From the NCBI GenBank assembly GCA_903906365.1, contig CAIVKC010000041.1:124001-188000 (forward strand): a stretch of 64,000 bases of DNA, in the 5' to 3' direction. This document shows, in pieces, positions 1 to 64,000 of this stretch. The notes beneath the pieces were generated by a model. It was not told the origin of the DNA. It did no database searches and worked only from the letters and a program-made list of their open reading frames with translations. Made by a program: the position numbers and the translations under genes. The stretch comes from an uncultured Bacteroidota bacterium. Its GTDB lineage: Bacteria > Bacteroidota > Bacteroidia > Chitinophagales > Chitinophagaceae. Every line of letters starts with the position of its first letter. Within the stretch, counting starts at the first letter, position 1.

Positions 1-1
1 G

Positions 2-370
2 ACGGTAAGAGTAAAGGAGGCTGTAAACGGAATCAACCCGCTGGTATCGGTGGATGCCATCCTGCGCGATGCCATCGTGAAAATGACTGAATACGGTTTT
101 GGCTCGGTCAGCGTGGTGCATGGGGACGGTACCGTCAAAGGGGTATTTACCGACGGGGATCTACGCCGCCTCCTGCAAAAGGAAGGGGAGCATATCCTGG
201 GAAAGAAAATGGGAGACCTTGAATATAAAACCCCGGTAAGCATAGAGGCCGGTACCCTGCTCAATGATGCCGCCGGACTGTTTAAGAAAACCAATGTGGA
301 TACCATACTGGTTACCGAGAACGGAAAGCCCATCGGGATGCTGGACATACAGGATCTTAAGAACGATTAA
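2..370 (+). CDS. kdsD: Arabinose-5-phosphate isomerase KdsD, C-terminal CBS part (5' end outside window)
   Basis: The reading frame is open from the first bases and ends at 370, giving about 122 residues with no natural start. It consists of two CBS motifs: one around GFGSVSVVHGDG...GVFTDGDLRRLL, the second around VDTILVTENGKPIGMLDIQDL. In the KdsD/KpsF family a SIS isomerase domain precedes such a CBS pair and converts ribulose-5-phosphate to arabinose-5-phosphate, the first step of Kdo synthesis. The SIS domain is not visible here, so the name rests on the CBS pair and on the kdsC-like and kdsB genes directly downstream. A hairpin with a T tract follows the stop. It could instead be another CBS protein, but the neighbourhood makes that unlikely. 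Confidence 0.8.
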   Translation, partial: TVRVKEAVNGINPLVSVDAILRDAIVKMTEYGFGSVSVVHGDGTVKGVFTDGDLRRLLQKEGEHILGKKMGDLEYKTPVSIEAGTLLNDAAGLFKKTNVDTILVTENGKPIGMLDIQDLKND

Positions 371-388
371 CCTCAATGATTTGATAAA

Positions 389-413
389 GGGGACTGGCAG
401 GTCCCTTTTTTTT
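389..413 (+). terminator. Intrinsic terminator after kdsD
   Basis: A GGGAC (390-394) and GTCCC (401-405) stem with a 6-base loop is followed by eight T residues (406-413). It lies 20 bases after the kdsD stop and just before the next gene, so it may reduce read-through from kdsD into the kdsC-kdsB pair. Confidence 0.6.
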
Positions 414-424
414 AACCATCATAC

Positions 425-1135
425 ATGTCAACCGAATCCAGGAAGATCGCCGATTTATTTAAGGGGAAGTTTTTGGCAAGCCCTTCGCAGATTGCCCAGA
501 AACTCCCGGCCATCAAGGCCTTTGTATTTGACTGGGACGGTGTTTTCAACGACGGGCAAAAGGATCAGGACGGTTCGAGTTCTTTCAGTGAAATAGATGC
601 CATGGGAACCAACCTGCTCAGGTTCAACCATTACCTGCGAACCGGAATTCCGCCCCGGGTGGCTGTTTTTTCCGGGGAACAGAACAAGGCTGCTTTCAGG
701 CTGGCAGGCAGGGAGCATTTTGATGCCGTTTATTATAAGATGTCCGATAAAATCAGGGCCCTGCATCATTTCTGCCGCTGGCATGAATTGGAGCCATCGG
801 AAGTGGCCTTCTTTTTTGACGATGTCCTTGATTTTTCCCTGGCTGCCCTATGCGGTTTGCGCATCATGGTATCCCGGGATTGTAATCCTTTGCTGAGAGA
901 TTTTGCAGAAAACAGGCGGCTGGCTGATTATATCACTTTTGCCGACGGGGGCAATCACGCTGTCCGCGAATCCGTGGAACTGCTCACGGGGCTAAGCGGA
1001 AAATATAGTGAAACCATCGAACACCGCATGCACTATGCCCCGCTTTACCAGCAGTACCTGGCACTCCGTAACCGCCCCAAGCCCTTGTTTTATACCCTCA
1101 TTGATTCTGAAATAACCGAACAAACACCCATATGA
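425..1135 (+). CDS. HAD-family Kdo-8-phosphate phosphatase (KdsC-like)
   Basis: This 236-residue HAD hydrolase carries motif I FDWDGVFNDG (Asp36 nucleophile and Asp38), a motif II Ser in VFSGE (Ser83), a Lys in SDKIRAL (Lys109), and acidic motif IV FFDDVLD (Asp132/133). The motif I layout resembles KdsC, which removes phosphate from Kdo-8-phosphate. KdsC enzymes are usually 170-190 residues; this one has about 30 extra N-terminal and 30 extra C-terminal residues. The stop overlaps the start of kdsB by four bases (ATGA), indicating translational coupling and supporting a role in CMP-Kdo synthesis for lipid A. A different sugar phosphatase with the same fold cannot be excluded from sequence alone. 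Confidence 0.75.
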   Translation: MSTESRKIADLFKGKFLASPSQIAQKLPAIKAFVFDWDGVFNDGQKDQDGSSSFSEIDAMGTNLLRFNHYLRTGIPPRVAVFSGEQNKAAFRLAGREHFDAVYYKMSDKIRALHHFCRWHELEPSEVAFFFDDVLDFSLAALCGLRIMVSRDCNPLLRDFAENRRLADYITFADGGNHAVRESVELLTGLSGKYSETIEHRMHYAPLYQQYLALRNRPKPLFYTLIDSEITEQTPI

Positions 1136-1884
1136 TAGCAGGCATTATTCCGGCGCGTTATGCATCCTCCCGTTTTCCGGGTAAGTCATTGCTCGATATA
1201 GGAGGCAAGACCATGATCCAGCGGGTATACGAGCAGGCGAAAAAAAGCAAATCCCTGCAGAAACTGGTGGTGGCCACCGATGACCAGCGGATTTTGGACC
1301 ATGTTCTGTCCTTTGGCGGGGAAGCCGTCATGACCTCTCCGGAACACCCCAGCGGCACCGACCGGTGCTGGGATGCCTTCCGCCAGCTAAAGGAGGCCTA
1401 CCAGTATGTCATCAATATTCAGGGAGATGAGCCCTTTATTGACCCTTCCCAGATTGATACGCTTTCCGCGTTGCTGCAGGACGGCACCACTGAACTGGCC
1501 ACCCTGATGATTCCGGTTTCCAAGGCAGAGGACCTCTTTGACACAGGGGAGGTTAAAATTGTGCTCAATGACAAGATGGAGGCGCTCTATTTCAGCCGAA
1601 TGGCCATTCCATACCTCAAAGGGGTGGAGCAGGCCTTCTGGCATGAACACCATGCCTATTACCGGCATGTCGGCATGTACGCTTACCGCTCGGACGTACT
1701 CAAGAAGATTACCAAGCTTCCGGTATCCTCACTGGAGCGGGCCGAATCCCTGGAACAGCTTCGATGGCTGGAGAACGGATACCGCATCAAATGCGGGGTT
1801 ACCCATTTTGAGAGCCATTGCATCGACACTCCCGAAGATGTTGAGAAGGTAATGAAATGGATGGGAAAGACCCATTTTGAATAA
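1132..1884 (+). CDS. kdsB: 3-deoxy-manno-octulosonate cytidylyltransferase KdsB
   Basis: This 250-residue protein matches the usual KdsB length. It opens with the nucleotidyltransferase signature IIPARYASSRFPGKSL (residues 5-20). The metal-binding NIQGDEPFID segment has Asp99, and SLEQLRWLENGYRI lies near the C-terminus. KdsB activates Kdo with CTP to give CMP-Kdo, the donor for the inner core of lipopolysaccharide, in the cytoplasm. Its ATG overlaps the stop of the KdsC-like phosphatase, so the two are almost certainly cotranscribed and coupled. No unusual residues were seen. Confidence 0.95.
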   Translation: MIAGIIPARYASSRFPGKSLLDIGGKTMIQRVYEQAKKSKSLQKLVVATDDQRILDHVLSFGGEAVMTSPEHPSGTDRCWDAFRQLKEAYQYVINIQGDEPFIDPSQIDTLSALLQDGTTELATLMIPVSKAEDLFDTGEVKIVLNDKMEALYFSRMAIPYLKGVEQAFWHEHHAYYRHVGMYAYRSDVLKKITKLPVSSLERAESLEQLRWLENGYRIKCGVTHFESHCIDTPEDVEKVMKWMGKTHFE

Positions 1885-1980
1885 AGACCGGAAACCCCCA
1901 CACCGGATTGGGAACGGAAAATAGCCATCATGCACTTCAATTGGGCTTTTTCCGGGATCAGGCCGGCCAAACCAATAAAT

Positions 1981-2919
1981 ATGTCAAAGGAAAAGATACT
2001 GGTAATCGGGGCCTCAGGCCAGATAGGCGTGGAACTGACCCTTGCCCTGAGAGCCATATACGGAAATGCCAATGTTGTGGCCTCCGACCTGCGGGAGGAA
2101 AATGAATTGTTGCGCGGTTCGGGGCCCTACGTTTCTTTGGATGTGATGAACAAGGAAATGCTGCATGTCCAGGTCATCCGCCAGAATATTACCCAGATAT
2201 ACCTGCTGGCAGCGATCCTTTCTGCCACCGGAGAAAAGAACCCAAACCTGGCCTGGCACCTGAACATGCAGGGATTACTCAATGTGCTCGACATAGCCCG
2301 GGAGGAAAAATTGCAAAAGGTATACTGGCCCAGCAGCATTGCGGTCTTCGGGCCCACCTCACCCAAGCAGAACTGCCCGCAGCAAACCATCATCGAGCCT
2401 ACGACCGTCTATGGCATCAGCAAATATGCCGGGGAATTCTGGTGTAACTATTTTCATCATCGCTTCGGCGTAGATGTCCGTAGTATCCGTTATCCGGGGT
2501 TGATCTCTTACAAATCAGCGCCAGGCGGAGGGACAACTGATTATGCCATTGAAATATTTCACGAGGCCAAAGAGCACCAGAAATATACCTGTTTCCTCCG
2601 GGAAGATACCTACCTGCCCATGATGTATATGCCGGATGCCATACGGGCCACCATTGAACTGATGGAGGCGCCTTCTTCCCGAATCGCCGTTAGGACCTCC
2701 TATAATGTTTCGGGCATGAGTTTCTCGCCCAGGGAAATAGCTGCCGAGATCCAAAAACATATACCCGGATTCACCATCGCCTATACCCCGGATTACCGGC
2801 AGGCCATCGCAGACAGCTGGCCGCAGAGCATTGACGATTCGGCCGCGCGCCATGACTGGGGATGGAAAAACGAGTTTGATCTTCCCTCCATGACCACCGA
2901 TATGCTTGAGAATCTATGA
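1981..2919 (+). CDS. L-threonine 3-dehydrogenase (epimerase-like SDR type)
   Basis: This 312-residue extended short-chain dehydrogenase has the NAD-binding GASGQIG motif at residues 10-16, a catalytic Ser in WPSSIAVFG (118/119), and YGISK with Tyr144 and Lys148. The N-terminus MSKEKILVIGASGQIG and the FGPTSPK...TTVYGISKYAGEFWC stretch are typical of the UDP-galactose-epimerase-like threonine dehydrogenases common in Bacteroidota. These oxidise threonine to 2-amino-3-oxobutyrate, which a ligase (kbl, not in the window) cleaves to glycine and acetyl-CoA. I chose the ATG at 1981 over the upstream in-frame ATG at 1930 because the extra 17 residues would precede the Rossmann strand without family support. 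Confidence 0.85.
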   Translation: MSKEKILVIGASGQIGVELTLALRAIYGNANVVASDLREENELLRGSGPYVSLDVMNKEMLHVQVIRQNITQIYLLAAILSATGEKNPNLAWHLNMQGLLNVLDIAREEKLQKVYWPSSIAVFGPTSPKQNCPQQTIIEPTTVYGISKYAGEFWCNYFHHRFGVDVRSIRYPGLISYKSAPGGGTTDYAIEIFHEAKEHQKYTCFLREDTYLPMMYMPDAIRATIELMEAPSSRIAVRTSYNVSGMSFSPREIAAEIQKHIPGFTIAYTPDYRQAIADSWPQSIDDSAARHDWGWKNEFDLPSMTTDMLENL

Positions 2920-3034
2920 TCATTTTTTCCCCACGGTCATGATATAGTTTGTTAAATAATCTACCTAGCGAATAGACTATTGGCGGGCTCCGGATTTTGA
3001 CTTAAAATTGCAGCTCAGCAATAACCGGATCAAC

Positions 3035-4276
3035 ATGTATAAAATATTTATAATAAATGTTTTCTTTTGGGGGAGCCTTTCCCTGCAGGCCCAGCCGGAC
3101 TCCCGTCTGTCCCGGGGCCCCTGGCGCGCAGAGCTCACCAGAAAGGATGGCAACCGCATCGTTTTCAATTTCGATGTCATGGACAGCGCTGGCAGAAAAA
3201 TCATTTATATACGCAATGCTACGGAGCGGTTACGGGTCGATGATATTAAATCGGAAGGGGATTCTTTGGTCATAACCCTGCCTTTTTTTGAATCACAACT
3301 GCGGGCCGTTTTAACGGGAGACAGCCTGCTGAGCGGATTCTGGGTAAAACGGCTTACAGCATCCGATCAGGTCATGGACTTCCGGGCGCATCATAACCAG
3401 GCTGCCCGATTTGTCCCATCGGCCACCCATACACTGGCCGATGTCACCGGCCGGTGGGCCGTCACTTTTACCAATCCCAGGAACGATTCCAAAGAATTCT
3501 CCGTTGGAGAATTCCGGCAGCAGGGTAGTATGGTCACGGGCACTTTTCTCACCACCACCGGCGATTACCGTTTCCTGGAAGGGGTGATGGATGGGGATTC
3601 CCTGCGGCTTTCCTGTTTTGACGGTGGACATGCTTTCCTCTTTACTGCAAAGGTGAATGCGGATCAATCCATAACAGGGGGATTGTATTTTTCGGGTCCC
3701 GTAGCCAGGCAGTATTGGACTGCCCGGCGCGATGAGCAGGCCAGCCTGCCCGACGAGTTCAGCCTGACCCGGATGAAGCCGGGCCAGACCAGGCTGGACT
3801 TTAGCTTCCGCAACCTGGAGGGTAAAACAGTCTCCTTAAGCGATGCCCGTTTTAAAAACAAGGTCGTCGTCCTTCAGATCATGGGGTCCTGGTGTCCTAA
3901 CTGCATGGATGAAACGGCCTTTATGAGCGGCCTTTATGACAGGTACAAGGGCAGGGGCCTGGAAATCGTGGGTATTGCCTATGAGCGAAGCACCGATTTT
4001 GACCGGTCTGTCAAGAGCCTGCAATCCTTTCAGCAGCGGTTTGGCGTCCAATATCCCATACTTATAACCGGGGTATCCGTCAATGATTCCCTCAGGAGCG
4101 AAAAGACCCTTCCCCAATTGGAAAAAATAGTGGGCTTTCCAACCACCATCTTTATAGACCGCTCCGGGCAGGTGCAGAAAATTCATACTGGATTTAACGG
4201 ACCGGGGACAGGCATTCATTACGAGCAGGAAAAAAAGGTATTTATCCGAACCATTGATGCCCTGCTTGCTCCCTGA
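3035..4276 (+). CDS. Secreted TlpA-like thiol-disulfide oxidoreductase with long N-terminal region
   Basis: The protein has 413 residues from the ATG at 3035. A TTG lies nine codons upstream at 3008, but the ATG directly begins a signal peptide (MYKIFIINVFFWGSLSLQAQ). The C-terminal part, from about residue 255, is a thioredoxin/TlpA fold with redox motif WCPNC (Cys287, Cys290) and the cis-Pro region VGFPTTIFID. The roughly 230-residue N-terminal region is a beta-rich module of unrecognised function. TlpA-type proteins act in the periplasm as thiol reductants, for example in cytochrome c maturation; the true partner here is unknown. It stands alone between tdh and the sugar island, so a link to the cytochrome c at 9390 is only speculative. 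Confidence 0.8.
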   Translation: MYKIFIINVFFWGSLSLQAQPDSRLSRGPWRAELTRKDGNRIVFNFDVMDSAGRKIIYIRNATERLRVDDIKSEGDSLVITLPFFESQLRAVLTGDSLLSGFWVKRLTASDQVMDFRAHHNQAARFVPSATHTLADVTGRWAVTFTNPRNDSKEFSVGEFRQQGSMVTGTFLTTTGDYRFLEGVMDGDSLRLSCFDGGHAFLFTAKVNADQSITGGLYFSGPVARQYWTARRDEQASLPDEFSLTRMKPGQTRLDFSFRNLEGKTVSLSDARFKNKVVVLQIMGSWCPNCMDETAFMSGLYDRYKGRGLEIVGIAYERSTDFDRSVKSLQSFQQRFGVQYPILITGVSVNDSLRSEKTLPQLEKIVGFPTTIFIDRSGQVQKIHTGFNGPGTGIHYEQEKKVFIRTIDALLAP

Positions 4277-4436
4277 ACAACAGGTATTCACAGCCATGGC
4301 CCTACCATCCCAAAAAGCCCTCCTGGGACTGACTGGTACAATATTATCTGTTTTTGCAGGTAGCGGTAAAATATTTGGGTATGCCCGGTGACCCTCATCT
4401 GTTTATTTTAAGTAATTTTAGTTCAAAATCATTGCT

Positions 4437-5306
4437 ATGCCAACCCGTCGCCATTTTCTCAAACAGGCTTCTGTAGCTACCTCCGGATTACTGTTGAATA
4501 AGTCAAACTGGTTTAAGGAGCCCCAGCTCATCGGGCTGCAGCTCTATACCGTTCGCGATGAAATCAAAATGGATGTGAAGGGTACGATTGCCAGGGTGGC
4601 CTCCGTGGGTTTCAATTCGGTAGAGGTTTTCGGCTATGAAAGCGGTCATTTCTTTGGCCTGGAGCCCGCAGCCTTTTCAGCCATACTTAAGCAATATAAC
4701 CTCAAGACCCCCAGTGGCCACTATGTGATGAAAGATTTCCTGGCAAAGGGGGATGAAGACAACCTCAAACGCACGGTAGCGGACGCAGCCAAAATGGGTC
4801 ACGAGTTTTTTGTGGTACCCTACCTGACCGAAGACCTTCGCCAAAGCCTGGACGACTATAAGAAACTGGCCGCCCACCTCAACAGGGCGGCGGAAGAGGC
4901 TAAGAGTGCCGGTATGCAGCTGGCCTATCATAACCACGATTTTGAATTCAAGGACTGGGGAGGCGGAAAAAATGGTTTTCAGATACTGATCGCTGAAACA
5001 GATCCCGCACTGGTGAGCCTGGAAATGGATATGTACTGGATAACCAGGGCAGGGTTAAACCCCGTGGACATGATCAAGGCCAACAAAGGCCGGATCAAAA
5101 TGTGGCATATCAAAGACATGGCCAACACGCCTGAGAAAGAATTCACTGAAGTCGGCAGCGGGATTATCAACTACAAGGAAATCTTTAAATACAAAAAAGA
5201 GTCCGGCATGAAATACTTTTTTGTAGAACAGGACAAGACCAAAATACCTGTCTTTGATAGTATCGCCAAAAGTTTTCAGTACATCAAAAACAATATACTG
5301 TCCTGA
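4437..5306 (+). CDS. Tat-exported sugar phosphate isomerase/epimerase-like TIM-barrel protein
   Basis: This 289-residue xylose isomerase-like TIM barrel starts with a twin-arginine type leader (MPTRRHFLKQASVATSGLL). Likely metal and catalytic residues are His165/His167 in LAYHNHDFEF, Asp198 in LEMDMYW, His224 in WHIKDMA and Glu264 in FFVEQDK. These barrels isomerise or epimerise keto sugars, and relatives next to DUF1080 and GMC genes are linked to 3-keto sugar metabolism. The Tat leader places this copy outside the cytoplasm after folding. It is followed 89 bases later by a Tat-exported Gfo/Idh/MocA oxidoreductase, so the two probably form a transcription unit. It is one of four such barrels in the window; the substrate is not predictable. 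Confidence 0.85.
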   Translation: MPTRRHFLKQASVATSGLLLNKSNWFKEPQLIGLQLYTVRDEIKMDVKGTIARVASVGFNSVEVFGYESGHFFGLEPAAFSAILKQYNLKTPSGHYVMKDFLAKGDEDNLKRTVADAAKMGHEFFVVPYLTEDLRQSLDDYKKLAAHLNRAAEEAKSAGMQLAYHNHDFEFKDWGGGKNGFQILIAETDPALVSLEMDMYWITRAGLNPVDMIKANKGRIKMWHIKDMANTPEKEFTEVGSGIINYKEIFKYKKESGMKYFFVEQDKTKIPVFDSIAKSFQYIKNNILS

Positions 5307-5395
5307 TCCCGGCGCTTATTGCCTGACTTTCCGGATAGCTCCGGATGAGGGGCCCCTTTGTCTTCTTTATAATTTTCCCTGTTAAAATTCAATAC

Positions 5396-6727
5396 ATGTC
5401 CGACAGGCGTTCTTTCCTGCAACAATCTTCCGCCCTGCTTGCCGGCGGTGTGCTGGCAACCACTTTCAATCATAAGACCTTTGCCTCCCTGCGCAGGCAG
5501 CTGGCTCCTTCGGACCAGGTCAATATAGGAGCGATCGGAATCAATGGGATGGGCTGGTCCAATGTGAAGGCAGCCCTGAAGGTGCCGGGAGTAAATATAG
5601 TGGCCCTTTGCGATGTGGACAGCAATGTCCTGGAAAAAAGACTGGGTGATCTTTCCAAAATGGGAGTCGATACATCCGCTGTAAAAACCTATGGTGATTA
5701 CCGCAAGCTGCTGGATAGAAAAGATATTGACGCGGTTATCATCGGCACCCCTGACCACTGGCATGCCCTGATCATGATTGATGCCTGTCAGGCCGGAAAG
5801 GATGTCTACGTTGAAAAACCGGTGGGTAATTCCATGGTTGAATGCCGCGCCATGGTAAAGGCCCAGCAGAGGTACCACCGGATGGTACAGGGGGGCCAGT
5901 GGCAGAGAAGCCAGCAGCATTTTAAGGATGCCGTTGATTTTGTACAGACCGGCCAGCTCGGAAATATTCGTACCGTGAAAGTTTGGTGTTACCAGGGGTG
6001 GATGCGTCCAGATATCCTGAGGCCGGATTCAGCCCCGCCTGCCGGGGTGGATTATGCCCGCTGGCTGGGACCTGCCCCCACCAGGCCTTTTAATGCCAGC
6101 CGTTTTCACTTCCATTTCCGCTGGTTCTGGGATTATGCGGGCGGACTCATGACCGACTGGGGTGTGCACCTGCTGGATTATGCGCTGATAGGCATGAAGG
6201 CAGGGGAACCAAAGTCCATCGCGGCCCTGGGGGGTAAATTTGCATACCCGGATCTCTATGAGGAAACACCCGATACCCTGACCACTTTGTATGAATTTGA
6301 CGGATTCAACCTGGTTTGGGATCATGCCATGGGCATCGATAACGGATCCTACGGGCTGGACCACGGAATTGCCTATATTGGTAATAACGGCACCCTGGTG
6401 CTTAACCGGGAAGGATGGCAGGTTCTGGAAGAACGACAAAGCAAAAATAAGGTGGCCGTTCCCCTGGCCAGGGTCTCGGACAACGGTGTGGAAAAACATT
6501 GGGTGAATTTCATTGATGCCGTCCGGTCGCGGAAGGCAGAGACCCTGCACTGCCCCATACAGGATGGCGCCCATGTGGCTACCGTGGCGCAGATGGGAAA
6601 TATCAGCTTCCGAAGCGGCCGGCGTCTGGCATGGGACCACCAGGCCGGAAAGTTTACAGATGAAAAGATCAACGAAAAGTACCTGATGAAGCCATACCAT
6701 AACGGGTATAAACTGCCCTTACTCTGA
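5396..6727 (+). CDS. Tat-exported Gfo/Idh/MocA family oxidoreductase
   Basis: The ATG at 5396 starts a twin-arginine leader (MSDRRSFLQQSSALLAGGV) and gives 443 residues; an upstream in-frame start at 5345 would bury it. A Rossmann region follows with GAIGINGMG (45-53), then the family signature EKPVGNS (140-146) and a C-terminal alpha/beta domain containing WFWDYAGGLMTDWGVHLLD. Family members are NAD(P)-dependent sugar oxidoreductases, but exported copies with a tightly bound cofactor also occur, for instance among glycoside-active relatives. Given its TIM-barrel neighbour and the 3-keto-sugar operons beyond the GNAT gene, a role in interconverting a sugar and its keto form in the periplasm is a reasonable inference. 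It ends 13 bases from the convergent acetyltransferase gene. Confidence 0.87.
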   Translation: MSDRRSFLQQSSALLAGGVLATTFNHKTFASLRRQLAPSDQVNIGAIGINGMGWSNVKAALKVPGVNIVALCDVDSNVLEKRLGDLSKMGVDTSAVKTYGDYRKLLDRKDIDAVIIGTPDHWHALIMIDACQAGKDVYVEKPVGNSMVECRAMVKAQQRYHRMVQGGQWQRSQQHFKDAVDFVQTGQLGNIRTVKVWCYQGWMRPDILRPDSAPPAGVDYARWLGPAPTRPFNASRFHFHFRWFWDYAGGLMTDWGVHLLDYALIGMKAGEPKSIAALGGKFAYPDLYEETPDTLTTLYEFDGFNLVWDHAMGIDNGSYGLDHGIAYIGNNGTLVLNREGWQVLEERQSKNKVAVPLARVSDNGVEKHWVNFIDAVRSRKAETLHCPIQDGAHVATVAQMGNISFRSGRRLAWDHQAGKFTDEKINEKYLMKPYHNGYKLPLL

Positions 6728-6740
6728 AGGGGCCGGCCCG

Positions 6741-7268
6741 TCACTTCCTCTTTTTATAGAGCACATGGGTTTTCAGGGGGCTTCCATCCTCCAGAGCGGG
6801 GTGCTCAAAGTCCTGGCAATACTGCATGCCGATCCTTTCCATCACCCGGACGGATCTTTTGTTAATGGCAGCCGTAAAGGATACGATTTCCTCAAAGCCC
6901 AGGGCGGTAAAACCATATTCCATGCATCCGGCTGCCGCTTCCGTGGCATATCCCCTGGACCAGTAGGGAAATGCCAGTCTCCAGCCGATCTCCACACAGG
7001 GCGTGAAATCAGCCTTAAACCGGGGAACGGAAAAGCCGGTATATCCGATGAAAGCTCCTGTCTTTTTGATCTCCACGGCCCACAATCCGTAATGATTTGC
7101 TTCCATGAACTCCCTGATCCTGCCTATCATGTCCAGGCTCTGTTGAGGGGTCAGCAGACCGGGAAAATATTCCATAACCCTTGGATCAAGGCCCATCCGG
7201 GTAAACACCCGCAGGTCTGATTGCTTCCATGGCCTGAGCCCCAACCTCGGTGTTTCGATTGTGTACAC
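6741..7268 (-). CDS. GNAT acetyltransferase, RimJ/RimL type
   Basis: The 175-residue protein starts at a GTG (7268); no in-frame ATG lies just upstream, and the start begins the typical MYTIETPRLGLRPW strand. The acetyl-CoA binding loop is visible as WSRGYATEAAAGCMEYGF, followed by the conserved INKRSVRVMERIGMQY helix. Family members acetylate N-terminal or other amino groups of proteins or small molecules. It sits convergent to the Gfo/Idh/MocA gene at 5396 and upstream of a 480-base gap, and looks like an unrelated passenger inside the sugar island. Confidence 0.88.
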   Translation of the reverse strand: MYTIETPRLGLRPWKQSDLRVFTRMGLDPRVMEYFPGLLTPQQSLDMIGRIREFMEANHYGLWAVEIKKTGAFIGYTGFSVPRFKADFTPCVEIGWRLAFPYWSRGYATEAAAGCMEYGFTALGFEEIVSFTAAINKRSVRVMERIGMQYCQDFEHPALEDGSPLKTHVLYKKRK

Positions 7269-7747
7269 GATGATATGATGCGGTTTAATAGTAAGCAGGA
7301 AGTTAATTAATTTTGGCCGTCCCTGAATGGGCGAGACCTACGACGGTGACCTGATCTGAAAATAAATCTTCCAGGCTATGCATAACGGAGGGCATGGGTA
7401 ATCCAACCTGCGGATAAAATAACCACAGGGACGCAACTGGCCCCGCTTTCATGCGCACTGTAGGAGGGATCCATTTATTTCCTGCAGCGGGTAAGAATAA
7501 AAATAGCCCGCAAGGGAAGGTATTCATTGACCCAATACCCGCTTTGGGGCAAAGGAGGCTTGTCATCCAACCTATAAGATCCTATCAACTTATTATCAGG
7601 GAATACACCAGGCCCCCTGCCGGGCAAATAATCCAAAAAATGCACAACCTAAAAGGGGATGATCCCTGCCGGATGGGCTGTACTCCGAAGGAATCCATTT
7701 GTATACCCATTTGGTTTCAGGTTCAGTCATCTTGTCAAAAGATTCAT
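7269..7747. other. Long intergenic stretch with no recognised gene
   Basis: These 479 bases between the acetyltransferase start and the terminator of the minus-strand operon contain only short open frames (up to about 104 codons) without recognisable domains. I see no RNA gene. The side next to 7268 must hold the acetyltransferase promoter, but no convincing TAnnTTTG box was found. Confidence 0.5.
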
Positions 7748-7780
7748 AAAAAACCCCCGGGATGATTGCATCCAGGGGGT
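7747..7780 (-). terminator. Intrinsic terminator of the ThuA-DUF1080-cytochrome c operon
   Basis: A 12-base-pair stem with a single mismatch (7753-7764 paired with 7769-7780, loop ATTG) is followed on the minus strand by six T residues (7748-7753 as A on the plus strand). It lies 27 bases after the ThuA stop, so it defines the end of the minus-strand operon that begins at 12118. Confidence 0.85.
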
Positions 7781-7806
7781 CATGTCTTTTTCAAGCCGGG
7801 GCGCTG

Positions 7807-8571
7807 TTATTTCGCCGCTCCGATTGCCCAGAGGATTCCCCCCAGCAGGTGCTTGAGATACAGGGATTCTTTATAAGATTCGTCGGTATGTCCCATTTCG
7901 GTGTAAAAGGCCCTTCCCCCTTCATACTCATGGAACCAGGCCATCGGATGGTTCTCCCCGTTTTCCCCGCCTTTATAGGATTGCTCATCAATGGTGATTA
8001 ATACGGTTATCTGGGGATTGATGTATTTGAAATTATAGAGTTCATCAAAACGTTTAAAGGTCTCCGGCAGATCCCTGGTGGAGGGATGGTTCTTATTGAC
8101 CACTGTGAATTTGGCTTTTTGCTGGCTGGGGTGTGACTTGAAATAAGCCCCTACCAGATCACCGTACCATTGCCAGTTGTATTCGCAGTCGGTGGCTGCA
8201 TGGATACCCACAAATCCGCCGCCGTGACGAATATACTCCTGGAGTCCTTTTTCCTCCTCGGGCCCGAAAACCGTTCCGGTAGGGCAGAGGAAAATGAGCG
8301 CCGCATATTTTTTCAGGTTTTCATATCGGAAAGCCGTGGAATCCTCGGTTGCCTCCACTTCAAAGCCATTGGCCTGGCCAAGCTTTTTAATGGCGGCAAT
8401 TCCGACAGGAATGCTGGAATGTCTGAACCCGTTGGTCTTTGAAAAGATCAGTACGATGGGCTTTTCAGGCTTGGAGTCGCCTGCGTGCAGGGGTGTTGCG
8501 CTCATACCTATTAGACAAAGGGCAACCAGGACTGCGCAGGCGGCTTGGCTGAAAAGGGATCTTGATTTCAT
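7807..8571 (-). CDS. Exported ThuA-like protein (trehalose utilisation, glutamine amidotransferase fold)
   Basis: The 254-residue protein has an N-terminal signal peptide (hydrophobic residues about 10-28, ending near TPLHAG). The ThuA-like fold follows: VLIFSKTNGFRHSSIP, YAALIFLCPTGTVF, HGGGFVGIHAATDCEYNW, and the C-terminal NHPMAWFHEYEGGRAFYTEMGHTDESY. ThuA acts with ThuB in 3-keto-trehalose metabolism in rhizobia, and ThuA-like proteins recur beside DUF1080 and GMC genes in Bacteroidota. The exact reaction of this exported form is not established. It is the last gene of a five-gene minus-strand operon and is followed by a strong intrinsic terminator. Export to the periplasm fits the neighbouring cytochrome and DUF1080 protein. 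Confidence 0.88.
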   Translation of the reverse strand: MKSRSLFSQAACAVLVALCLIGMSATPLHAGDSKPEKPIVLIFSKTNGFRHSSIPVGIAAIKKLGQANGFEVEATEDSTAFRYENLKKYAALIFLCPTGTVFGPEEEKGLQEYIRHGGGFVGIHAATDCEYNWQWYGDLVGAYFKSHPSQQKAKFTVVNKNHPSTRDLPETFKRFDELYNFKYINPQITVLITIDEQSYKGGENGENHPMAWFHEYEGGRAFYTEMGHTDESYKESLYLKHLLGGILWAIGAAK

Positions 8572-8633
8572 GATGTGTTGTTTATGGCCGCAGACTGAAA
8601 CTGCAACCTGGGTGTAGGGAAATAGAATTCAAA

Positions 8634-9383
8634 TTACAGCGCGCGGACTTTGATATTTCGGTACCATACGTCACACCCGTGGTCCTGCAGGGCAATCCTG
8701 CCGGCTTTGTACTTGGAAAAATCAGGCATCGAGTTGAACTTGCTGCCTTTGACGAGTTTCCACCAGTTTTCATCCCACATGGTGGTGGATACCACGTTTA
8801 CTCCGTTCATGTAAAGATCCAGCTTACCTTTGTTCAGTTTGATTTCAACCTGGTTCCACCGGCCGACCGCCCGAACAGGTTCGGAGGAACTCCGGATCAG
8901 GTCATAGAGATCACCTGCCCGGTGTTTGATGATTTTACCGTCTGAGTGGCCATCGTTGTCGAGCACCTGCATCTCAGGACCGGTATTCCAGGTCTCTGCG
9001 TACTTGGGGTCTTCTTTGACATCAAAAAGAATCCCGCTGTTGCCGTTACTGGATATCTTCCATTCTATTTTAAGGTCGAAATTTTCAAACTCCTGATCGG
9101 TGACTACATCTCCGCCGCCCTTGCTCTGGTAGGAGGATTTTTGGGAAGCATCCAAATGAAGGGTGCCCTCACTCACCTTCCAGGCTTCGCCGACAGCAGA
9201 TTTGCCGAAGGTATGCCAGCCGGTGGTGGTCTTACCGTCAAATAGCAACTTCCAGCCCTCTTTTTTCTCCGCCTCACTTAACGTATTGACGGGAGCCTGC
9301 GGGGGAGAGGATATTTTTTTAGGGGAAAAAGCAAGACCCGCCGTGATCAACACGGCAGGTAAGGCAAGCAATATGATTTTCAT
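8634..9383 (-). CDS. Exported DUF1080 (3-keto-disaccharide hydrolase) protein
   Basis: This 249-residue protein has a short signal peptide (MKIILLALPAVLITAGLAF) and one DUF1080 concanavalin-like domain. Recognisable blocks are EGWKLLFDGKTTTGWHTFGK, the QEFENFDLKIEWKIS strand, NSGILFDV, and the C-terminal GRIALQDHGCDVWYRNIKVR. The family is now named 3-keto-disaccharide hydrolase because members cleave glycosidic bonds of sugars oxidised at C3. Here it would act in the periplasm on products of the GMC dehydrogenases encoded divergently. It lies six bases downstream of the cytochrome c gene and 62 bases upstream of the ThuA gene. Substrate preference cannot be read from the sequence. Confidence 0.9.
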   Translation of the reverse strand: MKIILLALPAVLITAGLAFSPKKISSPPQAPVNTLSEAEKKEGWKLLFDGKTTTGWHTFGKSAVGEAWKVSEGTLHLDASQKSSYQSKGGGDVVTDQEFENFDLKIEWKISSNGNSGILFDVKEDPKYAETWNTGPEMQVLDNDGHSDGKIIKHRAGDLYDLIRSSSEPVRAVGRWNQVEIKLNKGKLDLYMNGVNVVSTTMWDENWWKLVKGSKFNSMPDFSKYKAGRIALQDHGCDVWYRNIKVRAL

Positions 9384-9389
9384 CCGGTC

Positions 9390-9785
9390 TTATTTTTTAA
9401 GTGAGAGAATGTATTTCACCATTTCCTTCACATCGGCTTCAGCCAGTTGGGGATGCGGTGTCATTGGAACAGCTCCCCAGACACCACTGCCACCGGAGAT
9501 GACTTTTTTAACAAGTCTGTCAACGGTGGTATCGGCCGCTGGAGCATACTTTTTGGCTACTTCGCTGTACGAGGGTCCGATGGCCGCCCCTGCACTGGCC
9601 TGCTGAAGCCTGTGACAGGTGGTACAGTCGCTGGCGCCGATCAACTCAAGACCTTTTGTGTTGCTGGCTACGGGTGCCGCTTCTTTGGCGGCGGTATCTT
9701 TTGCTTCCGCTGTCTTTGTTTCGCCTGAATTGCCGCATGCCACTGCAAGCAGTGTGCAGCCCAGAATAATGAATGTCTTTTTCAT
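9390..9785 (-). CDS. Lipoprotein mono-haem cytochrome c
   Basis: This 131-residue small cytochrome has a lipobox ending in LLAVAC (Cys17), an Ala/Lys/Thr-rich linker (about 20-45), haem motif CTTCH (Cys54, Cys57, His58) and a likely axial Met108 in AVPMTPHP. The pattern matches class I cytochromes c552 used as periplasmic electron acceptors. Glycoside 3-dehydrogenases and gluconate 2-dehydrogenase-type enzymes need a c-type cytochrome partner. The GMC array on the opposite strand has no cytochrome of its own, so this protein is the obvious candidate to accept its electrons. It is cotranscribed with the TIM-barrel gene upstream and the DUF1080 gene six bases downstream. Confidence 0.92.
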   Translation of the reverse strand: MKKTFIILGCTLLAVACGNSGETKTAEAKDTAAKEAAPVASNTKGLELIGASDCTTCHRLQQASAGAAIGPSYSEVAKKYAPAADTTVDRLVKKVISGGSGVWGAVPMTPHPQLAEADVKEMVKYILSLKK

Positions 9786-9842
9786 AATAAAAAACTATAA
9801 TGTAAGTAAAATAAAAACCAGGGTCTAAATATCCGAAATATA

Positions 9843-10898
9843 TCAGGATAACCCTAAAACAGCGCGATTAAATTTCTCATCCGATCCGGTGTTTGCAAAA
9901 TCGTCGAAGGCCCTTTCAGTGACCCGGATGATGTGGTCACGTATAAACAAGGCCCCTTCCCTGGCACCATCCTCTGGATGCTTGATGCAGCATTCCCATT
10001 CCAGTACAGCCCATCCGGGGAAATCGTAGGCAGTGAGCTTACTGAATATCGATTTGAAATCCACCTGACCGTCCCCCAGGGAACGGAAACGTCCTGCGCG
10101 GTCAATCCAGTTCTGGTAACCGCCGTAAACGCCTTGTTTGCCGGTGGGGTTGAACTCGGCATCCTTGACGTGGAACATCCTGATCCGCTCGTGATAGTGG
10201 TCAATATAACTGAGGTAATCCAGGCACTGAAGCACAAAATGGGAAGGATCATACAGCAGGCAGGCCCTGGGATGATGGCCGGTATGTTTCCAGAACAGCT
10301 CGTAGGTCACGCCGTCATGCAGGTCTTCCCCCGGATGAATTTCATAACAGAGGTCTACACCCTGCTCGTCAAAACTGTGGAGAATTGGCAGCCAGCGCTT
10401 GGCCAGTTCCCTGAAACCGGTTTCCACCAGCCCGGCGGGTCGTTGGGGCCAGGGATACATGGTTGGCCAGAGCAGGGCCCCGCTGAACGTGGCATGGGCA
10501 CTGAGACCCAGATTCCGGGAGGCCTTGGCGGCATAGTGCAGCTGCTGCACCGCCCACTCCGTTCTGGCCTTGGGATTGTTCCTGACTTCGGCCGGGGCAA
10601 AACCGTCAAACTGGGCATCGTAGGCCGGGTGCACAGCCACCAGCTGTCCCTGCAGATGGGTGGAGAGTTCAGTGATCTGCAATCCGGCTTCCTCGACGAT
10701 CCCCCTTATCTCATCGGCATAAGCTTTGCTTTCAGCCGCCTTTTTGAGGTCCAGGCACCTTGGATCCCAGGAGGGTATTTGTACACCGGCAAATCCCAGG
10801 CCCTTGGCCCATTTACAGATCGAGGCCAGTGTATTGAACGGGGCTTCCTCCCCCATGAATTGGGCCAGGAAGATGGCAGGTCCTTTGATTGTATGCAT
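9843..10898 (-). CDS. Cytosolic sugar phosphate isomerase/epimerase-like TIM-barrel protein
   Basis: The 351-residue TIM-barrel protein has no signal peptide and starts MHTIKGPAIFLAQFMG. Conserved metal-site segments are VDLCYEIHPGEDLHDG (Glu and His), LLYDPSHF (Asp and His), MFHVKDAEF (His and Lys) and VLEWECCIKHP (Glu). Members of this subgroup sit next to Gfo/Idh/MocA enzymes in sugar catabolic operons of Bacteroidota. The gene follows the cytosolic Gfo/Idh/MocA gene (53 bases between them) and precedes the cytochrome c gene. With its Gfo partner it would act on imported sugars or keto sugars. The specific reaction (isomerase, epimerase or lyase) is unknown. Confidence 0.87.
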   Translation of the reverse strand: MHTIKGPAIFLAQFMGEEAPFNTLASICKWAKGLGFAGVQIPSWDPRCLDLKKAAESKAYADEIRGIVEEAGLQITELSTHLQGQLVAVHPAYDAQFDGFAPAEVRNNPKARTEWAVQQLHYAAKASRNLGLSAHATFSGALLWPTMYPWPQRPAGLVETGFRELAKRWLPILHSFDEQGVDLCYEIHPGEDLHDGVTYELFWKHTGHHPRACLLYDPSHFVLQCLDYLSYIDHYHERIRMFHVKDAEFNPTGKQGVYGGYQNWIDRAGRFRSLGDGQVDFKSIFSKLTAYDFPGWAVLEWECCIKHPEDGAREGALFIRDHIIRVTERAFDDFANTGSDEKFNRAVLGLS

Positions 10899-10951
10899 GA
10901 CTAAGTAAGAATTAAAGTATTAAATCCAATTGGTTTGTTTCATCCATTCCC

Positions 10952-12118
10952 TCAAGATTCAAAGGGCGTCCATTTCTGGGCAGATTGACCGGAGGCGACG
11001 ACCGTATCGATGAAGGCCATGCCGCGGATTCCGTCTGCGACTCCGGGAAAATCCAGCGCTTCGGCAGAGGGTTTTTTCCCTTCGGCTTTGGCAGAAAGGG
11101 TGAGGGCAAAATTTTTGTAAATATTGGCAAATGCCTCCAGGTAACCCTCCGGATGACCGCCCGGCGTGCGGCAGTTCTGGGTCGCGTAGGATGACAGATG
11201 ACCTGTGTAGTTGCTTCCTGCCCTCAGGATCTGGGTGGGCTGGTCCAGCCACTTAACTACCAGGGTATTGGGCTCATGCTGTGCCCATTCCAGGCCGCCT
11301 TTTTCCCCATAGATCCGGATGCGCAGGGCATTTTCCTCTCCGGCAGCTACCTGGGAGGCCATCAGTACTCCGGCCGCGCCATTGTCAAATTTGAGAAGTA
11401 CATTGCCATCGTCGTCCAGGGCCCTTCCTTCCACCATGATATTGAGGTCTGCGCACAGGTGGGTGATTCGCAGGCCGGTGATGTATTCAGCCAGGTGGGC
11501 GGCATGCGTGCCGATATCCCCCATGCAGCCGCTTTTGCCGGATTTGGAGGGGTCTGTTCTCCAGGCCGCCTGCGCGTTCCCTTCCCTTTCGGTTTTTTTG
11601 CTGAGCCATCCCTGGGGATATTCCACCCATACCTTCCGGATTTTTCCAAATACATGATCGGCCACCATCGCCCTGGCCTGTTTGACCATGGGATATCCCG
11701 AATAAGTATGCGTCAGACACAGGGTCAGTCCCGTTTGGTTTACTTTCTGCTGGAGCTGTCTGGCCTCCTCAATGGTGAAGGCGATGGGCTTTTCAATGAC
11801 TACGTGAAACCCATGGTCCAGAGCCATCATGGCAGGGGCAAAATGGGCGAAATTGGGCGTCACTATGGTTACAAAGTCCATTCTTTTATCCGGGGGCAGG
11901 CTGCTTTCCTTTAAGATCATTTCTTCGAAGTTCATATAAATGCGGTCCTGCGGCAAAAACAGCATCTCCCCTGATTCCAGGGCTATCTCGGGCTTGATGC
12001 TGAGGGCCCCGCATACCAGTTCAATAAGACCATCCATATTGGCGGCAAGCCGGTGAATGGCGCCAATGAAGGCATCCTTGCCTCCGCCTACCATTCCCAT
12101 TCTGAGTTTTCTGTGCAT
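10952..12118 (-). CDS. Cytosolic Gfo/Idh/MocA family oxidoreductase
   Basis: The protein has 388 residues and no signal peptide. The Rossmann motif is GMVGGGKDAFIG at residues 8-19, the signature EKPIAFT is at 109-115, and the substrate side shows MGDIGTHAAHLAEYITG with a likely catalytic His. C-terminal NYTGHLSSYA and GHPEGYLEAFANIYKNF are typical of sugar or inositol-type dehydrogenases of this family, which use NAD(P) to oxidise or reduce hydroxyls of sugars. ThuB, the partner of ThuA, belongs to the same superfamily, and this operon also encodes a ThuA-like protein. It is the first gene of the minus-strand operon and is transcribed away from the MFS-GMC operon across a 267-base AT-rich region. 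Confidence 0.88.
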   Translation of the reverse strand: MHRKLRMGMVGGGKDAFIGAIHRLAANMDGLIELVCGALSIKPEIALESGEMLFLPQDRIYMNFEEMILKESSLPPDKRMDFVTIVTPNFAHFAPAMMALDHGFHVVIEKPIAFTIEEARQLQQKVNQTGLTLCLTHTYSGYPMVKQARAMVADHVFGKIRKVWVEYPQGWLSKKTEREGNAQAAWRTDPSKSGKSGCMGDIGTHAAHLAEYITGLRITHLCADLNIMVEGRALDDDGNVLLKFDNGAAGVLMASQVAAGEENALRIRIYGEKGGLEWAQHEPNTLVVKWLDQPTQILRAGSNYTGHLSSYATQNCRTPGGHPEGYLEAFANIYKNFALTLSAKAEGKKPSAEALDFPGVADGIRGMAFIDTVVASGQSAQKWTPFES

Positions 12119-12385
12119 GTTGGTTGTATTTGTTTGTTTAAAAGTTGACTCATTTTGGTCAGTCCGCCTCCGGTTTTTGACGGTAAATCGGACTGAAATT
12201 AAAAATTGTCAATCCAACAATTAATAGGATTGATTATTTAAAAATAAAAATTACATTTACGAATCTATTTATAAATATCAATTTTTTTTGATAAGCCTAA
12301 ATAAAAATAAAATTAAGGCAGTTCATCTGACCCCTGAAAATTAATAACCGGAAACGATTCAAAATTAAATTAAAACGAACTTGCT
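12119..12385. promoter_or_regulatory. Divergent promoter region of the two sugar-oxidation operons
   Basis: This 267-base, strongly AT-rich region separates the start of the minus-strand operon (12118) from the MFS gene (12386). It contains the inverted repeat TCAATCC (12209-12215) and GGATTGA (12227-12233), 7 bp arms with an 11-base spacer, which overlaps a second repeat AATTGT/ACAATT. This is the most operator-like sequence in the island, and no regulator gene is encoded nearby. Promoter boxes were not resolved with confidence. Confidence 0.45.
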
Positions 12386-13669
12386 ATGTCAGCTTCCATT
12401 CAGCGCAACAAACTTTTCGTGGCCTCCTGTTCGGCCCTGCTCGTAACTTCTTTGTCCTTCGGCATCCGTGCCGGAATACTGAACAAACTTGGTACAGAAT
12501 TTCATTTAAATGCCTCTGAACTGGGCACCATTGCCGCCACGGCTTTCTGGGGTTTCCCGCTGGCCATCATCGTGGGGGGCTTCATTGTGGATGTCATCGG
12601 CATGAAAAAGCTGCTGGTCATGGCCTTTGTGTTCCACCTCGGCGGCATATTGCTGACCATTTTTGCCAACGGATATTGGACCCTGTTTCTTTCCACCCTG
12701 CTCATCGGCATTGCCAACGGTACGGTCGAAGCAGCCTGTAACCCGCTGGTGGCCTCGCTGTTTCCGGATAATAAGACTACCAAACTCAATCATTTTCACC
12801 TCTGGTTTCCGGCAGGTATTGTGATCGGCACACTGATCGTATTCCTGCTTGACAAGCTGGGTGTCAGCTGGCAGGTCGAAGTAGCCACCATGATTGCACC
12901 CACCCTGGTGTACGGATATCTTTTCTCCAAACTGGGTTTTCCGGTCACCGAAAGGGTGGCAGCCGGAGTTTCCACGGCAGAAATGTACAAGGCCCTGCTG
13001 AGTCCGCTGTTTCTTTTTATGATTATCTGCATGTTTGGCACGGCCATCACCGAGCTCTTTACCAACCAGTGGACCGACGTACTTTTCAAAACAGTTACAG
13101 ACAATGCGATCCTGATACTCACCTTTGTGGCCTCCGTGCAGGTGCTGGGCCGTGCCTTTGCCAGCCCGATTGTTCACCGCCTCGCCCCGCAGGGGGTGTT
13201 GCTGGTTTCGGCCATCCTTTCAGCTCTTGGTATTTATATGCTGATTCACCTCCATGGTACGGCCATATTCGCCGGGGCCATTGTCTTTGGCCTGGGGGTT
13301 GCATTCTTCTGGCCATGCATGATTGGATTTGTTTCCGAAAACATGCCCAAGACAGGTGCAGTGGGCCTGAACCTGATCGGGGGAGCCGGCATGTTCGGTG
13401 TATCCCTTTATATGATCTTCATGGGAGGCTATTATGACCGCATCATGGCTGCCAAGCTACCGGCAGGGGCGAGCCTCGATGACTACCGTTCGGCAGCGCC
13501 GGGCACTGCGATGGCTACCGCTTTCAATGATGCCCGTACAGCGGCGGGCCCTGATGTATTAAACGCCACATTAATAATTCCTGTAATGTTAATAGTTGCT
13601 TTTGCAGGACTAACCATCTACCTGCGCGGCAAGAAAAAGCCAGATCTGCTGCATACAGCGGGGGTTTAG
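12386..13669 (+). CDS. MFS sugar transporter (FucP/NupG-like)
   Basis: This 427-residue major facilitator protein has about 12 hydrophobic segments. The first half includes the loop GGFIVDVIGMKKLL typical between TM2 and TM3, and the second half includes FASPIVHRLAPQGVLL and FGLGVAFFWPCMIGF. The general look (FHLWFPAGIVIGTLIVF, NGTVEAACNPLVASLF) is that of the sugar:proton symporter group in Bacteroidota annotated as sugar MFS transporters. It is the first gene of the plus-strand operon, 104 bases ahead of the TIM-barrel gene and the GMC array, so it probably imports their products (mono- or keto-sugars) across the inner membrane. No TonB-dependent receptor or SusD homologue is encoded in the island. 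Confidence 0.88.
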   Translation: MSASIQRNKLFVASCSALLVTSLSFGIRAGILNKLGTEFHLNASELGTIAATAFWGFPLAIIVGGFIVDVIGMKKLLVMAFVFHLGGILLTIFANGYWTLFLSTLLIGIANGTVEAACNPLVASLFPDNKTTKLNHFHLWFPAGIVIGTLIVFLLDKLGVSWQVEVATMIAPTLVYGYLFSKLGFPVTERVAAGVSTAEMYKALLSPLFLFMIICMFGTAITELFTNQWTDVLFKTVTDNAILILTFVASVQVLGRAFASPIVHRLAPQGVLLVSAILSALGIYMLIHLHGTAIFAGAIVFGLGVAFFWPCMIGFVSENMPKTGAVGLNLIGGAGMFGVSLYMIFMGGYYDRIMAAKLPAGASLDDYRSAAPGTAMATAFNDARTAAGPDVLNATLIIPVMLIVAFAGLTIYLRGKKKPDLLHTAGV

Positions 13670-13773
13670 GCGGTTTAGCGCCTGCCGCTGATAATTTTAC
13701 TGAGCAATTAATCATTTTTCCGGTTTCAGCAACCGGAAGAATTCGTAAATTACTTTTTTAATTCGTTCAATTC

Positions 13774-14661
13774 ATGTCCAACCAACCTTCACGCAGGCTT
13801 GCCATTAAAAATATTGTAGCAGGAACAGCTGCCCTGGGAGCTTCAGGAATGCTCACTTCGTTCACCCAATCGGAATCTTTAACCTCCACCGCCTTGAAAG
13901 GAAATATCAATCATTCTGTTTGTCGCTGGTGTTTCAGCGACATCCCCCTGGAAAGCTTCTGTGCCTCGGTCAAAAAATTGGGTCTGGGTGCCATTGACCT
14001 GATCGCTCCCAAAGAATGGCCGGTGTTGCAGAAATATGGGCTCTATTCTTCCATGTGTTATATAGCCGGAGAGGTCAGTCTCACCAAGGGGTTTAATAAC
14101 CCGGCCTATCATGAAAGCCTGGTAAAAGACTACCTGGAAGTCATACCCATGATGAAAAAGGCGGGATACAAGGACCTGATCTGTTTCAGCGGAAGCCGGG
14201 CAGGTATGGATGATGAGACCGGACTAAAAAATTGTGTGGCGGGTCTGCAAAAAATTCTGCCGCTGGCCGAGAAAAACGGCATCACCATTCAAATGGAATT
14301 ACTCAACAGCAAAGTAGATCATAAAGATTACATGTGCGACCGCACGCCCTGGGGTGTGGAACTGGTAAAGCGCACCGGTTCCGCGAATTTTAAACTGCTC
14401 TATGACATTTATCATATGCAGGTGGATGAAGGGGACGTGATCCATACCATCCGGGAGAACCACCCCTATATCGGCCATTATCACACTGCCGGCGTACCGG
14501 GCAGAAATGAAATTGACGAGACCCAGGAACTGTATTACCCGGCCATCATGAGGGCCATTCAAGAAACCGGATTTAAGGGCTATGTTGCCCAGGAGTTCAT
14601 TCCGAAGAAAAAGGATGCCATCGGGTCACTCAGGGAAGCCATTCTGATTTGCGATATCTGA
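13774..14661 (+). CDS. Tat-exported hydroxypyruvate isomerase-like TIM-barrel protein
   Basis: The protein has 295 residues with a Tat-type leader MSNQPSRRLAIKNIVAG (Arg7-Arg8). The TIM barrel shows the metal-site residues expected of the hydroxypyruvate isomerase/sugar isomerase family: Glu in TIQMELLNSKVDHKDYM, Asp and His in LLYDIYHMQVDEGDV, His in YIGHYHTAGVPGRNE, and Glu in YVAQEFIPK. Such exported copies commonly accompany GMC dehydrogenases in Bacteroidota; hydroxypyruvate itself is an unlikely periplasmic substrate. It lies between the MFS gene and the first GMC gene (59-base gap) and is best read as a periplasmic keto-sugar isomerase or lyase. It is similar in type to the protein at 60613-61533, which also pairs with a GMC gene. 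Confidence 0.85.
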   Translation: MSNQPSRRLAIKNIVAGTAALGASGMLTSFTQSESLTSTALKGNINHSVCRWCFSDIPLESFCASVKKLGLGAIDLIAPKEWPVLQKYGLYSSMCYIAGEVSLTKGFNNPAYHESLVKDYLEVIPMMKKAGYKDLICFSGSRAGMDDETGLKNCVAGLQKILPLAEKNGITIQMELLNSKVDHKDYMCDRTPWGVELVKRTGSANFKLLYDIYHMQVDEGDVIHTIRENHPYIGHYHTAGVPGRNEIDETQELYYPAIMRAIQETGFKGYVAQEFIPKKKDAIGSLREAILICDI

Positions 14662-14720
14662 TTGGCACCGCTCCTTCCCGAAATACTTTACTCTGTTATT
14701 TAATATTTAATTGAACAAAT

Positions 14721-16400
14721 ATGGCTGATAACACCTTCGATGCTATTGTAATTGGATCAGGGATCAGTGGCGGCTGGGCTGCCAAGGAACTCACCGAAAA
14801 GGGCCTGAAGACCATTATGCTGGAACGCGGCAAACAGATCGAACATGTAAAGGATTATGTCAATGCCCAAAAGGAAGCCTGGGACTATCCCCATCATAAC
14901 CGCGCCACGGTGCAGATGAAAAAGGACTATCCGGTGCTTAAGAGGGATTACCCCCTCAATGAAAGTAACCTGGACTGGTGGGTCAATGACCAGGAATCCC
15001 CCTATACCGAGATCAAGCGTTTTGACTGGTTCCGCGGATATCATGTGGGCGGACGTTCCCTGCTCTGGGGGCGCCAGAGTTACCGTCTGAGTGACTTTGA
15101 TTTTGAGGCCAACGCCAAGGACGGAATTGCCATAGACTGGCCGCTGCGTTACCAGGAAATTGCCCCCTGGTATGATTACGTGGAAAAATTTGCGGGCATA
15201 AGCGGCAACCGCGACGGACTGCCCCAGTTGCCCGATGGTCATTTCATGCCTCCCATGGATATGACCTGCGTGGAAAAAGACGTGGCCGGCCGCATCAAGG
15301 AACATTACAAGGGAGCGCGCTCCATGATTATCGGCCGCACGGCCAATATCACCGAACCCCTCCCGGGCAGGACCAACTGCCAGTACAGGAACAAATGCTG
15401 GCTGGGCTGCCCATTTGGCGCCTACTTCAGCACGCAGTCATCCACCCTGCCTGCTGCCATGAAAACCGGGAACCTCACGCTCCGGCCCTGGAGCATTGTC
15501 ACCAAAATCCTTTATGATAAGGATAAGAAAAAAGCTACCGGTGTGGAAGTACTGGATGCGGAGACAAACCAGACCATCGTCTATAAAGCAAAAATTATAT
15601 TCCTGAACGCCTCCACCCTGAACAGTGCCTGGATTCTGATGAATTCCGCCACTGACATCTGGCCCGACGGGCTGGGAAGCAGCAGCGGGGAACTCGGACA
15701 TAATATTATGGATCACCACCTCGGGGTGGGTGCCGGCGGAAGGGTAGAGGGCTACGAAGACAAATACACCTATGGACGCCGGGCGAACGGAATCTATATC
15801 CCGCGTTACCGGAACCTCTTTGGCGACAAGCGCGACTACCTGCGCGGTTTCGGTTACCAGGGCGGGGCAGGCAGGGGACGCGGACTGGCCTCCGCCGAGG
15901 AGCTCTCCATTGGGGCCGATTACAAAGAAGCCCTCAGCCAGCCAGGTTCCTGGTATATGAATATTGGTGGTTTTGGGGAAACCTTACCCTACCACGAAAA
16001 CAAGGTAACCCTGGACAAGACCCGAAAAGATAAATGGGGCCTCAATGTGCTGGCCATGGACATTGAGTATAAAGACAACGAAAAAAGAATGCGTAAGGAT
16101 ATGATGAACGACGCGGTGGAAATGCTGGAAGCCTGCGGCGTGAAAGATGTCAAGGGGCATGACGGGGACGGGACCCTGGGCCGGGGCATCCATGAAATGG
16201 GTGCCGCCCGGATGGGAAAAGACCCCAAGACTTCGGTGCTCAATAAGTTCAACCAGGTATGGGACGCACCCAATGTATTTGTGACGGACGGTTCTTTTAT
16301 GACCTCCGCTTCCTGTGTGAATCCCTCCCTGGGTTATATGGCATTTACGGCGCGGGCTGCTGACCATGCCGTCAGTGAACTCAAGAAAGGAAATCTTTGA
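14721..16400 (+). CDS. GMC oxidoreductase, array copy 1 (subgroup A)
   Basis: A 559-residue FAD flavoprotein of the glucose-methanol-choline family. It has the dinucleotide motif GSGISGGWAAKEL (residues 12-24), a second FAD segment GGRSLLWGRQSYR, the cysteine cluster C-x5-C-x3-C (Cys220, Cys226, Cys230), and the active-site pair His491 (HEMGAARMG) and Asn534 (CVNPSLGYM). It resembles the catalytic subunit of gluconate 2-dehydrogenase, FAD-glucose dehydrogenase and glycoside 3-dehydrogenase; the Cys spacing is the one that holds an Fe-S cluster in FAD-glucose dehydrogenase. There is no signal peptide, so export probably depends on the Tat small subunit at 23636. It is the first of five tandem paralogues and is closest to copy 2. 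Confidence 0.92.
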   Translation: MADNTFDAIVIGSGISGGWAAKELTEKGLKTIMLERGKQIEHVKDYVNAQKEAWDYPHHNRATVQMKKDYPVLKRDYPLNESNLDWWVNDQESPYTEIKRFDWFRGYHVGGRSLLWGRQSYRLSDFDFEANAKDGIAIDWPLRYQEIAPWYDYVEKFAGISGNRDGLPQLPDGHFMPPMDMTCVEKDVAGRIKEHYKGARSMIIGRTANITEPLPGRTNCQYRNKCWLGCPFGAYFSTQSSTLPAAMKTGNLTLRPWSIVTKILYDKDKKKATGVEVLDAETNQTIVYKAKIIFLNASTLNSAWILMNSATDIWPDGLGSSSGELGHNIMDHHLGVGAGGRVEGYEDKYTYGRRANGIYIPRYRNLFGDKRDYLRGFGYQGGAGRGRGLASAEELSIGADYKEALSQPGSWYMNIGGFGETLPYHENKVTLDKTRKDKWGLNVLAMDIEYKDNEKRMRKDMMNDAVEMLEACGVKDVKGHDGDGTLGRGIHEMGAARMGKDPKTSVLNKFNQVWDAPNVFVTDGSFMTSASCVNPSLGYMAFTARAADHAVSELKKGNL

Positions 16401-16486
16401 TCATTCCATACCAGACAGCATCCTTGGATGGGGCATGCACTACCGCCCTGTCCCAACATTGACGAACATCCTAAAATTGTATATCC

Positions 16487-18166
16487 ATGGCTGACAATAT
16501 CTATGATGCGATTGTTATTGGTTCAGGGATCAGTGGCGGCTGGGCTGCCAAGGAGCTCTCCGAAAAGGGACTCAAGACCCTCATGCTGGAAAGGGGCAAG
16601 AACATAGAACATATAAAGGATTATCCCAGTGCAGACAAGGAAGCCTGGAATTTTCCGCACCGTGGGGAGCGCACCCAGCAAATGCTGAAGGATTACCCGG
16701 TGCTACAGCGGGATTACCCCCTCAATGAAACCAACCTCGACTGGTGGGCCTCCGACAAGGACAGCCCCTATACGGAAGTCAAGCGTTTCGACTGGTTTCG
16801 CGGCTACCACGTAGGGGGCAGGTCCCTGATGTGGGGGAGGCAGAGTTACCGGTGGAGCGACATGTACTTTGAGGAAAATGCCAGGGACGGAATCGCCATC
16901 GACTGGCCTGTACGTTACCGTGACATAGAACCCTGGTACGATTATGTGGAAAAATTTGCCGGGGTAAGCGGTTCTTCCGAAGGCCTCCCGCAATTGCCGG
17001 ATGGTCATTTCCTGCCAGCTATGCAGATGAACTGCGTGGAAAAGGAAGTGGTGGCCAGAATGAAGGCATTCTATAAAGGGAAACGTCCCATGATCATCGG
17101 CCGGGTGGCCCATGTCACCGGCCCCCACCCCGACAGGCAGCAGTGCCAGTTCAGGGACAAATGCTGGGTAGGCTGCCCGTTCGGCGGTTATTTCTCTACC
17201 CAGTCCTCCACACTGCCCGCGGCCATGAAGACGGGAAACCTGACCCTGCGCCCCTGGGCCATTGTGACCAAAATCCTCTATGACAAGGATTCCAAACGGG
17301 CTACCGGAGTGGAAGTCCTTGATGCACAAACCAACAAAACCTACGAATACCGCGCTAAACTCATATTCCTCAATGCTTCAGCGCTCAACAGTGCCTGGAT
17401 CCTGATGAACTCAGCGACCGATATCTGGCCCGACGGACTGGGCAGCAGCAGCGGTGAACTGGGCCACAACGTCATGGACCATCACCTCGGCGTGAGTGCC
17501 AGCGGAACCTTTGAGGGTTTTGAGGACAAATTTGTTTTCGGCCGCCGGGCCAACGGTGTATATGTGCCCAGGTTCCGTAACTTCTTCGGCGACAAGCGCG
17601 ATTACCTGCGCGGCTTTGGCTACCAGGGTGGTGCGGGAAGGGAAGGCTGGGACCGTGAGATCCCAGAATACAGCATCGGGGCCGAATACAAAGAGGCCCT
17701 TACCGAGCCGGGCCCCTGGACGATGGGCATCGGTGGATTCGGGGAAACGCTGCCTTACCATGATAACAAAGTAACCTTAGACAAGACCAGGAAAGACAAG
17801 TGGGGCCTCAATGTACTGTCCTTTGACTGTGAACTGAAGGAAAATGAACTGAAGATGCGAAAGGATATGCTCAATGATGCCAAAGAAATGCTGGAAGCAG
17901 CTGGCGTGAAAAACATCCATGGCCAGGATTCCAACCCCTACCTGGGACGTGGTATCCATGAAATGGGCACGGCCCGCATGGGCAAGGATCCCAAGACCTC
18001 GGTGCTCAATAAATGGAACCAGGTATGGGACGCTCCGAATGTTTTTGTAACGGATGGTTCCTTCATGACTTCTGCGGCATGCCAGAACCCTTCGCTGACC
18101 TATATGGCCTTCACGGCCCGAGCGGCTGATTATGCGGTCAGTGAACTCAAGAAAAGAAATCTCTGA
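16487..18166 (+). CDS. GMC oxidoreductase, array copy 2 (subgroup A)
   Basis: The 559-residue protein has exactly the same length as copy 1 and aligns with it almost without gaps. It has FAD motif GSGISGGWAAKEL, cysteines in CQFRDKCWVGC (C-x5-C-x3-C), and the active-site pair His491 (HEMGTARMG) and Asn534 (CQNPSLTYM). Differences from copy 1 concentrate in the substrate-side regions, for example GSSEGLPQLPDGHFLPAMQM and GREGWDREIPEYSIG. That suggests diverged substrate range rather than simple dosage. Predicted role: periplasmic FAD dehydrogenase for a sugar or glycoside hydroxyl, passing electrons to cytochrome c. It lacks a signal peptide. The gap to copy 1 is 86 bases. Confidence 0.92.
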   Translation: MADNIYDAIVIGSGISGGWAAKELSEKGLKTLMLERGKNIEHIKDYPSADKEAWNFPHRGERTQQMLKDYPVLQRDYPLNETNLDWWASDKDSPYTEVKRFDWFRGYHVGGRSLMWGRQSYRWSDMYFEENARDGIAIDWPVRYRDIEPWYDYVEKFAGVSGSSEGLPQLPDGHFLPAMQMNCVEKEVVARMKAFYKGKRPMIIGRVAHVTGPHPDRQQCQFRDKCWVGCPFGGYFSTQSSTLPAAMKTGNLTLRPWAIVTKILYDKDSKRATGVEVLDAQTNKTYEYRAKLIFLNASALNSAWILMNSATDIWPDGLGSSSGELGHNVMDHHLGVSASGTFEGFEDKFVFGRRANGVYVPRFRNFFGDKRDYLRGFGYQGGAGREGWDREIPEYSIGAEYKEALTEPGPWTMGIGGFGETLPYHDNKVTLDKTRKDKWGLNVLSFDCELKENELKMRKDMLNDAKEMLEAAGVKNIHGQDSNPYLGRGIHEMGTARMGKDPKTSVLNKWNQVWDAPNVFVTDGSFMTSAACQNPSLTYMAFTARAADYAVSELKKRNL

Positions 18167-18293
18167 GTTGTAACTGCCATTGGCAAATGCGGGGCTTTGA
18201 GCGGTTTGTCCATAAAATAACAACATACGTCCCCCATTGACAGCAACAGGCGGGGAGGATTGAATAGGATCTTTAGAACCACAACTGGTAAGC

Positions 18294-20024
18294 ATGCCCG
18301 GGGATTCTTCAAGGCTACATATCAATTCAGGGGGAGTCTCCAAAAACTCCTTTGATGCCATTGTCATCGGATCCGGCATCAGTGGCGGCTGGTCTGCCAA
18401 GGAGCTCTGCGGCCAGGGATTGAAAACCCTGCTGCTGGAGCGCGGCAGGAATGTCGTTCACCTCAAAGATTACCCCACCACCAATATGGCACCCTGGGAG
18501 TTTGCTCACAGGGGAAAACTACCCGCTTCGGTAAGCAGGGAAAACCCCGTGGTAAGCCGCTGTTATGCCTTCGATGAGGCAACATCCCATTTTTTTGTCA
18601 AGGACAGGGAGCATCCCTACATTCAGGAAAAACCATTTGACTGGATCCGCGGTTATCAGGTTGGAGGGAAATCCCTGATCTGGGCCAGGCAGACCCAGCG
18701 GTGGAGCGCCTATGATTTTGAAGGCCCGGCCAGGGACGGCTTTGCCGTGGACTGGCCGCTGCGCTATGATGATATCGCCCCCTGGTATTCCTATGTGGAA
18801 AAATTTGCCGGCATATCCGGTAACCGGGACGGGCTGGATACGCTGCCCGATGGCGAGTTCCTTCCTGCCTGGGATATGAACTGCGTGGAACAGGAGATCC
18901 AGCAGAAAATCAATCTGAATTATCCGGGCCGCCATGTCGTGCAGGGGCGCTGCGCCCACCTGACCAAGCCTGCCGCGGTGCACCTGGAGCAGGGCAGGGG
19001 TCAATGCCAGGCCCGCAGCCTCTGTTACAGGGGCTGCCCATTCGGAGGGTATTTCAATTCCAACTCAACCACCATTCCCTGGGCACAGCGTACCGGCAAC
19101 CTCACGCTGAAGACCGAGTCGGTTGTGCATTCTATCATATATGATGAAAGCAGGCAAAGGGCTTCCGGAGTCAGGGTTATTGATGCGCTGACCGGTCAGG
19201 CCACCGATTATTTTGCCAGGATCATCTTTGTCAATGCCGCCTGTCTCAATACCAACCTCCTGCTGCTCAATTCCACCTCAGCCCGTTTTCCCCGGGGGCT
19301 GGGAAATGACAGCGGACTGCTGGGAAAATATATTGCCTTTCATAACTACCGGGGAACCGTCAGTGCTGCTTACCCGGGCCATGAAGACAAATATTATTAC
19401 GGGCGCCGCCCGACGCAGGCCATGATGCCCAATTTCAGGAACGTGAAACGGCAGGAAACCGATTTCCTGAGGGGCTATATGGTGCATTATGGTGCCGGGC
19501 GGAGCCGCGGGGGCGCGGGCCCGGCAGACCAGATCGGAGGTGCATTTAAGGATGCTCTTTCCGAACCCGGAGCCTGGCAGGTCACCATGATGATGCAGGG
19601 GGAGACCATTCCCAAAGAACGCAGCCAGGTTAGGCTGAGTGCCGATAAAACGGACGCCTGGGGCATTCCCCAGCTGGTGATCAGCGTGGATTACGACGAT
19701 AATGATGAAAAATTGCTGAAGGATTTTTTGGAGCAGGGAGCAGAGATGCTACATAAGGCCGGCTGCACCGACATCATCCAGCATGACAGTAAACAGGCTC
19801 CCGGGCTTGATATCCATGAAATGGGGGGCGTGAGAATGGGCCGTGATCCGGCTACCTCCCTGCTCAACCCATGGAACCAGCTGCACCACTGTCCAAACGT
19901 GTATGTGACGGATGGGGCCTGCATGGTATCTACCAGCACCCAGAATCCATCCCTGACCTATATGGCACTCACGGCCAGGGCGGCAGACCATGCCGTCCGG
20001 TCACTTAAACGGGGAGATTTATGA
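18294..20024 (+). CDS. GMC oxidoreductase, array copy 3 (subgroup B)
   Basis: The protein has 576 residues. It begins MPGDSSRLHINSGG, a leader shared in part with copies 4 and 5, before FAD motif GSGISGGWSAKEL. The cysteine cluster CQARSLCYRGC keeps C-x5-C-x3-C. The active-site residues are His in HEMGGVRMG and Asn551 in STQNPSLTYM. Subgroup B features shared with copy 4 are HFFVKDREHPYIQEKPF, GGYFNSNSTTIPWAQRTG and NDSGLLGKYIAFHNYRG, which replaces the MDHHLG segment of subgroup A. The different loop set implies a different substrate class from copies 1, 2 and 5. It follows copy 2 after 127 bases, the widest gap in the array, so a secondary promoter there is possible. Confidence 0.92.
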   Translation: MPGDSSRLHINSGGVSKNSFDAIVIGSGISGGWSAKELCGQGLKTLLLERGRNVVHLKDYPTTNMAPWEFAHRGKLPASVSRENPVVSRCYAFDEATSHFFVKDREHPYIQEKPFDWIRGYQVGGKSLIWARQTQRWSAYDFEGPARDGFAVDWPLRYDDIAPWYSYVEKFAGISGNRDGLDTLPDGEFLPAWDMNCVEQEIQQKINLNYPGRHVVQGRCAHLTKPAAVHLEQGRGQCQARSLCYRGCPFGGYFNSNSTTIPWAQRTGNLTLKTESVVHSIIYDESRQRASGVRVIDALTGQATDYFARIIFVNAACLNTNLLLLNSTSARFPRGLGNDSGLLGKYIAFHNYRGTVSAAYPGHEDKYYYGRRPTQAMMPNFRNVKRQETDFLRGYMVHYGAGRSRGGAGPADQIGGAFKDALSEPGAWQVTMMMQGETIPKERSQVRLSADKTDAWGIPQLVISVDYDDNDEKLLKDFLEQGAEMLHKAGCTDIIQHDSKQAPGLDIHEMGGVRMGRDPATSLLNPWNQLHHCPNVYVTDGACMVSTSTQNPSLTYMALTARAADHAVRSLKRGDL

Positions 20025-20103
20025 GCAGGCCCCGGTAGGGCAATAGGGCAAAAATGAGCAGTTTAATAAAATAAAACACCAAGGGAATAACCTCCCGGCA
20101 AAG

Positions 20104-21837
20104 ATGGACAACGATACCACCACAAGACATATTAACTCAGGCGGGGCTGCGGCCAACACCTTTGATGCCATCGTGATCGGTTCGGGCATCAGCGGCGGCT
20201 GGGCTGCCAAGGAGCTCTGTGAAAAGGGGCTGAAGACCCTGGTGCTGGAAAGGGGCCGCAGTGTGGTGCATCTGAAGGATTATCCGACGGCCAGCATGAA
20301 TCCCTGGGAATTTAAGCACCGGGGCCGGATGACCAGGGCATTCATGGAGGAAAATCCCCTCATTACCCAGGCGGCCGGATTTGGTGAGGATACGGCCCAT
20401 TTTTTTATCCGTGATAAGGACCATCCCTATGTGCAGGAAAAGCCCTTTGAATGGATCCGGGGCTACCAGGTCGGCGGAAAATCCCTGATATGGGGCAGGG
20501 CCTGTCCCCGGTGGAGTCATTTTGAATTTACAGCACCGGCCAGACTGGGCTATGGCATAGAGTGGCCCATAACCTATGATGAGATTGCACCCTGGTATTC
20601 CCATGTGGAGCTGTTTGCCGGAATCTGTGGCAACAGGGACGGGCTGGAAGCCATGCCGGATGGAGAATACCTGCCCCCATTTGATTTCAACTGCGTGGAA
20701 AAAGACCTTCAACAGAAAATACATGCCAAATACAAAAACCGGTTTATGATTCAGGGCCGCTGGGCCCAGCTCACCGAAGCCAGGGACATTCACCGTCAGC
20801 AGGGAAGGGGCAGGTGCCAGTCGCGGGATATGTGCATGCGGGGATGCCCGTTTGGCGGCTACTTCAGCTCGGTATCCTCCACCCTGCCCTGGGCTGCCCG
20901 CACGGGCAAGCTGACCATCAGGCCTTTCTCTGTGGTTCATTCCATCATCTACGACGAAAAGAAAGGAAAAGCGACCGGTGTGCGGATCATTGACACCATC
21001 ACCCGGGAAGAGACCAGCTATTTTGCCCGCATCATCTTTGTCAACGCGTCCACCCTCAATTCCAACCTGATCCTGCTCAATTCCACTTCCACCCGGTTTC
21101 CATCCGGCCTGGGCAACGATAATGGTTTGTTGGGAAAATACATCTGCCACCATAATTACCGGGGTTCACTGGGCGGGACGCTGGAAGGCTATGAGGATAT
21201 TTATTATTACGGTCGCAAGCCGGCTGAGTCCATGATGGCCAATTACCGCAATCTGCATAAACAGGACACTGATTTTGTGGGTGGCTACATGGCTTTTATG
21301 GGCGCGTCCCGAAGCCAGGGTGCTGGCGAGGAGCTGCCCGTCCAGATAGGGGCCGCTTACAAGGAAGCCATGAGCGAGGCAGGCGGGTGGGGTATGTACA
21401 TGTATATGCAGGGGGAAACCATACCCAAATTATCCAATCATGTATCCTTAAGCAGGGAGCAGAAAGATCCCTGGGGCATCCCCCAGCTGGTCACCCATGT
21501 CGAATATGATGAGAACGATGAAAGACTGCTCAAGGATTTTCTGGACCAAAGCGCAGAGATGCTGGACAACGCCGGAGTGAAAAACATTACCAGGCACGAT
21601 AATCACTGGGCCCCGGGCAGGGATATTCATGAAATGGGCGGCTGCAGGATGGGCAAGGATCCCGGAACCTCCCTGCTGAACAAATGGAATCAGCTGCACA
21701 GTTGCAGCAATGTATTTGTAACCGACGGGGCCTGTATGACCAGTACGGCCAACCAGAGCCCCTCCATATTGTACATGGCACTGACAGCAAGGGCCGCCGA
21801 CCATGCCGTGGCGGAAATGAAACGGATGAACCTCTAA
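20104..21837 (+). CDS. GMC oxidoreductase, array copy 4 (subgroup B), catalytic Asn replaced by Ser
   Basis: The protein has 577 residues and starts MDNDTTTRHINSGG. The FAD motif GSGISGGWAAKEL and the cysteine cluster CQSRDMCMRGC are intact, and the first active-site residue (His in HEMGGCRMG) is present. At the second active-site position the array consensus xNPS is replaced: the codons at 21751-21759 read Asn-Gln-Ser, so the aligned residue is Ser552. The gap-free flanks (ACMTSTANQS...YMALTARAADHAV) make the alignment secure. The family uses His or Asn there to position the substrate hydroxyl, so this copy may have altered activity or specificity, or a regulatory role. The rest of the reading frame is intact, which argues against a decaying gene. 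Confidence 0.92.
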   Translation: MDNDTTTRHINSGGAAANTFDAIVIGSGISGGWAAKELCEKGLKTLVLERGRSVVHLKDYPTASMNPWEFKHRGRMTRAFMEENPLITQAAGFGEDTAHFFIRDKDHPYVQEKPFEWIRGYQVGGKSLIWGRACPRWSHFEFTAPARLGYGIEWPITYDEIAPWYSHVELFAGICGNRDGLEAMPDGEYLPPFDFNCVEKDLQQKIHAKYKNRFMIQGRWAQLTEARDIHRQQGRGRCQSRDMCMRGCPFGGYFSSVSSTLPWAARTGKLTIRPFSVVHSIIYDEKKGKATGVRIIDTITREETSYFARIIFVNASTLNSNLILLNSTSTRFPSGLGNDNGLLGKYICHHNYRGSLGGTLEGYEDIYYYGRKPAESMMANYRNLHKQDTDFVGGYMAFMGASRSQGAGEELPVQIGAAYKEAMSEAGGWGMYMYMQGETIPKLSNHVSLSREQKDPWGIPQLVTHVEYDENDERLLKDFLDQSAEMLDNAGVKNITRHDNHWAPGRDIHEMGGCRMGKDPGTSLLNKWNQLHSCSNVFVTDGACMTSTANQSPSILYMALTARAADHAVAEMKRMNL

Positions 21838-21896
21838 GAGCTGCCTCCAGGGGCAGTGAACCCAGGGGATGGCCTACTTATAAAATGAAATGATCT

Positions 21897-23612
21897 ATGC
21901 CAGGGGATACTTTACATATCAACAACCGCGCTGAAGAACAGCAACGCTATGATGCCATCGTCATTGGCTCCGGCATCAGCGGCGGATGGGCTGCCAAGGA
22001 GCTTACCGGGCAGGGACTAAAGACCCTCATGCTGGAAAGGGGCAGGAATTTCGAACATGTAAAGGATTACCACAGTGCCTCCATGAATCCATGGGATTTT
22101 GCCCACCGGGGCAGCGAAACCGTTCAACAGCGCAAAGACAGGCCGGTGATTTCCAGGGGCTGGGGTGCCTCCGAACCCATCATGGATTACTGGGCCGATG
22201 AAAAGGATTGCCCCTACACGGAAATTAAGCCCTTCAACTGGTGGCGTTCCTACCAGCTTGGCGGCCGTTCCATCCTTTGGGGCAGGCAGTCTTATCGGTG
22301 GAGCGATCTGGATTTTGAGGCCAATAAGAAGGATGGGTGGGCCATTGACTGGCCGATACGTTACCGTGACCTGGCTCCATGGTATGACCATGTTGAAAAA
22401 CACATCGGGGTCAGCGGATCGATGGAAGGATTGCCTCAGCTGCCCGATGGTCATTTTCTGCCTCCCATGGATATGACCTGTGTGGAAAAGGTGGTTGCCG
22501 AGCGCATAAAGGCCCACTTTAAAGGTGCGCGCCGGATGATTATCGGGCGCAGCGCCAACCTGACGGTGCCCATTGCCGGGCGTACCCGTTGCCAGTTCAG
22601 GAACCGATGCTGGGAAGGCTGTCCCTATGGCGGCTATTTCAGTACGCAGTCCTCCACACTGCCTCCGGCGCTGGCCACAGGTAAACTGACGGTGAGGCCT
22701 TTTTCCATCGTCACCAAAATCCTCTATGATAAGTACAGCCGAAAGGCCAAGGGAGTAGAAGTGCTGGATTCCCAGACACATAAGACCTATGAATTCAATG
22801 CAAAGGTTATATTTGTCAATGCTTCTGCGCTTAACAGTGCCTGGGTGCTGATGAACTCTGCCACCGATCTCTGGCCGGAGGGCCTGGGCAGCTCAAGCGG
22901 GGAACTTGGCCACAATGTCATGGACCATCATTATAACCTGGGTGCTTCGGGTATCATGGAAGGCTTCGAGGATAGTTACTATTATGGCCGGCGGCCAAAC
23001 GGGATTTATATTCCCCGCTTTGCCAATTTATTTGGGGACCGGCGGGCATACCTTCGGGGATTTGGTTACCAGGGAGGGGGTAACCGCGAGGACTGGAGCC
23101 GCGATATCGCCGAACTCAGTGTGGGCGCTCAACTCAAGGAAGCGCTGACTGAACCCGGCGCCTGGTCGGTGGGAATAGGCGGATTCGGCGAACTCCTGCC
23201 CTATCATGAAAACAAGATCAGCCTGGATAAAAACCGGCGGGACAAATGGGGGCTGCCCGTCCTGTCCATGGATGCCGAAATAAAGGAAAACGAGTATAAG
23301 ATGAGAAAGGACATAGTGTCGGAGGCCATCGCTATGCTGGAGGCCGCCGGTGTGCAACAGGTAAAGGGACATGACAAAGGCCATCAGGTGGGTGATGGCA
23401 TCCATGAAATGGGGACGGCGCGCATGGGCCGGGATCCGAAGACCTCTGTGCTCAATGAGCATAACCAGGTATGGGATGCCAAAAATGTATTTGTGACAGA
23501 TGGGGCCTGTATGGTATCTTCAGCCTGTCAAAACCCTTCGCTTACCTATATGGCGCTGACCGCAAGGGCAGCTGCCTATGCGGTGGATCAATTAAAGAAA
23601 GGAAACATTTAA
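21897..23612 (+). CDS. GMC oxidoreductase, array copy 5 (subgroup A body with subgroup B-like leader)
   Basis: The protein has 571 residues. The first residues MPGDTLHINNRA resemble the MPGD...HINSGG leader of copy 3, while the body follows copies 1 and 2: KDCPYTEIKPFNWW, QLPDGHFLPPMDMTCVEK, GHNVMDHHYNLGASG and GFGELLPYHENK. It has FAD motif GSGISGGWAAKEL, cysteine cluster CQFRNRCWEGC (C-x5-C-x3-C), His in HEMGTARMG and Asn546 in CQNPSLTYM. The mixed architecture suggests recombination within the array. It ends 23 bases before the small-subunit gene, the tightest spacing in the array, so this copy may have been the original partner of the small subunit. Confidence 0.92.
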   Translation: MPGDTLHINNRAEEQQRYDAIVIGSGISGGWAAKELTGQGLKTLMLERGRNFEHVKDYHSASMNPWDFAHRGSETVQQRKDRPVISRGWGASEPIMDYWADEKDCPYTEIKPFNWWRSYQLGGRSILWGRQSYRWSDLDFEANKKDGWAIDWPIRYRDLAPWYDHVEKHIGVSGSMEGLPQLPDGHFLPPMDMTCVEKVVAERIKAHFKGARRMIIGRSANLTVPIAGRTRCQFRNRCWEGCPYGGYFSTQSSTLPPALATGKLTVRPFSIVTKILYDKYSRKAKGVEVLDSQTHKTYEFNAKVIFVNASALNSAWVLMNSATDLWPEGLGSSSGELGHNVMDHHYNLGASGIMEGFEDSYYYGRRPNGIYIPRFANLFGDRRAYLRGFGYQGGGNREDWSRDIAELSVGAQLKEALTEPGAWSVGIGGFGELLPYHENKISLDKNRRDKWGLPVLSMDAEIKENEYKMRKDIVSEAIAMLEAAGVQQVKGHDKGHQVGDGIHEMGTARMGRDPKTSVLNEHNQVWDAKNVFVTDGACMVSSACQNPSLTYMALTARAAAYAVDQLKKGNI

Positions 23613-23635
23613 TTTCACAAATAAAAGCAAATAGT

Positions 23636-24211
23636 ATGAACAGACGAGAAGCATTATCCAGTGTGGCGGTACTGTTGGGAGGTACCATCATTGGGGCAGA
23701 GGCTTTCCTATCCGGCTGTAAGCTCAGTGATAAGAAGACCGCCGGGACGCTAGATTTTTCCAAAGAGAATATTGCCTTTTTGGATGAAGTCGGTGAAACG
23801 ATCCTGCCCGCAACGGCCTCCTCACCCGGCGCCAAGGAAGCCAGGATCGGTGAGTTTATGAAAACCATTGTCACAGACTGTTACGAGGACGGGGACCATA
23901 AGACCTTTATGGAAGGCATTGGCAAACTAAACGAAGCCTCCAAGGCCAAGTACTCCAAGGATTTTATGGAACTGGCTCCCACCGAGAAACACGATCTGCT
24001 GGTTATCCTGGACAAGGAAGCCAAGGATTACCAGAAAGCCAAGAAGGCCGAGGATCCCAACCATTATTTTCACCTGATGAAGCAATTAACCCTCTGGGGC
24101 TTTTTTACCTCAGAACCAGGAGCTACCAAGGCCCTCCGCTACATCGCGGTACCGGGCCACTATGATGGTTGTGTGCCCTATAAGAAAGGAGATAAAGCAT
24201 GGGCTACCTAG
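23636..24211 (+). CDS. Gluconate 2-dehydrogenase subunit 3-like small subunit (Tat lipoprotein)
   Basis: The protein has 191 residues from the ATG at 23636. The leader MNRREALSSVAVLLGG contains a twin Arg (3-4) and is followed by lipobox LSGC (Cys28), so it is both a Tat substrate and a lipoprotein. The rest is the helical subunit 3 domain, with FLDEVGETILPATASSPGAKEA near its start and LWGFFTSEPGATKALRYIAVPG near its end. In gluconate 2-dehydrogenase, FAD-glucose dehydrogenase and glycoside 3-dehydrogenase this subunit binds the signal-less GMC subunit and carries it through the Tat pore. Only one such gene serves the five GMC genes upstream, so it probably pairs with several of them. Confidence 0.92.
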   Translation: MNRREALSSVAVLLGGTIIGAEAFLSGCKLSDKKTAGTLDFSKENIAFLDEVGETILPATASSPGAKEARIGEFMKTIVTDCYEDGDHKTFMEGIGKLNEASKAKYSKDFMELAPTEKHDLLVILDKEAKDYQKAKKAEDPNHYFHLMKQLTLWGFFTSEPGATKALRYIAVPGHYDGCVPYKKGDKAWAT

Positions 24212-24328
24212 CAGTCGCCTTTGCCCGTTTGGACTTTTGATGCCCCTGAAAGCCGGTGCAGGCATAGCTCTTTTGGAAGGGCATGCCGCCGGTTGGTGCA
24301 GCAATGCCCATGATTAAACTGTATCGGT

Positions 24329-25336
24329 ATGAAAGTGACATTTTTCAGGAAGTTTTTGGGGACGGCCTTGGTTTGCCTGGGCTTTTTATGGGCGCTGGCC
24401 TGGGGAAGCTGGGGACATGAACATATCAACCGGGCTGCCGTCTTCGCCCTGCCCGCGGAGATACGTCCTTTTTTTTATAACCACCTTGATTTTATTACGG
24501 AGGAAGCCGGTATACCCGACTTAAGAAAATACACCATCAATGATAAGGCCGAATTCGCCCGTCATTACATCAATCTGGAATCATTTGGTGACCAGGCGCT
24601 CGACAGCCTTCCCCGAACCATGCCGGAAGCCCGGAAAATGTATCCTGACTCCCTGCTGCAAAAAAATGGCATCCTGCCCTGGTATATGCAGGAGGTCATG
24701 GGTAAACTGACCCAGGCATTCCGGGCCAAAAGAAAAACCGAGATCCTGTTCCTGGCTGCCGACCTGGGACATTATATCGGAGATGCCCATATGCCCTTGC
24801 ATACGGCGCTCAATCACGACGGCCAGCTTACCGGACAACGCGGCATACACGCACTCTGGGAATCGCAATTGCCTGAACTCTTCGGGGGGCAGTATAATCT
24901 CTGCACAGGTCCCGCCGTCTATATAACGGACGTCACAGCGGCTTGCTGGGATATGATGCGGTCCACCCACCAACTCAAAGACACGCTGCTCATTACCGAG
25001 CAAAACCTCAAGGCTTCTTATCCCCCTGATCAAATCTACCTGAAGGACTCTTCGGGTAATATTGTCAAGAATAAATTCAACCAGCCCGTTCACAGCTTTC
25101 AGTACGCTAAAAAATACCACGAACTCCTCCATGGGATGGTAGAAAGGCAGTTACGCAGGGCCATCACCATGACAGCCAATTTTTGGTACACCGCATGGGT
25201 CAACGCCGGAAGGCCCGATATGCGTGGGCTGGATGCCCCCTCCATGACCCGCCGCAATGCGCCCTTTCTGGAAGCCGATTACAAAACCTGGCAGCATGGC
25301 AAACTCACCGGCATACAGCCGGACCGGGAATTCTAA
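24329..25336 (+). CDS. Exported S1/P1 nuclease / zinc-dependent phospholipase C-like protein
   Basis: The protein has 335 residues with a hydrophobic leader (residues 9-24) ending just before WGSWGH (Trp25 to His30). The mature N-terminal Trp and following His match the zinc site of P1/S1 nucleases (WGxxGH). Further zinc-site segments are FARHYINLESF, GHYIGDAHMPLHTALN and GIHALWE. The fold is shared by S1/P1 nucleases and zinc-dependent phospholipase C; the WGxxGH and HYIGDAHMPLH blocks favour the nuclease side. It would act in the periplasm or outside the cell, hydrolysing nucleic acids, nucleotides or phosphodiesters. It lies 117 bases after the GMC small subunit; a functional link is not evident. 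Confidence 0.8.
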   Translation: MKVTFFRKFLGTALVCLGFLWALAWGSWGHEHINRAAVFALPAEIRPFFYNHLDFITEEAGIPDLRKYTINDKAEFARHYINLESFGDQALDSLPRTMPEARKMYPDSLLQKNGILPWYMQEVMGKLTQAFRAKRKTEILFLAADLGHYIGDAHMPLHTALNHDGQLTGQRGIHALWESQLPELFGGQYNLCTGPAVYITDVTAACWDMMRSTHQLKDTLLITEQNLKASYPPDQIYLKDSSGNIVKNKFNQPVHSFQYAKKYHELLHGMVERQLRRAITMTANFWYTAWVNAGRPDMRGLDAPSMTRRNAPFLEADYKTWQHGKLTGIQPDREF

Positions 25337-25348
25337 ACTGGAAAATAT

Positions 25349-25777
25349 ATGACCCTCCCATCCTGGCTGTTATTTGCCCTGCTCTCCGCCCTGTTTGCGG
25401 CCCTGACGGCCGTGCTGGCCAAGGCGGGGCTTAAGGACATTCATTCGGACCTGGCCACTGCCGTCCGAACGGCCATCATACTGGTAATCACCTGGGGGAT
25501 TGTTTTTTACAAGGGCCTCGCCGGGCAATTGCCCGGCCTAAGCAGGAACAACTGGCTGTTTTTGACCCTATCGGCGGTGGCCACCGGGTTATCCTGGCTG
25601 TTTTATTTCAAAGCCCTGCAGCTCGGAAAAGTATCTCAGGTCAGTGCCATTGACAAAGGAAGTATCGTGTTTACGATATTGCTCTCCTTCCTGTTCTTAA
25701 AGGAACCGATGACCCCAAAAATCCTGCTGGGCGGGACGCTGATTTTTGCGGGCATGCTGGTCCTTGTCTGGAAATGA
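25349..25777 (+). CDS. Short EamA-type membrane transporter (single repeat)
   Basis: This 142-residue integral membrane protein has about five hydrophobic segments and a single EamA/DMT repeat. Recognisable parts are the first helix ALLSALFAALTAVLAKAGLK and the last two, IVFTILLSFLFLKEP and KILLGGTLIFAGMLVLVWK. Most EamA carriers have two such repeats and about 290 residues (compare 29752-30630); single-repeat forms probably work as dimers. The gene starts 12 bases after the nuclease-like gene and is likely cotranscribed with it. The substrate is unknown. Confidence 0.82.
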   Translation: MTLPSWLLFALLSALFAALTAVLAKAGLKDIHSDLATAVRTAIILVITWGIVFYKGLAGQLPGLSRNNWLFLTLSAVATGLSWLFYFKALQLGKVSQVSAIDKGSIVFTILLSFLFLKEPMTPKILLGGTLIFAGMLVLVWK

Positions 25778-25785
25778 GGGGGATA

Positions 25786-26121
25786 TCAGTTCTGCCTGCT
25801 CTGCTCAAGGATTTCATCCATGGCGATACCGAGGTGACTCTCCTCATAGATACACTCCCCGTTCCTGATGAGCAGCACCTGCGGTGATTCATGAAATACG
25901 CGAAAAGTTTCGGAAATTTCGTTGGAGACCGGACGGTAGCTGATGAGGTCCAGCAGGTAAAAATCGATTCCTTCCGGAGTCTGCGTTCTTTCCAGCCTGT
26001 TTTTGACCAGCTGGCTGGTAGAGCAGCGGGTGGAGTGCTTGAAGATCAACTGGGGCTTTTCGATTGATTTTTTCCGGATCTGTTCGAGCTGTGCGGAGTC
26101 GGTTAGTGAAATCCACTGCAT
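25786..26121 (-). CDS. ytxJ: Bacillithiol system redox-active protein YtxJ
   Basis: The protein has 111 residues, with a thioredoxin-like fold and a single active Cys33 in KHSTRCSTSQLVKNRLE. The family is known as YtxJ and is proposed to be a monothiol bacilliredoxin that removes bacillithiol from proteins. The C-terminal HESPQVLLIRNGECIYEESH carries the cis-Pro strand of the fold. The bacillithiol deacetylase gene bshB1 at 52827 shows that the organism makes bacillithiol, which supports the call. The gene is convergent with the short EamA gene (8 bases apart). Confidence 0.88.
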   Translation of the reverse strand: MQWISLTDSAQLEQIRKKSIEKPQLIFKHSTRCSTSQLVKNRLERTQTPEGIDFYLLDLISYRPVSNEISETFRVFHESPQVLLIRNGECIYEESHLGIAMDEILEQSRQN

Positions 26122-26142
26122 AATGGAGCGTATAACTTAAAT

Positions 26143-26167
26143 AAAAAAGGTTACCGCAAAGGTAACC
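26143..26167 (-). terminator. Intrinsic terminator downstream of the 40-residue lipoprotein gene
   Basis: GGTTACC (26149-26155) and GGTAACC (26161-26167) form a perfect 7-bp stem with a 5-base loop, followed on the minus strand by six T residues (26143-26148). It lies 30 bases after the stop of the small gene at 26198-26320 and just upstream of ytxJ, so it separates the two minus-strand genes. Confidence 0.8.
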
Positions 26168-26197
26168 TGAAATGTTTTATATTCAAACCAATGATTA

Positions 26198-26320
26198 CTA
26201 TCGGCTACCGTAGCCAAGAAACCCCTGAGTTGATTTACAACCGCTCTTCTGGGAAGCGCAGGATGTCATCGAAATGGTCGCCATGGCGATGAGGGCAAGA
26301 ATTAATAATGATCTTTTCAT
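26198..26320 (-). CDS. Small lipoprotein, 40 residues
   Basis: An ATG at 26320 opens a 40-codon frame ending in TAG at 26198. The product starts MKRSLLILALIAMATISMTS, a charged and hydrophobic signal sequence, followed by Cys21 in TSCAS (lipobox-like), and has a 20-residue mature part with a second Cys and the tail GFLGYGSR. Signal sequence, lipobox position, matched terminator and isolation in a 450-base gap argue that it is a real gene although very short. Small Cys-containing lipoproteins of this type are frequent but uncharacterised in Bacteroidota. No function is proposed. The second Cys (residue 28) could form a disulfide or bind a ligand. Confidence 0.75.
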   Translation of the reverse strand: MKRSLLILALIAMATISMTSCASQKSGCKSTQGFLGYGSR

Positions 26321-26573
26321 TTTGTGGTATTTAAAGTTAAAAAATTGCCTGGTAGGAGACATAGAATATTACCAGGAAATTCAAAGGAGGCGGACTAAAT
26401 CATTATTATCGGAAAAGCGGCGGTTGGGTTCGAAGGATACGTGGGGGGGAAATAGTTATAGAGAAATCAAAGTAACATCAAAAATCCGGAATATGCAAGC
26501 CGGGCGGCGTAAATCCAGAAAATTTTTGTTAATCAATTGAGCTTAAATACTTTTAACCCTAAATATAGATTGT

Positions 26574-27932
26574 TTGAAGGTACATTTTGTAGCTATCGGC
26601 GGTTCTGTCATGCACCAGCTGGCCATCGCCCTGCACCATAAAGGGTATGCCGTCACCGGATCCGATGATGAGATTTTTGAACCGGCGAGTTCCAACCTGC
26701 AGGCCGTGAACCTGTTGCCGCCTCAAACAGGCTGGTTCCCCGAAAAGATCCATGCCGGACTCGATGCGGTCATACTGGGCATGCACGCCAAACAGGACAA
26801 CCCGGAACTCATTCGGGCCAGGGCAATGGGCCTCAAAATATATTCTTTTCCGGAATACATATATCAGGAAAGCCTGGACAAGATCCGGGTGGTGGTAGGA
26901 GGGAGCCATGGAAAGACGACCACTACTTCCATGATCATGCACGTGCTCCAGCAAACCGGCCAACCCTTTGATTACCTGGTGGGAGCGAAGCTGGAGGGAT
27001 TCCCGCAGTCGGTTAAGATTACCGGTGCACCGGTCATCGTATGTGAAGGGGACGAATACCCGGCTTCCGCCCTGGAGAAAAGGCCTAAATTTCATTTCCT
27101 GTTCCCCCATATTGCCATTCTCACCGGGATAGCCTGGGACCATATCAATGTGTTCCCGACCTTTGAATTTTACCTGGAACAATTCAGGATATTCATCGAT
27201 AAGATACAGCCTGGCGGGGTATTGATCTTTAACCAGGGGGATCCTGTGCTTAAAGCCCTGGTGGAAAGCCATCCCTCCGGGGTCAGGAAAATCGGATACG
27301 ATATTCCGGCACATTCCATTGAAAACGGCAGAACGGTCGTGGAATTGGAAGGCCTGCGCAGTACCCTGTCGGTTTTCGGGAACCATAATCTCCTTAACCT
27401 GCAGGCGGCCTACCTGGCCTGCCGGGAACTGAAGGTGGATACGGCTTCGTTTTTGGAAGCCATCCGCAGTTTCAAAGGGGCCTCCAAGCGATTGGAACTG
27501 CTTCGCTCCAATGGTTCCACCCATGTTTACCGGGATTTTGCCCATGCCCCCTCCAAAGTCAAAGCGACCATCGAAGCTGTCCGGGAACAGTTTCCGGGCC
27601 GTAAACTCATTGCCGTGCTGGAGCTGCATACCTACAGCAGCCTTTCGGAAGGATTCATGCAACAATACCGGGGTGCCATGGACAAAGCCGACCAAGCTGT
27701 TGTATTTTATTCCAGTCACGCCCTGTCCCTCAAAGGGATGCCGGCCCTTGGAGAAGACCGGGTGGCGGCTGGTTTCGGCAGGCCGGGACTGTTGATCTTC
27801 ACCCAAAGGGAGGAACTAAAAAAATGGCTGGGTCAACAATCTTATGAAAATGCTAACTTGCTGTTGATGAGTTCGGGCAATTACGATGGCATGGACCTGA
27901 TCGCCCTGGCCGGCCTTATCACTTCAGCTTAA
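26574..27932 (+). CDS. mpl: Mpl: UDP-MurNAc:L-Ala-gamma-D-Glu-meso-DAP ligase
   Basis: This 452-residue Mur ligase starts at a TTG (26574); the next codons KVHFVAIGGSVMHQLA are the first strand of the UDP-binding domain. The ATP P-loop GGSHGKTTTT is at residues 109-118. The central domain has VCEGDEYPASAL and LTGIAWDHINVF; the C-terminal domain has VYRDFAHAPSKVKATIEA. The match of these blocks to Mpl rather than MurC (EGDEYPAS, FAHAP) suggests murein tripeptide recycling: joining recycled tripeptide to UDP-MurNAc in the cytoplasm. No other recycling gene lies nearby. The TTG start may lower expression. Confidence 0.88.
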   Translation: MKVHFVAIGGSVMHQLAIALHHKGYAVTGSDDEIFEPASSNLQAVNLLPPQTGWFPEKIHAGLDAVILGMHAKQDNPELIRARAMGLKIYSFPEYIYQESLDKIRVVVGGSHGKTTTTSMIMHVLQQTGQPFDYLVGAKLEGFPQSVKITGAPVIVCEGDEYPASALEKRPKFHFLFPHIAILTGIAWDHINVFPTFEFYLEQFRIFIDKIQPGGVLIFNQGDPVLKALVESHPSGVRKIGYDIPAHSIENGRTVVELEGLRSTLSVFGNHNLLNLQAAYLACRELKVDTASFLEAIRSFKGASKRLELLRSNGSTHVYRDFAHAPSKVKATIEAVREQFPGRKLIAVLELHTYSSLSEGFMQQYRGAMDKADQAVVFYSSHALSLKGMPALGEDRVAAGFGRPGLLIFTQREELKKWLGQQSYENANLLLMSSGNYDGMDLIALAGLITSA

Positions 27933-28032
27933 AAAGGAGTGAAAACGGCAGGCGGAAATAATCGGAATAATAATTGTGATGAAAACCTGTAAATACCCAA
28001 AATACCCATTGTTTTAAATTTACACAGACGGA

Positions 28033-28803
28033 ATGTTACAACTTACAAAGCCCCTTGCAGTAATCGACCTGGAAACGACGGGTATTAACCTGGGAAGCGA
28101 TCGGATCATTGAAATTGCCATTGTTAAAATCATGAGCGACGGCAAAAAGATTGTTAAACGCAAACTGCTCAATCCCGAGATGCCGATTCCAGCCGCCTCT
28201 ACGGCAGTGCACGGAATATCCGATGAGATGGTCAAAGAAGCGCCTACCTTCAAGCAGGTCGCCAATGAACTCAAGCAATTCATCGAGAACTGTGATCTGG
28301 CAGGCTACAACTCAAATCGTTTTGACATACCCATGCTCGCAGAAGAGTTCATCCGCATCGGAATGGAGTTTGACTCCAAAGGACGCAAACTGGTGGACGT
28401 ACAGCGGATCTTCCATCTTATGGAGCAGCGGACCCTGAGTGCAGCCTATAAATTCTATTGTAACAAGAACCTGGAAGGGGCGCACGGCGCCGAAGCCGAT
28501 GCCACAGCCACCTGGGAGGTATTGGAAGCCCAGGTGCTCAAATACCCCCAGCTGGGAAGCAATGTGGACAGCATCCTCAAATGCATTGGTGAGGAACAGG
28601 TGGTTGATTTTGCCCGCCGGTTCATCATGGAAAACGGGGTGGAAATATTTAATTTTGGAAAGCACAAGGGCCGGCCCGTTGCCGATGTCCTGAAATCGGA
28701 ACCCCAATATTACGACTGGATGATGAAGGGTGATTTCCCGCTGCATACCAAGCAAAAGCTGACCGAAATATTCAACCGGACCCTGTTAAAGAAGGGATCA
28801 TGA
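28033..28803 (+). CDS. DnaQ-like 3'-5' exonuclease with C-terminal DUF3820-like module
   Basis: The protein has 256 residues. The DEDDh exonuclease residues are Asp12 and Glu14 in VIDLETTG, Asp98 in GYNSNRFDIPML, and His151 and Asp156 in HGAEADATAT. The domain covers about residues 5-175. The C-terminal part (about 205-250) has NFGKHKGRPVADV and YYDWMMKGDFP, a small module seen at the end of several bacterial exonucleases (DUF3820-like). The protein could act in DNA repair or RNA processing. It is not the full-length replicative PolIII epsilon subunit. It stands alone on the plus strand between mpl and the mannosyltransferase. Confidence 0.85.
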   Translation: MLQLTKPLAVIDLETTGINLGSDRIIEIAIVKIMSDGKKIVKRKLLNPEMPIPAASTAVHGISDEMVKEAPTFKQVANELKQFIENCDLAGYNSNRFDIPMLAEEFIRIGMEFDSKGRKLVDVQRIFHLMEQRTLSAAYKFYCNKNLEGAHGAEADATATWEVLEAQVLKYPQLGSNVDSILKCIGEEQVVDFARRFIMENGVEIFNFGKHKGRPVADVLKSEPQYYDWMMKGDFPLHTKQKLTEIFNRTLLKKGS

Positions 28804-28826
28804 GGCTGAAAGGCGGCCAGGTTCGG

Positions 28827-28856
28827 TTTTTGGAGCCCTAAAAAGTGCTAAATTTG
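28827..28856 (+). promoter_or_regulatory. Promoter candidate for the polyprenol-phosphate mannosyltransferase
   Basis: The -7 box TAAATTTG (28849-28856) matches the Bacteroidota consensus TAnnTTTG exactly. A TTTTTG -33 element lies at 28827-28832 with 16 bases between, slightly shorter than usual. The gene start (TTG at 28887) is 30 bases downstream. Confidence 0.5.
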
Positions 28857-28886
28857 TTCCTTATACCATAATTATATCAGATCGGG

Positions 28887-29681
28887 TTGGAAAAAATAGT
28901 CATCATACCTACATATAATGAAAGGGAAAATATAACCCGCATACTGGAGGCTATTTTCTCCCTGCACTCTGATTTTCATGTACTGGTCATTGATGACGGT
29001 TCCCCTGACGGGACAGCGCAAATCGTAAAGGACCTTTTCCCCCGTTACCCCGGATGCCTGTTCCTGGAGGAGCGCAGGGGCAAACTGGGCCTGGGAACCG
29101 CCTATATCCATGGCTTTAAGTGGGCCATCAAAAAGGGCTACCAATTCATTTTTGAAATGGATGCCGATTTCTCCCACAACCCCAAGGACCTGGACCGCCT
29201 CTACGCGGCCTGTAAGTATGAAGGGGGGGATTTGGCTGTAGGATCCCGCTATGTGAAGGGGGGCGGTAATGTCAACTGGCCACTGAGCCGGATCCTGCTT
29301 TCAAAGGGGGGATCCATTTATACGCGGATCATTACCTGGATGCCTGTCAACGACCCCACGGCCGGTTTTGTCTGCTACAGGCGGGAAGTACTGGAAACCA
29401 TTAACCTCGATGAGATCCATTTTACGGGATATGCCTTTCAGATAGAAATGAAATTTGCCGCCTGGAAACTCGGCTTCAAGATCAAGGAAGTGCCCATCAT
29501 TTTCCAGGACCGCACTCAGGGAGCCTCCAAGATGAACAAGGGTATTGTTAAGGAAGGGATTCTTGGAGTACTCAACCTCCGGTGGCAGAGCCTATTCAAA
29601 AATTACCGGAACCGTGTCAAAAAAGACAACCTGGTCGAAATGCCCACCTACGGCAATGATGCCATCGTCGGCAGCAAATAG
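28887..29681 (+). CDS. Polyprenol-monophosphate mannose synthase (GT2)
   Basis: This 264-residue family 2 glycosyltransferase starts at a TTG (28887). It has VIIPTYNERENI at the N-terminus, VIDDGSPDGT (residues 34-43), the DxD motif in FEMDADFSHNP (Asp92, Asp94), and the conserved C-terminal block GYAFQIEMKFAAWKLGFKIKE plus DRTQGASKMN. These are features of dolichol- or polyprenol-phosphate mannosyltransferases, which load mannose from GDP-mannose onto a lipid carrier at the inner membrane. No C-terminal membrane domain is present. In Bacteroidota such enzymes support glycan assembly or protein O-glycosylation; which one is not shown by the neighbours. Confidence 0.9.
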   Translation: MEKIVIIPTYNERENITRILEAIFSLHSDFHVLVIDDGSPDGTAQIVKDLFPRYPGCLFLEERRGKLGLGTAYIHGFKWAIKKGYQFIFEMDADFSHNPKDLDRLYAACKYEGGDLAVGSRYVKGGGNVNWPLSRILLSKGGSIYTRIITWMPVNDPTAGFVCYRREVLETINLDEIHFTGYAFQIEMKFAAWKLGFKIKEVPIIFQDRTQGASKMNKGIVKEGILGVLNLRWQSLFKNYRNRVKKDNLVEMPTYGNDAIVGSK

Positions 29682-29751
29682 CGCTCGAACTGTCCCAGGC
29701 CCTTTTTTTATTTTCAATTCTATGTTTCTTTCGTTTCCTTTGCCTGATTCC

Positions 29752-30630
29752 ATGAAAAAGGCGTTTCTTCAATTGCATATTGCGGTCTTCCTGGCGGGCT
29801 TTACGGGCATCCTGGGCAAACTCATCACCCTGAATGAAGGATTGCTGGTATGGTACCGGCTGATGATTACCGCAGCGACCCTGTGGGTAATCGCTTTTTT
29901 TTCCAGAAGGAGTTTGCGGATTTCTGCTCCGGACGTTTTAAAGATTTTCGGCGTTGGCGCCATTGCCGCCCTGCACTGGGTGAGTTTTTACGGGAGCATC
30001 AAATATGCCAATGTCTCCATTGCCCTGGTATGTTTTTCAGCCATTGGATTTTTTACGGCCCTGCTCGAACCACTGTTCTTCCGTACCCGAATCGTTCCAC
30101 TGGAGTTACTACTGGGCACGGTGGTCATTGTGGGCATCTATTTTATCTTTCGTTTTGATCCGGCCTACAAGACGGGGATTATCATCGGGCTGGCCAGTGC
30201 CCTTTTGGGCAGCGTTTTCCCGATCTGTAACCGGTTCTTCCTGAAAAAAATTCCTGCCCAGACTGTCACCCTCTATGAGCTGACCGGTGGGTTCTTGGCC
30301 CTCACTGTCCTGCTGCCATTCTATCTGCACCTCTTCCCAACCAGCCATATCCTCCCGGATCTAAACGACTGGTTTTGGCTGTTCCTGCTCAGCTGGCTAT
30401 GCACCGTGATAGCCTTCAACCTTTCCATGAGCGCCCTGCATAAAATATCCGCTTTCACCGTCAATCTCACCTATAACCTGGAGCCCGTCTATGGGATCCT
30501 GCTTGCCTTTGCGGTGCTGGGTGAAAATAAATACCTGAACAGCGGGTTTTATATAGGGTTTGCCTTAATCATTGTGGCCATCCTGGTGCAAATGGTCCTT
30601 TTGTGGAACAAAAGAAAAAAGGCCTCCTGA
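29752..30630 (+). CDS. EamA/DMT family transporter
   Basis: This 292-residue membrane protein has about ten hydrophobic segments in two EamA repeats. The start chosen is the ATG at 29752 (MKKAFLQLHIAVFLAGFTG); an alternative ATG ten codons earlier (29722) is possible. The second repeat includes LTYNLEPVYGILLAFAVLGE, the usual last-but-one motif. The protein probably exports a small metabolite; the substrate cannot be inferred. It follows the mannosyltransferase after 70 bases and precedes the S9 peptidase. Confidence 0.85.
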   Translation: MKKAFLQLHIAVFLAGFTGILGKLITLNEGLLVWYRLMITAATLWVIAFFSRRSLRISAPDVLKIFGVGAIAALHWVSFYGSIKYANVSIALVCFSAIGFFTALLEPLFFRTRIVPLELLLGTVVIVGIYFIFRFDPAYKTGIIIGLASALLGSVFPICNRFFLKKIPAQTVTLYELTGGFLALTVLLPFYLHLFPTSHILPDLNDWFWLFLLSWLCTVIAFNLSMSALHKISAFTVNLTYNLEPVYGILLAFAVLGENKYLNSGFYIGFALIIVAILVQMVLLWNKRKKAS

Positions 30631-30667
30631 TTTGCCTTAACTTCAACTACCCATAAATTAACCGCCG

Positions 30668-33661
30668 GTGAAAAATACAATCATTTTCCTGTTGACCGTA
30701 TGGCTTGGCCTGCCAGTATTCTCCCAGAAAAAACCACTGGATCATAATGTGTATGACGGCTGGCAGAGCCTGGGGGAACGAGCCATCAGCAAGGACGGCA
30801 ATTATGTATTCTATACCGTCAATCCACAGGAGGGGGACGGGTTGCTTGTGATAACCTCCAAAGACAGCCTGTACAAAATGGAAATCCCAAGGGGATACAA
30901 TGGCCTTTTTACGGCAGACAGCCGTTTTTTGATCTGCCGTATCAAACCCTGCTTTAAGGACAGCCGGGAGGCTAAAATAAAAAAGAAGAAACCCGATGAA
31001 ATGCCCAGGGACTCTTTGGTGATTATAGAACTCGGCAAGGACCTCCTGGTCAAAAAGGCGGGTATTAAAAGCTATCGCATCCCCCAGCATGCGGGGGGGT
31101 GGCTGGCCTTTCTCCATGAAAAGGGCTACCCCGAGCAGCCCCAGCCAAAGCCACCGGTGGCTGATTCCGCGACCCGTATCCGATTGCTTGCCCGCACGGC
31201 AGACAGCCTGTCCCACCTCGCTGACAGCCTGAAGGCGGCACTGGCCCTGGCCAGGGAAAAAGGACTGGGCACCCTGCCGGTACCCCGCAGGGAACCCAGG
31301 AAAAGCCCTGAAGAACCCGTGGAAGAGGGGACCCTGCTTGTGCTGCGCAACCTGTATACAGGGGAGGAGAGATCCTATCCCAGGGTAAAGGATTACCTGA
31401 TGAGCAAAAATGGAAAGGAGCTGGTGATGGCCGTCACGCGCACCAGCGGGGATTCCCTGAGCACGGCCAGGGTATTATGGCTTCATTTGGGGGAAAACAG
31501 GACCGATACGGTCATGAAGGGCTTCAATGAAACCAGGAATTTCTGCCTGGATGAACAGGCTTCCCAACTGGCCTTTGTAGCCGAGAGGGACAGCGCGGCA
31601 AAGGCCCTTCGAAAGACCTATAAACTCTGGTATTATAAAGGGGGTATGGACTCTGCCCGAATGCTGGCAGATACGCGCACCCTGGGAGTGCCCCGGGGGC
31701 AGACCGTCAGTGAAAATTACCCCCTGCATTTTTCACGCCAGGGCCAACGCCTGTTTTTCGGGCTGGCACCCATCAGGGCGGTAAAGGATACCACGCTGCC
31801 TGATTTTGAGAAGGCAGGCCTGGATATCTGGAACTATAGGGATGACGAACTCCAAAGCGTGCAGCTTAAAAACCTCGAGCGGGACCTGAAAAAAAGCTGG
31901 GTGGCTATGTGCCAACCCAGCACCGGAAGGCTGGTTCCGCTGGGCAGTGAAAAATTCCCGGATGTGTTGCTTTCCGGGGAAGGGGATGGAACCGTTTTCT
32001 ACGGGAGTTCGGACTCCGGCAGGCGGGTGGAAAAGCAATGGCAGGGATATACCCTCAGCGATGTATGGGCCATCGACCCGCAAACAGGGGAAAGGAAACT
32101 TGTTCAGGCTGCCCTAAAGGGAACGGTCTATCCTTCTTACAGCGGTAAATACCTGGTGCTCTATGATGACCGCAAGGGAAAATATACGGTATATAACAGC
32201 CTGACCGGTTCGTTGCATGCCCTGGCACCCGATGTTCATACCCGGTGGAATGACGAAGAAAACGATATGCCCGATGATCCGGCCCCTTACGGCATAGCCG
32301 GTTGGGAGAAAAATGATCTCCATATTTACCTCTATGACAGGTATAACATATGGCGGGCAGATCCGGATGGCCGTGAAAAATCTACCCTCGTCAATGACCC
32401 CGGTGGCAGGCCAGGGGGATTGTCATTCCGTTATGTACAGGTTGATCCGGAAGAAAAAAGCATCGACCCGGATAAATATGCCTGCTGGAGGGTCTATAAT
32501 GAAAGAACCAAATTGAACCAGTACCTGTATGCCAGGCCAGCTGCCTGGCAGGATCTGAGGATGATTGCCAGCAGCCCGGATCACCTGATCGGTGGTTTGC
32601 AGAAAGCCGACAGTGCCGAGGCCTTTCTGTATACAGCGGAAAATTTCCAATCCTCACCCAACCTCTTTGTGACTGCCGGTATGCCGGAAAAACCGGATCA
32701 TGCTGCAAAGGCGGGCAATCGGGGCTGGTATTCCCCCATGGGACAGATTGGGGGTCTGCAGCTTTCCCACCTCAACCCCCAACAGGCCGGATACCTCTGG
32801 GGATCTGCCGAATTATTCACCTGGAAAGCCTATACCGGCAAACAGACGGAAGGGGTTTTGTACAAGCCCGAAAATTTCGATCCCTCCAAAAAGTACCCCA
32901 TGATCGTTTATTTTTATGAACGCAATAACAATACCCTCTATAATTACCTGGCTCCGGCCCCTACGCCTTCCAGGCTTAATATACCTTTTTTTGTCAGTCG
33001 CGGTTACCTGGTATTTGTACCTGATATCTGGTACAGGAACGGGCATCCCGGCAAGAGCGCCTACGACTATGTAGTGAGCGGAACACGGTCCCTGATCAGC
33101 AGGGGGTTTGTGGACAGTACCCGGATCGGGCTGCAGGGACAGAGCTGGGGCGGTTACCAGACTGCCTATATCATTACCCAGACCAGGCTCTATGCCGCAG
33201 CCTGGGCGGGTGCCCCGGTGGTCAATATGTTCAGTGCCTATGGAGGTATACGCTGGGAGAGCGGCCTGAACAGGCAGATGCAATATGAGCATTCACAGAG
33301 CCGGATCGGCGCCACCATCTGGGAAAGGCCCGACCTGTACGTGGAAAACTCGCCCCTTTTCCACCTGCCAGCCGTAAAAACCCCGCTGGTTATCATGAGC
33401 AACGATGCAGACGGAGCCGTGCCCTGGTACCAGGGCATTGAATTCTTCACTGCCATGAGAAGGCTCCATAAACCAGTATGGCTGTTGGTTTATAACGGTG
33501 AAGCACATAACCTGGTGGAAAGAAGGAACCGTAAGGATATCCAGATTCGTGAACAGCAGTTCTTTGACTGGCTGCTCAAAGGGGAGAAACCACCTCTTTG
33601 GATAGAGCGGGGAGTGCCAGCCACCCTTAAAGGCATCGACTGGGGAACGGGACTGCCATAA
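30668..33661 (+). CDS. Exported S9 family prolyl oligopeptidase-like peptidase
   Basis: The protein has 997 residues, starts at a GTG (30668) and has a signal peptide ending near LPVFSQ. The N-terminal two thirds form the beta-propeller region, with a charged, probably coiled-coil insert at about residues 150-215 (RTADSLSHLADSLKAALALA). The C-terminal alpha/beta hydrolase domain has Ser826 in GLQGQSWGGYQ, Asp915 in NDADGAVPW and His947 in NGEAHNL, a complete catalytic triad. It resembles the long dipeptidyl-peptidase-like S9 enzymes of Bacteroidota, which cleave peptides in the periplasm. The intact triad and signal sequence make an active secreted peptidase likely. Confidence 0.92.
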   Translation: MKNTIIFLLTVWLGLPVFSQKKPLDHNVYDGWQSLGERAISKDGNYVFYTVNPQEGDGLLVITSKDSLYKMEIPRGYNGLFTADSRFLICRIKPCFKDSREAKIKKKKPDEMPRDSLVIIELGKDLLVKKAGIKSYRIPQHAGGWLAFLHEKGYPEQPQPKPPVADSATRIRLLARTADSLSHLADSLKAALALAREKGLGTLPVPRREPRKSPEEPVEEGTLLVLRNLYTGEERSYPRVKDYLMSKNGKELVMAVTRTSGDSLSTARVLWLHLGENRTDTVMKGFNETRNFCLDEQASQLAFVAERDSAAKALRKTYKLWYYKGGMDSARMLADTRTLGVPRGQTVSENYPLHFSRQGQRLFFGLAPIRAVKDTTLPDFEKAGLDIWNYRDDELQSVQLKNLERDLKKSWVAMCQPSTGRLVPLGSEKFPDVLLSGEGDGTVFYGSSDSGRRVEKQWQGYTLSDVWAIDPQTGERKLVQAALKGTVYPSYSGKYLVLYDDRKGKYTVYNSLTGSLHALAPDVHTRWNDEENDMPDDPAPYGIAGWEKNDLHIYLYDRYNIWRADPDGREKSTLVNDPGGRPGGLSFRYVQVDPEEKSIDPDKYACWRVYNERTKLNQYLYARPAAWQDLRMIASSPDHLIGGLQKADSAEAFLYTAENFQSSPNLFVTAGMPEKPDHAAKAGNRGWYSPMGQIGGLQLSHLNPQQAGYLWGSAELFTWKAYTGKQTEGVLYKPENFDPSKKYPMIVYFYERNNNTLYNYLAPAPTPSRLNIPFFVSRGYLVFVPDIWYRNGHPGKSAYDYVVSGTRSLISRGFVDSTRIGLQGQSWGGYQTAYIITQTRLYAAAWAGAPVVNMFSAYGGIRWESGLNRQMQYEHSQSRIGATIWERPDLYVENSPLFHLPAVKTPLVIMSNDADGAVPWYQGIEFFTAMRRLHKPVWLLVYNGEAHNLVERRNRKDIQIREQQFFDWLLKGEKPPLWIERGVPATLKGIDWGTGLP

Positions 33662-33694
33662 TAAGGGATGCCCGCAAGGGCTCCGCAAATTTAT

Positions 33695-34411
33695 TCAGGC
33701 GGCCTTGGAAATATACCTGACCAGACTTCTTTTGGCCACAGGCAGCAAGGTCTCCTCCACCGGGAACCGGAGGGCCGTCTCAATGGAATACACTGCCGGA
33801 TTGGGCAGGTAGGATTTTATTTTGATCAGGTCTGCCTTGATGCTTTCATAGGTGTTCACCAGGGTGCGGTCCCAGGTGTCTATATATTCGGTGCGGATAC
33901 TGCGGTACTGTTCATCATGCTTCTCGAAAAAACTGAGCCTGTACTGGTAAACCCGGGTCCGGCTATAACTTCCCTCACTCAGGAAAAAATAACCTTCATG
34001 GGTTTCCAGGGGCACCAGCCCCACCGGGAATATAACGAGCTTGTCTTCCACAAACTCATAGATCTCCGTACCGCTGGTGATGGCTTTTTTCATTTTTTCA
34101 GCTGAATAGTTGATGATTTCCTCCAGTTCACGCATCAGTTCATCGTCTTCGATCATCTGCTCGTAGAGGACCTGCAGTTTTTCTATTTGAATACCGGTGA
34201 GTTTTTTAGGAAACTGTTCCTGCAGGTACTTCTTGTTTTCCCTGAAGGCGGCCAGGTTATTGTAGTGGAAAATGATATCCGCCAACTGCGGGTAGAGTTT
34301 GTTTTCATTGAAATATTGGTTGATTTCCTGCAGGTAGGCAAGCAGTGTGTATTTCTTTAATTCAAAATCGATGTAGCCGTCTGCAAACCAGGTTTCGGAT
34401 AGTGTTTTCAT
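33695..34411 (-). CDS. Conserved hypothetical protein, 238 residues
   Basis: I do not recognise this protein. It has 238 residues, no signal peptide and no membrane segment. It is rich in acidic, aromatic and Leu residues, with a helical first half (LLAYLQEINQYFNENKLYPQLADIIFHYNNL) and more strand-like parts around IFPVGLVPLETHEGYFFLSE. The composition and clean start support a real cytoplasmic gene. It is convergent to the S9 peptidase gene (33 bases between stops). No function is proposed. Confidence 0.7.
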   Translation of the reverse strand: MKTLSETWFADGYIDFELKKYTLLAYLQEINQYFNENKLYPQLADIIFHYNNLAAFRENKKYLQEQFPKKLTGIQIEKLQVLYEQMIEDDELMRELEEIINYSAEKMKKAITSGTEIYEFVEDKLVIFPVGLVPLETHEGYFFLSEGSYSRTRVYQYRLSFFEKHDEQYRSIRTEYIDTWDRTLVNTYESIKADLIKIKSYLPNPAVYSIETALRFPVEETLLPVAKRSLVRYISKAA

Positions 34412-35080
34412 CGCTTGGGGTTTTTAAGTAGGTTCCTTAAATTACATCATTTCGATTATATTTCATAATCCCTGTTTATTCACATTATGTTAATTTTTTT
34501 CATAAGTGTGAAGCCCCCGCGGTGAATACATTCCTTATTTTCTTTAGCGATGGTTTATCTCGTTATTATCCTTTAGGGTAAGCCGAAAAAACAGCTCTTT
34601 TTTTTTAGAGGAGCGGCCAGGGGAGGTTCCCGGAATTTATGATGACCGGGCAAGAGCCATCCTTTTTCCCTGCCGGTATGGCACAAACGAACAGGATTCA
34701 GGATATGCCGGCAGTTAAAAATACCTTCATCTTATGGCTAATCGCAATTCGTGGCCATCCCAGCGGTCCTGCCTGCCACTGAATAGGTTGGTATACCCCT
34801 GTAGGCTGGTCAAAGGCAAGATAGACAACCTGGAAGATGTCCTGCTGCGGAGGGGCTGCCATGATTTAGCATTCGGACCCCGCAACCGGGTAAGGGGGGA
34901 TGGTAAACAGGCTCCGGAAAAAGCAGAAGCGCCCCTTTGCTCCCCGGAGTAGCATGCGCATGATCAAGGCTTCCTTATTAGGGGCAGCTTAACAGCCTGG
35001 GATTCGGGGATTTGATTTCATAACAGCAACGGGCCCGCAGTCTTCGGCTGAGGGTAGGGGGACCATAAGGAAGGAAGGCC
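34412..35080. other. 669-base intergenic stretch with no recognised gene
   Basis: An AT-rich part (34430-34560) upstream of the hypothetical gene is followed by a GC-richer part (34610-35080). The only notable structure is an imperfect inverted repeat, CTGCCGGTAT (34670-34679) and ATGCCGGCAG (34705-34714). Open frames here are short (72 codons at most on the plus strand) and have no recognisable domain or composition. No RNA gene was recognised. Confidence 0.5.
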
Positions 35081-36442
35081 TCAGAAATCTCTGCCCGGAT
35101 TGAAATTTTGCAGTTCATTGGCCACAGCCGACAGGAAGGTAGCGCCCAGACTGCCGTCGATAATGCGGTGGTCATAGGACAGCGACAGGTACATCATGTG
35201 GCGGATGGCAATGGAATCGCCTTCGGAGGTTTCAATCACCACCGGGCGCTTCTTGATGGCGCCTACGGCAAGAATGGCTACCTGCGGCTGGTTTATGATG
35301 GGGGTGCCCATCAGGCTTCCGAAAGTTCCCACATTGGTCATGGTAAAAGTTCCCCCCTGGGTATCATCGGGCCGCAGTTTGTTGTTGCGGGCATTTTCTG
35401 CCAGGCTGTTGACCTGCCGGGCCAGTCCGACCAGGTTGAGCTGGTCGGCATGCCGGATTACCGGTACGATCAGGCTGCCGCTGGGCAGGGCAGTAGCCAT
35501 CCCGATGTGTATGTCTTTTTTGAGGATAATCCTGTCGGCATCCACTGAACTGTTGATGAGGGGATATTTTTTTATGCAGCGTACGATGGCCTCAATGAAC
35601 AGGGGCGTAAAAGTGAGTTTGGTGGATTCCCTTTTTTCGAATTCTTTTTTGACCTTCTCCCGCCACTGAACCAGGTGGGTCACATCTGCTTCCGTGAAAC
35701 TGGTCACATGGGGACTGGTCTGTTTGCTTCGGACCATATGGTCAGCAATCAGCCTGCGCATGCGGTCCATTTCGATGATCTCGGTATTGCCGCCATAGGA
35801 AGCGGCCGGCGCCTGCGCCTGAGAAGGGCCGTAGGCAGGCTGCCTCCCCGGCTGGGGAAGGACAGTAACTTCCTGGGAATGATAAGTACCGCCAGCGGAG
35901 GGCGTCTTTCCGGCCCTTTTGTCCGAAATATATTGCAGTATGTCGCGTTTCGTCACCCTGCCGTCGTTTCCGGTTCCCGGGATATGTTCGAGTTCCTGGA
36001 GCTGGACACCTTCACTTTGCGCAATATTGAGTACCAGCGGAGAATAGAAACGGCCGGCTGAAATGGGGGCTCCCCCCTGTCCGTTGGATCCATACTCTGC
36101 CCTGGCAGCATGAGGTGCCTGGACGGGCGGTTCCTGGGAGTGAATGACCGGCTGGGCCGCCTGCGGCGAAACAGGGCTCTTTTCAGGCGTTTCTGCCGGT
36201 ACACCCGTCCTGATGCGTGCAATGACCGTTCCGATGGGGACTACTTCATTTACCTTAAATAGGATTTCCTCCAGGATTCCTTCCGCAGTGGAGGGCACTT
36301 CGCTGTCTACCTTGTCGGTGGCAATTTCCAAAACAGTTTCATCCTGCTTCACTGCATCTCCGGGCTGTTTATGCCACTTCAGGATGGTGGCTTCCATAAT
36401 ACTTTCACCCAATTTTGGCATTACCAGGTCAACAAGGGCCAT
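35081..36442 (-). CDS. 2-oxo acid dehydrogenase E2 (dihydrolipoamide acyltransferase)
   Basis: The protein has 453 residues counted from the second of two adjacent ATGs (36442; the other is 36445). Domains in order: lipoyl domain (residues 1-78) with lipoyl Lys44 in EIATDKVDSEVPS; a Pro/Ala/Gln-rich linker; E3/E1-binding domain (about 130-170, PLVLNIAQSEGVQL...GTGNDGRVTKRDIL); a second linker; and the catalytic domain with the acyltransferase motif SYDHRIIDG near residue 425. It is the core of a branched-chain or pyruvate-type complex. No E1 gene is adjacent; the E3 gene lpdA lies 15 kb away at 50917. Which 2-oxo acid is used cannot be told. Confidence 0.92.
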   Translation of the reverse strand: MALVDLVMPKLGESIMEATILKWHKQPGDAVKQDETVLEIATDKVDSEVPSTAEGILEEILFKVNEVVPIGTVIARIRTGVPAETPEKSPVSPQAAQPVIHSQEPPVQAPHAARAEYGSNGQGGAPISAGRFYSPLVLNIAQSEGVQLQELEHIPGTGNDGRVTKRDILQYISDKRAGKTPSAGGTYHSQEVTVLPQPGRQPAYGPSQAQAPAASYGGNTEIIEMDRMRRLIADHMVRSKQTSPHVTSFTEADVTHLVQWREKVKKEFEKRESTKLTFTPLFIEAIVRCIKKYPLINSSVDADRIILKKDIHIGMATALPSGSLIVPVIRHADQLNLVGLARQVNSLAENARNNKLRPDDTQGGTFTMTNVGTFGSLMGTPIINQPQVAILAVGAIKKRPVVIETSEGDSIAIRHMMYLSLSYDHRIIDGSLGATFLSAVANELQNFNPGRDF

Positions 36443-36484
36443 CATTCAGTTATGATTTAAGTGTTGGTATGTTATGTTTCAGAT

Positions 36485-36533
36485 CCGGTTTTTTTGCCCA
36501 GCCGGCATGGCTCGGTATGCCGGCAGCAACCGG
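36485..36533. repeat. Nested inverted repeat between cinA and the E2 gene
   Basis: GCCGGCAT (36501-36508) and ATGCCGGC (36517-36524) form a perfect 8-bp stem with an 8-base loop, and CCGGT (36485-36489) and ACCGG (36529-36533) give an outer 5-bp stem. It lies between the cinA stop and the E2 start on the minus strand and could act as a terminator-like or leader structure. There is no T tract. Confidence 0.5.
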
Positions 36534-36616
36534 ACCATCTTTTCCAGCGCCTGACAAGCATAACACAATCAGCGTCAAAGGTAATTATTTCCGACAAATC
36601 GGGTTGTTTCATTAAA

Positions 36617-37873
36617 TCAGGCATCCTCCAGAATGAATTTTCTCAAGAGGTTAAGCGCATTGGTTGCAGTTAATTCAATATTCCGCTGCCTGTCAAACCT
36701 GAAATTGAACTGTTGGGCGATTATTTTTTGACGGTTTCCAACCGCCACCCAGACCATGCCAACCGGCTTTTCTTTGGTTCCGCCGTCGGGACCCATGATA
36801 CCGCTGGTAGCCAGGGCATAATCAGTATTTAGTTCCCGGAGTACACCAGCCGCCATTTGCCTGACGGTTTCTTCGCTCACGGCACCCGCAGTTTGGATTG
36901 TCAAAGGATCCACATGCAGCACTTTTTCCTTGATTTCATTGGAATAACTGACCACCGAACCTTTGAAATATGCCGAAGCTCCGCTTTCCCGGGAAATAAG
37001 GTGGGCAATATAGCCTCCCGTGCAGCTTTCCGCGGTGGACAGGGTCCTGCCTGCTGCCTTCAACAACCGGGCCACCGCCTGGGACATCGTAATGTCTTCA
37101 TCCATCGCCATCCAGGGGGCAACACGTTCCTTAAGACGGCCAAAATGTGCGTTCAGCTGATCTTCCAGCACAGGCCTGTTGGTGCCGGTAGCAGTCAGCC
37201 GAAGCCGGACCATACCATAATTTGGCAGGTAGGCGAGCCTGATGTAGTCAGGCAGCGCCGATTCAAAAGCGGATATGTGTTCTGCCAGAAAGGATTCCCC
37301 GATGCCTGAGGTCAGCAGGGTCCGGTGCAGGATGGTAGGGAGGGTGAACTGTTTTTGGAGTGCCTCCAGCACATAATCGCTCATCATACCCATCATTTCG
37401 TGCGGCACACCGGGCATGGAGATAAATATCCGGCCATCCTTTTCAAACCACATGCCCGGTGCAGTGCCCCGTTTGTTTTGAATCACCGTGCATACATCCG
37501 GGACCTCCGCCTGTTTGAGGTTTCGCTCGATCATAGGTCTTTTCAGCAGGGTTTCAAAGATATGGCGGACATTGGCTTCGGCTGCCTGGTCCATGATAAG
37601 TCTGCCGCCAAAATATTCGCACAGCAAAGGCTTGGTGATGTCATCGGCGGTTGGACCCAGTCCGCCGGTAATGAGGATGACCTGCGATTTTTCACTTTCT
37701 TCGTTGAGTGCATTCCATATCTCCTCCCATAAGTCTCCGACGGCAACCCGCCGTTTTACCCAGATGCCTATTTTATTGAGCTCCTGTGCCATCCAGGCAC
37801 TGTTGGTGTCCAAAACCTGCCCGATGAGGAGTTCATCACCGATGGTAATGATGCTGGCTGCGATTCTTTTCAT
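36617..37873 (-). CDS. cinA: CinA family nicotinamide-nucleotide amidohydrolase
   Basis: The protein has 418 residues. The N-terminal molybdopterin-binding-like domain (about 1-170) has IITIGDELLIGQVLDTNS and GGLGPTADDITK, and a linker domain follows. The C-terminal amidohydrolase domain (about 255-415) has TLSTAESCTGGYIAHLISRESGAS and ATSGIMGPDGGTKEKPVG. The enzyme deamidates nicotinamide mononucleotide for pyridine nucleotide recycling, with the N-terminal part acting as an ADP-ribose pyrophosphatase in some members. It has its own TAnnTTTG box 18 bases upstream and is transcribed towards the E2 gene. Confidence 0.93.
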   Translation of the reverse strand: MKRIAASIITIGDELLIGQVLDTNSAWMAQELNKIGIWVKRRVAVGDLWEEIWNALNEESEKSQVILITGGLGPTADDITKPLLCEYFGGRLIMDQAAEANVRHIFETLLKRPMIERNLKQAEVPDVCTVIQNKRGTAPGMWFEKDGRIFISMPGVPHEMMGMMSDYVLEALQKQFTLPTILHRTLLTSGIGESFLAEHISAFESALPDYIRLAYLPNYGMVRLRLTATGTNRPVLEDQLNAHFGRLKERVAPWMAMDEDITMSQAVARLLKAAGRTLSTAESCTGGYIAHLISRESGASAYFKGSVVSYSNEIKEKVLHVDPLTIQTAGAVSEETVRQMAAGVLRELNTDYALATSGIMGPDGGTKEKPVGMVWVAVGNRQKIIAQQFNFRFDRQRNIELTATNALNLLRKFILEDA

Positions 37874-37891
37874 GCAAGATCAAATTGAAGG

Positions 37892-37899
37892 CAAAGGTA
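37892..37899 (-). promoter_or_regulatory. -7 box upstream of cinA
   Basis: On the minus strand TACCTTTG matches TAnnTTTG exactly and lies 18 bases before the cinA ATG. A canonical -33 TTG at the right distance was not found, so only half of the promoter is supported. Confidence 0.4.
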
Positions 37900-37931
37900 G
37901 GGGATGGTGGACAATTGCCTATTGGGCGGTC

Positions 37932-38384
37932 CTATGCGGATACTCCCGCCTGAACCAGCGGGTCATCCGGCCTGAAAAAAACTTCCAGGCGTGCATAAAG
38001 CGGCTGGGGCATGCTGGTTTTTTTCATGGTGTGTGCGTCCAGGAAATACAGTACCACACGACCAACAGTCAGGAGCCCGCCTTTCTCATCAAATATTTCC
38101 TGGTGAAATTCTATGCGCGGGTGCAGGCTGAGTTCCCGAAGGGTGGTCTTTATGGTAAGCAGTTCGTCATAATAGGCCGGCCGGATGAATTTGGTATGCA
38201 GTTCGGTCACAGGCATGATAATACCCATCGCCTCCATGTCCTTATAGGTGAAACCCAGCTTCCGGATGGATTCGGACCGCGCGGATTCAAAGTATTGCGC
38301 ATAGTTACCATGATAGACCACTTTCATCTGGTCGGTATCAGCATAGCGGACGCGAATCTGGGTTTCTGCAATAAACATCCTCAA
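37932..38384 (-). CDS. Acyl-CoA thioesterase, YbgC/4HBT hotdog type
   Basis: This 150-residue single hotdog domain has the family block RVRYADTDQMKVVYHGNYAQYFESAR near the N-terminus, containing the DTD acidic residues and His25 expected at the active site. The length is typical. YbgC-type enzymes hydrolyse short or medium acyl-CoAs in the cytoplasm. The gene follows doxX by 13 bases on the same strand and is probably cotranscribed with it. The Tol-Pal genes that often neighbour ybgC in proteobacteria are absent here. Confidence 0.88.
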   Translation of the reverse strand: MRMFIAETQIRVRYADTDQMKVVYHGNYAQYFESARSESIRKLGFTYKDMEAMGIIMPVTELHTKFIRPAYYDELLTIKTTLRELSLHPRIEFHQEIFDEKGGLLTVGRVVLYFLDAHTMKKTSMPQPLYARLEVFFRPDDPLVQAGVSA

Positions 38385-38397
38385 TCGGATTGCGGTT

Positions 38398-38808
38398 CTA
38401 TTTTCCCATCATGCCATCCACGCTGTATTTTCCGGGACCGGCCAGCAGGATAAATAAAAACCCTGTTAGATAAATAATTGCTTCTTCTGATTGTTTAACC
38501 GACTGCCCTTTGTGAAACAGGAATACGGCCACCGCCAGGTCTGCCACGAGCAGCAGGGCGGCAATCCGTGAGAAAAGGCCCAGGACAAGCAGCAGTGAGC
38601 CAAACAACTCCGCAACCATAGACATTACCAGGGACCAGCGGTGACCAATATGAAAGGGATCAAAAAAAGTATGCTGCAAAACGTTAAAGTCTGTGAGCTT
38701 GCCAAAACCATGCTGAAGGCACATCAGCGACCCAAGCACAACCCTCAGCAGGAAAGTGCCGATATTGAAGGCTGTATCTGAGTAACCGGTCGATAATATT
38801 TTTTTCAT
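38398..38808 (-). CDS. DoxX family membrane protein
   Basis: This 136-residue protein has four hydrophobic segments. The DoxX pattern is clear: FLLRVVLGSLMCLQHGFGKLTDF at the start, VAELFGSLLLVLGLFSRIAALLLV in the middle, and a final helix LTGFLFILLAGPGKYSVD. DoxX-like proteins reside in the inner membrane; proposed roles include quinone-linked redox and thiol stress responses, none certain. It is the first gene of a pair with the thioesterase. Confidence 0.88.
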   Translation of the reverse strand: MKKILSTGYSDTAFNIGTFLLRVVLGSLMCLQHGFGKLTDFNVLQHTFFDPFHIGHRWSLVMSMVAELFGSLLLVLGLFSRIAALLLVADLAVAVFLFHKGQSVKQSEEAIIYLTGFLFILLAGPGKYSVDGMMGK

Positions 38809-38824
38809 TTACCTGAATTTCGGG

Positions 38825-38832
38825 CAAAAATA
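38825..38832 (-). promoter_or_regulatory. -7 box upstream of doxX
   Basis: TATTTTTG on the minus strand matches TAnnTTTG exactly and lies 16 bases before the ATG of the DoxX gene. The -33 element is not clear. Confidence 0.4.
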
Positions 38833-38971
38833 ATGGTTTTGCTTTTGTGGCCGCTTCTTAAAAGAAATGTTAATCCTTGCAGTTATCCACAGGTGTTTGG
38901 AATGATGTTTGGTGAAAGGTAAAATAATTAGAAACTTTAGCACGTTAAAATCTATCAATAAGGACATTGGA

Positions 38972-41900
38972 ATGAAAAGCGCAATCCTATTAATTTTCGC
39001 CGGTATTTTCACCTCTACATCAATTGCCCAGCAAACCTTATTTCTAAACGACCCGCAGGCGACCCTCAAACAGGCTAAGGAGTATTACCAGAAGGAATAT
39101 TATTCGCTGGCCTATCCCCTGTTCAAGAATCTGGAGTCCGGACTGAGGGAAACGGATAAAAGCAACAATGCCCTTAATGCCCAGGATATCCGCTACTATA
39201 CCCTGGTCTGTGCACTCAAACAGAATGAAGCGGCAGCTGTTTCAGCGGCCCGCGAATTCATTGAACAGGAAAACAACCTGGCCCGGGCCGAAATGATGAG
39301 CTTTCACCTGGCTGAATATTATTTCCGACAGAAGAATTATACAGAAGCAGTGCGTCAATACGAACACGCGGGCATTGACAACCTGAGTAATGCCGAACTG
39401 GCCTCCATGAAATTTCACCAGGGGTATTGTTATTTTACACAGAACCGTTTTGATAAGGCCAAACCCATGCTCAATGCCATCCGGCAGATGCATGATGACC
39501 CCAATTATGTGGATGCCAATTACTACTACGGATTCATCTGTTTTTCGGAAAAAAAATACAGTGAAGCCCTGGAAGCCTTCAGTGTGGCTGAGAATGCACC
39601 CAACTATGACCGGGTGGTTCCCTATTATATTGCCAATATTTACCTGATGATGAACCAAAAGGACAAGGCGGTTGATTATGCGGAGGCCAAACTCAGGAAA
39701 GGAAACCAGTTCTATGAATCCGAACTGCGCCAGCTCGTGGGGCACGGTTATTACGAAAAACAGAATTTTGCCAAATCCCTTCCCTACCTGGAACAGTATG
39801 TAAGCCAGGCCAAAAAAGTAACGCGCAGCGATATCTACGAACTGGCCTATGCCTATTACCAGACCAAGAATTGGAACAAAGCCATCAACGGATTCAAGCA
39901 GCTGGCCGGCAAGGATGATTCCCTCGCGCAGAATTCCATGTACCTGCTCGGGGATGCCTATCTGAAGACGGGCCAGAAGGCCAATGCCAGGAACGCCTTT
40001 TTGTTCTGTTCCTCCAACAGCAGCAATGATGCCCAGCGCGAAATATCCAAATACAATTACGCCAAATTATCCTATGAGCTGGGCTACCAGGATGTCGCGC
40101 TGACTGAATTACAGGGTTTTTTACAGCAGTATCCGCATTCCGTGTATAACAAGGAAGCCAGGGAGTTGCTGGTTGCGGTGCTGGCTAATACCAACAATTA
40201 CCGGGATGCTCTTTCGCTCATAGACAGCCTGGACCATCCCTCCGAAAGCGTCAGGCGACTCTATCCGCGGATTCTTTTCGGAAGGGTCACCGAGCTCATC
40301 AATGACGGCATGCTCATCGCAGCCAATGACATGCTCGATAAAACCCTGCAGGATCAGGCCAATGGCTCGGTACTCCCTTATATCAATTTCTGGAAAGGGG
40401 AGATATCTTTTCGCCTCAACAGGACCGATGATGCCATCCGGTACTATTTTGATTACCTCAAAGAACCAGTGTCCAGCGGAGAGGTCAATCCCTCCAATGC
40501 CAAATACAACCTGGGATACTGTTACCTCAAAAAAGAGAACTACAGACAGGCCCTGGGGTTTTTTGAACAGATTGTGCGCACCCCCCAGGCCAGCGCCTCC
40601 CCCCTTGAACAGGATGCCTATGTAAGGCAGGCGGATTGCTATTATATGAACCGTGATTTTAAAACAGCACTCGCCATGTACAACAGGGTCCTGGAATATT
40701 CCTGGCTGGCCAGTGATTATGCTACCTTTCAGAAGGCCATGGTGGCGGGAGTCAACAATGGCACGGAAAAAATCAGCCTGCTTAATTCCATTTCCAGGAA
40801 ATTCCCGGCCTCCAGCCTGATTCCTGATGCCAATATGGAGATTGCCATTACCTACCTCTCCAATGAACAATACAAGGAGGCGCTTCCCTACCTGAAAAAT
40901 ATAATCAGTGCCCCGGGTGCAGATGCACTCAAGCCCAGGGCTTATCTGAAGGAAGGAATTGCCTATTACAACCTGGATAAAAACGAGGATGCCCTCAGCC
41001 AGTATAAAACACTGCTTCGCCAATATCCCAATTCTCCGGAGGCGCAGGATGCCCTTGAAAATGCCAAATCCATTTATGTGCAGCAGGGGAGAAGCAGTGA
41101 ATATGTGAATTTTGCCAAGTCCATGGGGGTGGATATCTCACCCAACCAGGAGGACCAACTGGCCTACCAGGAATCGGAGGTGCAGTTCAATGATGGCAAT
41201 TTCACGGAAGCCGTCCTAAAATTCGAACAGTATATCAGCAAGTTTCCAGATGGAAAATATGCCCTGGAGGCCAATTACTATAAGAGTGAAATCTACTTTA
41301 ACCAGAAGAACTGGGCAAAGGCTGTTACCGGTTATGAAATGGTGGCAGACAAGGCACCCAATAAGTTTGCCCCCAAATCGCTGCTGCAGGCAGCAAGGCT
41401 TAATTTCTTTGAACTCAAGGATTATGCAGCCTCGGAGAAATATTTTTCCAAACTCAAAGATTTTGCCAGCACCCAGGAAGATAAACTGGAAGCCATGCGC
41501 GGGCTTTTGCGCAGCCAGTATCAGCTGGAGCAGTGGACGGATGCCACCGGCAATGCCAAAGACCTGCTCAGTCAGAAGGGACTGAGCACCGATGACAAGG
41601 TACTGGCCAATATGGCCATCGCTAAATCCTTTCAGACCTCCGGTCAGTGTGACCAGTCGCTGCAATATTTCCGCAACGCGGCCTCTTTAAGCAAAGCAGC
41701 TTACGGGGCGGAAGCCAGGTATGAAACAGCCAACTGCCTGTTTCAGCAAAATCAGTTGAAGGACGCGGAAAAGGCCGCCTTTGAAGTAGTCAATAAATCC
41801 GGTTCTTACGAGCTGTGGGTATCCAAGGCCTATCTCCTGCTGGGAGACATCTATTTTAAGGAGAAGGATTATTTCAATGCCAAAGCCACCTACCAAAGCA

Positions 41901-42013
41901 TCGCTGATAATGCCAAGATCGAAGAAATGCGCAGGCAGGCCCAGCAGAAACTAAACCAGGTGATCGAAGAGGAAAAGCAGGCCAGTAAAATAAACGGCGG
42001 CACCAATAATTAG
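38972..42013 (+). CDS. Large exported tetratricopeptide repeat protein
   Basis: The protein has 1013 residues from the ATG at 38972, which directly begins a signal peptide (MKSAILLIFAGIFTSTSIAQ); an in-frame GTG 63 bases upstream is less likely. Nearly the whole protein is TPR helices; recognisable repeats include FHQGYCYFTQNRFDKAKPML, YKEALPYLKNI and YYKSEIYFNQKNWAKAVTGYE. Such TPR scaffolds in the periplasm assemble or tether envelope proteins. The next gene, 30 bases on, encodes an outer-membrane barrel, so the two may work as a pair. The C-terminus is charged (IEEEKQASKINGGTNN) with no sorting domain. Confidence 0.9.
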   Translation: MKSAILLIFAGIFTSTSIAQQTLFLNDPQATLKQAKEYYQKEYYSLAYPLFKNLESGLRETDKSNNALNAQDIRYYTLVCALKQNEAAAVSAAREFIEQENNLARAEMMSFHLAEYYFRQKNYTEAVRQYEHAGIDNLSNAELASMKFHQGYCYFTQNRFDKAKPMLNAIRQMHDDPNYVDANYYYGFICFSEKKYSEALEAFSVAENAPNYDRVVPYYIANIYLMMNQKDKAVDYAEAKLRKGNQFYESELRQLVGHGYYEKQNFAKSLPYLEQYVSQAKKVTRSDIYELAYAYYQTKNWNKAINGFKQLAGKDDSLAQNSMYLLGDAYLKTGQKANARNAFLFCSSNSSNDAQREISKYNYAKLSYELGYQDVALTELQGFLQQYPHSVYNKEARELLVAVLANTNNYRDALSLIDSLDHPSESVRRLYPRILFGRVTELINDGMLIAANDMLDKTLQDQANGSVLPYINFWKGEISFRLNRTDDAIRYYFDYLKEPVSSGEVNPSNAKYNLGYCYLKKENYRQALGFFEQIVRTPQASASPLEQDAYVRQADCYYMNRDFKTALAMYNRVLEYSWLASDYATFQKAMVAGVNNGTEKISLLNSISRKFPASSLIPDANMEIAITYLSNEQYKEALPYLKNIISAPGADALKPRAYLKEGIAYYNLDKNEDALSQYKTLLRQYPNSPEAQDALENAKSIYVQQGRSSEYVNFAKSMGVDISPNQEDQLAYQESEVQFNDGNFTEAVLKFEQYISKFPDGKYALEANYYKSEIYFNQKNWAKAVTGYEMVADKAPNKFAPKSLLQAARLNFFELKDYAASEKYFSKLKDFASTQEDKLEAMRGLLRSQYQLEQWTDATGNAKDLLSQKGLSTDDKVLANMAIAKSFQTSGQCDQSLQYFRNAASLSKAAYGAEARYETANCLFQQNQLKDAEKAAFEVVNKSGSYELWVSKAYLLLGDIYFKEKDYFNAKATYQSIADNAKIEEMRRQAQQKLNQVIEEEKQASKINGGTNN

Positions 42014-42043
42014 ACAACCATTCATTTAAGCATTGAATCCATC

Positions 42044-43678
42044 ATGATGAGATCATTCATAATACTGGGCATCTGTTTTTGGGGATGCGCTTTTTCGCTG
42101 CACGGGCAGGATACGGTCAAAAAAAGGACAATCGATATTACCTCCACTTTCAAGCCTGTCCTAAGAGAGGCGGTGAAAATAAATTTTCACGCCAGCCCAC
42201 CCACCACGGATACCTCCAGGCCGCGGCTGAGCTATGACATTCCCTCACAATACCTGCTGCTTAATTACCAGACCGGTGAACTCAGGCCGGTGGCTCTGCA
42301 GATTGACTCAGTGGTATCCTGGGAAAACAGCAATTACATCAAAGCCGGTGTGGGAAATGTGCATATACCCTTTATACAGACCGGGTTTAGCTTTGGCGAC
42401 ATGAAAAACAGTTTCTTCAATATTTTTGCAAGCGAATTTGCCTCCAAAGGAAGCCTGCCTTACCAGAAAAACAGCCAGACTGATGTTTCTGTGGCGGGAA
42501 CCGTCAAGACAAAGGACAACCTGGAATGGAGCGGACGACTGGGCTTTAAAAGCGACGGAAACTACCTCTACGGTTACCGGCCCGACACCCTGCAGTTCTC
42601 CAAGGAACAGCTCAAACAGAATTTCCAGACCTTCGGCGGCCGGGTTGCCCTGCGCAATCTGCAGGCCACTGAGTTCGGGCTGACCTATAATCCCAGTCTG
42701 TCGGTATATGTTTTCAGCGATAACCATACCCCCAAGTCCACCGAATCCAATACGGTCCTTAATCTGCCACTTCGAAAGGCCCTGGGTGACGAATTTGCCT
42801 TTGACCTGGGTTTTACGGCCAGCCTGACCAATTATAGCCTCAACGGCGGTTCCCTGGAAAACAACTTGTATTATGTTTCCCCTTCGCTGTCCTACAAGAC
42901 CCATAATTTGGGGATACAGGCCGGGCTAACCCCTTCCTGGGACCAGAAGGTTTTTCACCTGCTACCCAATATCATGGCAGACATTACCACCAATGACCAG
43001 CGGTTTACCTTTCAGCTGGGATGGATCAGTTATTATAACAAGGGATCTTACCAGCGTTATGCCTCCCTCAACCCCTGGCTTGCACAACCCCTCACCCTGT
43101 TAAATACCAGGGTGCAGGAGCGGTATGCGGGCTTCAAGGGCTCGCTGGACAATCACTTTACCTACTCTGCCAAGGTGGGATTTGTCGAATACTGGAACAT
43201 GCCGCTTTTCGTCAACGACAGCGTGGATGGCAAGACCTTTGTCATTCGCAACGAAAGCTCCATGGAAGCCCTGCAGGTCCATGGTGAAATCGGGTACATA
43301 CTGGGAGAGAAATTTACGGCCTCCGCCGGATTCAGCCTCAACCAGTACACAAAGCTTCATGACAATCCCAAGGCCTGGGGTATGCTTCCCCTTGAATTCA
43401 CTGCCACCCTGCGCTATGAGATTCTGAAAGGTCTCTGGCTCAAAGGCGATCTGTGGCAGTTTGCAGGGGCCAAATACCTGGGCAAAAACGGCCAGGCTTA
43501 TACCGGGACCAACGCCTTTGACCTAAATGCCGGGGTGGAATTCCGCATCACCCGGCAGCTGAACCTCTGGTTGCAGATGAATAATATTTTCAATGACAAG
43601 TACGAGCGCTGGACCCAATACCAGACCTATGGATTCAATCTCCTGGGCGGGGTGGTCTTTGCCTTCGGTCAGAAATGA
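42044..43678 (+). CDS. Outer-membrane beta-barrel protein (TonB-dependent receptor-like)
   Basis: The protein has 544 residues with a signal peptide ending near SLHGQ. The short N-terminal part DTVKKRTIDITSTFKPVLRE is followed by many alternating strands (YIKAGVGNVHIPFIQTGFSF, NLEWSGRLGFKSDGNYLYG), and the protein ends in an aromatic-rich strand, GFNLLGGVVFAFGQK, as outer-membrane barrels do. There is no plug or carboxypeptidase-like N-terminal domain, so it is not a full TonB-dependent transporter. Cotranscription with the TPR protein suggests a joint envelope function that I cannot name. Confidence 0.8.
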   Translation: MMRSFIILGICFWGCAFSLHGQDTVKKRTIDITSTFKPVLREAVKINFHASPPTTDTSRPRLSYDIPSQYLLLNYQTGELRPVALQIDSVVSWENSNYIKAGVGNVHIPFIQTGFSFGDMKNSFFNIFASEFASKGSLPYQKNSQTDVSVAGTVKTKDNLEWSGRLGFKSDGNYLYGYRPDTLQFSKEQLKQNFQTFGGRVALRNLQATEFGLTYNPSLSVYVFSDNHTPKSTESNTVLNLPLRKALGDEFAFDLGFTASLTNYSLNGGSLENNLYYVSPSLSYKTHNLGIQAGLTPSWDQKVFHLLPNIMADITTNDQRFTFQLGWISYYNKGSYQRYASLNPWLAQPLTLLNTRVQERYAGFKGSLDNHFTYSAKVGFVEYWNMPLFVNDSVDGKTFVIRNESSMEALQVHGEIGYILGEKFTASAGFSLNQYTKLHDNPKAWGMLPLEFTATLRYEILKGLWLKGDLWQFAGAKYLGKNGQAYTGTNAFDLNAGVEFRITRQLNLWLQMNNIFNDKYERWTQYQTYGFNLLGGVVFAFGQK

Positions 43679-43783
43679 CCCGGGCGGCGGCTGGCGGCAA
43701 CCGCAGTTTCCCATGGCCCGGAAAATCATGGTTTTTTTTGTGGCTAAAATTCCGTTCTTTCGCATCAGCAAACCGGTCTGCCC

Positions 43784-44407
43784 ATGTTTGAAGTCCTAAA
43801 CAGTTACCTGTTCCAGCATCAAAGTATCAGCATTCCCGGCCTGGGCACCATATTCCTGGAGCGTCAGCCGGCGGGCGCCGATATCGGCAGCAAGAACCTG
43901 CTGCCCCCTGCCTACCGGTTTCGTTTTGATAAATACTTTGATGCCCCGGATAAGGACTTCTTTTCCTTTTTGGCAGCCGAAAGAAATATACCTGATTACG
44001 AAGCCATCAAATGGTACAGCGAGTTCTCTTTTGACCTGCGCAATAAGATCAGGCAGGAAGAACGGGTGCCCTGGGATGATGTGGGGGTGCTTGCCAAGGA
44101 TGCCGATGGAAATATCATTTTTGAATCCACCAGCACTACGCCGCTTTTTTTAAGGCCTGTTCCTGCCAGGATGGTGGTGAGAAAGGATATTCAGCATAAC
44201 CTGCTGGTGGGTGACCGTGAAACCACCAATTACAGGATGAACGAGCTGCTTCATGCCGAGCGGGAAGCCCCCAGGAAGGAGACCTGGTGGATCTATGCAC
44301 TGGTTTTTTCATTGCTGGCCTTGGGAATTCTATTGTACCATTTTTATGCCAATCAGTGGCAGGCAGCTTCCCTGGGTAACCAGCAAAAACTGGAACTCCT
44401 TAAATGA
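43784..44407 (+). CDS. HU-CCDC81-like protein with single membrane helix
   Basis: The protein has 207 residues. The N-terminal half resembles the tandem HU-like fold of the CCDC81/HU family of Bacteroidota (LNSYLFQHQSISIPGLGTIFLERQPA, then FSFDLRNKIRQEERVPWDDVGVL). A single transmembrane helix lies at about residues 166-187 (WWIYALVFSLLALGILLYHF). Related proteins usually continue into a periplasmic SPOR domain; here only about 20 residues follow the helix and no SPOR domain is present. It lies downstream of the barrel gene (105 bases) and ahead of the methyltransferase. Confidence 0.75.
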   Translation: MFEVLNSYLFQHQSISIPGLGTIFLERQPAGADIGSKNLLPPAYRFRFDKYFDAPDKDFFSFLAAERNIPDYEAIKWYSEFSFDLRNKIRQEERVPWDDVGVLAKDADGNIIFESTSTTPLFLRPVPARMVVRKDIQHNLLVGDRETTNYRMNELLHAEREAPRKETWWIYALVFSLLALGILLYHFYANQWQAASLGNQQKLELLK

Positions 44408-44455
44408 GGGCCTTCTTTTCCCAAACGGATTTTCTTTCCTTTCTTTGCACTCCAG

Positions 44456-45358
44456 ATGATGAAGCAAGATTCAAGCATACATTTTGAAACATGCCCGGCT
44501 TGTGGCTCGGGTCGCATCCATGAAGTACTGTCGGCCAGGGACCATACCGTATCCGGGGAGGTCTTTGAGATCTGGCAATGTGACGAATGCACCCTTCGTT
44601 TCACCCAGGACATTCCGGGGCCCGGTGACATCGGCCCCTATTACCAGTCGGCGGACTATATATCACATACCAACAGTAACAGGGGGCTGATCAACCGCCT
44701 CTACCATATTGTCCGAAAACTAACCCTCGGCGATAAAAGAAGGCTTATCCAGTCAGCATCCGGCCTTAAAAACGGCAAACTGCTGGACATTGGCGCGGGA
44801 ACCGGTTTTTTTGTACAGCATATGCAGCGGGCCGGATGGCAGACTACCGGACTGGAACCGGACGAAACTACCCGCCAGCGGGCAGCGTCCCTGCATAAAA
44901 CCAATCTGCTGGATACGGAAGCCTTCTACCATATGCCCGCCGAATCATTTGACGTCATTACCATGTGGCATGTGCTTGAACATGTGCATGACCTGCATCC
45001 TTACCTGGACCAGCTTAAAAAAGTCCTGACGCCGGGGGGTAAGATTTTTATCGCCGTACCCAACTATACGTCCTACGATGCGCGCGTTTACAAGGGTTTT
45101 TGGGCAGCCTATGACGTGCCCAGGCATCTCTACCATTTTTCCCCCGAATCCATACGCAGGCTTTTTGGCAAACACGCCCTTCAGGTGCAGTCCATCAGAA
45201 GCATGCGTTATGATAGTTTTTATATCAGTTTCCTGAGTGAAAAATACAGGCAGGGCAGTTCCGTCAAAGGGTTCTTTGTGGCCCTGCTGAGCAATATGAA
45301 GGCCTTCATCAATAAGGAGCACTGCAGTTCGGTGATCTATATCATTTCCAATCCTTAA
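44456..45358 (+). CDS. Class I SAM-dependent methyltransferase with N-terminal zinc ribbon
   Basis: The protein has 300 residues. A Cys4 ribbon at the N-terminus (Cys13, Cys16, Cys42, Cys45) precedes the SAM-binding motif LLDIGAGTGFF (109-119). The SAM-dependent fold continues with ITMWHVLEHVHD and FIAVPNYTSYDARVYKG. This layout (ribbon plus Methyltransf_11/12-like domain, then HLYHFSPESIRRLF) is typical of methyltransferases acting on sugars or other small molecules in glycan clusters, but no such cluster is here. Convergent with the glutaminyl cyclase gene, nine bases between stops. Confidence 0.87.
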   Translation: MMKQDSSIHFETCPACGSGRIHEVLSARDHTVSGEVFEIWQCDECTLRFTQDIPGPGDIGPYYQSADYISHTNSNRGLINRLYHIVRKLTLGDKRRLIQSASGLKNGKLLDIGAGTGFFVQHMQRAGWQTTGLEPDETTRQRAASLHKTNLLDTEAFYHMPAESFDVITMWHVLEHVHDLHPYLDQLKKVLTPGGKIFIAVPNYTSYDARVYKGFWAAYDVPRHLYHFSPESIRRLFGKHALQVQSIRSMRYDSFYISFLSEKYRQGSSVKGFFVALLSNMKAFINKEHCSSVIYIISNP

Positions 45359-45367
45359 TGATCAGGA

Positions 45368-46195
45368 TTAGTTACTGAAACGAATCTGGTAAATATTGGG
45401 CCAGAGCTTCCCGGTTACGTAGATGTTTTTGGTGACCGAATCGTAGGCAATCCCGTTGAACCATTCACTGGCCGGGTATTTGTTTTTTGCTTCCTGGTCC
45501 AGGGACGTGAAGTCCAGCTTACCCACTACTCTTCCACTGGCCGTATCAATCTTTATGATGTTATTGGTCATGTATACATTGGTATACAGATACCCGTTGA
45601 TCAGTTCCGGTTCGTTGATGTTGCTGACCGGCCCGTTGTTGTCGGCGACACCCAGGATCCTCACTATTTTGAAAGTGTTGGGATCCAGGTAGGTGATATT
45701 ACTGGTCCCGTCCGTCATGATCAGGCTCCTGCCGTCGGTTGTCATGCCCCAACCTTCAGCGCTGGGAAAAGTAAATTCACCCAGTTTCTTAAAGGTCTTT
45801 GCGTCGTATATGAATCCGATCTTGGTACGGTAGGTCAGCTGGTATACCCTGTCGTTCAGAAATACGATCCCTTCGCCGAAATATTTCTTCCTGTCCAGTT
45901 CAACCTTCGTCTGTATCTTACCGGTCTTCATGTCCACCACACCAAACAGGGACCTTGTTCCCGAATAATTGGAGTCATAGCCCGTACTTTCATACAACTG
46001 GCCGTCATGGACCAGCAGGCCCTCCGTATAGGAGGTCGTGTCGTGCGGAAAGGCATTGACCACACTGTAGTTGATGGCAACCGGCAGGTTGTTGACGGTG
46101 GCAGGACTTCCGGCGGTGGCATCCGGCGATGGCTCCGTGTTATTACAGGCCGACAGCAGTGTAATCAGAAACAGTAGGGGAAGGTATTTACGCAT
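45368..46195 (-). CDS. Lipoprotein glutaminyl-peptide cyclotransferase
   Basis: This 275-residue lipoprotein has a lipobox ending LLSAC (Cys17). The rest is the bacterial or plant-type glutamine cyclotransferase beta-propeller: FPHDTTSYTEGLLVHDGQLYESTG, YFGEGIVFLNDRVYQLTY, GWGMTTDGRSLIMTDGTSNI, INEPELINGYLYTNVY and EWFNGIAYDSVTKNIYVTGK. The enzyme turns N-terminal Gln into pyroglutamate. In Bacteroidota, exported proteins often begin with Gln after signal cleavage, and such cyclases act on them in the periplasm. A -7 box lies at 46213-46220. Confidence 0.92.
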   Translation of the reverse strand: MRKYLPLLFLITLLSACNNTEPSPDATAGSPATVNNLPVAINYSVVNAFPHDTTSYTEGLLVHDGQLYESTGYDSNYSGTRSLFGVVDMKTGKIQTKVELDRKKYFGEGIVFLNDRVYQLTYRTKIGFIYDAKTFKKLGEFTFPSAEGWGMTTDGRSLIMTDGTSNITYLDPNTFKIVRILGVADNNGPVSNINEPELINGYLYTNVYMTNNIIKIDTASGRVVGKLDFTSLDQEAKNKYPASEWFNGIAYDSVTKNIYVTGKLWPNIYQIRFSN

Positions 46196-46614
46196 AATGT
46201 TGGGATCGTGCGCAAAAATAAGATTCAGAATGCTGATAATCCGGCAGTTCCAATATAAAAATTTTGCTAAATATTTTGAAATGTGGAAAAAAAAAGCAAG
46301 CTTTACGGTGCTTATCGTCTGAATACTGCCTTTATCTTACATCTCTGCAGATGCTTCTTATTGGTATTATTCTCCGACAAATTCATCCTTTACTCACTAC
46401 CTGAACCCGCCAATTCCTATCATCAGCCATACCAAAATCCAAAGGCATTAGGTCCTTATTGGCATCTGCCTGTGATATCCTCACTTTTTCGTTTTACAGT
46501 CATCCTGCCATGATGCTGTCTCCAATACCTGTATAAAGCCCCCATAAACTGTTCCACATTCCTGCAGATTCACAGGTCCAAATCTCTGAAGCTCCGGCCT
46601 CAAAAAGAAATAGC
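46196..46614. promoter_or_regulatory. 419-base divergent intergenic region
   Basis: This region lies between the divergently transcribed cyclase and metalloprotease genes. On the minus strand TATTTTTG (46213-46220) matches TAnnTTTG exactly and sits 17 bases before the cyclase ATG. The rest, including the side next to the metalloprotease, shows only short open frames without signal or domain. No RNA gene was recognised. Confidence 0.45.
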
Positions 46615-47889
46615 ATGAAAAGAACTGTACTTTTCCAGATATTGGTGCTTACCCAGCTGGCAGTTTGCGCGCAAAGGGACTGCCGGACGGCAGAATACCG
46701 CACGCAGATCATGGACAAATACCCCGGGGTGGCCCAGCGGGCGGCAGCCATCGAGGCTTTCACAAAATCCCTGGGTCAGGCGCGTAATTACATCACCAAT
46801 GGTACATCAGCGGTAGGGGTCTCCAGCGGACCGATCATGATCCCGGTAGTGGTGCATGTCCTCTATAACAATTCCTCTCAGAACATAAGCGATGCGCAGG
46901 TGCATGCCCAAATTGACATACTCAACCAGGACTATCAGCGTCTCAATGCAGATACTGTCAAAACCGCGCCGGAATTCAGGCCGGTGGCGGCTTCCTGCGG
47001 ATTCCGTTTCGAACTGGCCAGGATTGATACCCTGGGATATGCCACCACAGGCATCGTGCGCCGTCATACAGGTATCAGCGCTTTTGACATAAATGACCAT
47101 ATCAAGTTTTCCTCCATGGGCGGAGATGACGCCTGGGACCGGGACCGGTATCTCAATATATGGGTTGGTAACCTGACCGGAGGCATACTGGGCTATTCCA
47201 GCGTGGTGGGCGGCCCCTCCGCCAATGATGGGGTGGTGATTGCTTATACTGCTTTTGGAACCGGAGGCACGTCCCAGGCACCCTTCAATAAGGGAAGGAC
47301 TGCCACCCATGAAATCGGACACTGGCTCAATCTGATTCATACCTGGGGCGACAGCGACTGTGGGGATGACCTTGTCAGTGATACACCACCCCAGCAGACC
47401 TCTGACCGGGGCTGCCCAAGCGGCGTAGTGCTGAGCTGCAACAACGCTCCCCTGGGTAATATGTACGCCAACTTCATGGACTTTACCAACGACGAATGCA
47501 TGAACCTTTTCACTGCCGGGCAGCGCGACAGAATGCAGGCCCTATTTGCGCCGGGCGGAGAGCGTTACCCCCTGCTTTCCTCCAATGTCCTGACGGCCAC
47601 GCCCCTGGCCAGTCCCACTTCCGCCACAGTGCAGTCCGACACGGGCGGGGACCCGGTCCTGGTTCTCTATCCCAATCCGGCCACCAGCCAGGTGACCGTC
47701 AGGCTGACCGGATCAACGGTCCTGGGCACTTCAGTCGAAATATACAACCAGGTAGGCCTAAAAGTGATGACAGCCTCCCTAACCCAGGAGACCACGGATC
47801 TCAATATTTCCTCGTTAACCAGGGGGATCTATTTTCTGAAAGTGTCTGACGGTAAAAGCGGCCATGTTTCCCGGTTCCTAAAAATGTAG
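46615..47889 (+). CDS. Secreted M43-type (pappalysin-like) zinc metalloprotease with T9SS sorting domain
   Basis: The protein has 424 residues: signal peptide (MKRTVLFQILVLTQLAVCAQ), a pre-region, and a catalytic domain with the zinc motif HEIGHWLNLIH (His232, Glu233, His236, His242), followed by NFMDFTNDECMNLFTAGQ with the Met-turn. The C-terminal part (about 345-424) is a type IX secretion sorting domain: LVLYPNPATSQVTVRL, VEIYNQVGLKVMTASL, and the end IYFLKVSDGKSGHVSRFLKM. It is therefore exported across the outer membrane by the T9SS. This is the strongest Bacteroidota marker in the window. Confidence 0.93.
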   Translation: MKRTVLFQILVLTQLAVCAQRDCRTAEYRTQIMDKYPGVAQRAAAIEAFTKSLGQARNYITNGTSAVGVSSGPIMIPVVVHVLYNNSSQNISDAQVHAQIDILNQDYQRLNADTVKTAPEFRPVAASCGFRFELARIDTLGYATTGIVRRHTGISAFDINDHIKFSSMGGDDAWDRDRYLNIWVGNLTGGILGYSSVVGGPSANDGVVIAYTAFGTGGTSQAPFNKGRTATHEIGHWLNLIHTWGDSDCGDDLVSDTPPQQTSDRGCPSGVVLSCNNAPLGNMYANFMDFTNDECMNLFTAGQRDRMQALFAPGGERYPLLSSNVLTATPLASPTSATVQSDTGGDPVLVLYPNPATSQVTVRLTGSTVLGTSVEIYNQVGLKVMTASLTQETTDLNISSLTRGIYFLKVSDGKSGHVSRFLKM

Positions 47890-47906
47890 GGAGGGACAGC
47901 TGGCTA

Positions 47907-49046
47907 TCAGGCATCCAGCATCATCCTGGCCATTTTCTCCGCCACCCAGGGGGCCAGGGCCACACCCATGCCTCCCATTCTCACCGCGCAGAATACCTGG
48001 TCTGAGACCTGTTTTACAACCGGCATTTTTTCAGGGCCCATTCCCATCACCCCGCTCCAGCGGTAGTCAATGGTAAAATCACCTGCAGGCCGGATCACTT
48101 CGCGCAGGAATCTTTCGAGTTCCTGCTGGATGGTATCGGTCAGCAGGAGCGATTCGGTTTTTTCTTCTTCAAAAGCCCTGTTACGTGCACCGCCGAGCAG
48201 CACGCGTTTACCCAGGTTGCGGAAATAATAAAATCCTTCATCGTAATGAAAGGCACCGCTGAATTTCAGGTTGTCCACCGGGGAAGTGACCAGCACCTGT
48301 CCCCTGGCCGGCTCAATGTCCAGTTCGGGCAACAGCTGCCTGGCAAAGGCATTGGTGCATACCAGCAGACGGCCCGCCTGCAGGGTGAAATCATGATTGG
48401 TCTGCAGTTCGACCCTTCCGTTCACGGTTTCAAACTGCTTTATTTCGATACCGTTCAGTACGGTTACCCCCATGGATTGCACCAGCCTGAGCAGGGCCTG
48501 GCAGAGTTTGCCGGAATGCAGCTGACCTTCCAGCCTGTTTTGGATCAGGTGCCTTGTGGAACCAAAACCGAACCGGGTGATCAGGTGGTCATCCAGGAAG
48601 AAGGCTTTTTCCTTTTTGATGACAGGCTTCAGCTTATGGTTGAGCCAGTCTATATTGCTGCGCAGGACATTAATGTCCATGTCCTGGGCCTCTGATATCA
48701 GTTCATAGCCCCCGGATTCCTCAAAGGCGATCTCTTTGTCTGAGAATACTTTCCGAATTCTTTTCAATCCCCTGTAGCGCATTTCCACCAGGTCGATCAT
48801 CTTATCCTCTCCCATCTTGAGGGTATCGGCAATGAGTTCGGTCACTGAACCAAAACAGGCAAAGCCCGCATTGCGTGTGCTGGCTCCGGTCGGAATGATC
48901 CCCCTGTCCACGATGGCAATGGATAATTTCGGATTCGATTTTTTCAGGTAATAGGCACACCACAGGCCAACCACCCCGCTCCCGGCGATGAGGACGTCTT
49001 TGGGTGCAAAAAAGCTTTCTTTTTCCCAGATTGATATATGTGCCAT
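47907..49046 (-). CDS. FAD-dependent oxidoreductase of the D-amino acid oxidase family
   Basis: The protein has 379 residues. The FAD-binding motif is GSGVVGLWCAYYL (residues 22-34), followed by IVDRGIIPTGASTRNAGFACFG, typical of glycine oxidase/sarcosine oxidase-like enzymes. The C-terminal part contains YRWSGVMGMGPEKMPVV and VRMGGMGVALAPWVAEKMARM. It probably oxidises a secondary or primary amine of an amino acid in the cytoplasm. It is convergent with the metalloprotease gene (17 bases between them). The substrate is unknown. Confidence 0.88.
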   Translation of the reverse strand: MAHISIWEKESFFAPKDVLIAGSGVVGLWCAYYLKKSNPKLSIAIVDRGIIPTGASTRNAGFACFGSVTELIADTLKMGEDKMIDLVEMRYRGLKRIRKVFSDKEIAFEESGGYELISEAQDMDINVLRSNIDWLNHKLKPVIKKEKAFFLDDHLITRFGFGSTRHLIQNRLEGQLHSGKLCQALLRLVQSMGVTVLNGIEIKQFETVNGRVELQTNHDFTLQAGRLLVCTNAFARQLLPELDIEPARGQVLVTSPVDNLKFSGAFHYDEGFYYFRNLGKRVLLGGARNRAFEEEKTESLLLTDTIQQELERFLREVIRPAGDFTIDYRWSGVMGMGPEKMPVVKQVSDQVFCAVRMGGMGVALAPWVAEKMARMMLDA

Positions 49047-49106
49047 GATACTAGGAGATTATAATTTACCGGAAAGTTAAGAAGAATTCAGCATGGCCCT
49101 CCGGCT

Positions 49107-50777
49107 TTAGGGGCCGGTCCTGTTTGCAAAAACGGGCAGCAGTTCCTGGCTGAGCTCACGGGCCTGCCGGGTGATTTCAGGCGGGAAATGGCAGATTTCC
49201 AGTATCCGGATGGCGTTGCGGGTAGTCAGGGGTCCCGGCTTGAGCCTGTGGTCAAAAAGGAGTTCGCTATCCTGGATGGTCTCGGAGAAATGATAGAGAT
49301 CGTACTGGTTTTGCAGCAAAGCGGATAGCTCAAGATCATGGGTGGCAACCAGGACGATGTGGTTGTCCTGGTTAAGGTATTTCAGGATGGCCATGCCGGC
49401 AGCCAGCCTTTCAATGGCATTGGTACCCTTAAAGACCTCGTCGAGAATAAACAGATGCTGGCAGCCGTTGCCTATCTGGCCGATGAGGTTAGCCATGACA
49501 TTTACTTCCTCAAAATAATAACTCTTGCCTTCCTCCATGGAATCATCTATGCGGATGGAAGAGAATACTTTCAGAAAAGGGGTAAGGAAGGATTGGGCAA
49601 AACAGGTATAAATGGTTTGGGCCAGCAGGCTGTTTACGGCCATTGCGCGGATAAAAGTGGTCTTGCCCGACATATTGGAACCGGTGATGAGGATGCTTCG
49701 ATCCTGGATGCGGATGGAATTAGACTGGCAGTTTTCAATGAGGGGGTGAAACTGGTCCACGGCTTCCATTTTTTTGTCAGCAGCTGTGAACCGGGGTTTG
49801 CAAAAAGGCTTGCCGCCAGCCCTGAGTGAAGCGATGGACAGGGAGGTATCAAAGAATCCTATAAAGCAAAACAATCTGTCAATATCCCCTTTTTTTTGCT
49901 CTAGGTCGCTGACCAGCCGGTGGAAGGTATGAACATCCAGCAGGAAAAAAGCCTTGATGATTTCTATGAAAAACCAGGCCACCTGTCCCAGGTCATCGCC
50001 TCCGCTCTGGCCAAAACGAAGCAGGCTGAATTTTTTCTGGAAACCCCGGAGGGCCGCCAGGCTTTGGCGCAGCTCCCCACTGTCGGGGGCGCCCGGGATT
50101 TGCTTTTCACGGATCTTTGAAGCAACCCGTATGAGCTGATCGAGCATAGGAAAGGACCGCAGGAAAGGAAAAATGGCCTGCTTGTTGCGGAAATGGAGGA
50201 ACAGGTTCAGGGCAAAAGGCAGCATCAGCCAGATGAGCAGTACAGGGTAAAAAGGGCTGAGCAGCAGCATCAGGAATACCCCCAGGGAATCGGCCAGGTA
50301 CCAGATCATCCAGGGGGGACGGGGCAGGGGCTTTTCATCGAGCAGTCCGGCAATATAATAGGCATCGGATGAGGAAAGCCGGTGCAGTTCCAGCTGGACC
50401 CACTCGCGCATAGCGGCTTCCCGGAGAAAATAATCAGCCATCCTGTCCCTGGTCAGTAGTTTCTCCGGGTCATCGATGGGTTTTTGGAGGAGGTTAAAAA
50501 AGTATTGTTCTCCCGGCCTGCTGGTGGTATGGTCCAGCAGGGCGAACAAAGCCTGGAAGTCCAGGTCCTGCATGGTTTGGCCTGTTAAACGGTGAAAGCA
50601 GGGTTTCTGGTCTATGGCGGCGTATGCGCCGGTCATCAGGGGGTAGACGCCTTCATCTTTGGGCTTTCCCCAGCGGGATTTCAGCAAGGCCTTTTTTTTA
50701 GCGGTATTTTTTCTGGCAAACAGCCCGGTGAGCAGATACAGGAGCGCTGTTGCTAAAATGGCGAGGTAGATGCCCAT
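49107..50777 (-). CDS. Membrane-anchored MutS-like ATPase
   Basis: The protein has 556 residues from the ATG at 50777; a TTG at 50801 would add eight residues. The N-terminus is a membrane helix (MGIYLAILATALLYLLTGLF), and a second hydrophobic block at about 165-210 (LADSLGVFLMLLLSPFYPVL...FALNLFL) suggests two more helices. The C-terminal third is the MutS domain V ATPase: Walker A GSNMSGKTTFIR, Walker B HLFILDEVFKGTN, and VATHDLELSALL. There are no mismatch-recognition domains, so a role in mismatch repair is not implied. Related membrane MutS-like proteins occur across Bacteroidota with unknown function. Confidence 0.85.
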   Translation of the reverse strand: MGIYLAILATALLYLLTGLFARKNTAKKKALLKSRWGKPKDEGVYPLMTGAYAAIDQKPCFHRLTGQTMQDLDFQALFALLDHTTSRPGEQYFFNLLQKPIDDPEKLLTRDRMADYFLREAAMREWVQLELHRLSSSDAYYIAGLLDEKPLPRPPWMIWYLADSLGVFLMLLLSPFYPVLLIWLMLPFALNLFLHFRNKQAIFPFLRSFPMLDQLIRVASKIREKQIPGAPDSGELRQSLAALRGFQKKFSLLRFGQSGGDDLGQVAWFFIEIIKAFFLLDVHTFHRLVSDLEQKKGDIDRLFCFIGFFDTSLSIASLRAGGKPFCKPRFTAADKKMEAVDQFHPLIENCQSNSIRIQDRSILITGSNMSGKTTFIRAMAVNSLLAQTIYTCFAQSFLTPFLKVFSSIRIDDSMEEGKSYYFEEVNVMANLIGQIGNGCQHLFILDEVFKGTNAIERLAAGMAILKYLNQDNHIVLVATHDLELSALLQNQYDLYHFSETIQDSELLFDHRLKPGPLTTRNAIRILEICHFPPEITRQARELSQELLPVFANRTGP

Positions 50778-50867
50778 GGGGATTTCATTTTCTTCCGGCA
50801 ATCTAGGGAAAATCCACCGGATTGTGCCTGCTCAGCAGGTAGGCATCGCTGCTAGTAGGGGAGGAAT

Positions 50868-50900
50868 AGCAAAGGGGATATGAACCATATCCCCTTTGCT
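50868..50900 (-). terminator. Strong hairpin downstream of lpdA
   Basis: A perfect 14-bp stem (50868-50881 paired with 50887-50900) with a 5-base loop lies 16 bases after the lpdA stop on the minus strand. It lacks a long T tract, so it may act as a Rho-assisted terminator or an mRNA 3'-end stabiliser. Confidence 0.65.
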
Positions 50901-50916
50901 AATATTTATTGAAAAC

Positions 50917-52320
50917 TTATAAATGGATGGCTTCCCCGTAGGCTACTTCGATCGCGTCTTTCACACTTTCGGAAATGGTGGGATGCGGATGAATGCTGTT
51001 GAGCACTTCCTGGTAGGTGGTTTCCAGTTTCCGGCCGAGCACCGTTTCAATGATGATCTCCGTTACATTGTAGCCAATCATATGTGTACCCAGCCATTCG
51101 CCGTATTTGGCATCGAAAATCACTTTTACGAAACCTTCTGTATGGCCGGCCGCGGAAGCCTTGCCGGAAGCGCTTAAGGGAAACTTACCCACTTTGATTT
51201 CGTAGCCGGCATCCTTTGCCTGTTTTTCAGTCAGTCCTACCGAGGCTATCTCCGGGGTGCAGTAAGTGCAACCGGGTATATTGCCGTAATCAATTCCCTC
51301 GGGCTGATGTGCATATTTTTTTTCGTTGTAACCGATGTTCTCCACGCAGATGATGGCTTCCTTGGATGCCACATGTGCCAGGGCCTGCCCTGGGGCGCAA
51401 TCCCCGATGGCATAGATGCCGGCGACATTGGTCTGGTAGAATTTATCTACGGTGATTTTGCCTTTGTCGGTCTTTATGCCCAGTGCTTCCAGGCCGATAT
51501 TTTCAATATTGGCCGTCACACCAACGGCGCTTAATAGGATATCGGCTTCCAGTACGGTTTCCCCACCCTGGGATTTGACCCGGGCTTTGACGCCGGTGCC
51601 GCTGGTATCCACGCTGGTTACTTCGCTGGAGGTCAGGATGTCAATGCCGTTTTTCTTGTAGATCTTCTCAAGTTCCTTGGAAATATCCTCATCTTCCACT
51701 GGCACGATCCTGGGCAGGAATTCCACAATGGTCACCTTTGCCCCCATGCTGTGGAAAAAATAAGCGAACTCTACGCCGATGGCACCACTGCCCACGATGA
51801 TGATGCTTTTGGGCTGCTGGGGAAGGACCATGGCCTCCCGGTAACCGATCACCTTCTTGCCGTCCTGTTTTAAATTGGGGAGTTCCTTGCTGCGGGCGCC
51901 GGTTGCCACGATGATGTGCTTTCCTTCCACCAGCGTTACTTTTCCGTCGGCCGCAGTGACTTCGATCTGGCCTTTGGCCTTGAGTTTGCCGTAGCCCAGT
52001 ACAACATCAATCTTGTTTTTTCTCATCAGGAACTGAACCCCCTTGCTCATTTTGTCGGCCACACCGCGGCTTCGTTTTATCACGGCAGGAAAATCGGGTG
52101 TACCGCTGGCCTGTATGCCATATTCCAGGGAGTGCTTGATGTCTTCATATACCTGAGCGCTTTTCAGCAAGGCCTTGGTGGGGATGCAACCCCAGTTCAG
52201 GCAGACGCCGCCCAGGCTTTCCTTTTCAATGATTGCGGTTTTAAAACCAAGTTGTGAAGCACGGATAGCTGCTACATATCCGCCGGGTCCACTGCCAAGA
52301 ACGACTACATCGTATGCCAT
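50917..52320 (-). CDS. lpdA: Dihydrolipoyl dehydrogenase (E3)
   Basis: This 467-residue protein matches the family length. It has the FAD motif VLGSGPGGYVAAIRA, the redox disulfide in GGVCLNWGCIPTKALL (Cys40, Cys45), the NAD motif IIVGSGAIGVEFAYFF, the second FAD segment GIYAIGDCAPGQ, and the C-terminal HPHPTISE block with the active-site His and Glu. It reoxidises lipoyl groups of pyruvate, 2-oxoglutarate and branched-chain dehydrogenase complexes and the glycine cleavage system. The E2 gene at 35081 is a possible partner. The gene stands alone with a strong hairpin after its stop. Confidence 0.96.
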   Translation of the reverse strand: MAYDVVVLGSGPGGYVAAIRASQLGFKTAIIEKESLGGVCLNWGCIPTKALLKSAQVYEDIKHSLEYGIQASGTPDFPAVIKRSRGVADKMSKGVQFLMRKNKIDVVLGYGKLKAKGQIEVTAADGKVTLVEGKHIIVATGARSKELPNLKQDGKKVIGYREAMVLPQQPKSIIIVGSGAIGVEFAYFFHSMGAKVTIVEFLPRIVPVEDEDISKELEKIYKKNGIDILTSSEVTSVDTSGTGVKARVKSQGGETVLEADILLSAVGVTANIENIGLEALGIKTDKGKITVDKFYQTNVAGIYAIGDCAPGQALAHVASKEAIICVENIGYNEKKYAHQPEGIDYGNIPGCTYCTPEIASVGLTEKQAKDAGYEIKVGKFPLSASGKASAAGHTEGFVKVIFDAKYGEWLGTHMIGYNVTEIIIETVLGRKLETTYQEVLNSIHPHPTISESVKDAIEVAYGEAIHL

Positions 52321-52801
52321 ATACTTTTAGGATTTTTATTTTCTATAAATGATTGCCCGCCTGCTTACCAGGCCCGGTATGCCAAACCAAAAACCATTAC
52401 CGGGAGGTAACCGCAAACGATGAGCGAAAGTAAATGAAAATCAGCAAACAGCAAAAGAGCCAGGACCTCCGCCCACGGAATGGGGAACCCCCAAATCAGC
52501 GGCCATTGTATCACGGCCGGTCCGGGATCATCTGATTCCGCCGCGGGGTTGCCTGCATTTTTAATCAGCAGTGAAAATGCCCGGCAAGAAGATGTGACCT
52601 GCGTTCCCTTTCCCCCAGCCGCACACCACAGGCCCGGGGAGGATCTCCCGGCCGACCCGTGGCCTGTACAGCGGGTAATCCCAGCCGGGGGGCAGGTCGG
52701 GCAGTTTCCCTGCACAGCCATCCCGATCAGGCCTTTGAAATGGGATCATTCCCTTGAAATTCGGATTGAACCTTTAGTATCAATCAGTTGAGATATAGTT
52801 T
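52321..52801. other. 480-base intergenic stretch with no recognised gene
   Basis: GC-rich sequence between the lpdA start and the bshB1 promoter. Open frames of up to about 118 codons exist on both strands, but they lack domains, signal peptides with supporting context, or clear starts, and they overlap each other. I see no RNA gene. The region must hold the lpdA promoter on the left side. Confidence 0.5.
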
Positions 52802-52809
52802 TACATTTG
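52802..52809 (+). promoter_or_regulatory. -7 box upstream of bshB1
   Basis: TACATTTG matches TAnnTTTG exactly, 17 bases before the bshB1 ATG. No good -33 element is present at the expected distance. Confidence 0.4.
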
Positions 52810-52826
52810 TGGCTACAAACTGAATT

Positions 52827-53564
52827 ATGAAACTGGATATACTGGCCATTGCTGTACACCCCGACGATGTGGAACTGGGTTGTTCCGGCACACTGATGAT
52901 GGAGAAATTACATGGTAAAAAAGTGGGGGTTGTGGACCTGACCCGGGGCGAACTCGGAACCAGGGGGACCCCTGAATTGCGTGCCGAAGAATCCGAACGT
53001 GCTGCGCAGATCATGCAACTGGATGTCAGGGAGAATTTGGGCATGGCAGACGGTTTTTTCCTCAACGATGAGGCACACCAGCGGCAACTGATCACGGCCA
53101 TAAGAAAATACCGGCCGGAGATTGTCCTTTCCAATGCGCTGGCCGACCGCCATCCGGACCACGGAAGGGCCGGCAACCTAATTGCGGATGCATGCTTTCT
53201 GAGCGGGCTCCGGAAAATCATCAGCCAGGATGCAAGTGGAAACCCTCAGCCGCACTGGAGGCCCAAATACGTCTTTCATTACATTCAGGACCGCTACCAC
53301 CATCCGAGCTTTGTATATGACATCAGTAAGGTCTTTGAGCGCAAACTGGAATCCATCCGTGCCTATTCCTCCCAGTTTTTCTCCGAAGAATACGGCACCG
53401 ATGAACCACAGACCTATATTTCCACCCCGGAATTCCTTCATTCTGTTATCGGCCGCCACCAGATGTTTGGGAAAATGATCGGAGTGCCTTATGCTGAGGG
53501 TTTTATATCTGAAAAAATGATAGGTGTACGTGATTTTGACGCTTTTGTACAGCTGGATACCTAA
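52827..53564 (+). CDS. bshB1: Bacillithiol biosynthesis deacetylase BshB1
   Basis: This 245-residue LmbE-like zinc deacetylase has zinc motifs AVHPDDVELGCSG (His11, Asp13/14) and DRHPDHGRAG (His109 to His112). The BshB1-specific block LTRGELGTRGTPELRAEES follows the first motif, and QMFGKMIGVPYAEGF lies near the C-terminus. BshB1 removes the acetyl group from GlcNAc-malate, the second step in bacillithiol synthesis. The bshA and bshC genes are not in the window, but the ytxJ gene at 25786 supports a bacillithiol system in this organism. Confidence 0.93.
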   Translation: MKLDILAIAVHPDDVELGCSGTLMMEKLHGKKVGVVDLTRGELGTRGTPELRAEESERAAQIMQLDVRENLGMADGFFLNDEAHQRQLITAIRKYRPEIVLSNALADRHPDHGRAGNLIADACFLSGLRKIISQDASGNPQPHWRPKYVFHYIQDRYHHPSFVYDISKVFERKLESIRAYSSQFFSEEYGTDEPQTYISTPEFLHSVIGRHQMFGKMIGVPYAEGFISEKMIGVRDFDAFVQLDT

Positions 53565-53680
53565 GAAAAAGTATAAAACAAATACCCGGATTGCACGTTT
53601 ATATTGTATCTGTGTTAACATAGTTATCGGTTTTAAATGATTAACTTGCGGGCTGTTTTATTTCAATTAATTTTTTTGCC

Positions 53681-54748
53681 ATGACAATACCCAAATTTTC
53701 CAATGTTCCCCAATCGTTTCATACAGAACTGAAGGGCAGGATCAGTGCTTATTTTGAGCAGGTGGGAAAATCGACCACGGGGGATACCAGGATCTTTATG
53801 AAGGCTGTTATTCTGATGCTTGTATTTTCCTCCATTTATATACATCTTGTATTTTTCACGCCGGGTGTCCTGCTGGCCATTTCCGAGAGCGTTTTATTGG
53901 GAGGCGTAGTGGCTGCCATCGGATTCAACGTGATGCATGACGGAGCACACGGGAGTTTCAGTAAATACAAATGGATCAACCTGTTTGCCGCATTTTCACT
54001 CAATATTCTCGGGGGCAATTCCTTCATGTGGAATATGAAGCACAATATCATCCATCATGCATTTACCAATGTGGACGGCATTGACGATGACATCGATATC
54101 CAGCCCTGGATGCGCATGAGCGAGACCCAGAAAAAATACAAGCTCCACAAGTACCAGCATTTCTATTTCTGGTTCCTGTATTCGCTGCTCTACATTTTCT
54201 GGATTTTTGTGCTGGATTACCAGAAATATTTCAAAAGCCGCGTGGGTAATATGCCCTTGAAGAGGATGACCATCACGGATCATCTGGTGTTCTGGGGTTT
54301 CAAATTATTCCATGCTTTCCTGTTCATCGGACTTCCGATTTATATGGTTGGTTTTACCAGCTGGCTGATAGGCTTTGTCATCTTTACCTGCGTGGCCGGT
54401 TTCGTGCTCAGCATCGTATTTCAGCTGGCCCATACGGTGGAACACACCGCTTTCCCGGTTGCCAACGTTCAGACCGGCAGGCTGGAGGACGAATGGGCCA
54501 TTCACCAGATTAAGACGACCGCCAATTTTGCCACCAACAACCCGGTTGTTTCCTGGCTGGTAGGCGGGCTCAATTTCCAGATCGAACATCATTTGTTCCC
54601 CAAAATATCGCATGTTCACTATCCTGCCATCAGCAAGATCATCAAGCAGGCCTGCCAGGAATATGGTATCACCTATATTGAATACCCCAAGGTGCGCTAT
54701 GCGGTGGCCTCGCACGTGGCCTTTCTGAGACAGATGGGCAGGGCCTGA
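53681..54748 (+). CDS. Acyl-CoA (linoleoyl-type) fatty acid desaturase
   Basis: The protein has 355 residues. The three histidine boxes of membrane di-iron desaturases are present: HDGAH (86-90), HNIIHH (121-126) and QIEHH (His303, His304). There are four or more hydrophobic segments (about 40-65, 68-85, 100-115, 160-182 and 205-255). The QIEHH box is typical of front-end or linoleoyl-CoA type desaturases, but there is no N-terminal cytochrome b5 domain, so reduction probably comes from a separate ferredoxin or flavoprotein. It introduces double bonds into membrane acyl chains, important for cold adaptation. A long hairpin follows its stop. Confidence 0.9.
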   Translation: MTIPKFSNVPQSFHTELKGRISAYFEQVGKSTTGDTRIFMKAVILMLVFSSIYIHLVFFTPGVLLAISESVLLGGVVAAIGFNVMHDGAHGSFSKYKWINLFAAFSLNILGGNSFMWNMKHNIIHHAFTNVDGIDDDIDIQPWMRMSETQKKYKLHKYQHFYFWFLYSLLYIFWIFVLDYQKYFKSRVGNMPLKRMTITDHLVFWGFKLFHAFLFIGLPIYMVGFTSWLIGFVIFTCVAGFVLSIVFQLAHTVEHTAFPVANVQTGRLEDEWAIHQIKTTANFATNNPVVSWLVGGLNFQIEHHLFPKISHVHYPAISKIIKQACQEYGITYIEYPKVRYAVASHVAFLRQMGRA

Positions 54749-54768
54749 CCCGGAAAAAACATTAGCTG

Positions 54769-54815
54769 GCAGGGGCCGGAAGAAATAATGATTAAATTAT
54801 TTTTTCGGCCCCTGC
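54769..54815. terminator. Long hairpin between the desaturase gene and aguB
   Basis: Arms 54769-54789 and 54796-54815 pair over about 20 bases with only a bulge and a mismatch; GCAGGGGCCG pairs with CGGCCCCTGC at the base. It lies 20 bases after the desaturase stop and next to the aguB promoter, so it probably terminates desaturase transcription. Confidence 0.75.
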
Positions 54816-54817
54816 TG

Positions 54818-54851
54818 TTTTGGGGACTTAAGCACTAACCCTGTATTTTTG
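54818..54851 (+). promoter_or_regulatory. Promoter of the aguB-aguA operon
   Basis: The -33 TTTTG (54818-54822) and the -7 box TATTTTTG (54844-54851) match the Bacteroidota sigma consensus, with 21 bases between. The aguB ATG is at 54871, so the leader would be short. Confidence 0.7.
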
Positions 54852-54870
54852 CAGCTCAATAAATCGGACC

Positions 54871-55746
<876 letters not shown>

Positions 55747-55814
55747 AGGATTTCCAAACCATTAACCAGTAACTGCCAACCGACTGGCTGAATATCCATT
55801 ATCAAAAGTCATAC

Positions 55815-56879
55815 ATGCAGCAAACTACACAGTTCAGTTCCCCGACACCCAGGCAACTGGGGTATTATTTTCCGGCTGAATTCGCCCCCCACCGCGCTAC
55901 CTGGCTTTCCTGGCCACATAAAGAAGCATCCTGGCCGGGAAAAATACAGGCCATTTACCCCTATTATGCGCAATTTATCCGTGAACTGGCCCTGAGCGAG
56001 GAGGTATGCATCAATGTCAATGATGAGGCCATGAAGGCCGCTGCCCTGGGCCATCTGGTGGCCGCCGGGGCCGACCTGTCAAGGATCCGGTTTTACCTGC
56101 ATCCTACCAACGATGCCTGGTGCCGTGATCACGGACCCGCCTTTCTGATTAACCCGGCGGCCGAACAGAAAAAAGTCGTCGTTGACTGGAACTATAATGC
56201 ATGGGGCAATAAGTACCCTCCCTATGACCTGGATGACAGGATTCCCACACGGGTAGCGGAAAGCCTGGGTCTGCCTGTCTATTACCCTGGCATCGTCATG
56301 GAGGGCGGTTCGGTAGACTTTAACGGCCGGGGCACGCTGATTACCTCCAGGGCCTGTCTGCTCAACGAAAACAGAAATCCGGACCTTAACCAGGAACAGA
56401 TTGAAGGCTACCTGCGGGAATTCTACGGGGTCCAGCAGGTGCTCTGGGTGGGTGAGGGTATCGTAGGCGATGATACCGATGGCCATATTGATGATACCGT
56501 CCGCTTTATCAATGCAGATACCGTGCTGGCCGTGGTCGAAGAAAACAAATCGGATGAAAATTACCAGATCCTACAAGATAACCTGGCAGAGCTGGGCAGG
56601 ATGCGCCTGTTTGATGGCAGCCAGCTGAATATCGTGGAACTGCCCATGCCGGATCCCCTGGTCTACCAGGACCAGCGCCTGCCTCCATCCTATGCCAATT
56701 TCTACCTCTGTAACAGCAGCGTTATTGTGCCGACCTTCAGGAGTAAAAAGGATGACCGGGCCCTGCAGATCATCGCAGGATGCTTTCCTGACCGCAGGGT
56801 GGTCGGCATAGATTCCACTGAAATCATTTGGGGGCTGGGAAGTTTTCACTGCCTAAGCCAGCAGGAGCCGCTCGTATAG
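55815..56879 (+). CDS. aguA: Agmatine deiminase AguA
   Basis: The protein has 354 residues. Conserved parts: [82 protein letters not shown] and DTDGHIDD. The catalytic Cys346 lies in [11 protein letters not shown] at the C-terminus. The enzyme hydrolyses agmatine to N-carbamoylputrescine and ammonia in polyamine synthesis. It follows aguB by 68 bases and is likely cotranscribed. The start is the first ATG with family-like sequence after it. Confidence 0.95.
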
Positions 56880-56983
56880 GGTGCAGTGGCTGCCCCCAGG
56901 ATGACCAATTCTCTTTAACTTTTGGGGCGGTGAGTTACTTTTTTACTAACTTTCCCCTACGCCAATTAAATGCGGCCTGTCAT

Positions 56984-57868
56984 ATGCTCCAACAAGACTT
57001 AAGTACGGTTCATCAGCTGATCAGCGAAATGTTTAAGTGGCCCCGTACCCCCCGGGAATGGGACCAATACCGCCTGAGCGAAGAGCAACTTTCCTTTTTC
57101 CGTGAAAACGGCTATCTGGCAGGGATCCGGATGCTGGACCCCGCTCAGGTACTTCAGCTGCGCAGCGAACTGGAAGCACTGACCGATCCAGGCCATCCCG
57201 GCCATAAGCTGTTTTATGAATTTCACAGCAACGAGTCCACCGATGCAAATACGATTCTGTTCCACGCACTTGGCGCCTGGCGAATCACGCCTGGCTTTCA
57301 CGATGTGCTCTGGAACCCCCGCTTTGTCATGGCGGCCAGCCAGTTGCTGGGTAACAGCCATGTCCGGTTCTGGCACGACCAATTATTTTACAAACCGGCC
57401 AAAAAAGGCGGGGTAGTGGCCTGGCACCAGGATTATTCCTACTGGACAAGGACCAAGCCCATGGCTCACCTGACCTGCTGGTGCGGTCTGGATGATTCCA
57501 CCCTGGCCAACGGCTGCCTCCAGTATGTGCCAGGCAGCCATCGCTGGGGATTGCTGGAAAAACCCGACCTGGCGGGCAATATGATGGGTATTATGGATTA
57601 TCTCACAGAAGAGCAACAGGCCTCATTTCATCCGGTTTCTGTAGAAACAAAGGCCGGGGAAGCCATTTTTCACCACCCCCTGACCCTGCATGGTTCCGGG
57701 GAAAACACCAGCCAGCGACCCAGGCGTGCCTTTGTCATCAATGCCTTTGCCGATGGGGTTCGTTCCGACAGTGCGGATATCCTCTTACAGGGAGTTCCCC
57801 CCATAAAAAAAGGGGAAAAAATGGAGGGTTCATTTTTTCCCCTGTTAAGTCAGGGTCTGCCGCTATAA
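56984..57868 (+). CDS. Phytanoyl-CoA dioxygenase-like protein
   Basis: The protein has 294 residues from the ATG at 56984; an in-frame GTG or ATG further up would overlap the end of aguA and lacks family sequence. It is a 2-oxoglutarate/Fe(II) dioxygenase with the metal motif WHQD (His148, Asp150), a distal His236 in [14 protein letters not shown], and the 2-oxoglutarate Arg nearby (SQRPRRAF). The N-terminal [15 protein letters not shown] is typical of the PhyH family. The substrate is unknown; family members hydroxylate acyl-CoAs, amino acids or natural products. It lies 104 bases after aguA. The 3' end holds a hairpin that serves the opposite-strand gene. Confidence 0.88.
57805..57842 (-). 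terminator. Intrinsic terminator of the universal stress protein gene, inside the convergent gene
   Basis: GGGGAAAAAATG (57812-57823) and CATTTTTTCCCC (57831-57842) form a perfect 12-bp stem with a 7-base loop. On the minus strand the stem is followed by seven T residues (57805-57811). It lies 46 bases after the stop of the stress protein gene (57889) but within the last 65 bases of the dioxygenase gene on the other strand. Confidence 0.8.
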
Positions 57869-57888
57869 TATCTTACCTGCTTTGCCCA

Positions 57889-58716
57889 TCAGGAGTGAAT
57901 GGCCACAATCGGCACATGGCTGTGGTAGGCCAGCGTCTTGGTATGGGAAGTCTTGAAGACCTTTGACAAAAAGGAATGCTCCTTGGGAATGGTCAGGATC
58001 AAATCTATTTGGTTGTCTGCTACAAACTGGTTGATGGCATCCATGAAATCAAACAAACGCAGGAAATAGTATTGGGGGTTGAATTCAGCGAGCATCTCAT
58101 GGAGTTTGGCTTTTTCGGCCTTGTATTCCTCGGTCAGTTCTATATAATGCTCATGGTCCACGTTGACGATATGCAGGTTAGCATTAAAAAGGCCCAGCAG
58201 GCTTTTGAGCGGGGCCACCGGAATGGTTTTTTCCACCTCCTTGAAGTCACAGATCAGCATGATGTTATTGACTTCCTTAAAAACGGCGTCTGGCGGTACC
58301 ACCATGACCGGCACGGTCTTTCGATTGATGATATTGAGCGTATTGCTGCCCATCAGGACCTGTCCCAGGCGGGTTGATCCGGTAATACCCATGACAATCA
58401 GCTGTACGTGGTTATGCCTGACATAGCGTTCCAGGCTGTCCACAAAATGCCGGTCCTCTTCGACAACCAGGCTGATATCAGCACCCGTAATGCCAGACAA
58501 TTCGTTTTTGATGCTGGTGAGGGCGAGTTCCATCAGGGACTTCCTGCCGTCATCATCGCTTTCCAGGGGGGATCCGTCCGAGCCCGATTCAATGGTGTCG
58601 AATACATTATATAAAATCAGACGGGATTCAGGGATTTGATTGGCGAGTTGCGCCGCAAAACGGGCCGCGTTCTTGGATGTTTCCGAAAAATCCGTGGGAA
58701 CAATGATGCTGTTCAT
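57889..58716 (-). CDS. Universal stress protein, two UspA domains
   Basis: The protein has 275 residues with two UspA domains, about 1-147 and 150-275. The first begins MNSIIVPTDFSETSKNAARFAA and contains the ATP-binding block VMGITGSTRLGQVLMGSNTLNII. The second (IMLICDFKEVEKTIPVAPLK) is more diverged and ends VFKTSHTKTLAYHSHVPIVAI, keeping part of the loop. Such tandem UspA proteins in Bacteroidota respond to starvation or oxidative stress; the molecular activity is not defined. Convergent with the dioxygenase gene (20 bases between stops). Confidence 0.92.
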   Translation of the reverse strand: MNSIIVPTDFSETSKNAARFAAQLANQIPESRLILYNVFDTIESGSDGSPLESDDDGRKSLMELALTSIKNELSGITGADISLVVEEDRHFVDSLERYVRHNHVQLIVMGITGSTRLGQVLMGSNTLNIINRKTVPVMVVPPDAVFKEVNNIMLICDFKEVEKTIPVAPLKSLLGLFNANLHIVNVDHEHYIELTEEYKAEKAKLHEMLAEFNPQYYFLRLFDFMDAINQFVADNQIDLILTIPKEHSFLSKVFKTSHTKTLAYHSHVPIVAIHS

Positions 58717-58868
58717 ATATCATAATTTGTTTTGGTTAGAAATGCTAAAGCTTCTCCGGGGTAAAGTTATTCTTTGTTCCTCATTTTTCTGAACCCTTAA
58801 TATACAATAAAAACCCCTTTGACAAAAACCCGTGATTACAATTTTTGTTGTTCTCCACCTTTGACGGC

Positions 58869-60404
58869 CTATTTGAATAATTCCACTAAGCGTTTACCTA
58901 CCCGCAGCGCATTGGCCATGATGGTCAGCGAGGGATTGACAGCCCCGCTGGAGGGGAAGAAACTTCCATCTACCACATAGAGGTTATCGAGTTGGTGGGT
59001 CCTGCAATCGGTATTGAGCACCGAACTGGCCGCATCTGTTCCAAAACGGCAGGTACCGCACTGGTGTGCAAGCCCCTGCAGCGGTATGTCTTTTTTGAGA
59101 TAGATGGAATGGGGAATAAAATGGCTGGCATCGTCGCTCTCCCGCAGGATATGACTCCAGGTATCCTGCAGCCGCTCGAGCCCCCGGGTATTTGATTCGG
59201 TGTATTGAATATGGATCTGTCCGCCCTGCAGGGTGACCCGGTTTTCGGGGGATGGCAGGTCTTCGGCGGTAAACCACCAGTCCACTGAATGGCCGGCCAT
59301 TTCTTCCAGCACCAGGCCCGGGGTAAAGAAGGGCGCATCAGGGGAAATCTGGTCCTTATTGGATTTGCCCATCAGCTGAATATGTCCCATGGGGAAATTA
59401 AAATCAGCATCCCCCCAGTAAAAGTCATTGACGGCAAGGGTCTTCTGAAAACGGGTCGGATTGGGCTTGGTGGAGATGGCCAGCATCGCTGCATTGTGGT
59501 GTTTCATCAGATTGCGCCCTACCAGGCCTGAGCCGTTTGCCAGCCCGCCGGGATGAAGGTCCGTGGCGGAGCGCAGCAGCAGGATGGCTGAATTCACCGC
59601 TCCGGCGGCAAGGACTACCAGGTCCGCGGAAAAAACAAATTTTTCCCCGTTGCGGCTGGCTTCAACGGCTTTGATGGAAGTTCCTGAGGCGTTGGTGAGC
59701 AGGCGCGTGGCCTGCATTTCAGTCATCAGGGTGACCTGGGCCTGCTGCAGGGAAGGTCTCACGCAATTGATGTCCGCATCTGCCTTGGCATGCAGCAGGC
59801 AGGGAAAGCCGTCACAGGTATCGCAGCGTATGCAGGGGCTGTTAAGCGGGTCTTTCTCATTGCGCTTCACCCCTATGGGCAAACAGAAGGGATGAAGCCC
59901 CCTGGCCTGCAGGGCATCATGCAGTTCCTGGATGCGGGGTTCGTGCGCCAGGGGGGGATAGGGGTATTCACCGCTCCGGAAGGGTTCGGTGGGATCATCC
60001 CCCATGCGTCCGTGTACGTCATAGAGTTTTTCTGCCTCCGTATAGAAGGGTTCGAAATCCGCATATTTCAGCGGCCACTCCGGGGTGACCCCGTCAAAAT
60101 GGGTGACCGATTCAAAATTCTTTTCCCTTAACCGAAACAGGGCGGCGCCATAAACCTTGGTATTGCCGCCCACCCAGTAACCGGTCTGCGGATGAAAGTC
60201 CTTCTCTTCGCTGGTCTTCCATACTTCGCTGGTATGATACCGGTCCTGTTGAAAGACAGCCACCGAATCCCAGTTTTCTTTTTCCCGGGGCAGGAAGGTA
60301 CCGCGTTCCAGCACCAGGATCTTTTTGCCGCAATCCTTCAGGGCATGCAGCAGGGTCCCCCCACCAGCGCCGGTGCCTATGATGATGATGTCGTACTGTT
60401 CCAT
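58869..60404 (-). CDS. GMC oxidoreductase, separate sixth copy of a different subfamily
   Basis: This 511-residue FAD enzyme has FAD motif GTGAGGGTLLHAL (residues 10-22), GGNTKVYGAALFRL, and the active-site pair His (HQCGTCRFG) and Asn (VNPSLTIM) near the C-terminus. The cysteine region reads CIRCDTCDGFPC, with C-x2-C-x2-C-x4-C spacing, unlike the C-x5-C-x3-C of the five-copy array. The protein is about 50-65 residues shorter than those. There is no signal peptide and no small subunit nearby. The Tat TIM-barrel gene upstream (60613, same strand, 208 bases) may be a partner, as in the array. Confidence 0.92.
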   Translation of the reverse strand: MEQYDIIIIGTGAGGGTLLHALKDCGKKILVLERGTFLPREKENWDSVAVFQQDRYHTSEVWKTSEEKDFHPQTGYWVGGNTKVYGAALFRLREKNFESVTHFDGVTPEWPLKYADFEPFYTEAEKLYDVHGRMGDDPTEPFRSGEYPYPPLAHEPRIQELHDALQARGLHPFCLPIGVKRNEKDPLNSPCIRCDTCDGFPCLLHAKADADINCVRPSLQQAQVTLMTEMQATRLLTNASGTSIKAVEASRNGEKFVFSADLVVLAAGAVNSAILLLRSATDLHPGGLANGSGLVGRNLMKHHNAAMLAISTKPNPTRFQKTLAVNDFYWGDADFNFPMGHIQLMGKSNKDQISPDAPFFTPGLVLEEMAGHSVDWWFTAEDLPSPENRVTLQGGQIHIQYTESNTRGLERLQDTWSHILRESDDASHFIPHSIYLKKDIPLQGLAHQCGTCRFGTDAASSVLNTDCRTHQLDNLYVVDGSFFPSSGAVNPSLTIMANALRVGKRLVELFK

Positions 60405-60612
60405 GGATAAGTGGCGAAAGGTTGGTGAACAGGAAAAATAGGAAATATTCAGGAATAAAAAATCCGCTACCTGTAATAGATTAATTAACCATATGTAACC
60501 GGCTGAAACGGGCTAAAACCTGTTCAACAGGGGGCAGGCAGCCAAATTCAGGCGTTGCAATGCAGTCCGCATGGAGGCTGCATCCGCGCAGCCTGGCCGT
60601 CTTGATTGCGCA

Positions 60613-61533
60613 TCAGAAATCATCGCTGTCCCGGTAGGCCTTAATGAGGGCGAGCTCGCCTTCCTTGCCCGGGTTCTGGGTGCCGTGTTCCATGCCCAGA
60701 ATGCCCTTGTATCCCTTGGCGTGAATATGGGAGAATATCCTCTTATAATCCATCTCTCCGGTACCGGGTTCATTTCTTCCGGGATTGTTACCGATCTGGA
60801 AATAGCCGATTTCATCATAAGTCAAATCGATATTGGCAATCAGGTTTCCGGTATTACGCTGGATATGATACATGTCAAAAAGGATCTTGCATACCGGACT
60901 TTTTATCGCCTTGCATATCGCATAGGCCTGGTCTGCCGTGCGCAAAAAAAGATCCGGCGTGTCACTTAAAGGCTCCAGTACCATGATAATGCCATGTGGT
61001 TCCAGTATGTCAACAGCCCTTCGCAGCGCCTCGATGATATGGGCTGTCTGCATGCCTTCCGGCAGGGACCTGTCAAAGTCACCGGGAACGACGGTTGTCA
61101 GTTTGCCATTGCATCGCTTGGAAACTTCTACCGCCTGCCTGCATCCTTTCAGGAAGATCTCCACATATTCCGGTTTTCCGGCGGCCAGGGTATTTTCCCC
61201 GTTGCCTCCTTTATCCAGTACAAACACACCCATATCCATGCCCCTTCTGGCCAGGGCATCCCCTATCTTTTGCTGCTCGCCGGCAGGTCTTCCCATCATG
61301 CCATTGTCCTCGATGGCCCGAAAACCGTGTTCATAAGCGAATTGAATCTGGTTCACAAAATCACTGCCCGCCAGATTTTCGAACATACCGTCGTGGATGC
61401 CATAATTCAGGTGAAAGGGCTTATCCCCCAAATCGGCTTTCTTTTTTTTAATCGGGCTTGCTCCGGCAAGGCCGGCAGTAAGGAGGGAAGCTCCCCCCAG
61501 GAGGGAATGTTGAAGGAATTGTTTGCGTTGCAT
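60613..61533 (-). CDS. Tat-exported hydroxypyruvate isomerase-like TIM-barrel protein
   Basis: The protein has 306 residues. The leader MQRKQFLQHSLLGGASLLTAGLAGAS contains a basic pair that is RK rather than RR (residues 3-4), so Tat targeting is probable but weaker than in the other copies. The TIM barrel carries Glu in IIMVLEPLSDTPDLF, Asp and His in ILFDMYHIQRNTGNL, His near the QIGNNPGRNEPG segment, and Glu in ILGMEHGTQNPG. It is closest in type to the barrel at 13774. It lies upstream of the sixth GMC gene and has a plausible promoter at 61553-61587. Confidence 0.85.
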   Translation of the reverse strand: MQRKQFLQHSLLGGASLLTAGLAGASPIKKKKADLGDKPFHLNYGIHDGMFENLAGSDFVNQIQFAYEHGFRAIEDNGMMGRPAGEQQKIGDALARRGMDMGVFVLDKGGNGENTLAAGKPEYVEIFLKGCRQAVEVSKRCNGKLTTVVPGDFDRSLPEGMQTAHIIEALRRAVDILEPHGIIMVLEPLSDTPDLFLRTADQAYAICKAIKSPVCKILFDMYHIQRNTGNLIANIDLTYDEIGYFQIGNNPGRNEPGTGEMDYKRIFSHIHAKGYKGILGMEHGTQNPGKEGELALIKAYRDSDDF

Positions 61534-61552
61534 ATCCGGAATATTTTCTGCC

Positions 61553-61587
61553 TAAAGATAGGGTTGCCAGGCCAGAATCCCATCAAA
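61553..61587 (-). promoter_or_regulatory. Promoter candidate for the TIM-barrel gene at 60613
   Basis: On the minus strand TTTG (61584-61587) and TATCTTTA (61553-61560, one mismatch to TAnnTTTG) are 23 bases apart, and the -7 box lies 19 bases before the ATG. Confidence 0.4.
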
Positions 61588-61646
61588 GATTTCCAGTATA
61601 CGTTTAGGAAAATCCGGATTATTTAATTGAATCCTCCCGTTTTGAC

Positions 61647-62756
61647 TCAAAACAGACTGGCCTGCTGCCCTGGCCTGCGGAAACCGGAGGTGTCCAGCTG
61701 CCATTCCTCCGCATTCATCCCATAGAGCTTTCCGTATTTTTTATATTGCTGGGCAATCATATCGGCCACAGGGCCTTCCCCGCGCATGCGCACCCCCCAG
61801 CGACTGTCATTGACCTTTCCTCCATGGCTTTGTTCAATAAGGTGCCATACCTTTTCTGCCCGGTCAGGAAAATTCTTGAACAGCCAGTCATGGAAAAGCA
61901 GTTTGATGGCACCATTGAGCCTGATGAAGGTGTAGGCTGTAAAAGTAGCTCCCTGTTCGGAGGCAGCCTTCATGATTCGCTGCATTTCATGTTCATTGAG
62001 TCCTGGAATCATCGGCCCCATCATCACACCCATGCGTACCCCGGCTGCGGCCAGTTCACCGATAACTTTTAGTTTTTGGCGGGCTGTCGTAGTCCTGGGT
62101 TCCATCAGGCGCCGTAAGTCTTCATTAAATGAGGTGATCGAAACCATCGCGGAGACAATGTTTTTGCGCGCCATTTCCTGCAGTATGTCTTTGTCACGGA
62201 GAATCCATGCGTTCTTGGTGAGTATGCCCACCGGCTGATTGAATTCATTGCAAACTTCCAGCAAACGCCTGGTGAGCCGGTACTTCTGTTCGGCCGGCTG
62301 GTAGCAGTCGGTGTTTCCGCTGAGCATGATGGGAGCAGGCTGCCATTTGGGATTCATCAGAAACCTGCGGAGCAGCTGGGGTGCATTTTTTTTTACGATG
62401 ATCTTTGTTTCAAAATCAAGGCCGGCGCTGAAACCCCAGTATTCATGCACATTTCGTGCAAAACAGTAAATGCATCCGTGCTCACAACCTGCATAGGGGT
62501 TCATGCTGTAGCCCATGCGGACATCCTGGCTTTCCACCTTATTGACAATCGTTCTGGACTCCTGCTCCAGATACCGGGTGCGGTCATTGTCCACAGCCCA
62601 TTCATCAATTCCCTCCGGGTGCTCCCGGGTGGTTTCCATTTTTTGAAAACGGTTTTTCGTATTGATCTGTGCACCCCGGCCGGTAAGATAGGGGTCTAAA
62701 GGGTCCTTTGCTTTTGCAGCGACCTTGAAATGGTCCTGTTGTAATGGTTCACTCAT
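61647..62756 (-). CDS. PA0069/Rv2578c-type radical SAM protein
   Basis: The protein has 369 residues from the ATG at 62756; an upstream in-frame start at 62843 would add 29 residues unlike the family. The radical SAM cluster is Cys91, Cys95, Cys98 in YAGCEHGCIYCFARN. Family blocks are DVRMGYSMNPYAG before it, VGILTKNAWILRDKDIL, TFTAYTFIRLNGAIKLLFHDW, and the C-terminal GFRRPGQQASLF. These are stand-alone radical SAM proteins related to spore photoproduct lyase-like enzymes; the reaction is unknown. Confidence 0.9.
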   Translation of the reverse strand: MSEPLQQDHFKVAAKAKDPLDPYLTGRGAQINTKNRFQKMETTREHPEGIDEWAVDNDRTRYLEQESRTIVNKVESQDVRMGYSMNPYAGCEHGCIYCFARNVHEYWGFSAGLDFETKIIVKKNAPQLLRRFLMNPKWQPAPIMLSGNTDCYQPAEQKYRLTRRLLEVCNEFNQPVGILTKNAWILRDKDILQEMARKNIVSAMVSITSFNEDLRRLMEPRTTTARQKLKVIGELAAAGVRMGVMMGPMIPGLNEHEMQRIMKAASEQGATFTAYTFIRLNGAIKLLFHDWLFKNFPDRAEKVWHLIEQSHGGKVNDSRWGVRMRGEGPVADMIAQQYKKYGKLYGMNAEEWQLDTSGFRRPGQQASLF

Positions 62757-62911
62757 ATGTTTGATCGGAAAATGGTAGCCTTTATTAAAGGGTGCTGATG
62801 GAAACGGGTAAAAGGGCATCGGAAAAAACGGGTCAGGTTGCAAACAGACCGGCGCATTTGATGGAGCCGGGGCGCGAGGTCCACAGGAAACATCAGTCTG
62901 TAAGGCGCATG

Positions 62912-63532
62912 TCAGGCGAAGAGTTCCCCCTGTCGGGTAATTACCGGCAGGTTCATGAATTCAAGCCGCTGGGCTATCTGGTAGGCGCGGTCGCCGGCCC
63001 TTCGCTTGAGCAGCAGCATGCTGTCGGCGACAAATCTGCCGGTGAAGCTTTTCTGGCTGTACTCGGCCCAGCTTTTTTCATATTGAACCGGTTGAAGCCT
63101 GGTAGCTATGTTGAGGCGGGGTTCATCAAAGAAATGGGGCTTGTGATCCCGGTTGAGTTTCATCAGCTGCTGGGCAGTCTTCATTTCCCGGATGAGGCCC
63201 CTGATGGGTTCCTTGGTGGCAACCTGAATAAACACCGAATGGGATGGGAAACTGCCGAAATTTCTGAGCTCCACCCGGAATGGATGGTATCCCATGGAAA
63301 GGGTCTTGATGCGGTGCAACACCCTTTCTTCCATCATGGCGTACTGGCTGAAACTAACCAGCGCAATATGTGGCCGGCTTCCGGACGAATACGGCGTGCC
63401 GTAAGAATCAGCAAATTCCTTTTTGGCCAACCTGATCTTGTTTCGCAACTCTTCGTGGGGGTTTAAAACCAGCAGGTATTCGTTGACCTGGTAGCCGGGA
63501 ATGCTCTGGATATTAATTTTTGTGGTTTGCAT
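62912..63532 (-). CDS. 2H phosphoesterase-like (2'-5' RNA ligase family) protein, second catalytic His lost
   Basis: The protein has 206 residues in a 2H phosphoesterase fold. The first HxTx-like motif is SRPHIALVSF (His present, Thr replaced by Ala). At the second motif position the sequence is EPRLNIATRL, where the family expects His before a hydrophobic residue and Thr; the His is replaced by Asn. Family members cut or join 2'-5' or cyclic phosphodiesters and need both His residues. It follows a second gene of the same family (63554-64000) after 21 bases on the same strand, so the two are cotranscribed and possibly cooperate. Confidence 0.78.
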   Translation of the reverse strand: MQTTKINIQSIPGYQVNEYLLVLNPHEELRNKIRLAKKEFADSYGTPYSSGSRPHIALVSFSQYAMMEERVLHRIKTLSMGYHPFRVELRNFGSFPSHSVFIQVATKEPIRGLIREMKTAQQLMKLNRDHKPHFFDEPRLNIATRLQPVQYEKSWAEYSQKSFTGRFVADSMLLLKRRAGDRAYQIAQRLEFMNLPVITRQGELFA

Positions 63533-63553
63533 ATGTTGATTTGAATGGTGGAA

Positions 63554-64000
63554 TCAGTTGCTGTTAGGATAGACCCCGTGGCCTGATGGAAGGAAATGAA
63601 AAATATTCACGGCCTTGCAGGATCCAGTCCGGCTGTCCTTTTTCAATAATATCAGTTCGGTGGCATCAAAGGAGGCATGGAAATATTTGGCGGCAAAATC
63701 GAAAATGGCTTTCTCATACACCGCTTCCGGCATTTTTGCTGAAATACACAGATGTGGTTTCTGGCAGGATGAAACAGGCGCGTTCAGGTAGGCGTCCAGT
63801 GCCTGCAGTTGCGACCTCAGCCTGGAAAAAGGTTCAGGATCCTGCACACGCAGGTAAATGAGGTGCGGGGGAAAACCGCTGTAATTATTGAGGGTCACCC
63901 GGAAGGTATGGAACTGGCTGCAAATCCGCTGGATCCAGCGAATCAGGGTCCCTTCCATTTCCTCTACGGCAAGGAAGTCCGCGACCGTGATCTGGGGCTT
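63554..64000 (-). CDS. 2H phosphoesterase-like protein (N-terminus outside window), first catalytic His lost
   Basis: The frame is open from the window edge (64000) to the stop at 63554, giving 148 residues with the natural start probably beyond the window. It begins KPQITVADFLAVEE, where the family has PHITxADF: the first catalytic His is replaced by Gln. The second motif QKPHLCISAKM keeps its His. The protein is therefore the mirror image of its neighbour at 62912, which keeps the first His and loses the second. An ATG at 63958 lies inside the domain and is not the true start. Function unknown. Confidence 0.75.
   Translation of the reverse strand, partial: KPQITVADFLAVEEMEGTLIRWIQRICSQFHTFRVTLNNYSGFPPHLIYLRVQDPEPFSRLRSQLQALDAYLNAPVSSCQKPHLCISAKMPEAVYEKAIFDFAAKYFHASFDATELILLKKDSRTGSCKAVNIFHFLPSGHGVYPNSN

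Follow-up and report, generated by a model that had tools for sequence, protein, structure and literature searches.

A candidate shared Tat carrier subunit downstream of five tandem GMC oxidoreductase genes

Why should five GMC oxidoreductase genes stand in a row before a single small-subunit gene? The question is raised by a locus of the window, that is, the whole stretch of 64,000 nucleotides analysed here, in which five tandem GMC frames free of internal stops (14721-23612) precede one Gluconate_2-dh3 gene (PF13618; 23636..24211), hereafter S, all on the plus strand. GMC 1 (14721..16400, 559 aa) belongs to the subfamily that we call core and GMC 2 (16487..18166, 559 aa) to the closely related subfamily I; they are followed by GMC 3 (18294..20024, 576 aa, subfamily IV), GMC 4 (20104..21837, 577 aa, subfamily V) and GMC 5 (21897..23612, 571 aa, subfamily III), with successive gaps of 86, 127, 79 and 59 bases. 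Subfamilies were read from a tree with clade assignment, and all five proteins match GMC_oxred_N (PF00732) and GMC_oxred_C (PF05199) above the Pfam curated cut-offs. They share 47-78% pairwise identity, so that the five intact, diverged genes described in an earlier note on this DNA are borne out.

S matches the PF13618 profile with 121.5 bits against a cut-off of 23.4. Its longest open reading frame (23471-24211) runs into the last GMC gene; the likely start is the conserved Tat start, the ATG at 23636, and the 23-base spacing from GMC 5 given previously is therefore correct. The Tat-type motif (NRRE) and lipobox (LSGC) of S, on which its presumed role as Tat carrier and membrane dock is based, were likewise confirmed, and the RR pair and the lipobox cysteine occur in all 47 aligned small subunits, whose starts were picked with RR in mind (47 of 49 S sequences were aligned, L094 and L120 being left out). 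The GMC proteins themselves had been described as devoid of signal peptides, and this holds on inspection of the five array members; in none of 99 full GMC ORFs does the stretch from the first Met up to the FAD motif contain RR or a strongly hydrophobic 12-mer. The genome to which the window belongs has one TatC match.

According to the available part of the source, the FAD glucose dehydrogenase of Burkholderia cepacia (BcGDH) has a "hitchhiker" small subunit with a Tat signal that is thought to export the catalytic subunit, and its 3Fe-4S cluster has a periplasmic cytochrome subunit as electron acceptor (PMC6719666). Both systems combine a GMC large subunit harboring C-x5-C-x3-C with a Tat-signal small subunit, as in the gamma-alpha pair of BcGDH; the motif is present in 99/99 of our GMC rows and aligns with the 3Fe-4S Cys212/218/222 of BcGDH. 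However, BcGDH is described there as a 1:1 complex with a multi-heme cytochrome, whereas five GMCs face one S here and the cytochrome c encoded is monoheme. The counterparts of two further BcGDH residues also differ: His105, which forms the covalent FAD bond, corresponds through an alignment via FDH, like BcGDH a DET-type FAD dehydrogenase, to position 115 of gene 2, where 99/99 rows carry Leu, Met, Ile or Thr, and Cys213, engaged in a disulfide, is mostly replaced by Gln. Homology of S to the BcGDH gamma fold is without support, since neither a Foldseek search of the PDB with the predicted S structure (pLDDT 77) nor a search of PDB sequences with the S profile gave a significant match.

Similar arrangements recur among relatives. 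The 109 distinct small subunits sampled have three to seven GMC genes upstream in 16 cases, one or two in 83 and none in 10. A single upstream GMC is the commonest case (61/109), which fits the earlier view of one catalytic subunit per small subunit as the norm, and arrays next to a single subunit 3 gene do exist elsewhere, as the 16 loci attest. A gap limit of 700 bases yields 13 arrays of at least three GMCs and a looser rule 16, including L115, whose third GMC is cut by the contig end; L074, with a frame-broken GMC, was counted as having one gene and not as an array. The ratio reaches four GMCs in L121 and seven to one S in G063. On the one-piece chromosome record CP128386.1, four array GMCs accompany one S and each of the two remaining small-subunit genes has a neighbouring GMC of its own. 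Two observations speak against sharing. Chryseolinea serpens encodes eight GMCs and seven small subunits forming seven adjacent pairs, and linkage between GMC and S is loose, given the ten S loci that have no GMC within 1.5 kb upstream: in four Mucilaginibacter loci a GMC lies about 1.6 kb from S, L076 has its GMCs downstream, one locus borders on the end of its contig, and for the other four the DNA examined shows no GMC.

Is S then common to several GMCs? The genome of the window contains two PF13618 genes, and the one outside the array adjoins its own divergent GMC. Unlinked small-subunit genes might have paired with the remaining array GMCs, a refuting condition named in the earlier note; yet in 9 of the 33 genus genomes each of the 17 PF13618 genes other than S has a different GMC as its own neighbour, which favours sharing of S. 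Sharing is also favoured by the unlinked occurrence of array subfamilies, observed for III, IV, V and VI, with no small-subunit gene found nearby: none was present in the flanks, of about 4 kb either way (shorter where the contig stops), of 28/28 unlinked GMC loci, and 26 of the 74 GMCs listed from 14 genus genomes lacked a PF13618 match on their contig within 14 kb. Two other tests gave no support. Interface columns mapped from BcGDH were not significantly more conserved than random sets, of which 2338/10000 were as high for the five GMCs without the Fe-S cysteines, 670/10000 with these cysteines included, and 650/10000 for all array rows without them. Similarly, S shows no slowing of its evolution in arrays, with a distance ratio of 1.82 versus 1.81 in 1:1 loci and 1.69 in 2:1 loci. 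The subunit sharing put forward earlier thus gains from the partners of the other small subunits, but not from interface or rates; one carrier S common to several GMCs appears as the best explanation of these genomic data, and we infer the binding itself.

The genes around the array suggest which reaction would be served. Directly upstream lies a TIM-barrel protein of the AP_endonuc_2 family with a Tat-like N-terminus (13774..14661, plus strand), a homologue of which accompanies 12 of the 13 big arrays, preceded by an MFS transporter (12386..13669, plus strand). The divergent half of the cluster, on the minus strand, encodes a Gfo/Idh/MocA oxidoreductase (10952..12118), a xylose-isomerase-like TIM barrel (9843..10898), a monoheme lipoprotein-like cytochrome c with CTTCH and the lipobox LLAVAC (9390..9785), which is a candidate electron acceptor, a member of the 3-keto-disaccharide hydrolase family (PF06439, DUF1080; 8634..9383) and a ThuA family protein (PF06283; 7807..8571). 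Further away, a second TIM barrel (4437-5306) and a Gfo/Idh/MocA protein (5345-6727), both on the plus strand (4437..6727), probably belong to the same pathway. Cytochrome c homologues were found in 65/109 related S loci, and PF06439 homologues in 55/109 within the flanks examined. The cytochrome c, the DUF1080/ThuA and 3-keto-glycoside genes upstream, as well as a substitution in gene 4 discussed below, lie outside what the earlier note had covered. Its proposal of a broad-specificity sugar-oxidation system is better confined, on the gene context, to a putative 3-keto-glycoside pathway.

As judged from gene content, the operon is probably an expanded glucoside-3-dehydrogenase or LacABC-like module. 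LacABC is a lactose 3-dehydrogenase of Caulobacter with a putative counterpart in Pedobacter (Price et al., 2022, PMC9007349). By the description in the accessible part of that article, both involve a three-component membrane dehydrogenase encoded near PF06439, and a periplasmic 3-keto-glycoside chemistry is proposed there; LacABC is however described as one such dehydrogenase, whereas here a single small subunit follows five GMC genes, and the cytochrome c gene sits in the divergent half of our cluster. The glucoside 3-dehydrogenase of Rhizobium radiobacter resembles the module proposed here in being FAD-dependent, in acting at C3 of glucosides and in having a monoheme cytochrome (CYTc) as acceptor (PMC9915066); the available text of this source does not mention arrays.

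We consider, with a probability of roughly 0.6, that S exports, docks and serves several GMCs of different specificity in such a LacABC-like module. Binding to S, export, reaction and electron path, all of which we infer, would proceed as follows. Each GMC protein would take up FAD, and probably a 3Fe-4S cluster, as it folds in the cytoplasm and, having no signal of its own, would cross via the Tat pathway bound to S. Lipidation of S after export would hold the GMC at a membrane, where it would oxidise a glycoside C3 hydroxyl; the electrons would leave through the 3Fe-4S cluster, with the monoheme lipoprotein cytochrome c encoded nearby as their acceptor. Hydrolysis and rearrangement of the resulting 3-keto compounds would fall to the DUF1080, TIM-barrel, ThuA and Gfo/Idh proteins. 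Several catalytic subunits of its own operon, and probably also some from unlinked genes, would be clients of S.

The array members may differ in chemistry. The catalytic pair of GMC enzymes consists of a His plus an Asn (or His), and four of the five array GMCs have the standard His and Asn. GMC 4 deviates: it keeps the catalytic His and the three Fe-S cysteines, and Ser replaces the catalytic Asn (QSPS for QNPS). This Ser is found in 20/20 subfamily V copies examined, namely 14/14 genes assigned to V/Vb at S loci and 6/6 unlinked V genes, against Asn in 168 of 170 non-V genes at S loci (two being unreadable by pattern) and in 22/22 other unlinked GMCs. Further changes fixed in subfamily V, which occurs unlinked as well as in arrays, are R375G and Tyr at 414 and 416. 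The "alternative catalytic subunits" of the earlier note may therefore comprise four such subunits and a fifth, gene 4, of altered chemistry.

A bolder reading, which we regard as tentative, makes S a genome-wide Tat carrier and dock for 3Fe-4S GMCs, with subfamily V as a subunit of different chemistry or a regulatory, non-canonical one; new catalytic subunits would then plug in without a new partner. It is somewhat doubtful, although it accounts for part of the data, that S is used by the core GMC only, or perhaps also by subfamily I, the others being cytoplasmic and inserted for co-regulation. In its favour, core alone with S is the commonest unit (55/109 loci), added genes are placed after core (or I) and before S, unlinked members of subfamilies III, IV, V and VI had no small subunit found nearby, and the interface test was not significant; against it, the cysteine motif of the 3Fe-4S cluster, which serves electron transfer to the periplasmic cytochrome in BcGDH, is kept in all subfamilies, 2:1 loci can have III or VI directly adjoining S, and L193 has no GMC but VI at its S.

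We consider it improbable that nothing is shared and that every GMC has a separate small subunit, so far unrecognised and encoded at another locus. Partners from other families may have escaped the search, as PF12318 was silent in the genome of the window and equally so in the controls, and a third small-subunit type occurs in 5 of the nine genomes, where it could carry unlinked GMCs, its own GMC partner (823-887 bits) being not far from the array type. Against this, the 17 PF13618 genes mentioned above have partners of their own, and four of the nine genomes (G000, G035, G165 and G170 only) hold just the C61 type besides S. Finally, neutral tandem amplification, in which some copies are silent or decaying and S is a leftover of the original pair, is very improbable: upstream GMC number does vary from 1 to 7 across loci and a GMC is frame-broken in one locus at least (L074), but in the tree of 99 full ORFs from arrays, 2:1 loci, 1:1 loci and one orphan the five intact genes of the window are, by sequence, ancient orthologous subfamilies and not recent copies, shared between genomes in a similar, recognisable order (I is in 12/13 arrays), and every subfamily, V included, is under purifying selection (median pN/pS 0.15-0.22).

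If S is indeed shared, it would represent a natural one-to-many carrier, by which periplasmic sugar oxidation is widened by adding catalytic genes only, and partner recognition would become testable with five to seven natural ligands ready for one subunit. In the accessible text of open-licence PMC articles, several GMC subunits per one Gluconate_2-dh3 subunit have no recognisable description, and Tat hitchhiking is presented with dedicated partners. Relatives of these enzymes are under development for electrochemical sugar sensors, as stated in the available part of PMC9727119, so that a carrier accepting many catalytic subunits could be useful. The Asn to Ser subfamily in turn offers a natural variant in which the role of the second catalytic residue of GMC enzymes can be studied.

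Plasmids of Hymenobacter volaticus, Xanthomonas sacchari and Ketogulonicigenium robustum carry a single GMC beside subunit 3, versus five here, with 66-73% identity to gene 2, and all three modules share isomerase/TIM and Gfo/Idh genes with the array cluster. No cytochrome c, permease or DUF1080 was seen in the Ketogulonicigenium stretch; the Hymenobacter and Xanthomonas modules also encode cytochrome c, DUF1080 and a "nucleoside permease", the latter in the place matching the MFS transporter.

The array gaps contain no TANNTTTG, a Bacteroidota promoter element, and no terminator-like site on the plus strand. Counts of promoter-like (22 found versus 11.0 expected) and terminator-like sites (22 versus 13.6) are uninformative; one terminator-like site on the plus strand, at 13675, separates the MFS gene from the TIM-barrel gene.

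The five GMC genes (14721-23612) and the single small-subunit gene behind them, claimed in the earlier note, are borne out in position, with all frames intact and on the plus strand. We set the start of the small subunit, called S here (23636-24211, +), at the ATG at 23636, as the initial Met and the RR pair are invariant across an alignment of 47 small subunits whose starts had been chosen with RR in mind. With this start, genes 1 to 5 are followed by gaps of 86, 127, 79, 59 and 23 bases. Both GMC domains score above their Pfam cut-offs in all five, and S matches the Gluconate_2-dh3 family (PF13618) at 121.5 bits. The reported lack of export signals in the GMC proteins extends to the 99 full ORFs of our tree set, in none of which the stretch from the first Met to the FAD motif contains an RR pair or a 12-mer of strong hydrophobicity. 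Similarly, the Tat motif and lipobox noticed in S recur as RR and a lipobox Cys in 47/47 aligned rows (L094 and L120, the other two of the 49 sequences, were omitted). The window genome (4.66 Mb, 99.94% complete) has one TatC match.

Among the matches listed, the named relatives of S carry almost exclusively Bacteroidota titles, many of them Chitinophagaceae; two titles are of Proteobacteria. The search for further GMC arrays next to one such gene, proposed earlier, covered 109 distinct S-type small subunits, including the best 80 loci of at least 543 confirmed relatives from a scan of named genomes. GMC genes were counted upstream on the same strand with a gap limit of 1.5 kb, and 15 of the 109 counts were limited by the sequence end. 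Uncorrected, 10 loci had no GMC gene, 60 had one, 22 two, 3 three, 3 four, 8 five, 2 six and 1 seven; L074, scored as three, is a single frame-broken gene, so that 16 loci have at least three, 83 one or two, and 10 none. The one-to-many arrangement is thus neither chance nor a one-off. The seven-gene array of genome G063 is complete, its contig bearing seven GMC matches, S and no further match, and four array GMCs lie on a chromosome record (CP128386.1). Among the ten loci without a GMC inside this limit, four from Mucilaginibacter have one farther upstream, at about 1.6 kb, L076 has two on the downstream side, and L142 is at a contig edge; L175, L177, L186 and L194 show no GMC in the surrounding DNA examined. 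Chryseolinea serpens (L137, G178) presents the opposite solution, with eight GMC genes and seven small subunits forming seven adjacent pairs.

In the GMC tree (99 rows, FastTree, local support only), the array genes fall into subfamilies recurring across genomes: core, I, III, IV, V/Vb and VI, core being the remainder around clade I and not a single supported branch. Window genes 1 to 5 belong to core, I, IV, V/Vb and III, in that order. The order of the subfamilies is alike between genomes, with core or I at the front, other subfamilies next and S at the end. As the commonest of the 109 sampled loci are core-S (55), core-III-S (11) and core-VI-S (8), the arrays look as if they had grown by insertion between core and S. 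The subfamilies are ancient, and purifying selection in every one of them (median pN/pS 0.15-0.22, dS being saturated in most pairs) speaks against recent redundant duplication.

In kind, the array is a known three-component dehydrogenase module in expanded form, and the best available interpretation, to which we give a probability of roughly 0.6, is that S is common to several of its GMC proteins. Three results neither support nor exclude binding: among the five GMCs, the interface columns mapped from Burkholderia cepacia glucose dehydrogenase (BcGDH) show no significant conservation, S is not under higher constraint in arrays, and neither a model nor a profile of S gave a significant PDB match.

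The same subfamilies also occur away from S. In 14 genomes of the genus chosen for long contigs, no PF13618 match lies closer than 14 kb to 26 of the 74 GMC genes among the matches listed (down to about 884 bits); a few of the genes are close to a contig end or on a short contig, where less than 14 kb was available. Together with two from other genomes they make 28 unlinked loci, and no small subunit was found at any of them within about 4 kb to either side (a shorter stretch for L217, L218, L227 and L230). By best match they belong to IV (6), V (6), III (2), VI (3) and a further subfamily (11), to which the orphan on contig C45 of the window genome belongs and which occurs as single genes in 9/14 genus genomes examined (G000 included). 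This orphan (L070, 7980-9680) adjoins a TIM barrel and an alcohol dehydrogenase. Subfamilies found unlinked possibly need no carrier. Where the operon is a short core-III-S (G147, G150, G163), both IV and V are present elsewhere in the genome, and G035 and G174 hold V, so that much of the enzyme set is kept whether linked to S or not; we prefer the reading that S acts both in cis and in trans. That the same subfamilies are found linked to S and also apart from it is new. A further GMC protein of the window (58869-60404, -; 511 aa) shares 25-27% identity with the array; it belongs to another branch of the family, and its gene has no PF13618 neighbour.

GMC matches outnumber PF13618 matches in 32/33 genus genomes (E up to 1e-20, including other GMC types and fragments). 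That other small subunits pair with the remaining array GMCs, a refuting condition in the earlier note, is made less likely by the nine of these genomes where every non-S PF13618 match was examined: all 17 have a GMC of another type as neighbour, which is of the divergent C61 type in 11 (305-318 bits with the GMC profile) and of a third type in 6 (823-887 bits). The one-to-many arrangement recurs while the other small subunits examined have their own partners, which is also new. The third type, present in G127, G150, G163, G164 and G174, is a caveat since its GMC is fairly close to the array type, and its small subunit could serve unlinked GMCs too. Five of its six small subunits (L236, L237, L241, L243, L245) have RR and a hydrophobic stretch without a clear lipobox, and their genes lie directly ahead of their own GMC. 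In Mucilaginibacter (L183, L190, L192, L197), a small subunit and GMC with third-type scores, another GMC and, 1.6 kb on, S follow on one strand; the two types therefore coexist, neither replacing the other. G000, G035, G165 and G170 have only S and the C61 type. The window genome's one further PF13618 gene adjoins its own divergent GMC, in a neighbourhood (Leu/Phe-tRNA transferase, fatty acid desaturase) that does not look sugar-related.

By sequence, the closest solved relatives of the array GMCs are the large subunits of fructose dehydrogenase and BcGDH. A C-x5-C-x3-C motif in 99/99 GMC rows aligns with BcGDH Cys212/218/222, given as 3Fe-4S ligands in PMC6719666, whereas the FAD-linking His (aligned through fructose dehydrogenase) and the inter-subunit disulfide Cys of BcGDH are not conserved. 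Upstream of the array are a 3-keto-disaccharide hydrolase family protein (PF06439), ThuA, TIM barrels, one with a Tat-like N-terminus, two Gfo/Idh proteins and an MFS transporter. Single-GMC modules are similar: a Hymenobacter volaticus plasmid encodes consecutively GMC, subunit 3, permease, Gfo/Idh, isomerase, cytochrome c, TIM barrel, isomerase and DUF1080, Xanthomonas sacchari has a like layout, and Ketogulonicigenium has isomerase, Gfo/Idh, GMC, subunit 3 and isomerase. Caulobacter LacABC and DUF1080 were tied to lactose and other glycosides, and a putative Pedobacter lactose dehydrogenase to lactose, salicin and other glycosides (Price et al., 2022, PMC9007349). From this context, these modules and these links, we infer that the array enzymes may oxidize glycosides at C3. 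A monoheme lipoprotein-like cytochrome c (9390-9785, -; CTTCH), found by a genome-wide cytochrome search above the PF00034 cut-off (36.4 bits) and below that of PF13442, is a candidate electron acceptor; with 19 cytochrome matches in the genome, others are possible. Homologues occur at 65/109 sampled loci, many of which have short flanks.

The last novelty is an Asn to Ser subfamily of GMC enzymes. At the catalytic Asn, gene 4 (subfamily V) reads QSPS, genes 2, 3 and 5 QNPS and gene 1 VNPS; the BcGDH His/Asn pair is given as His476/Asn519 (PMC6719666). At S loci, Ser is found in all 14 genes assigned to V/Vb, and Asn in 168/170 non-V genes (2 not readable); among unlinked genes, 6/6 of V have Ser and 22/22 others Asn. 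The 11 V/Vb tree rows also have in common R375G, Tyr at 414 and 416 and five further changes, and retain His491 and the Fe-S Cys. Subfamily V is conserved, its chemistry is probably altered, and it is possibly inactive. At the replaced position, the fructose dehydrogenase alignment has Ala in chain 8xcn and Asn in 7w2j.
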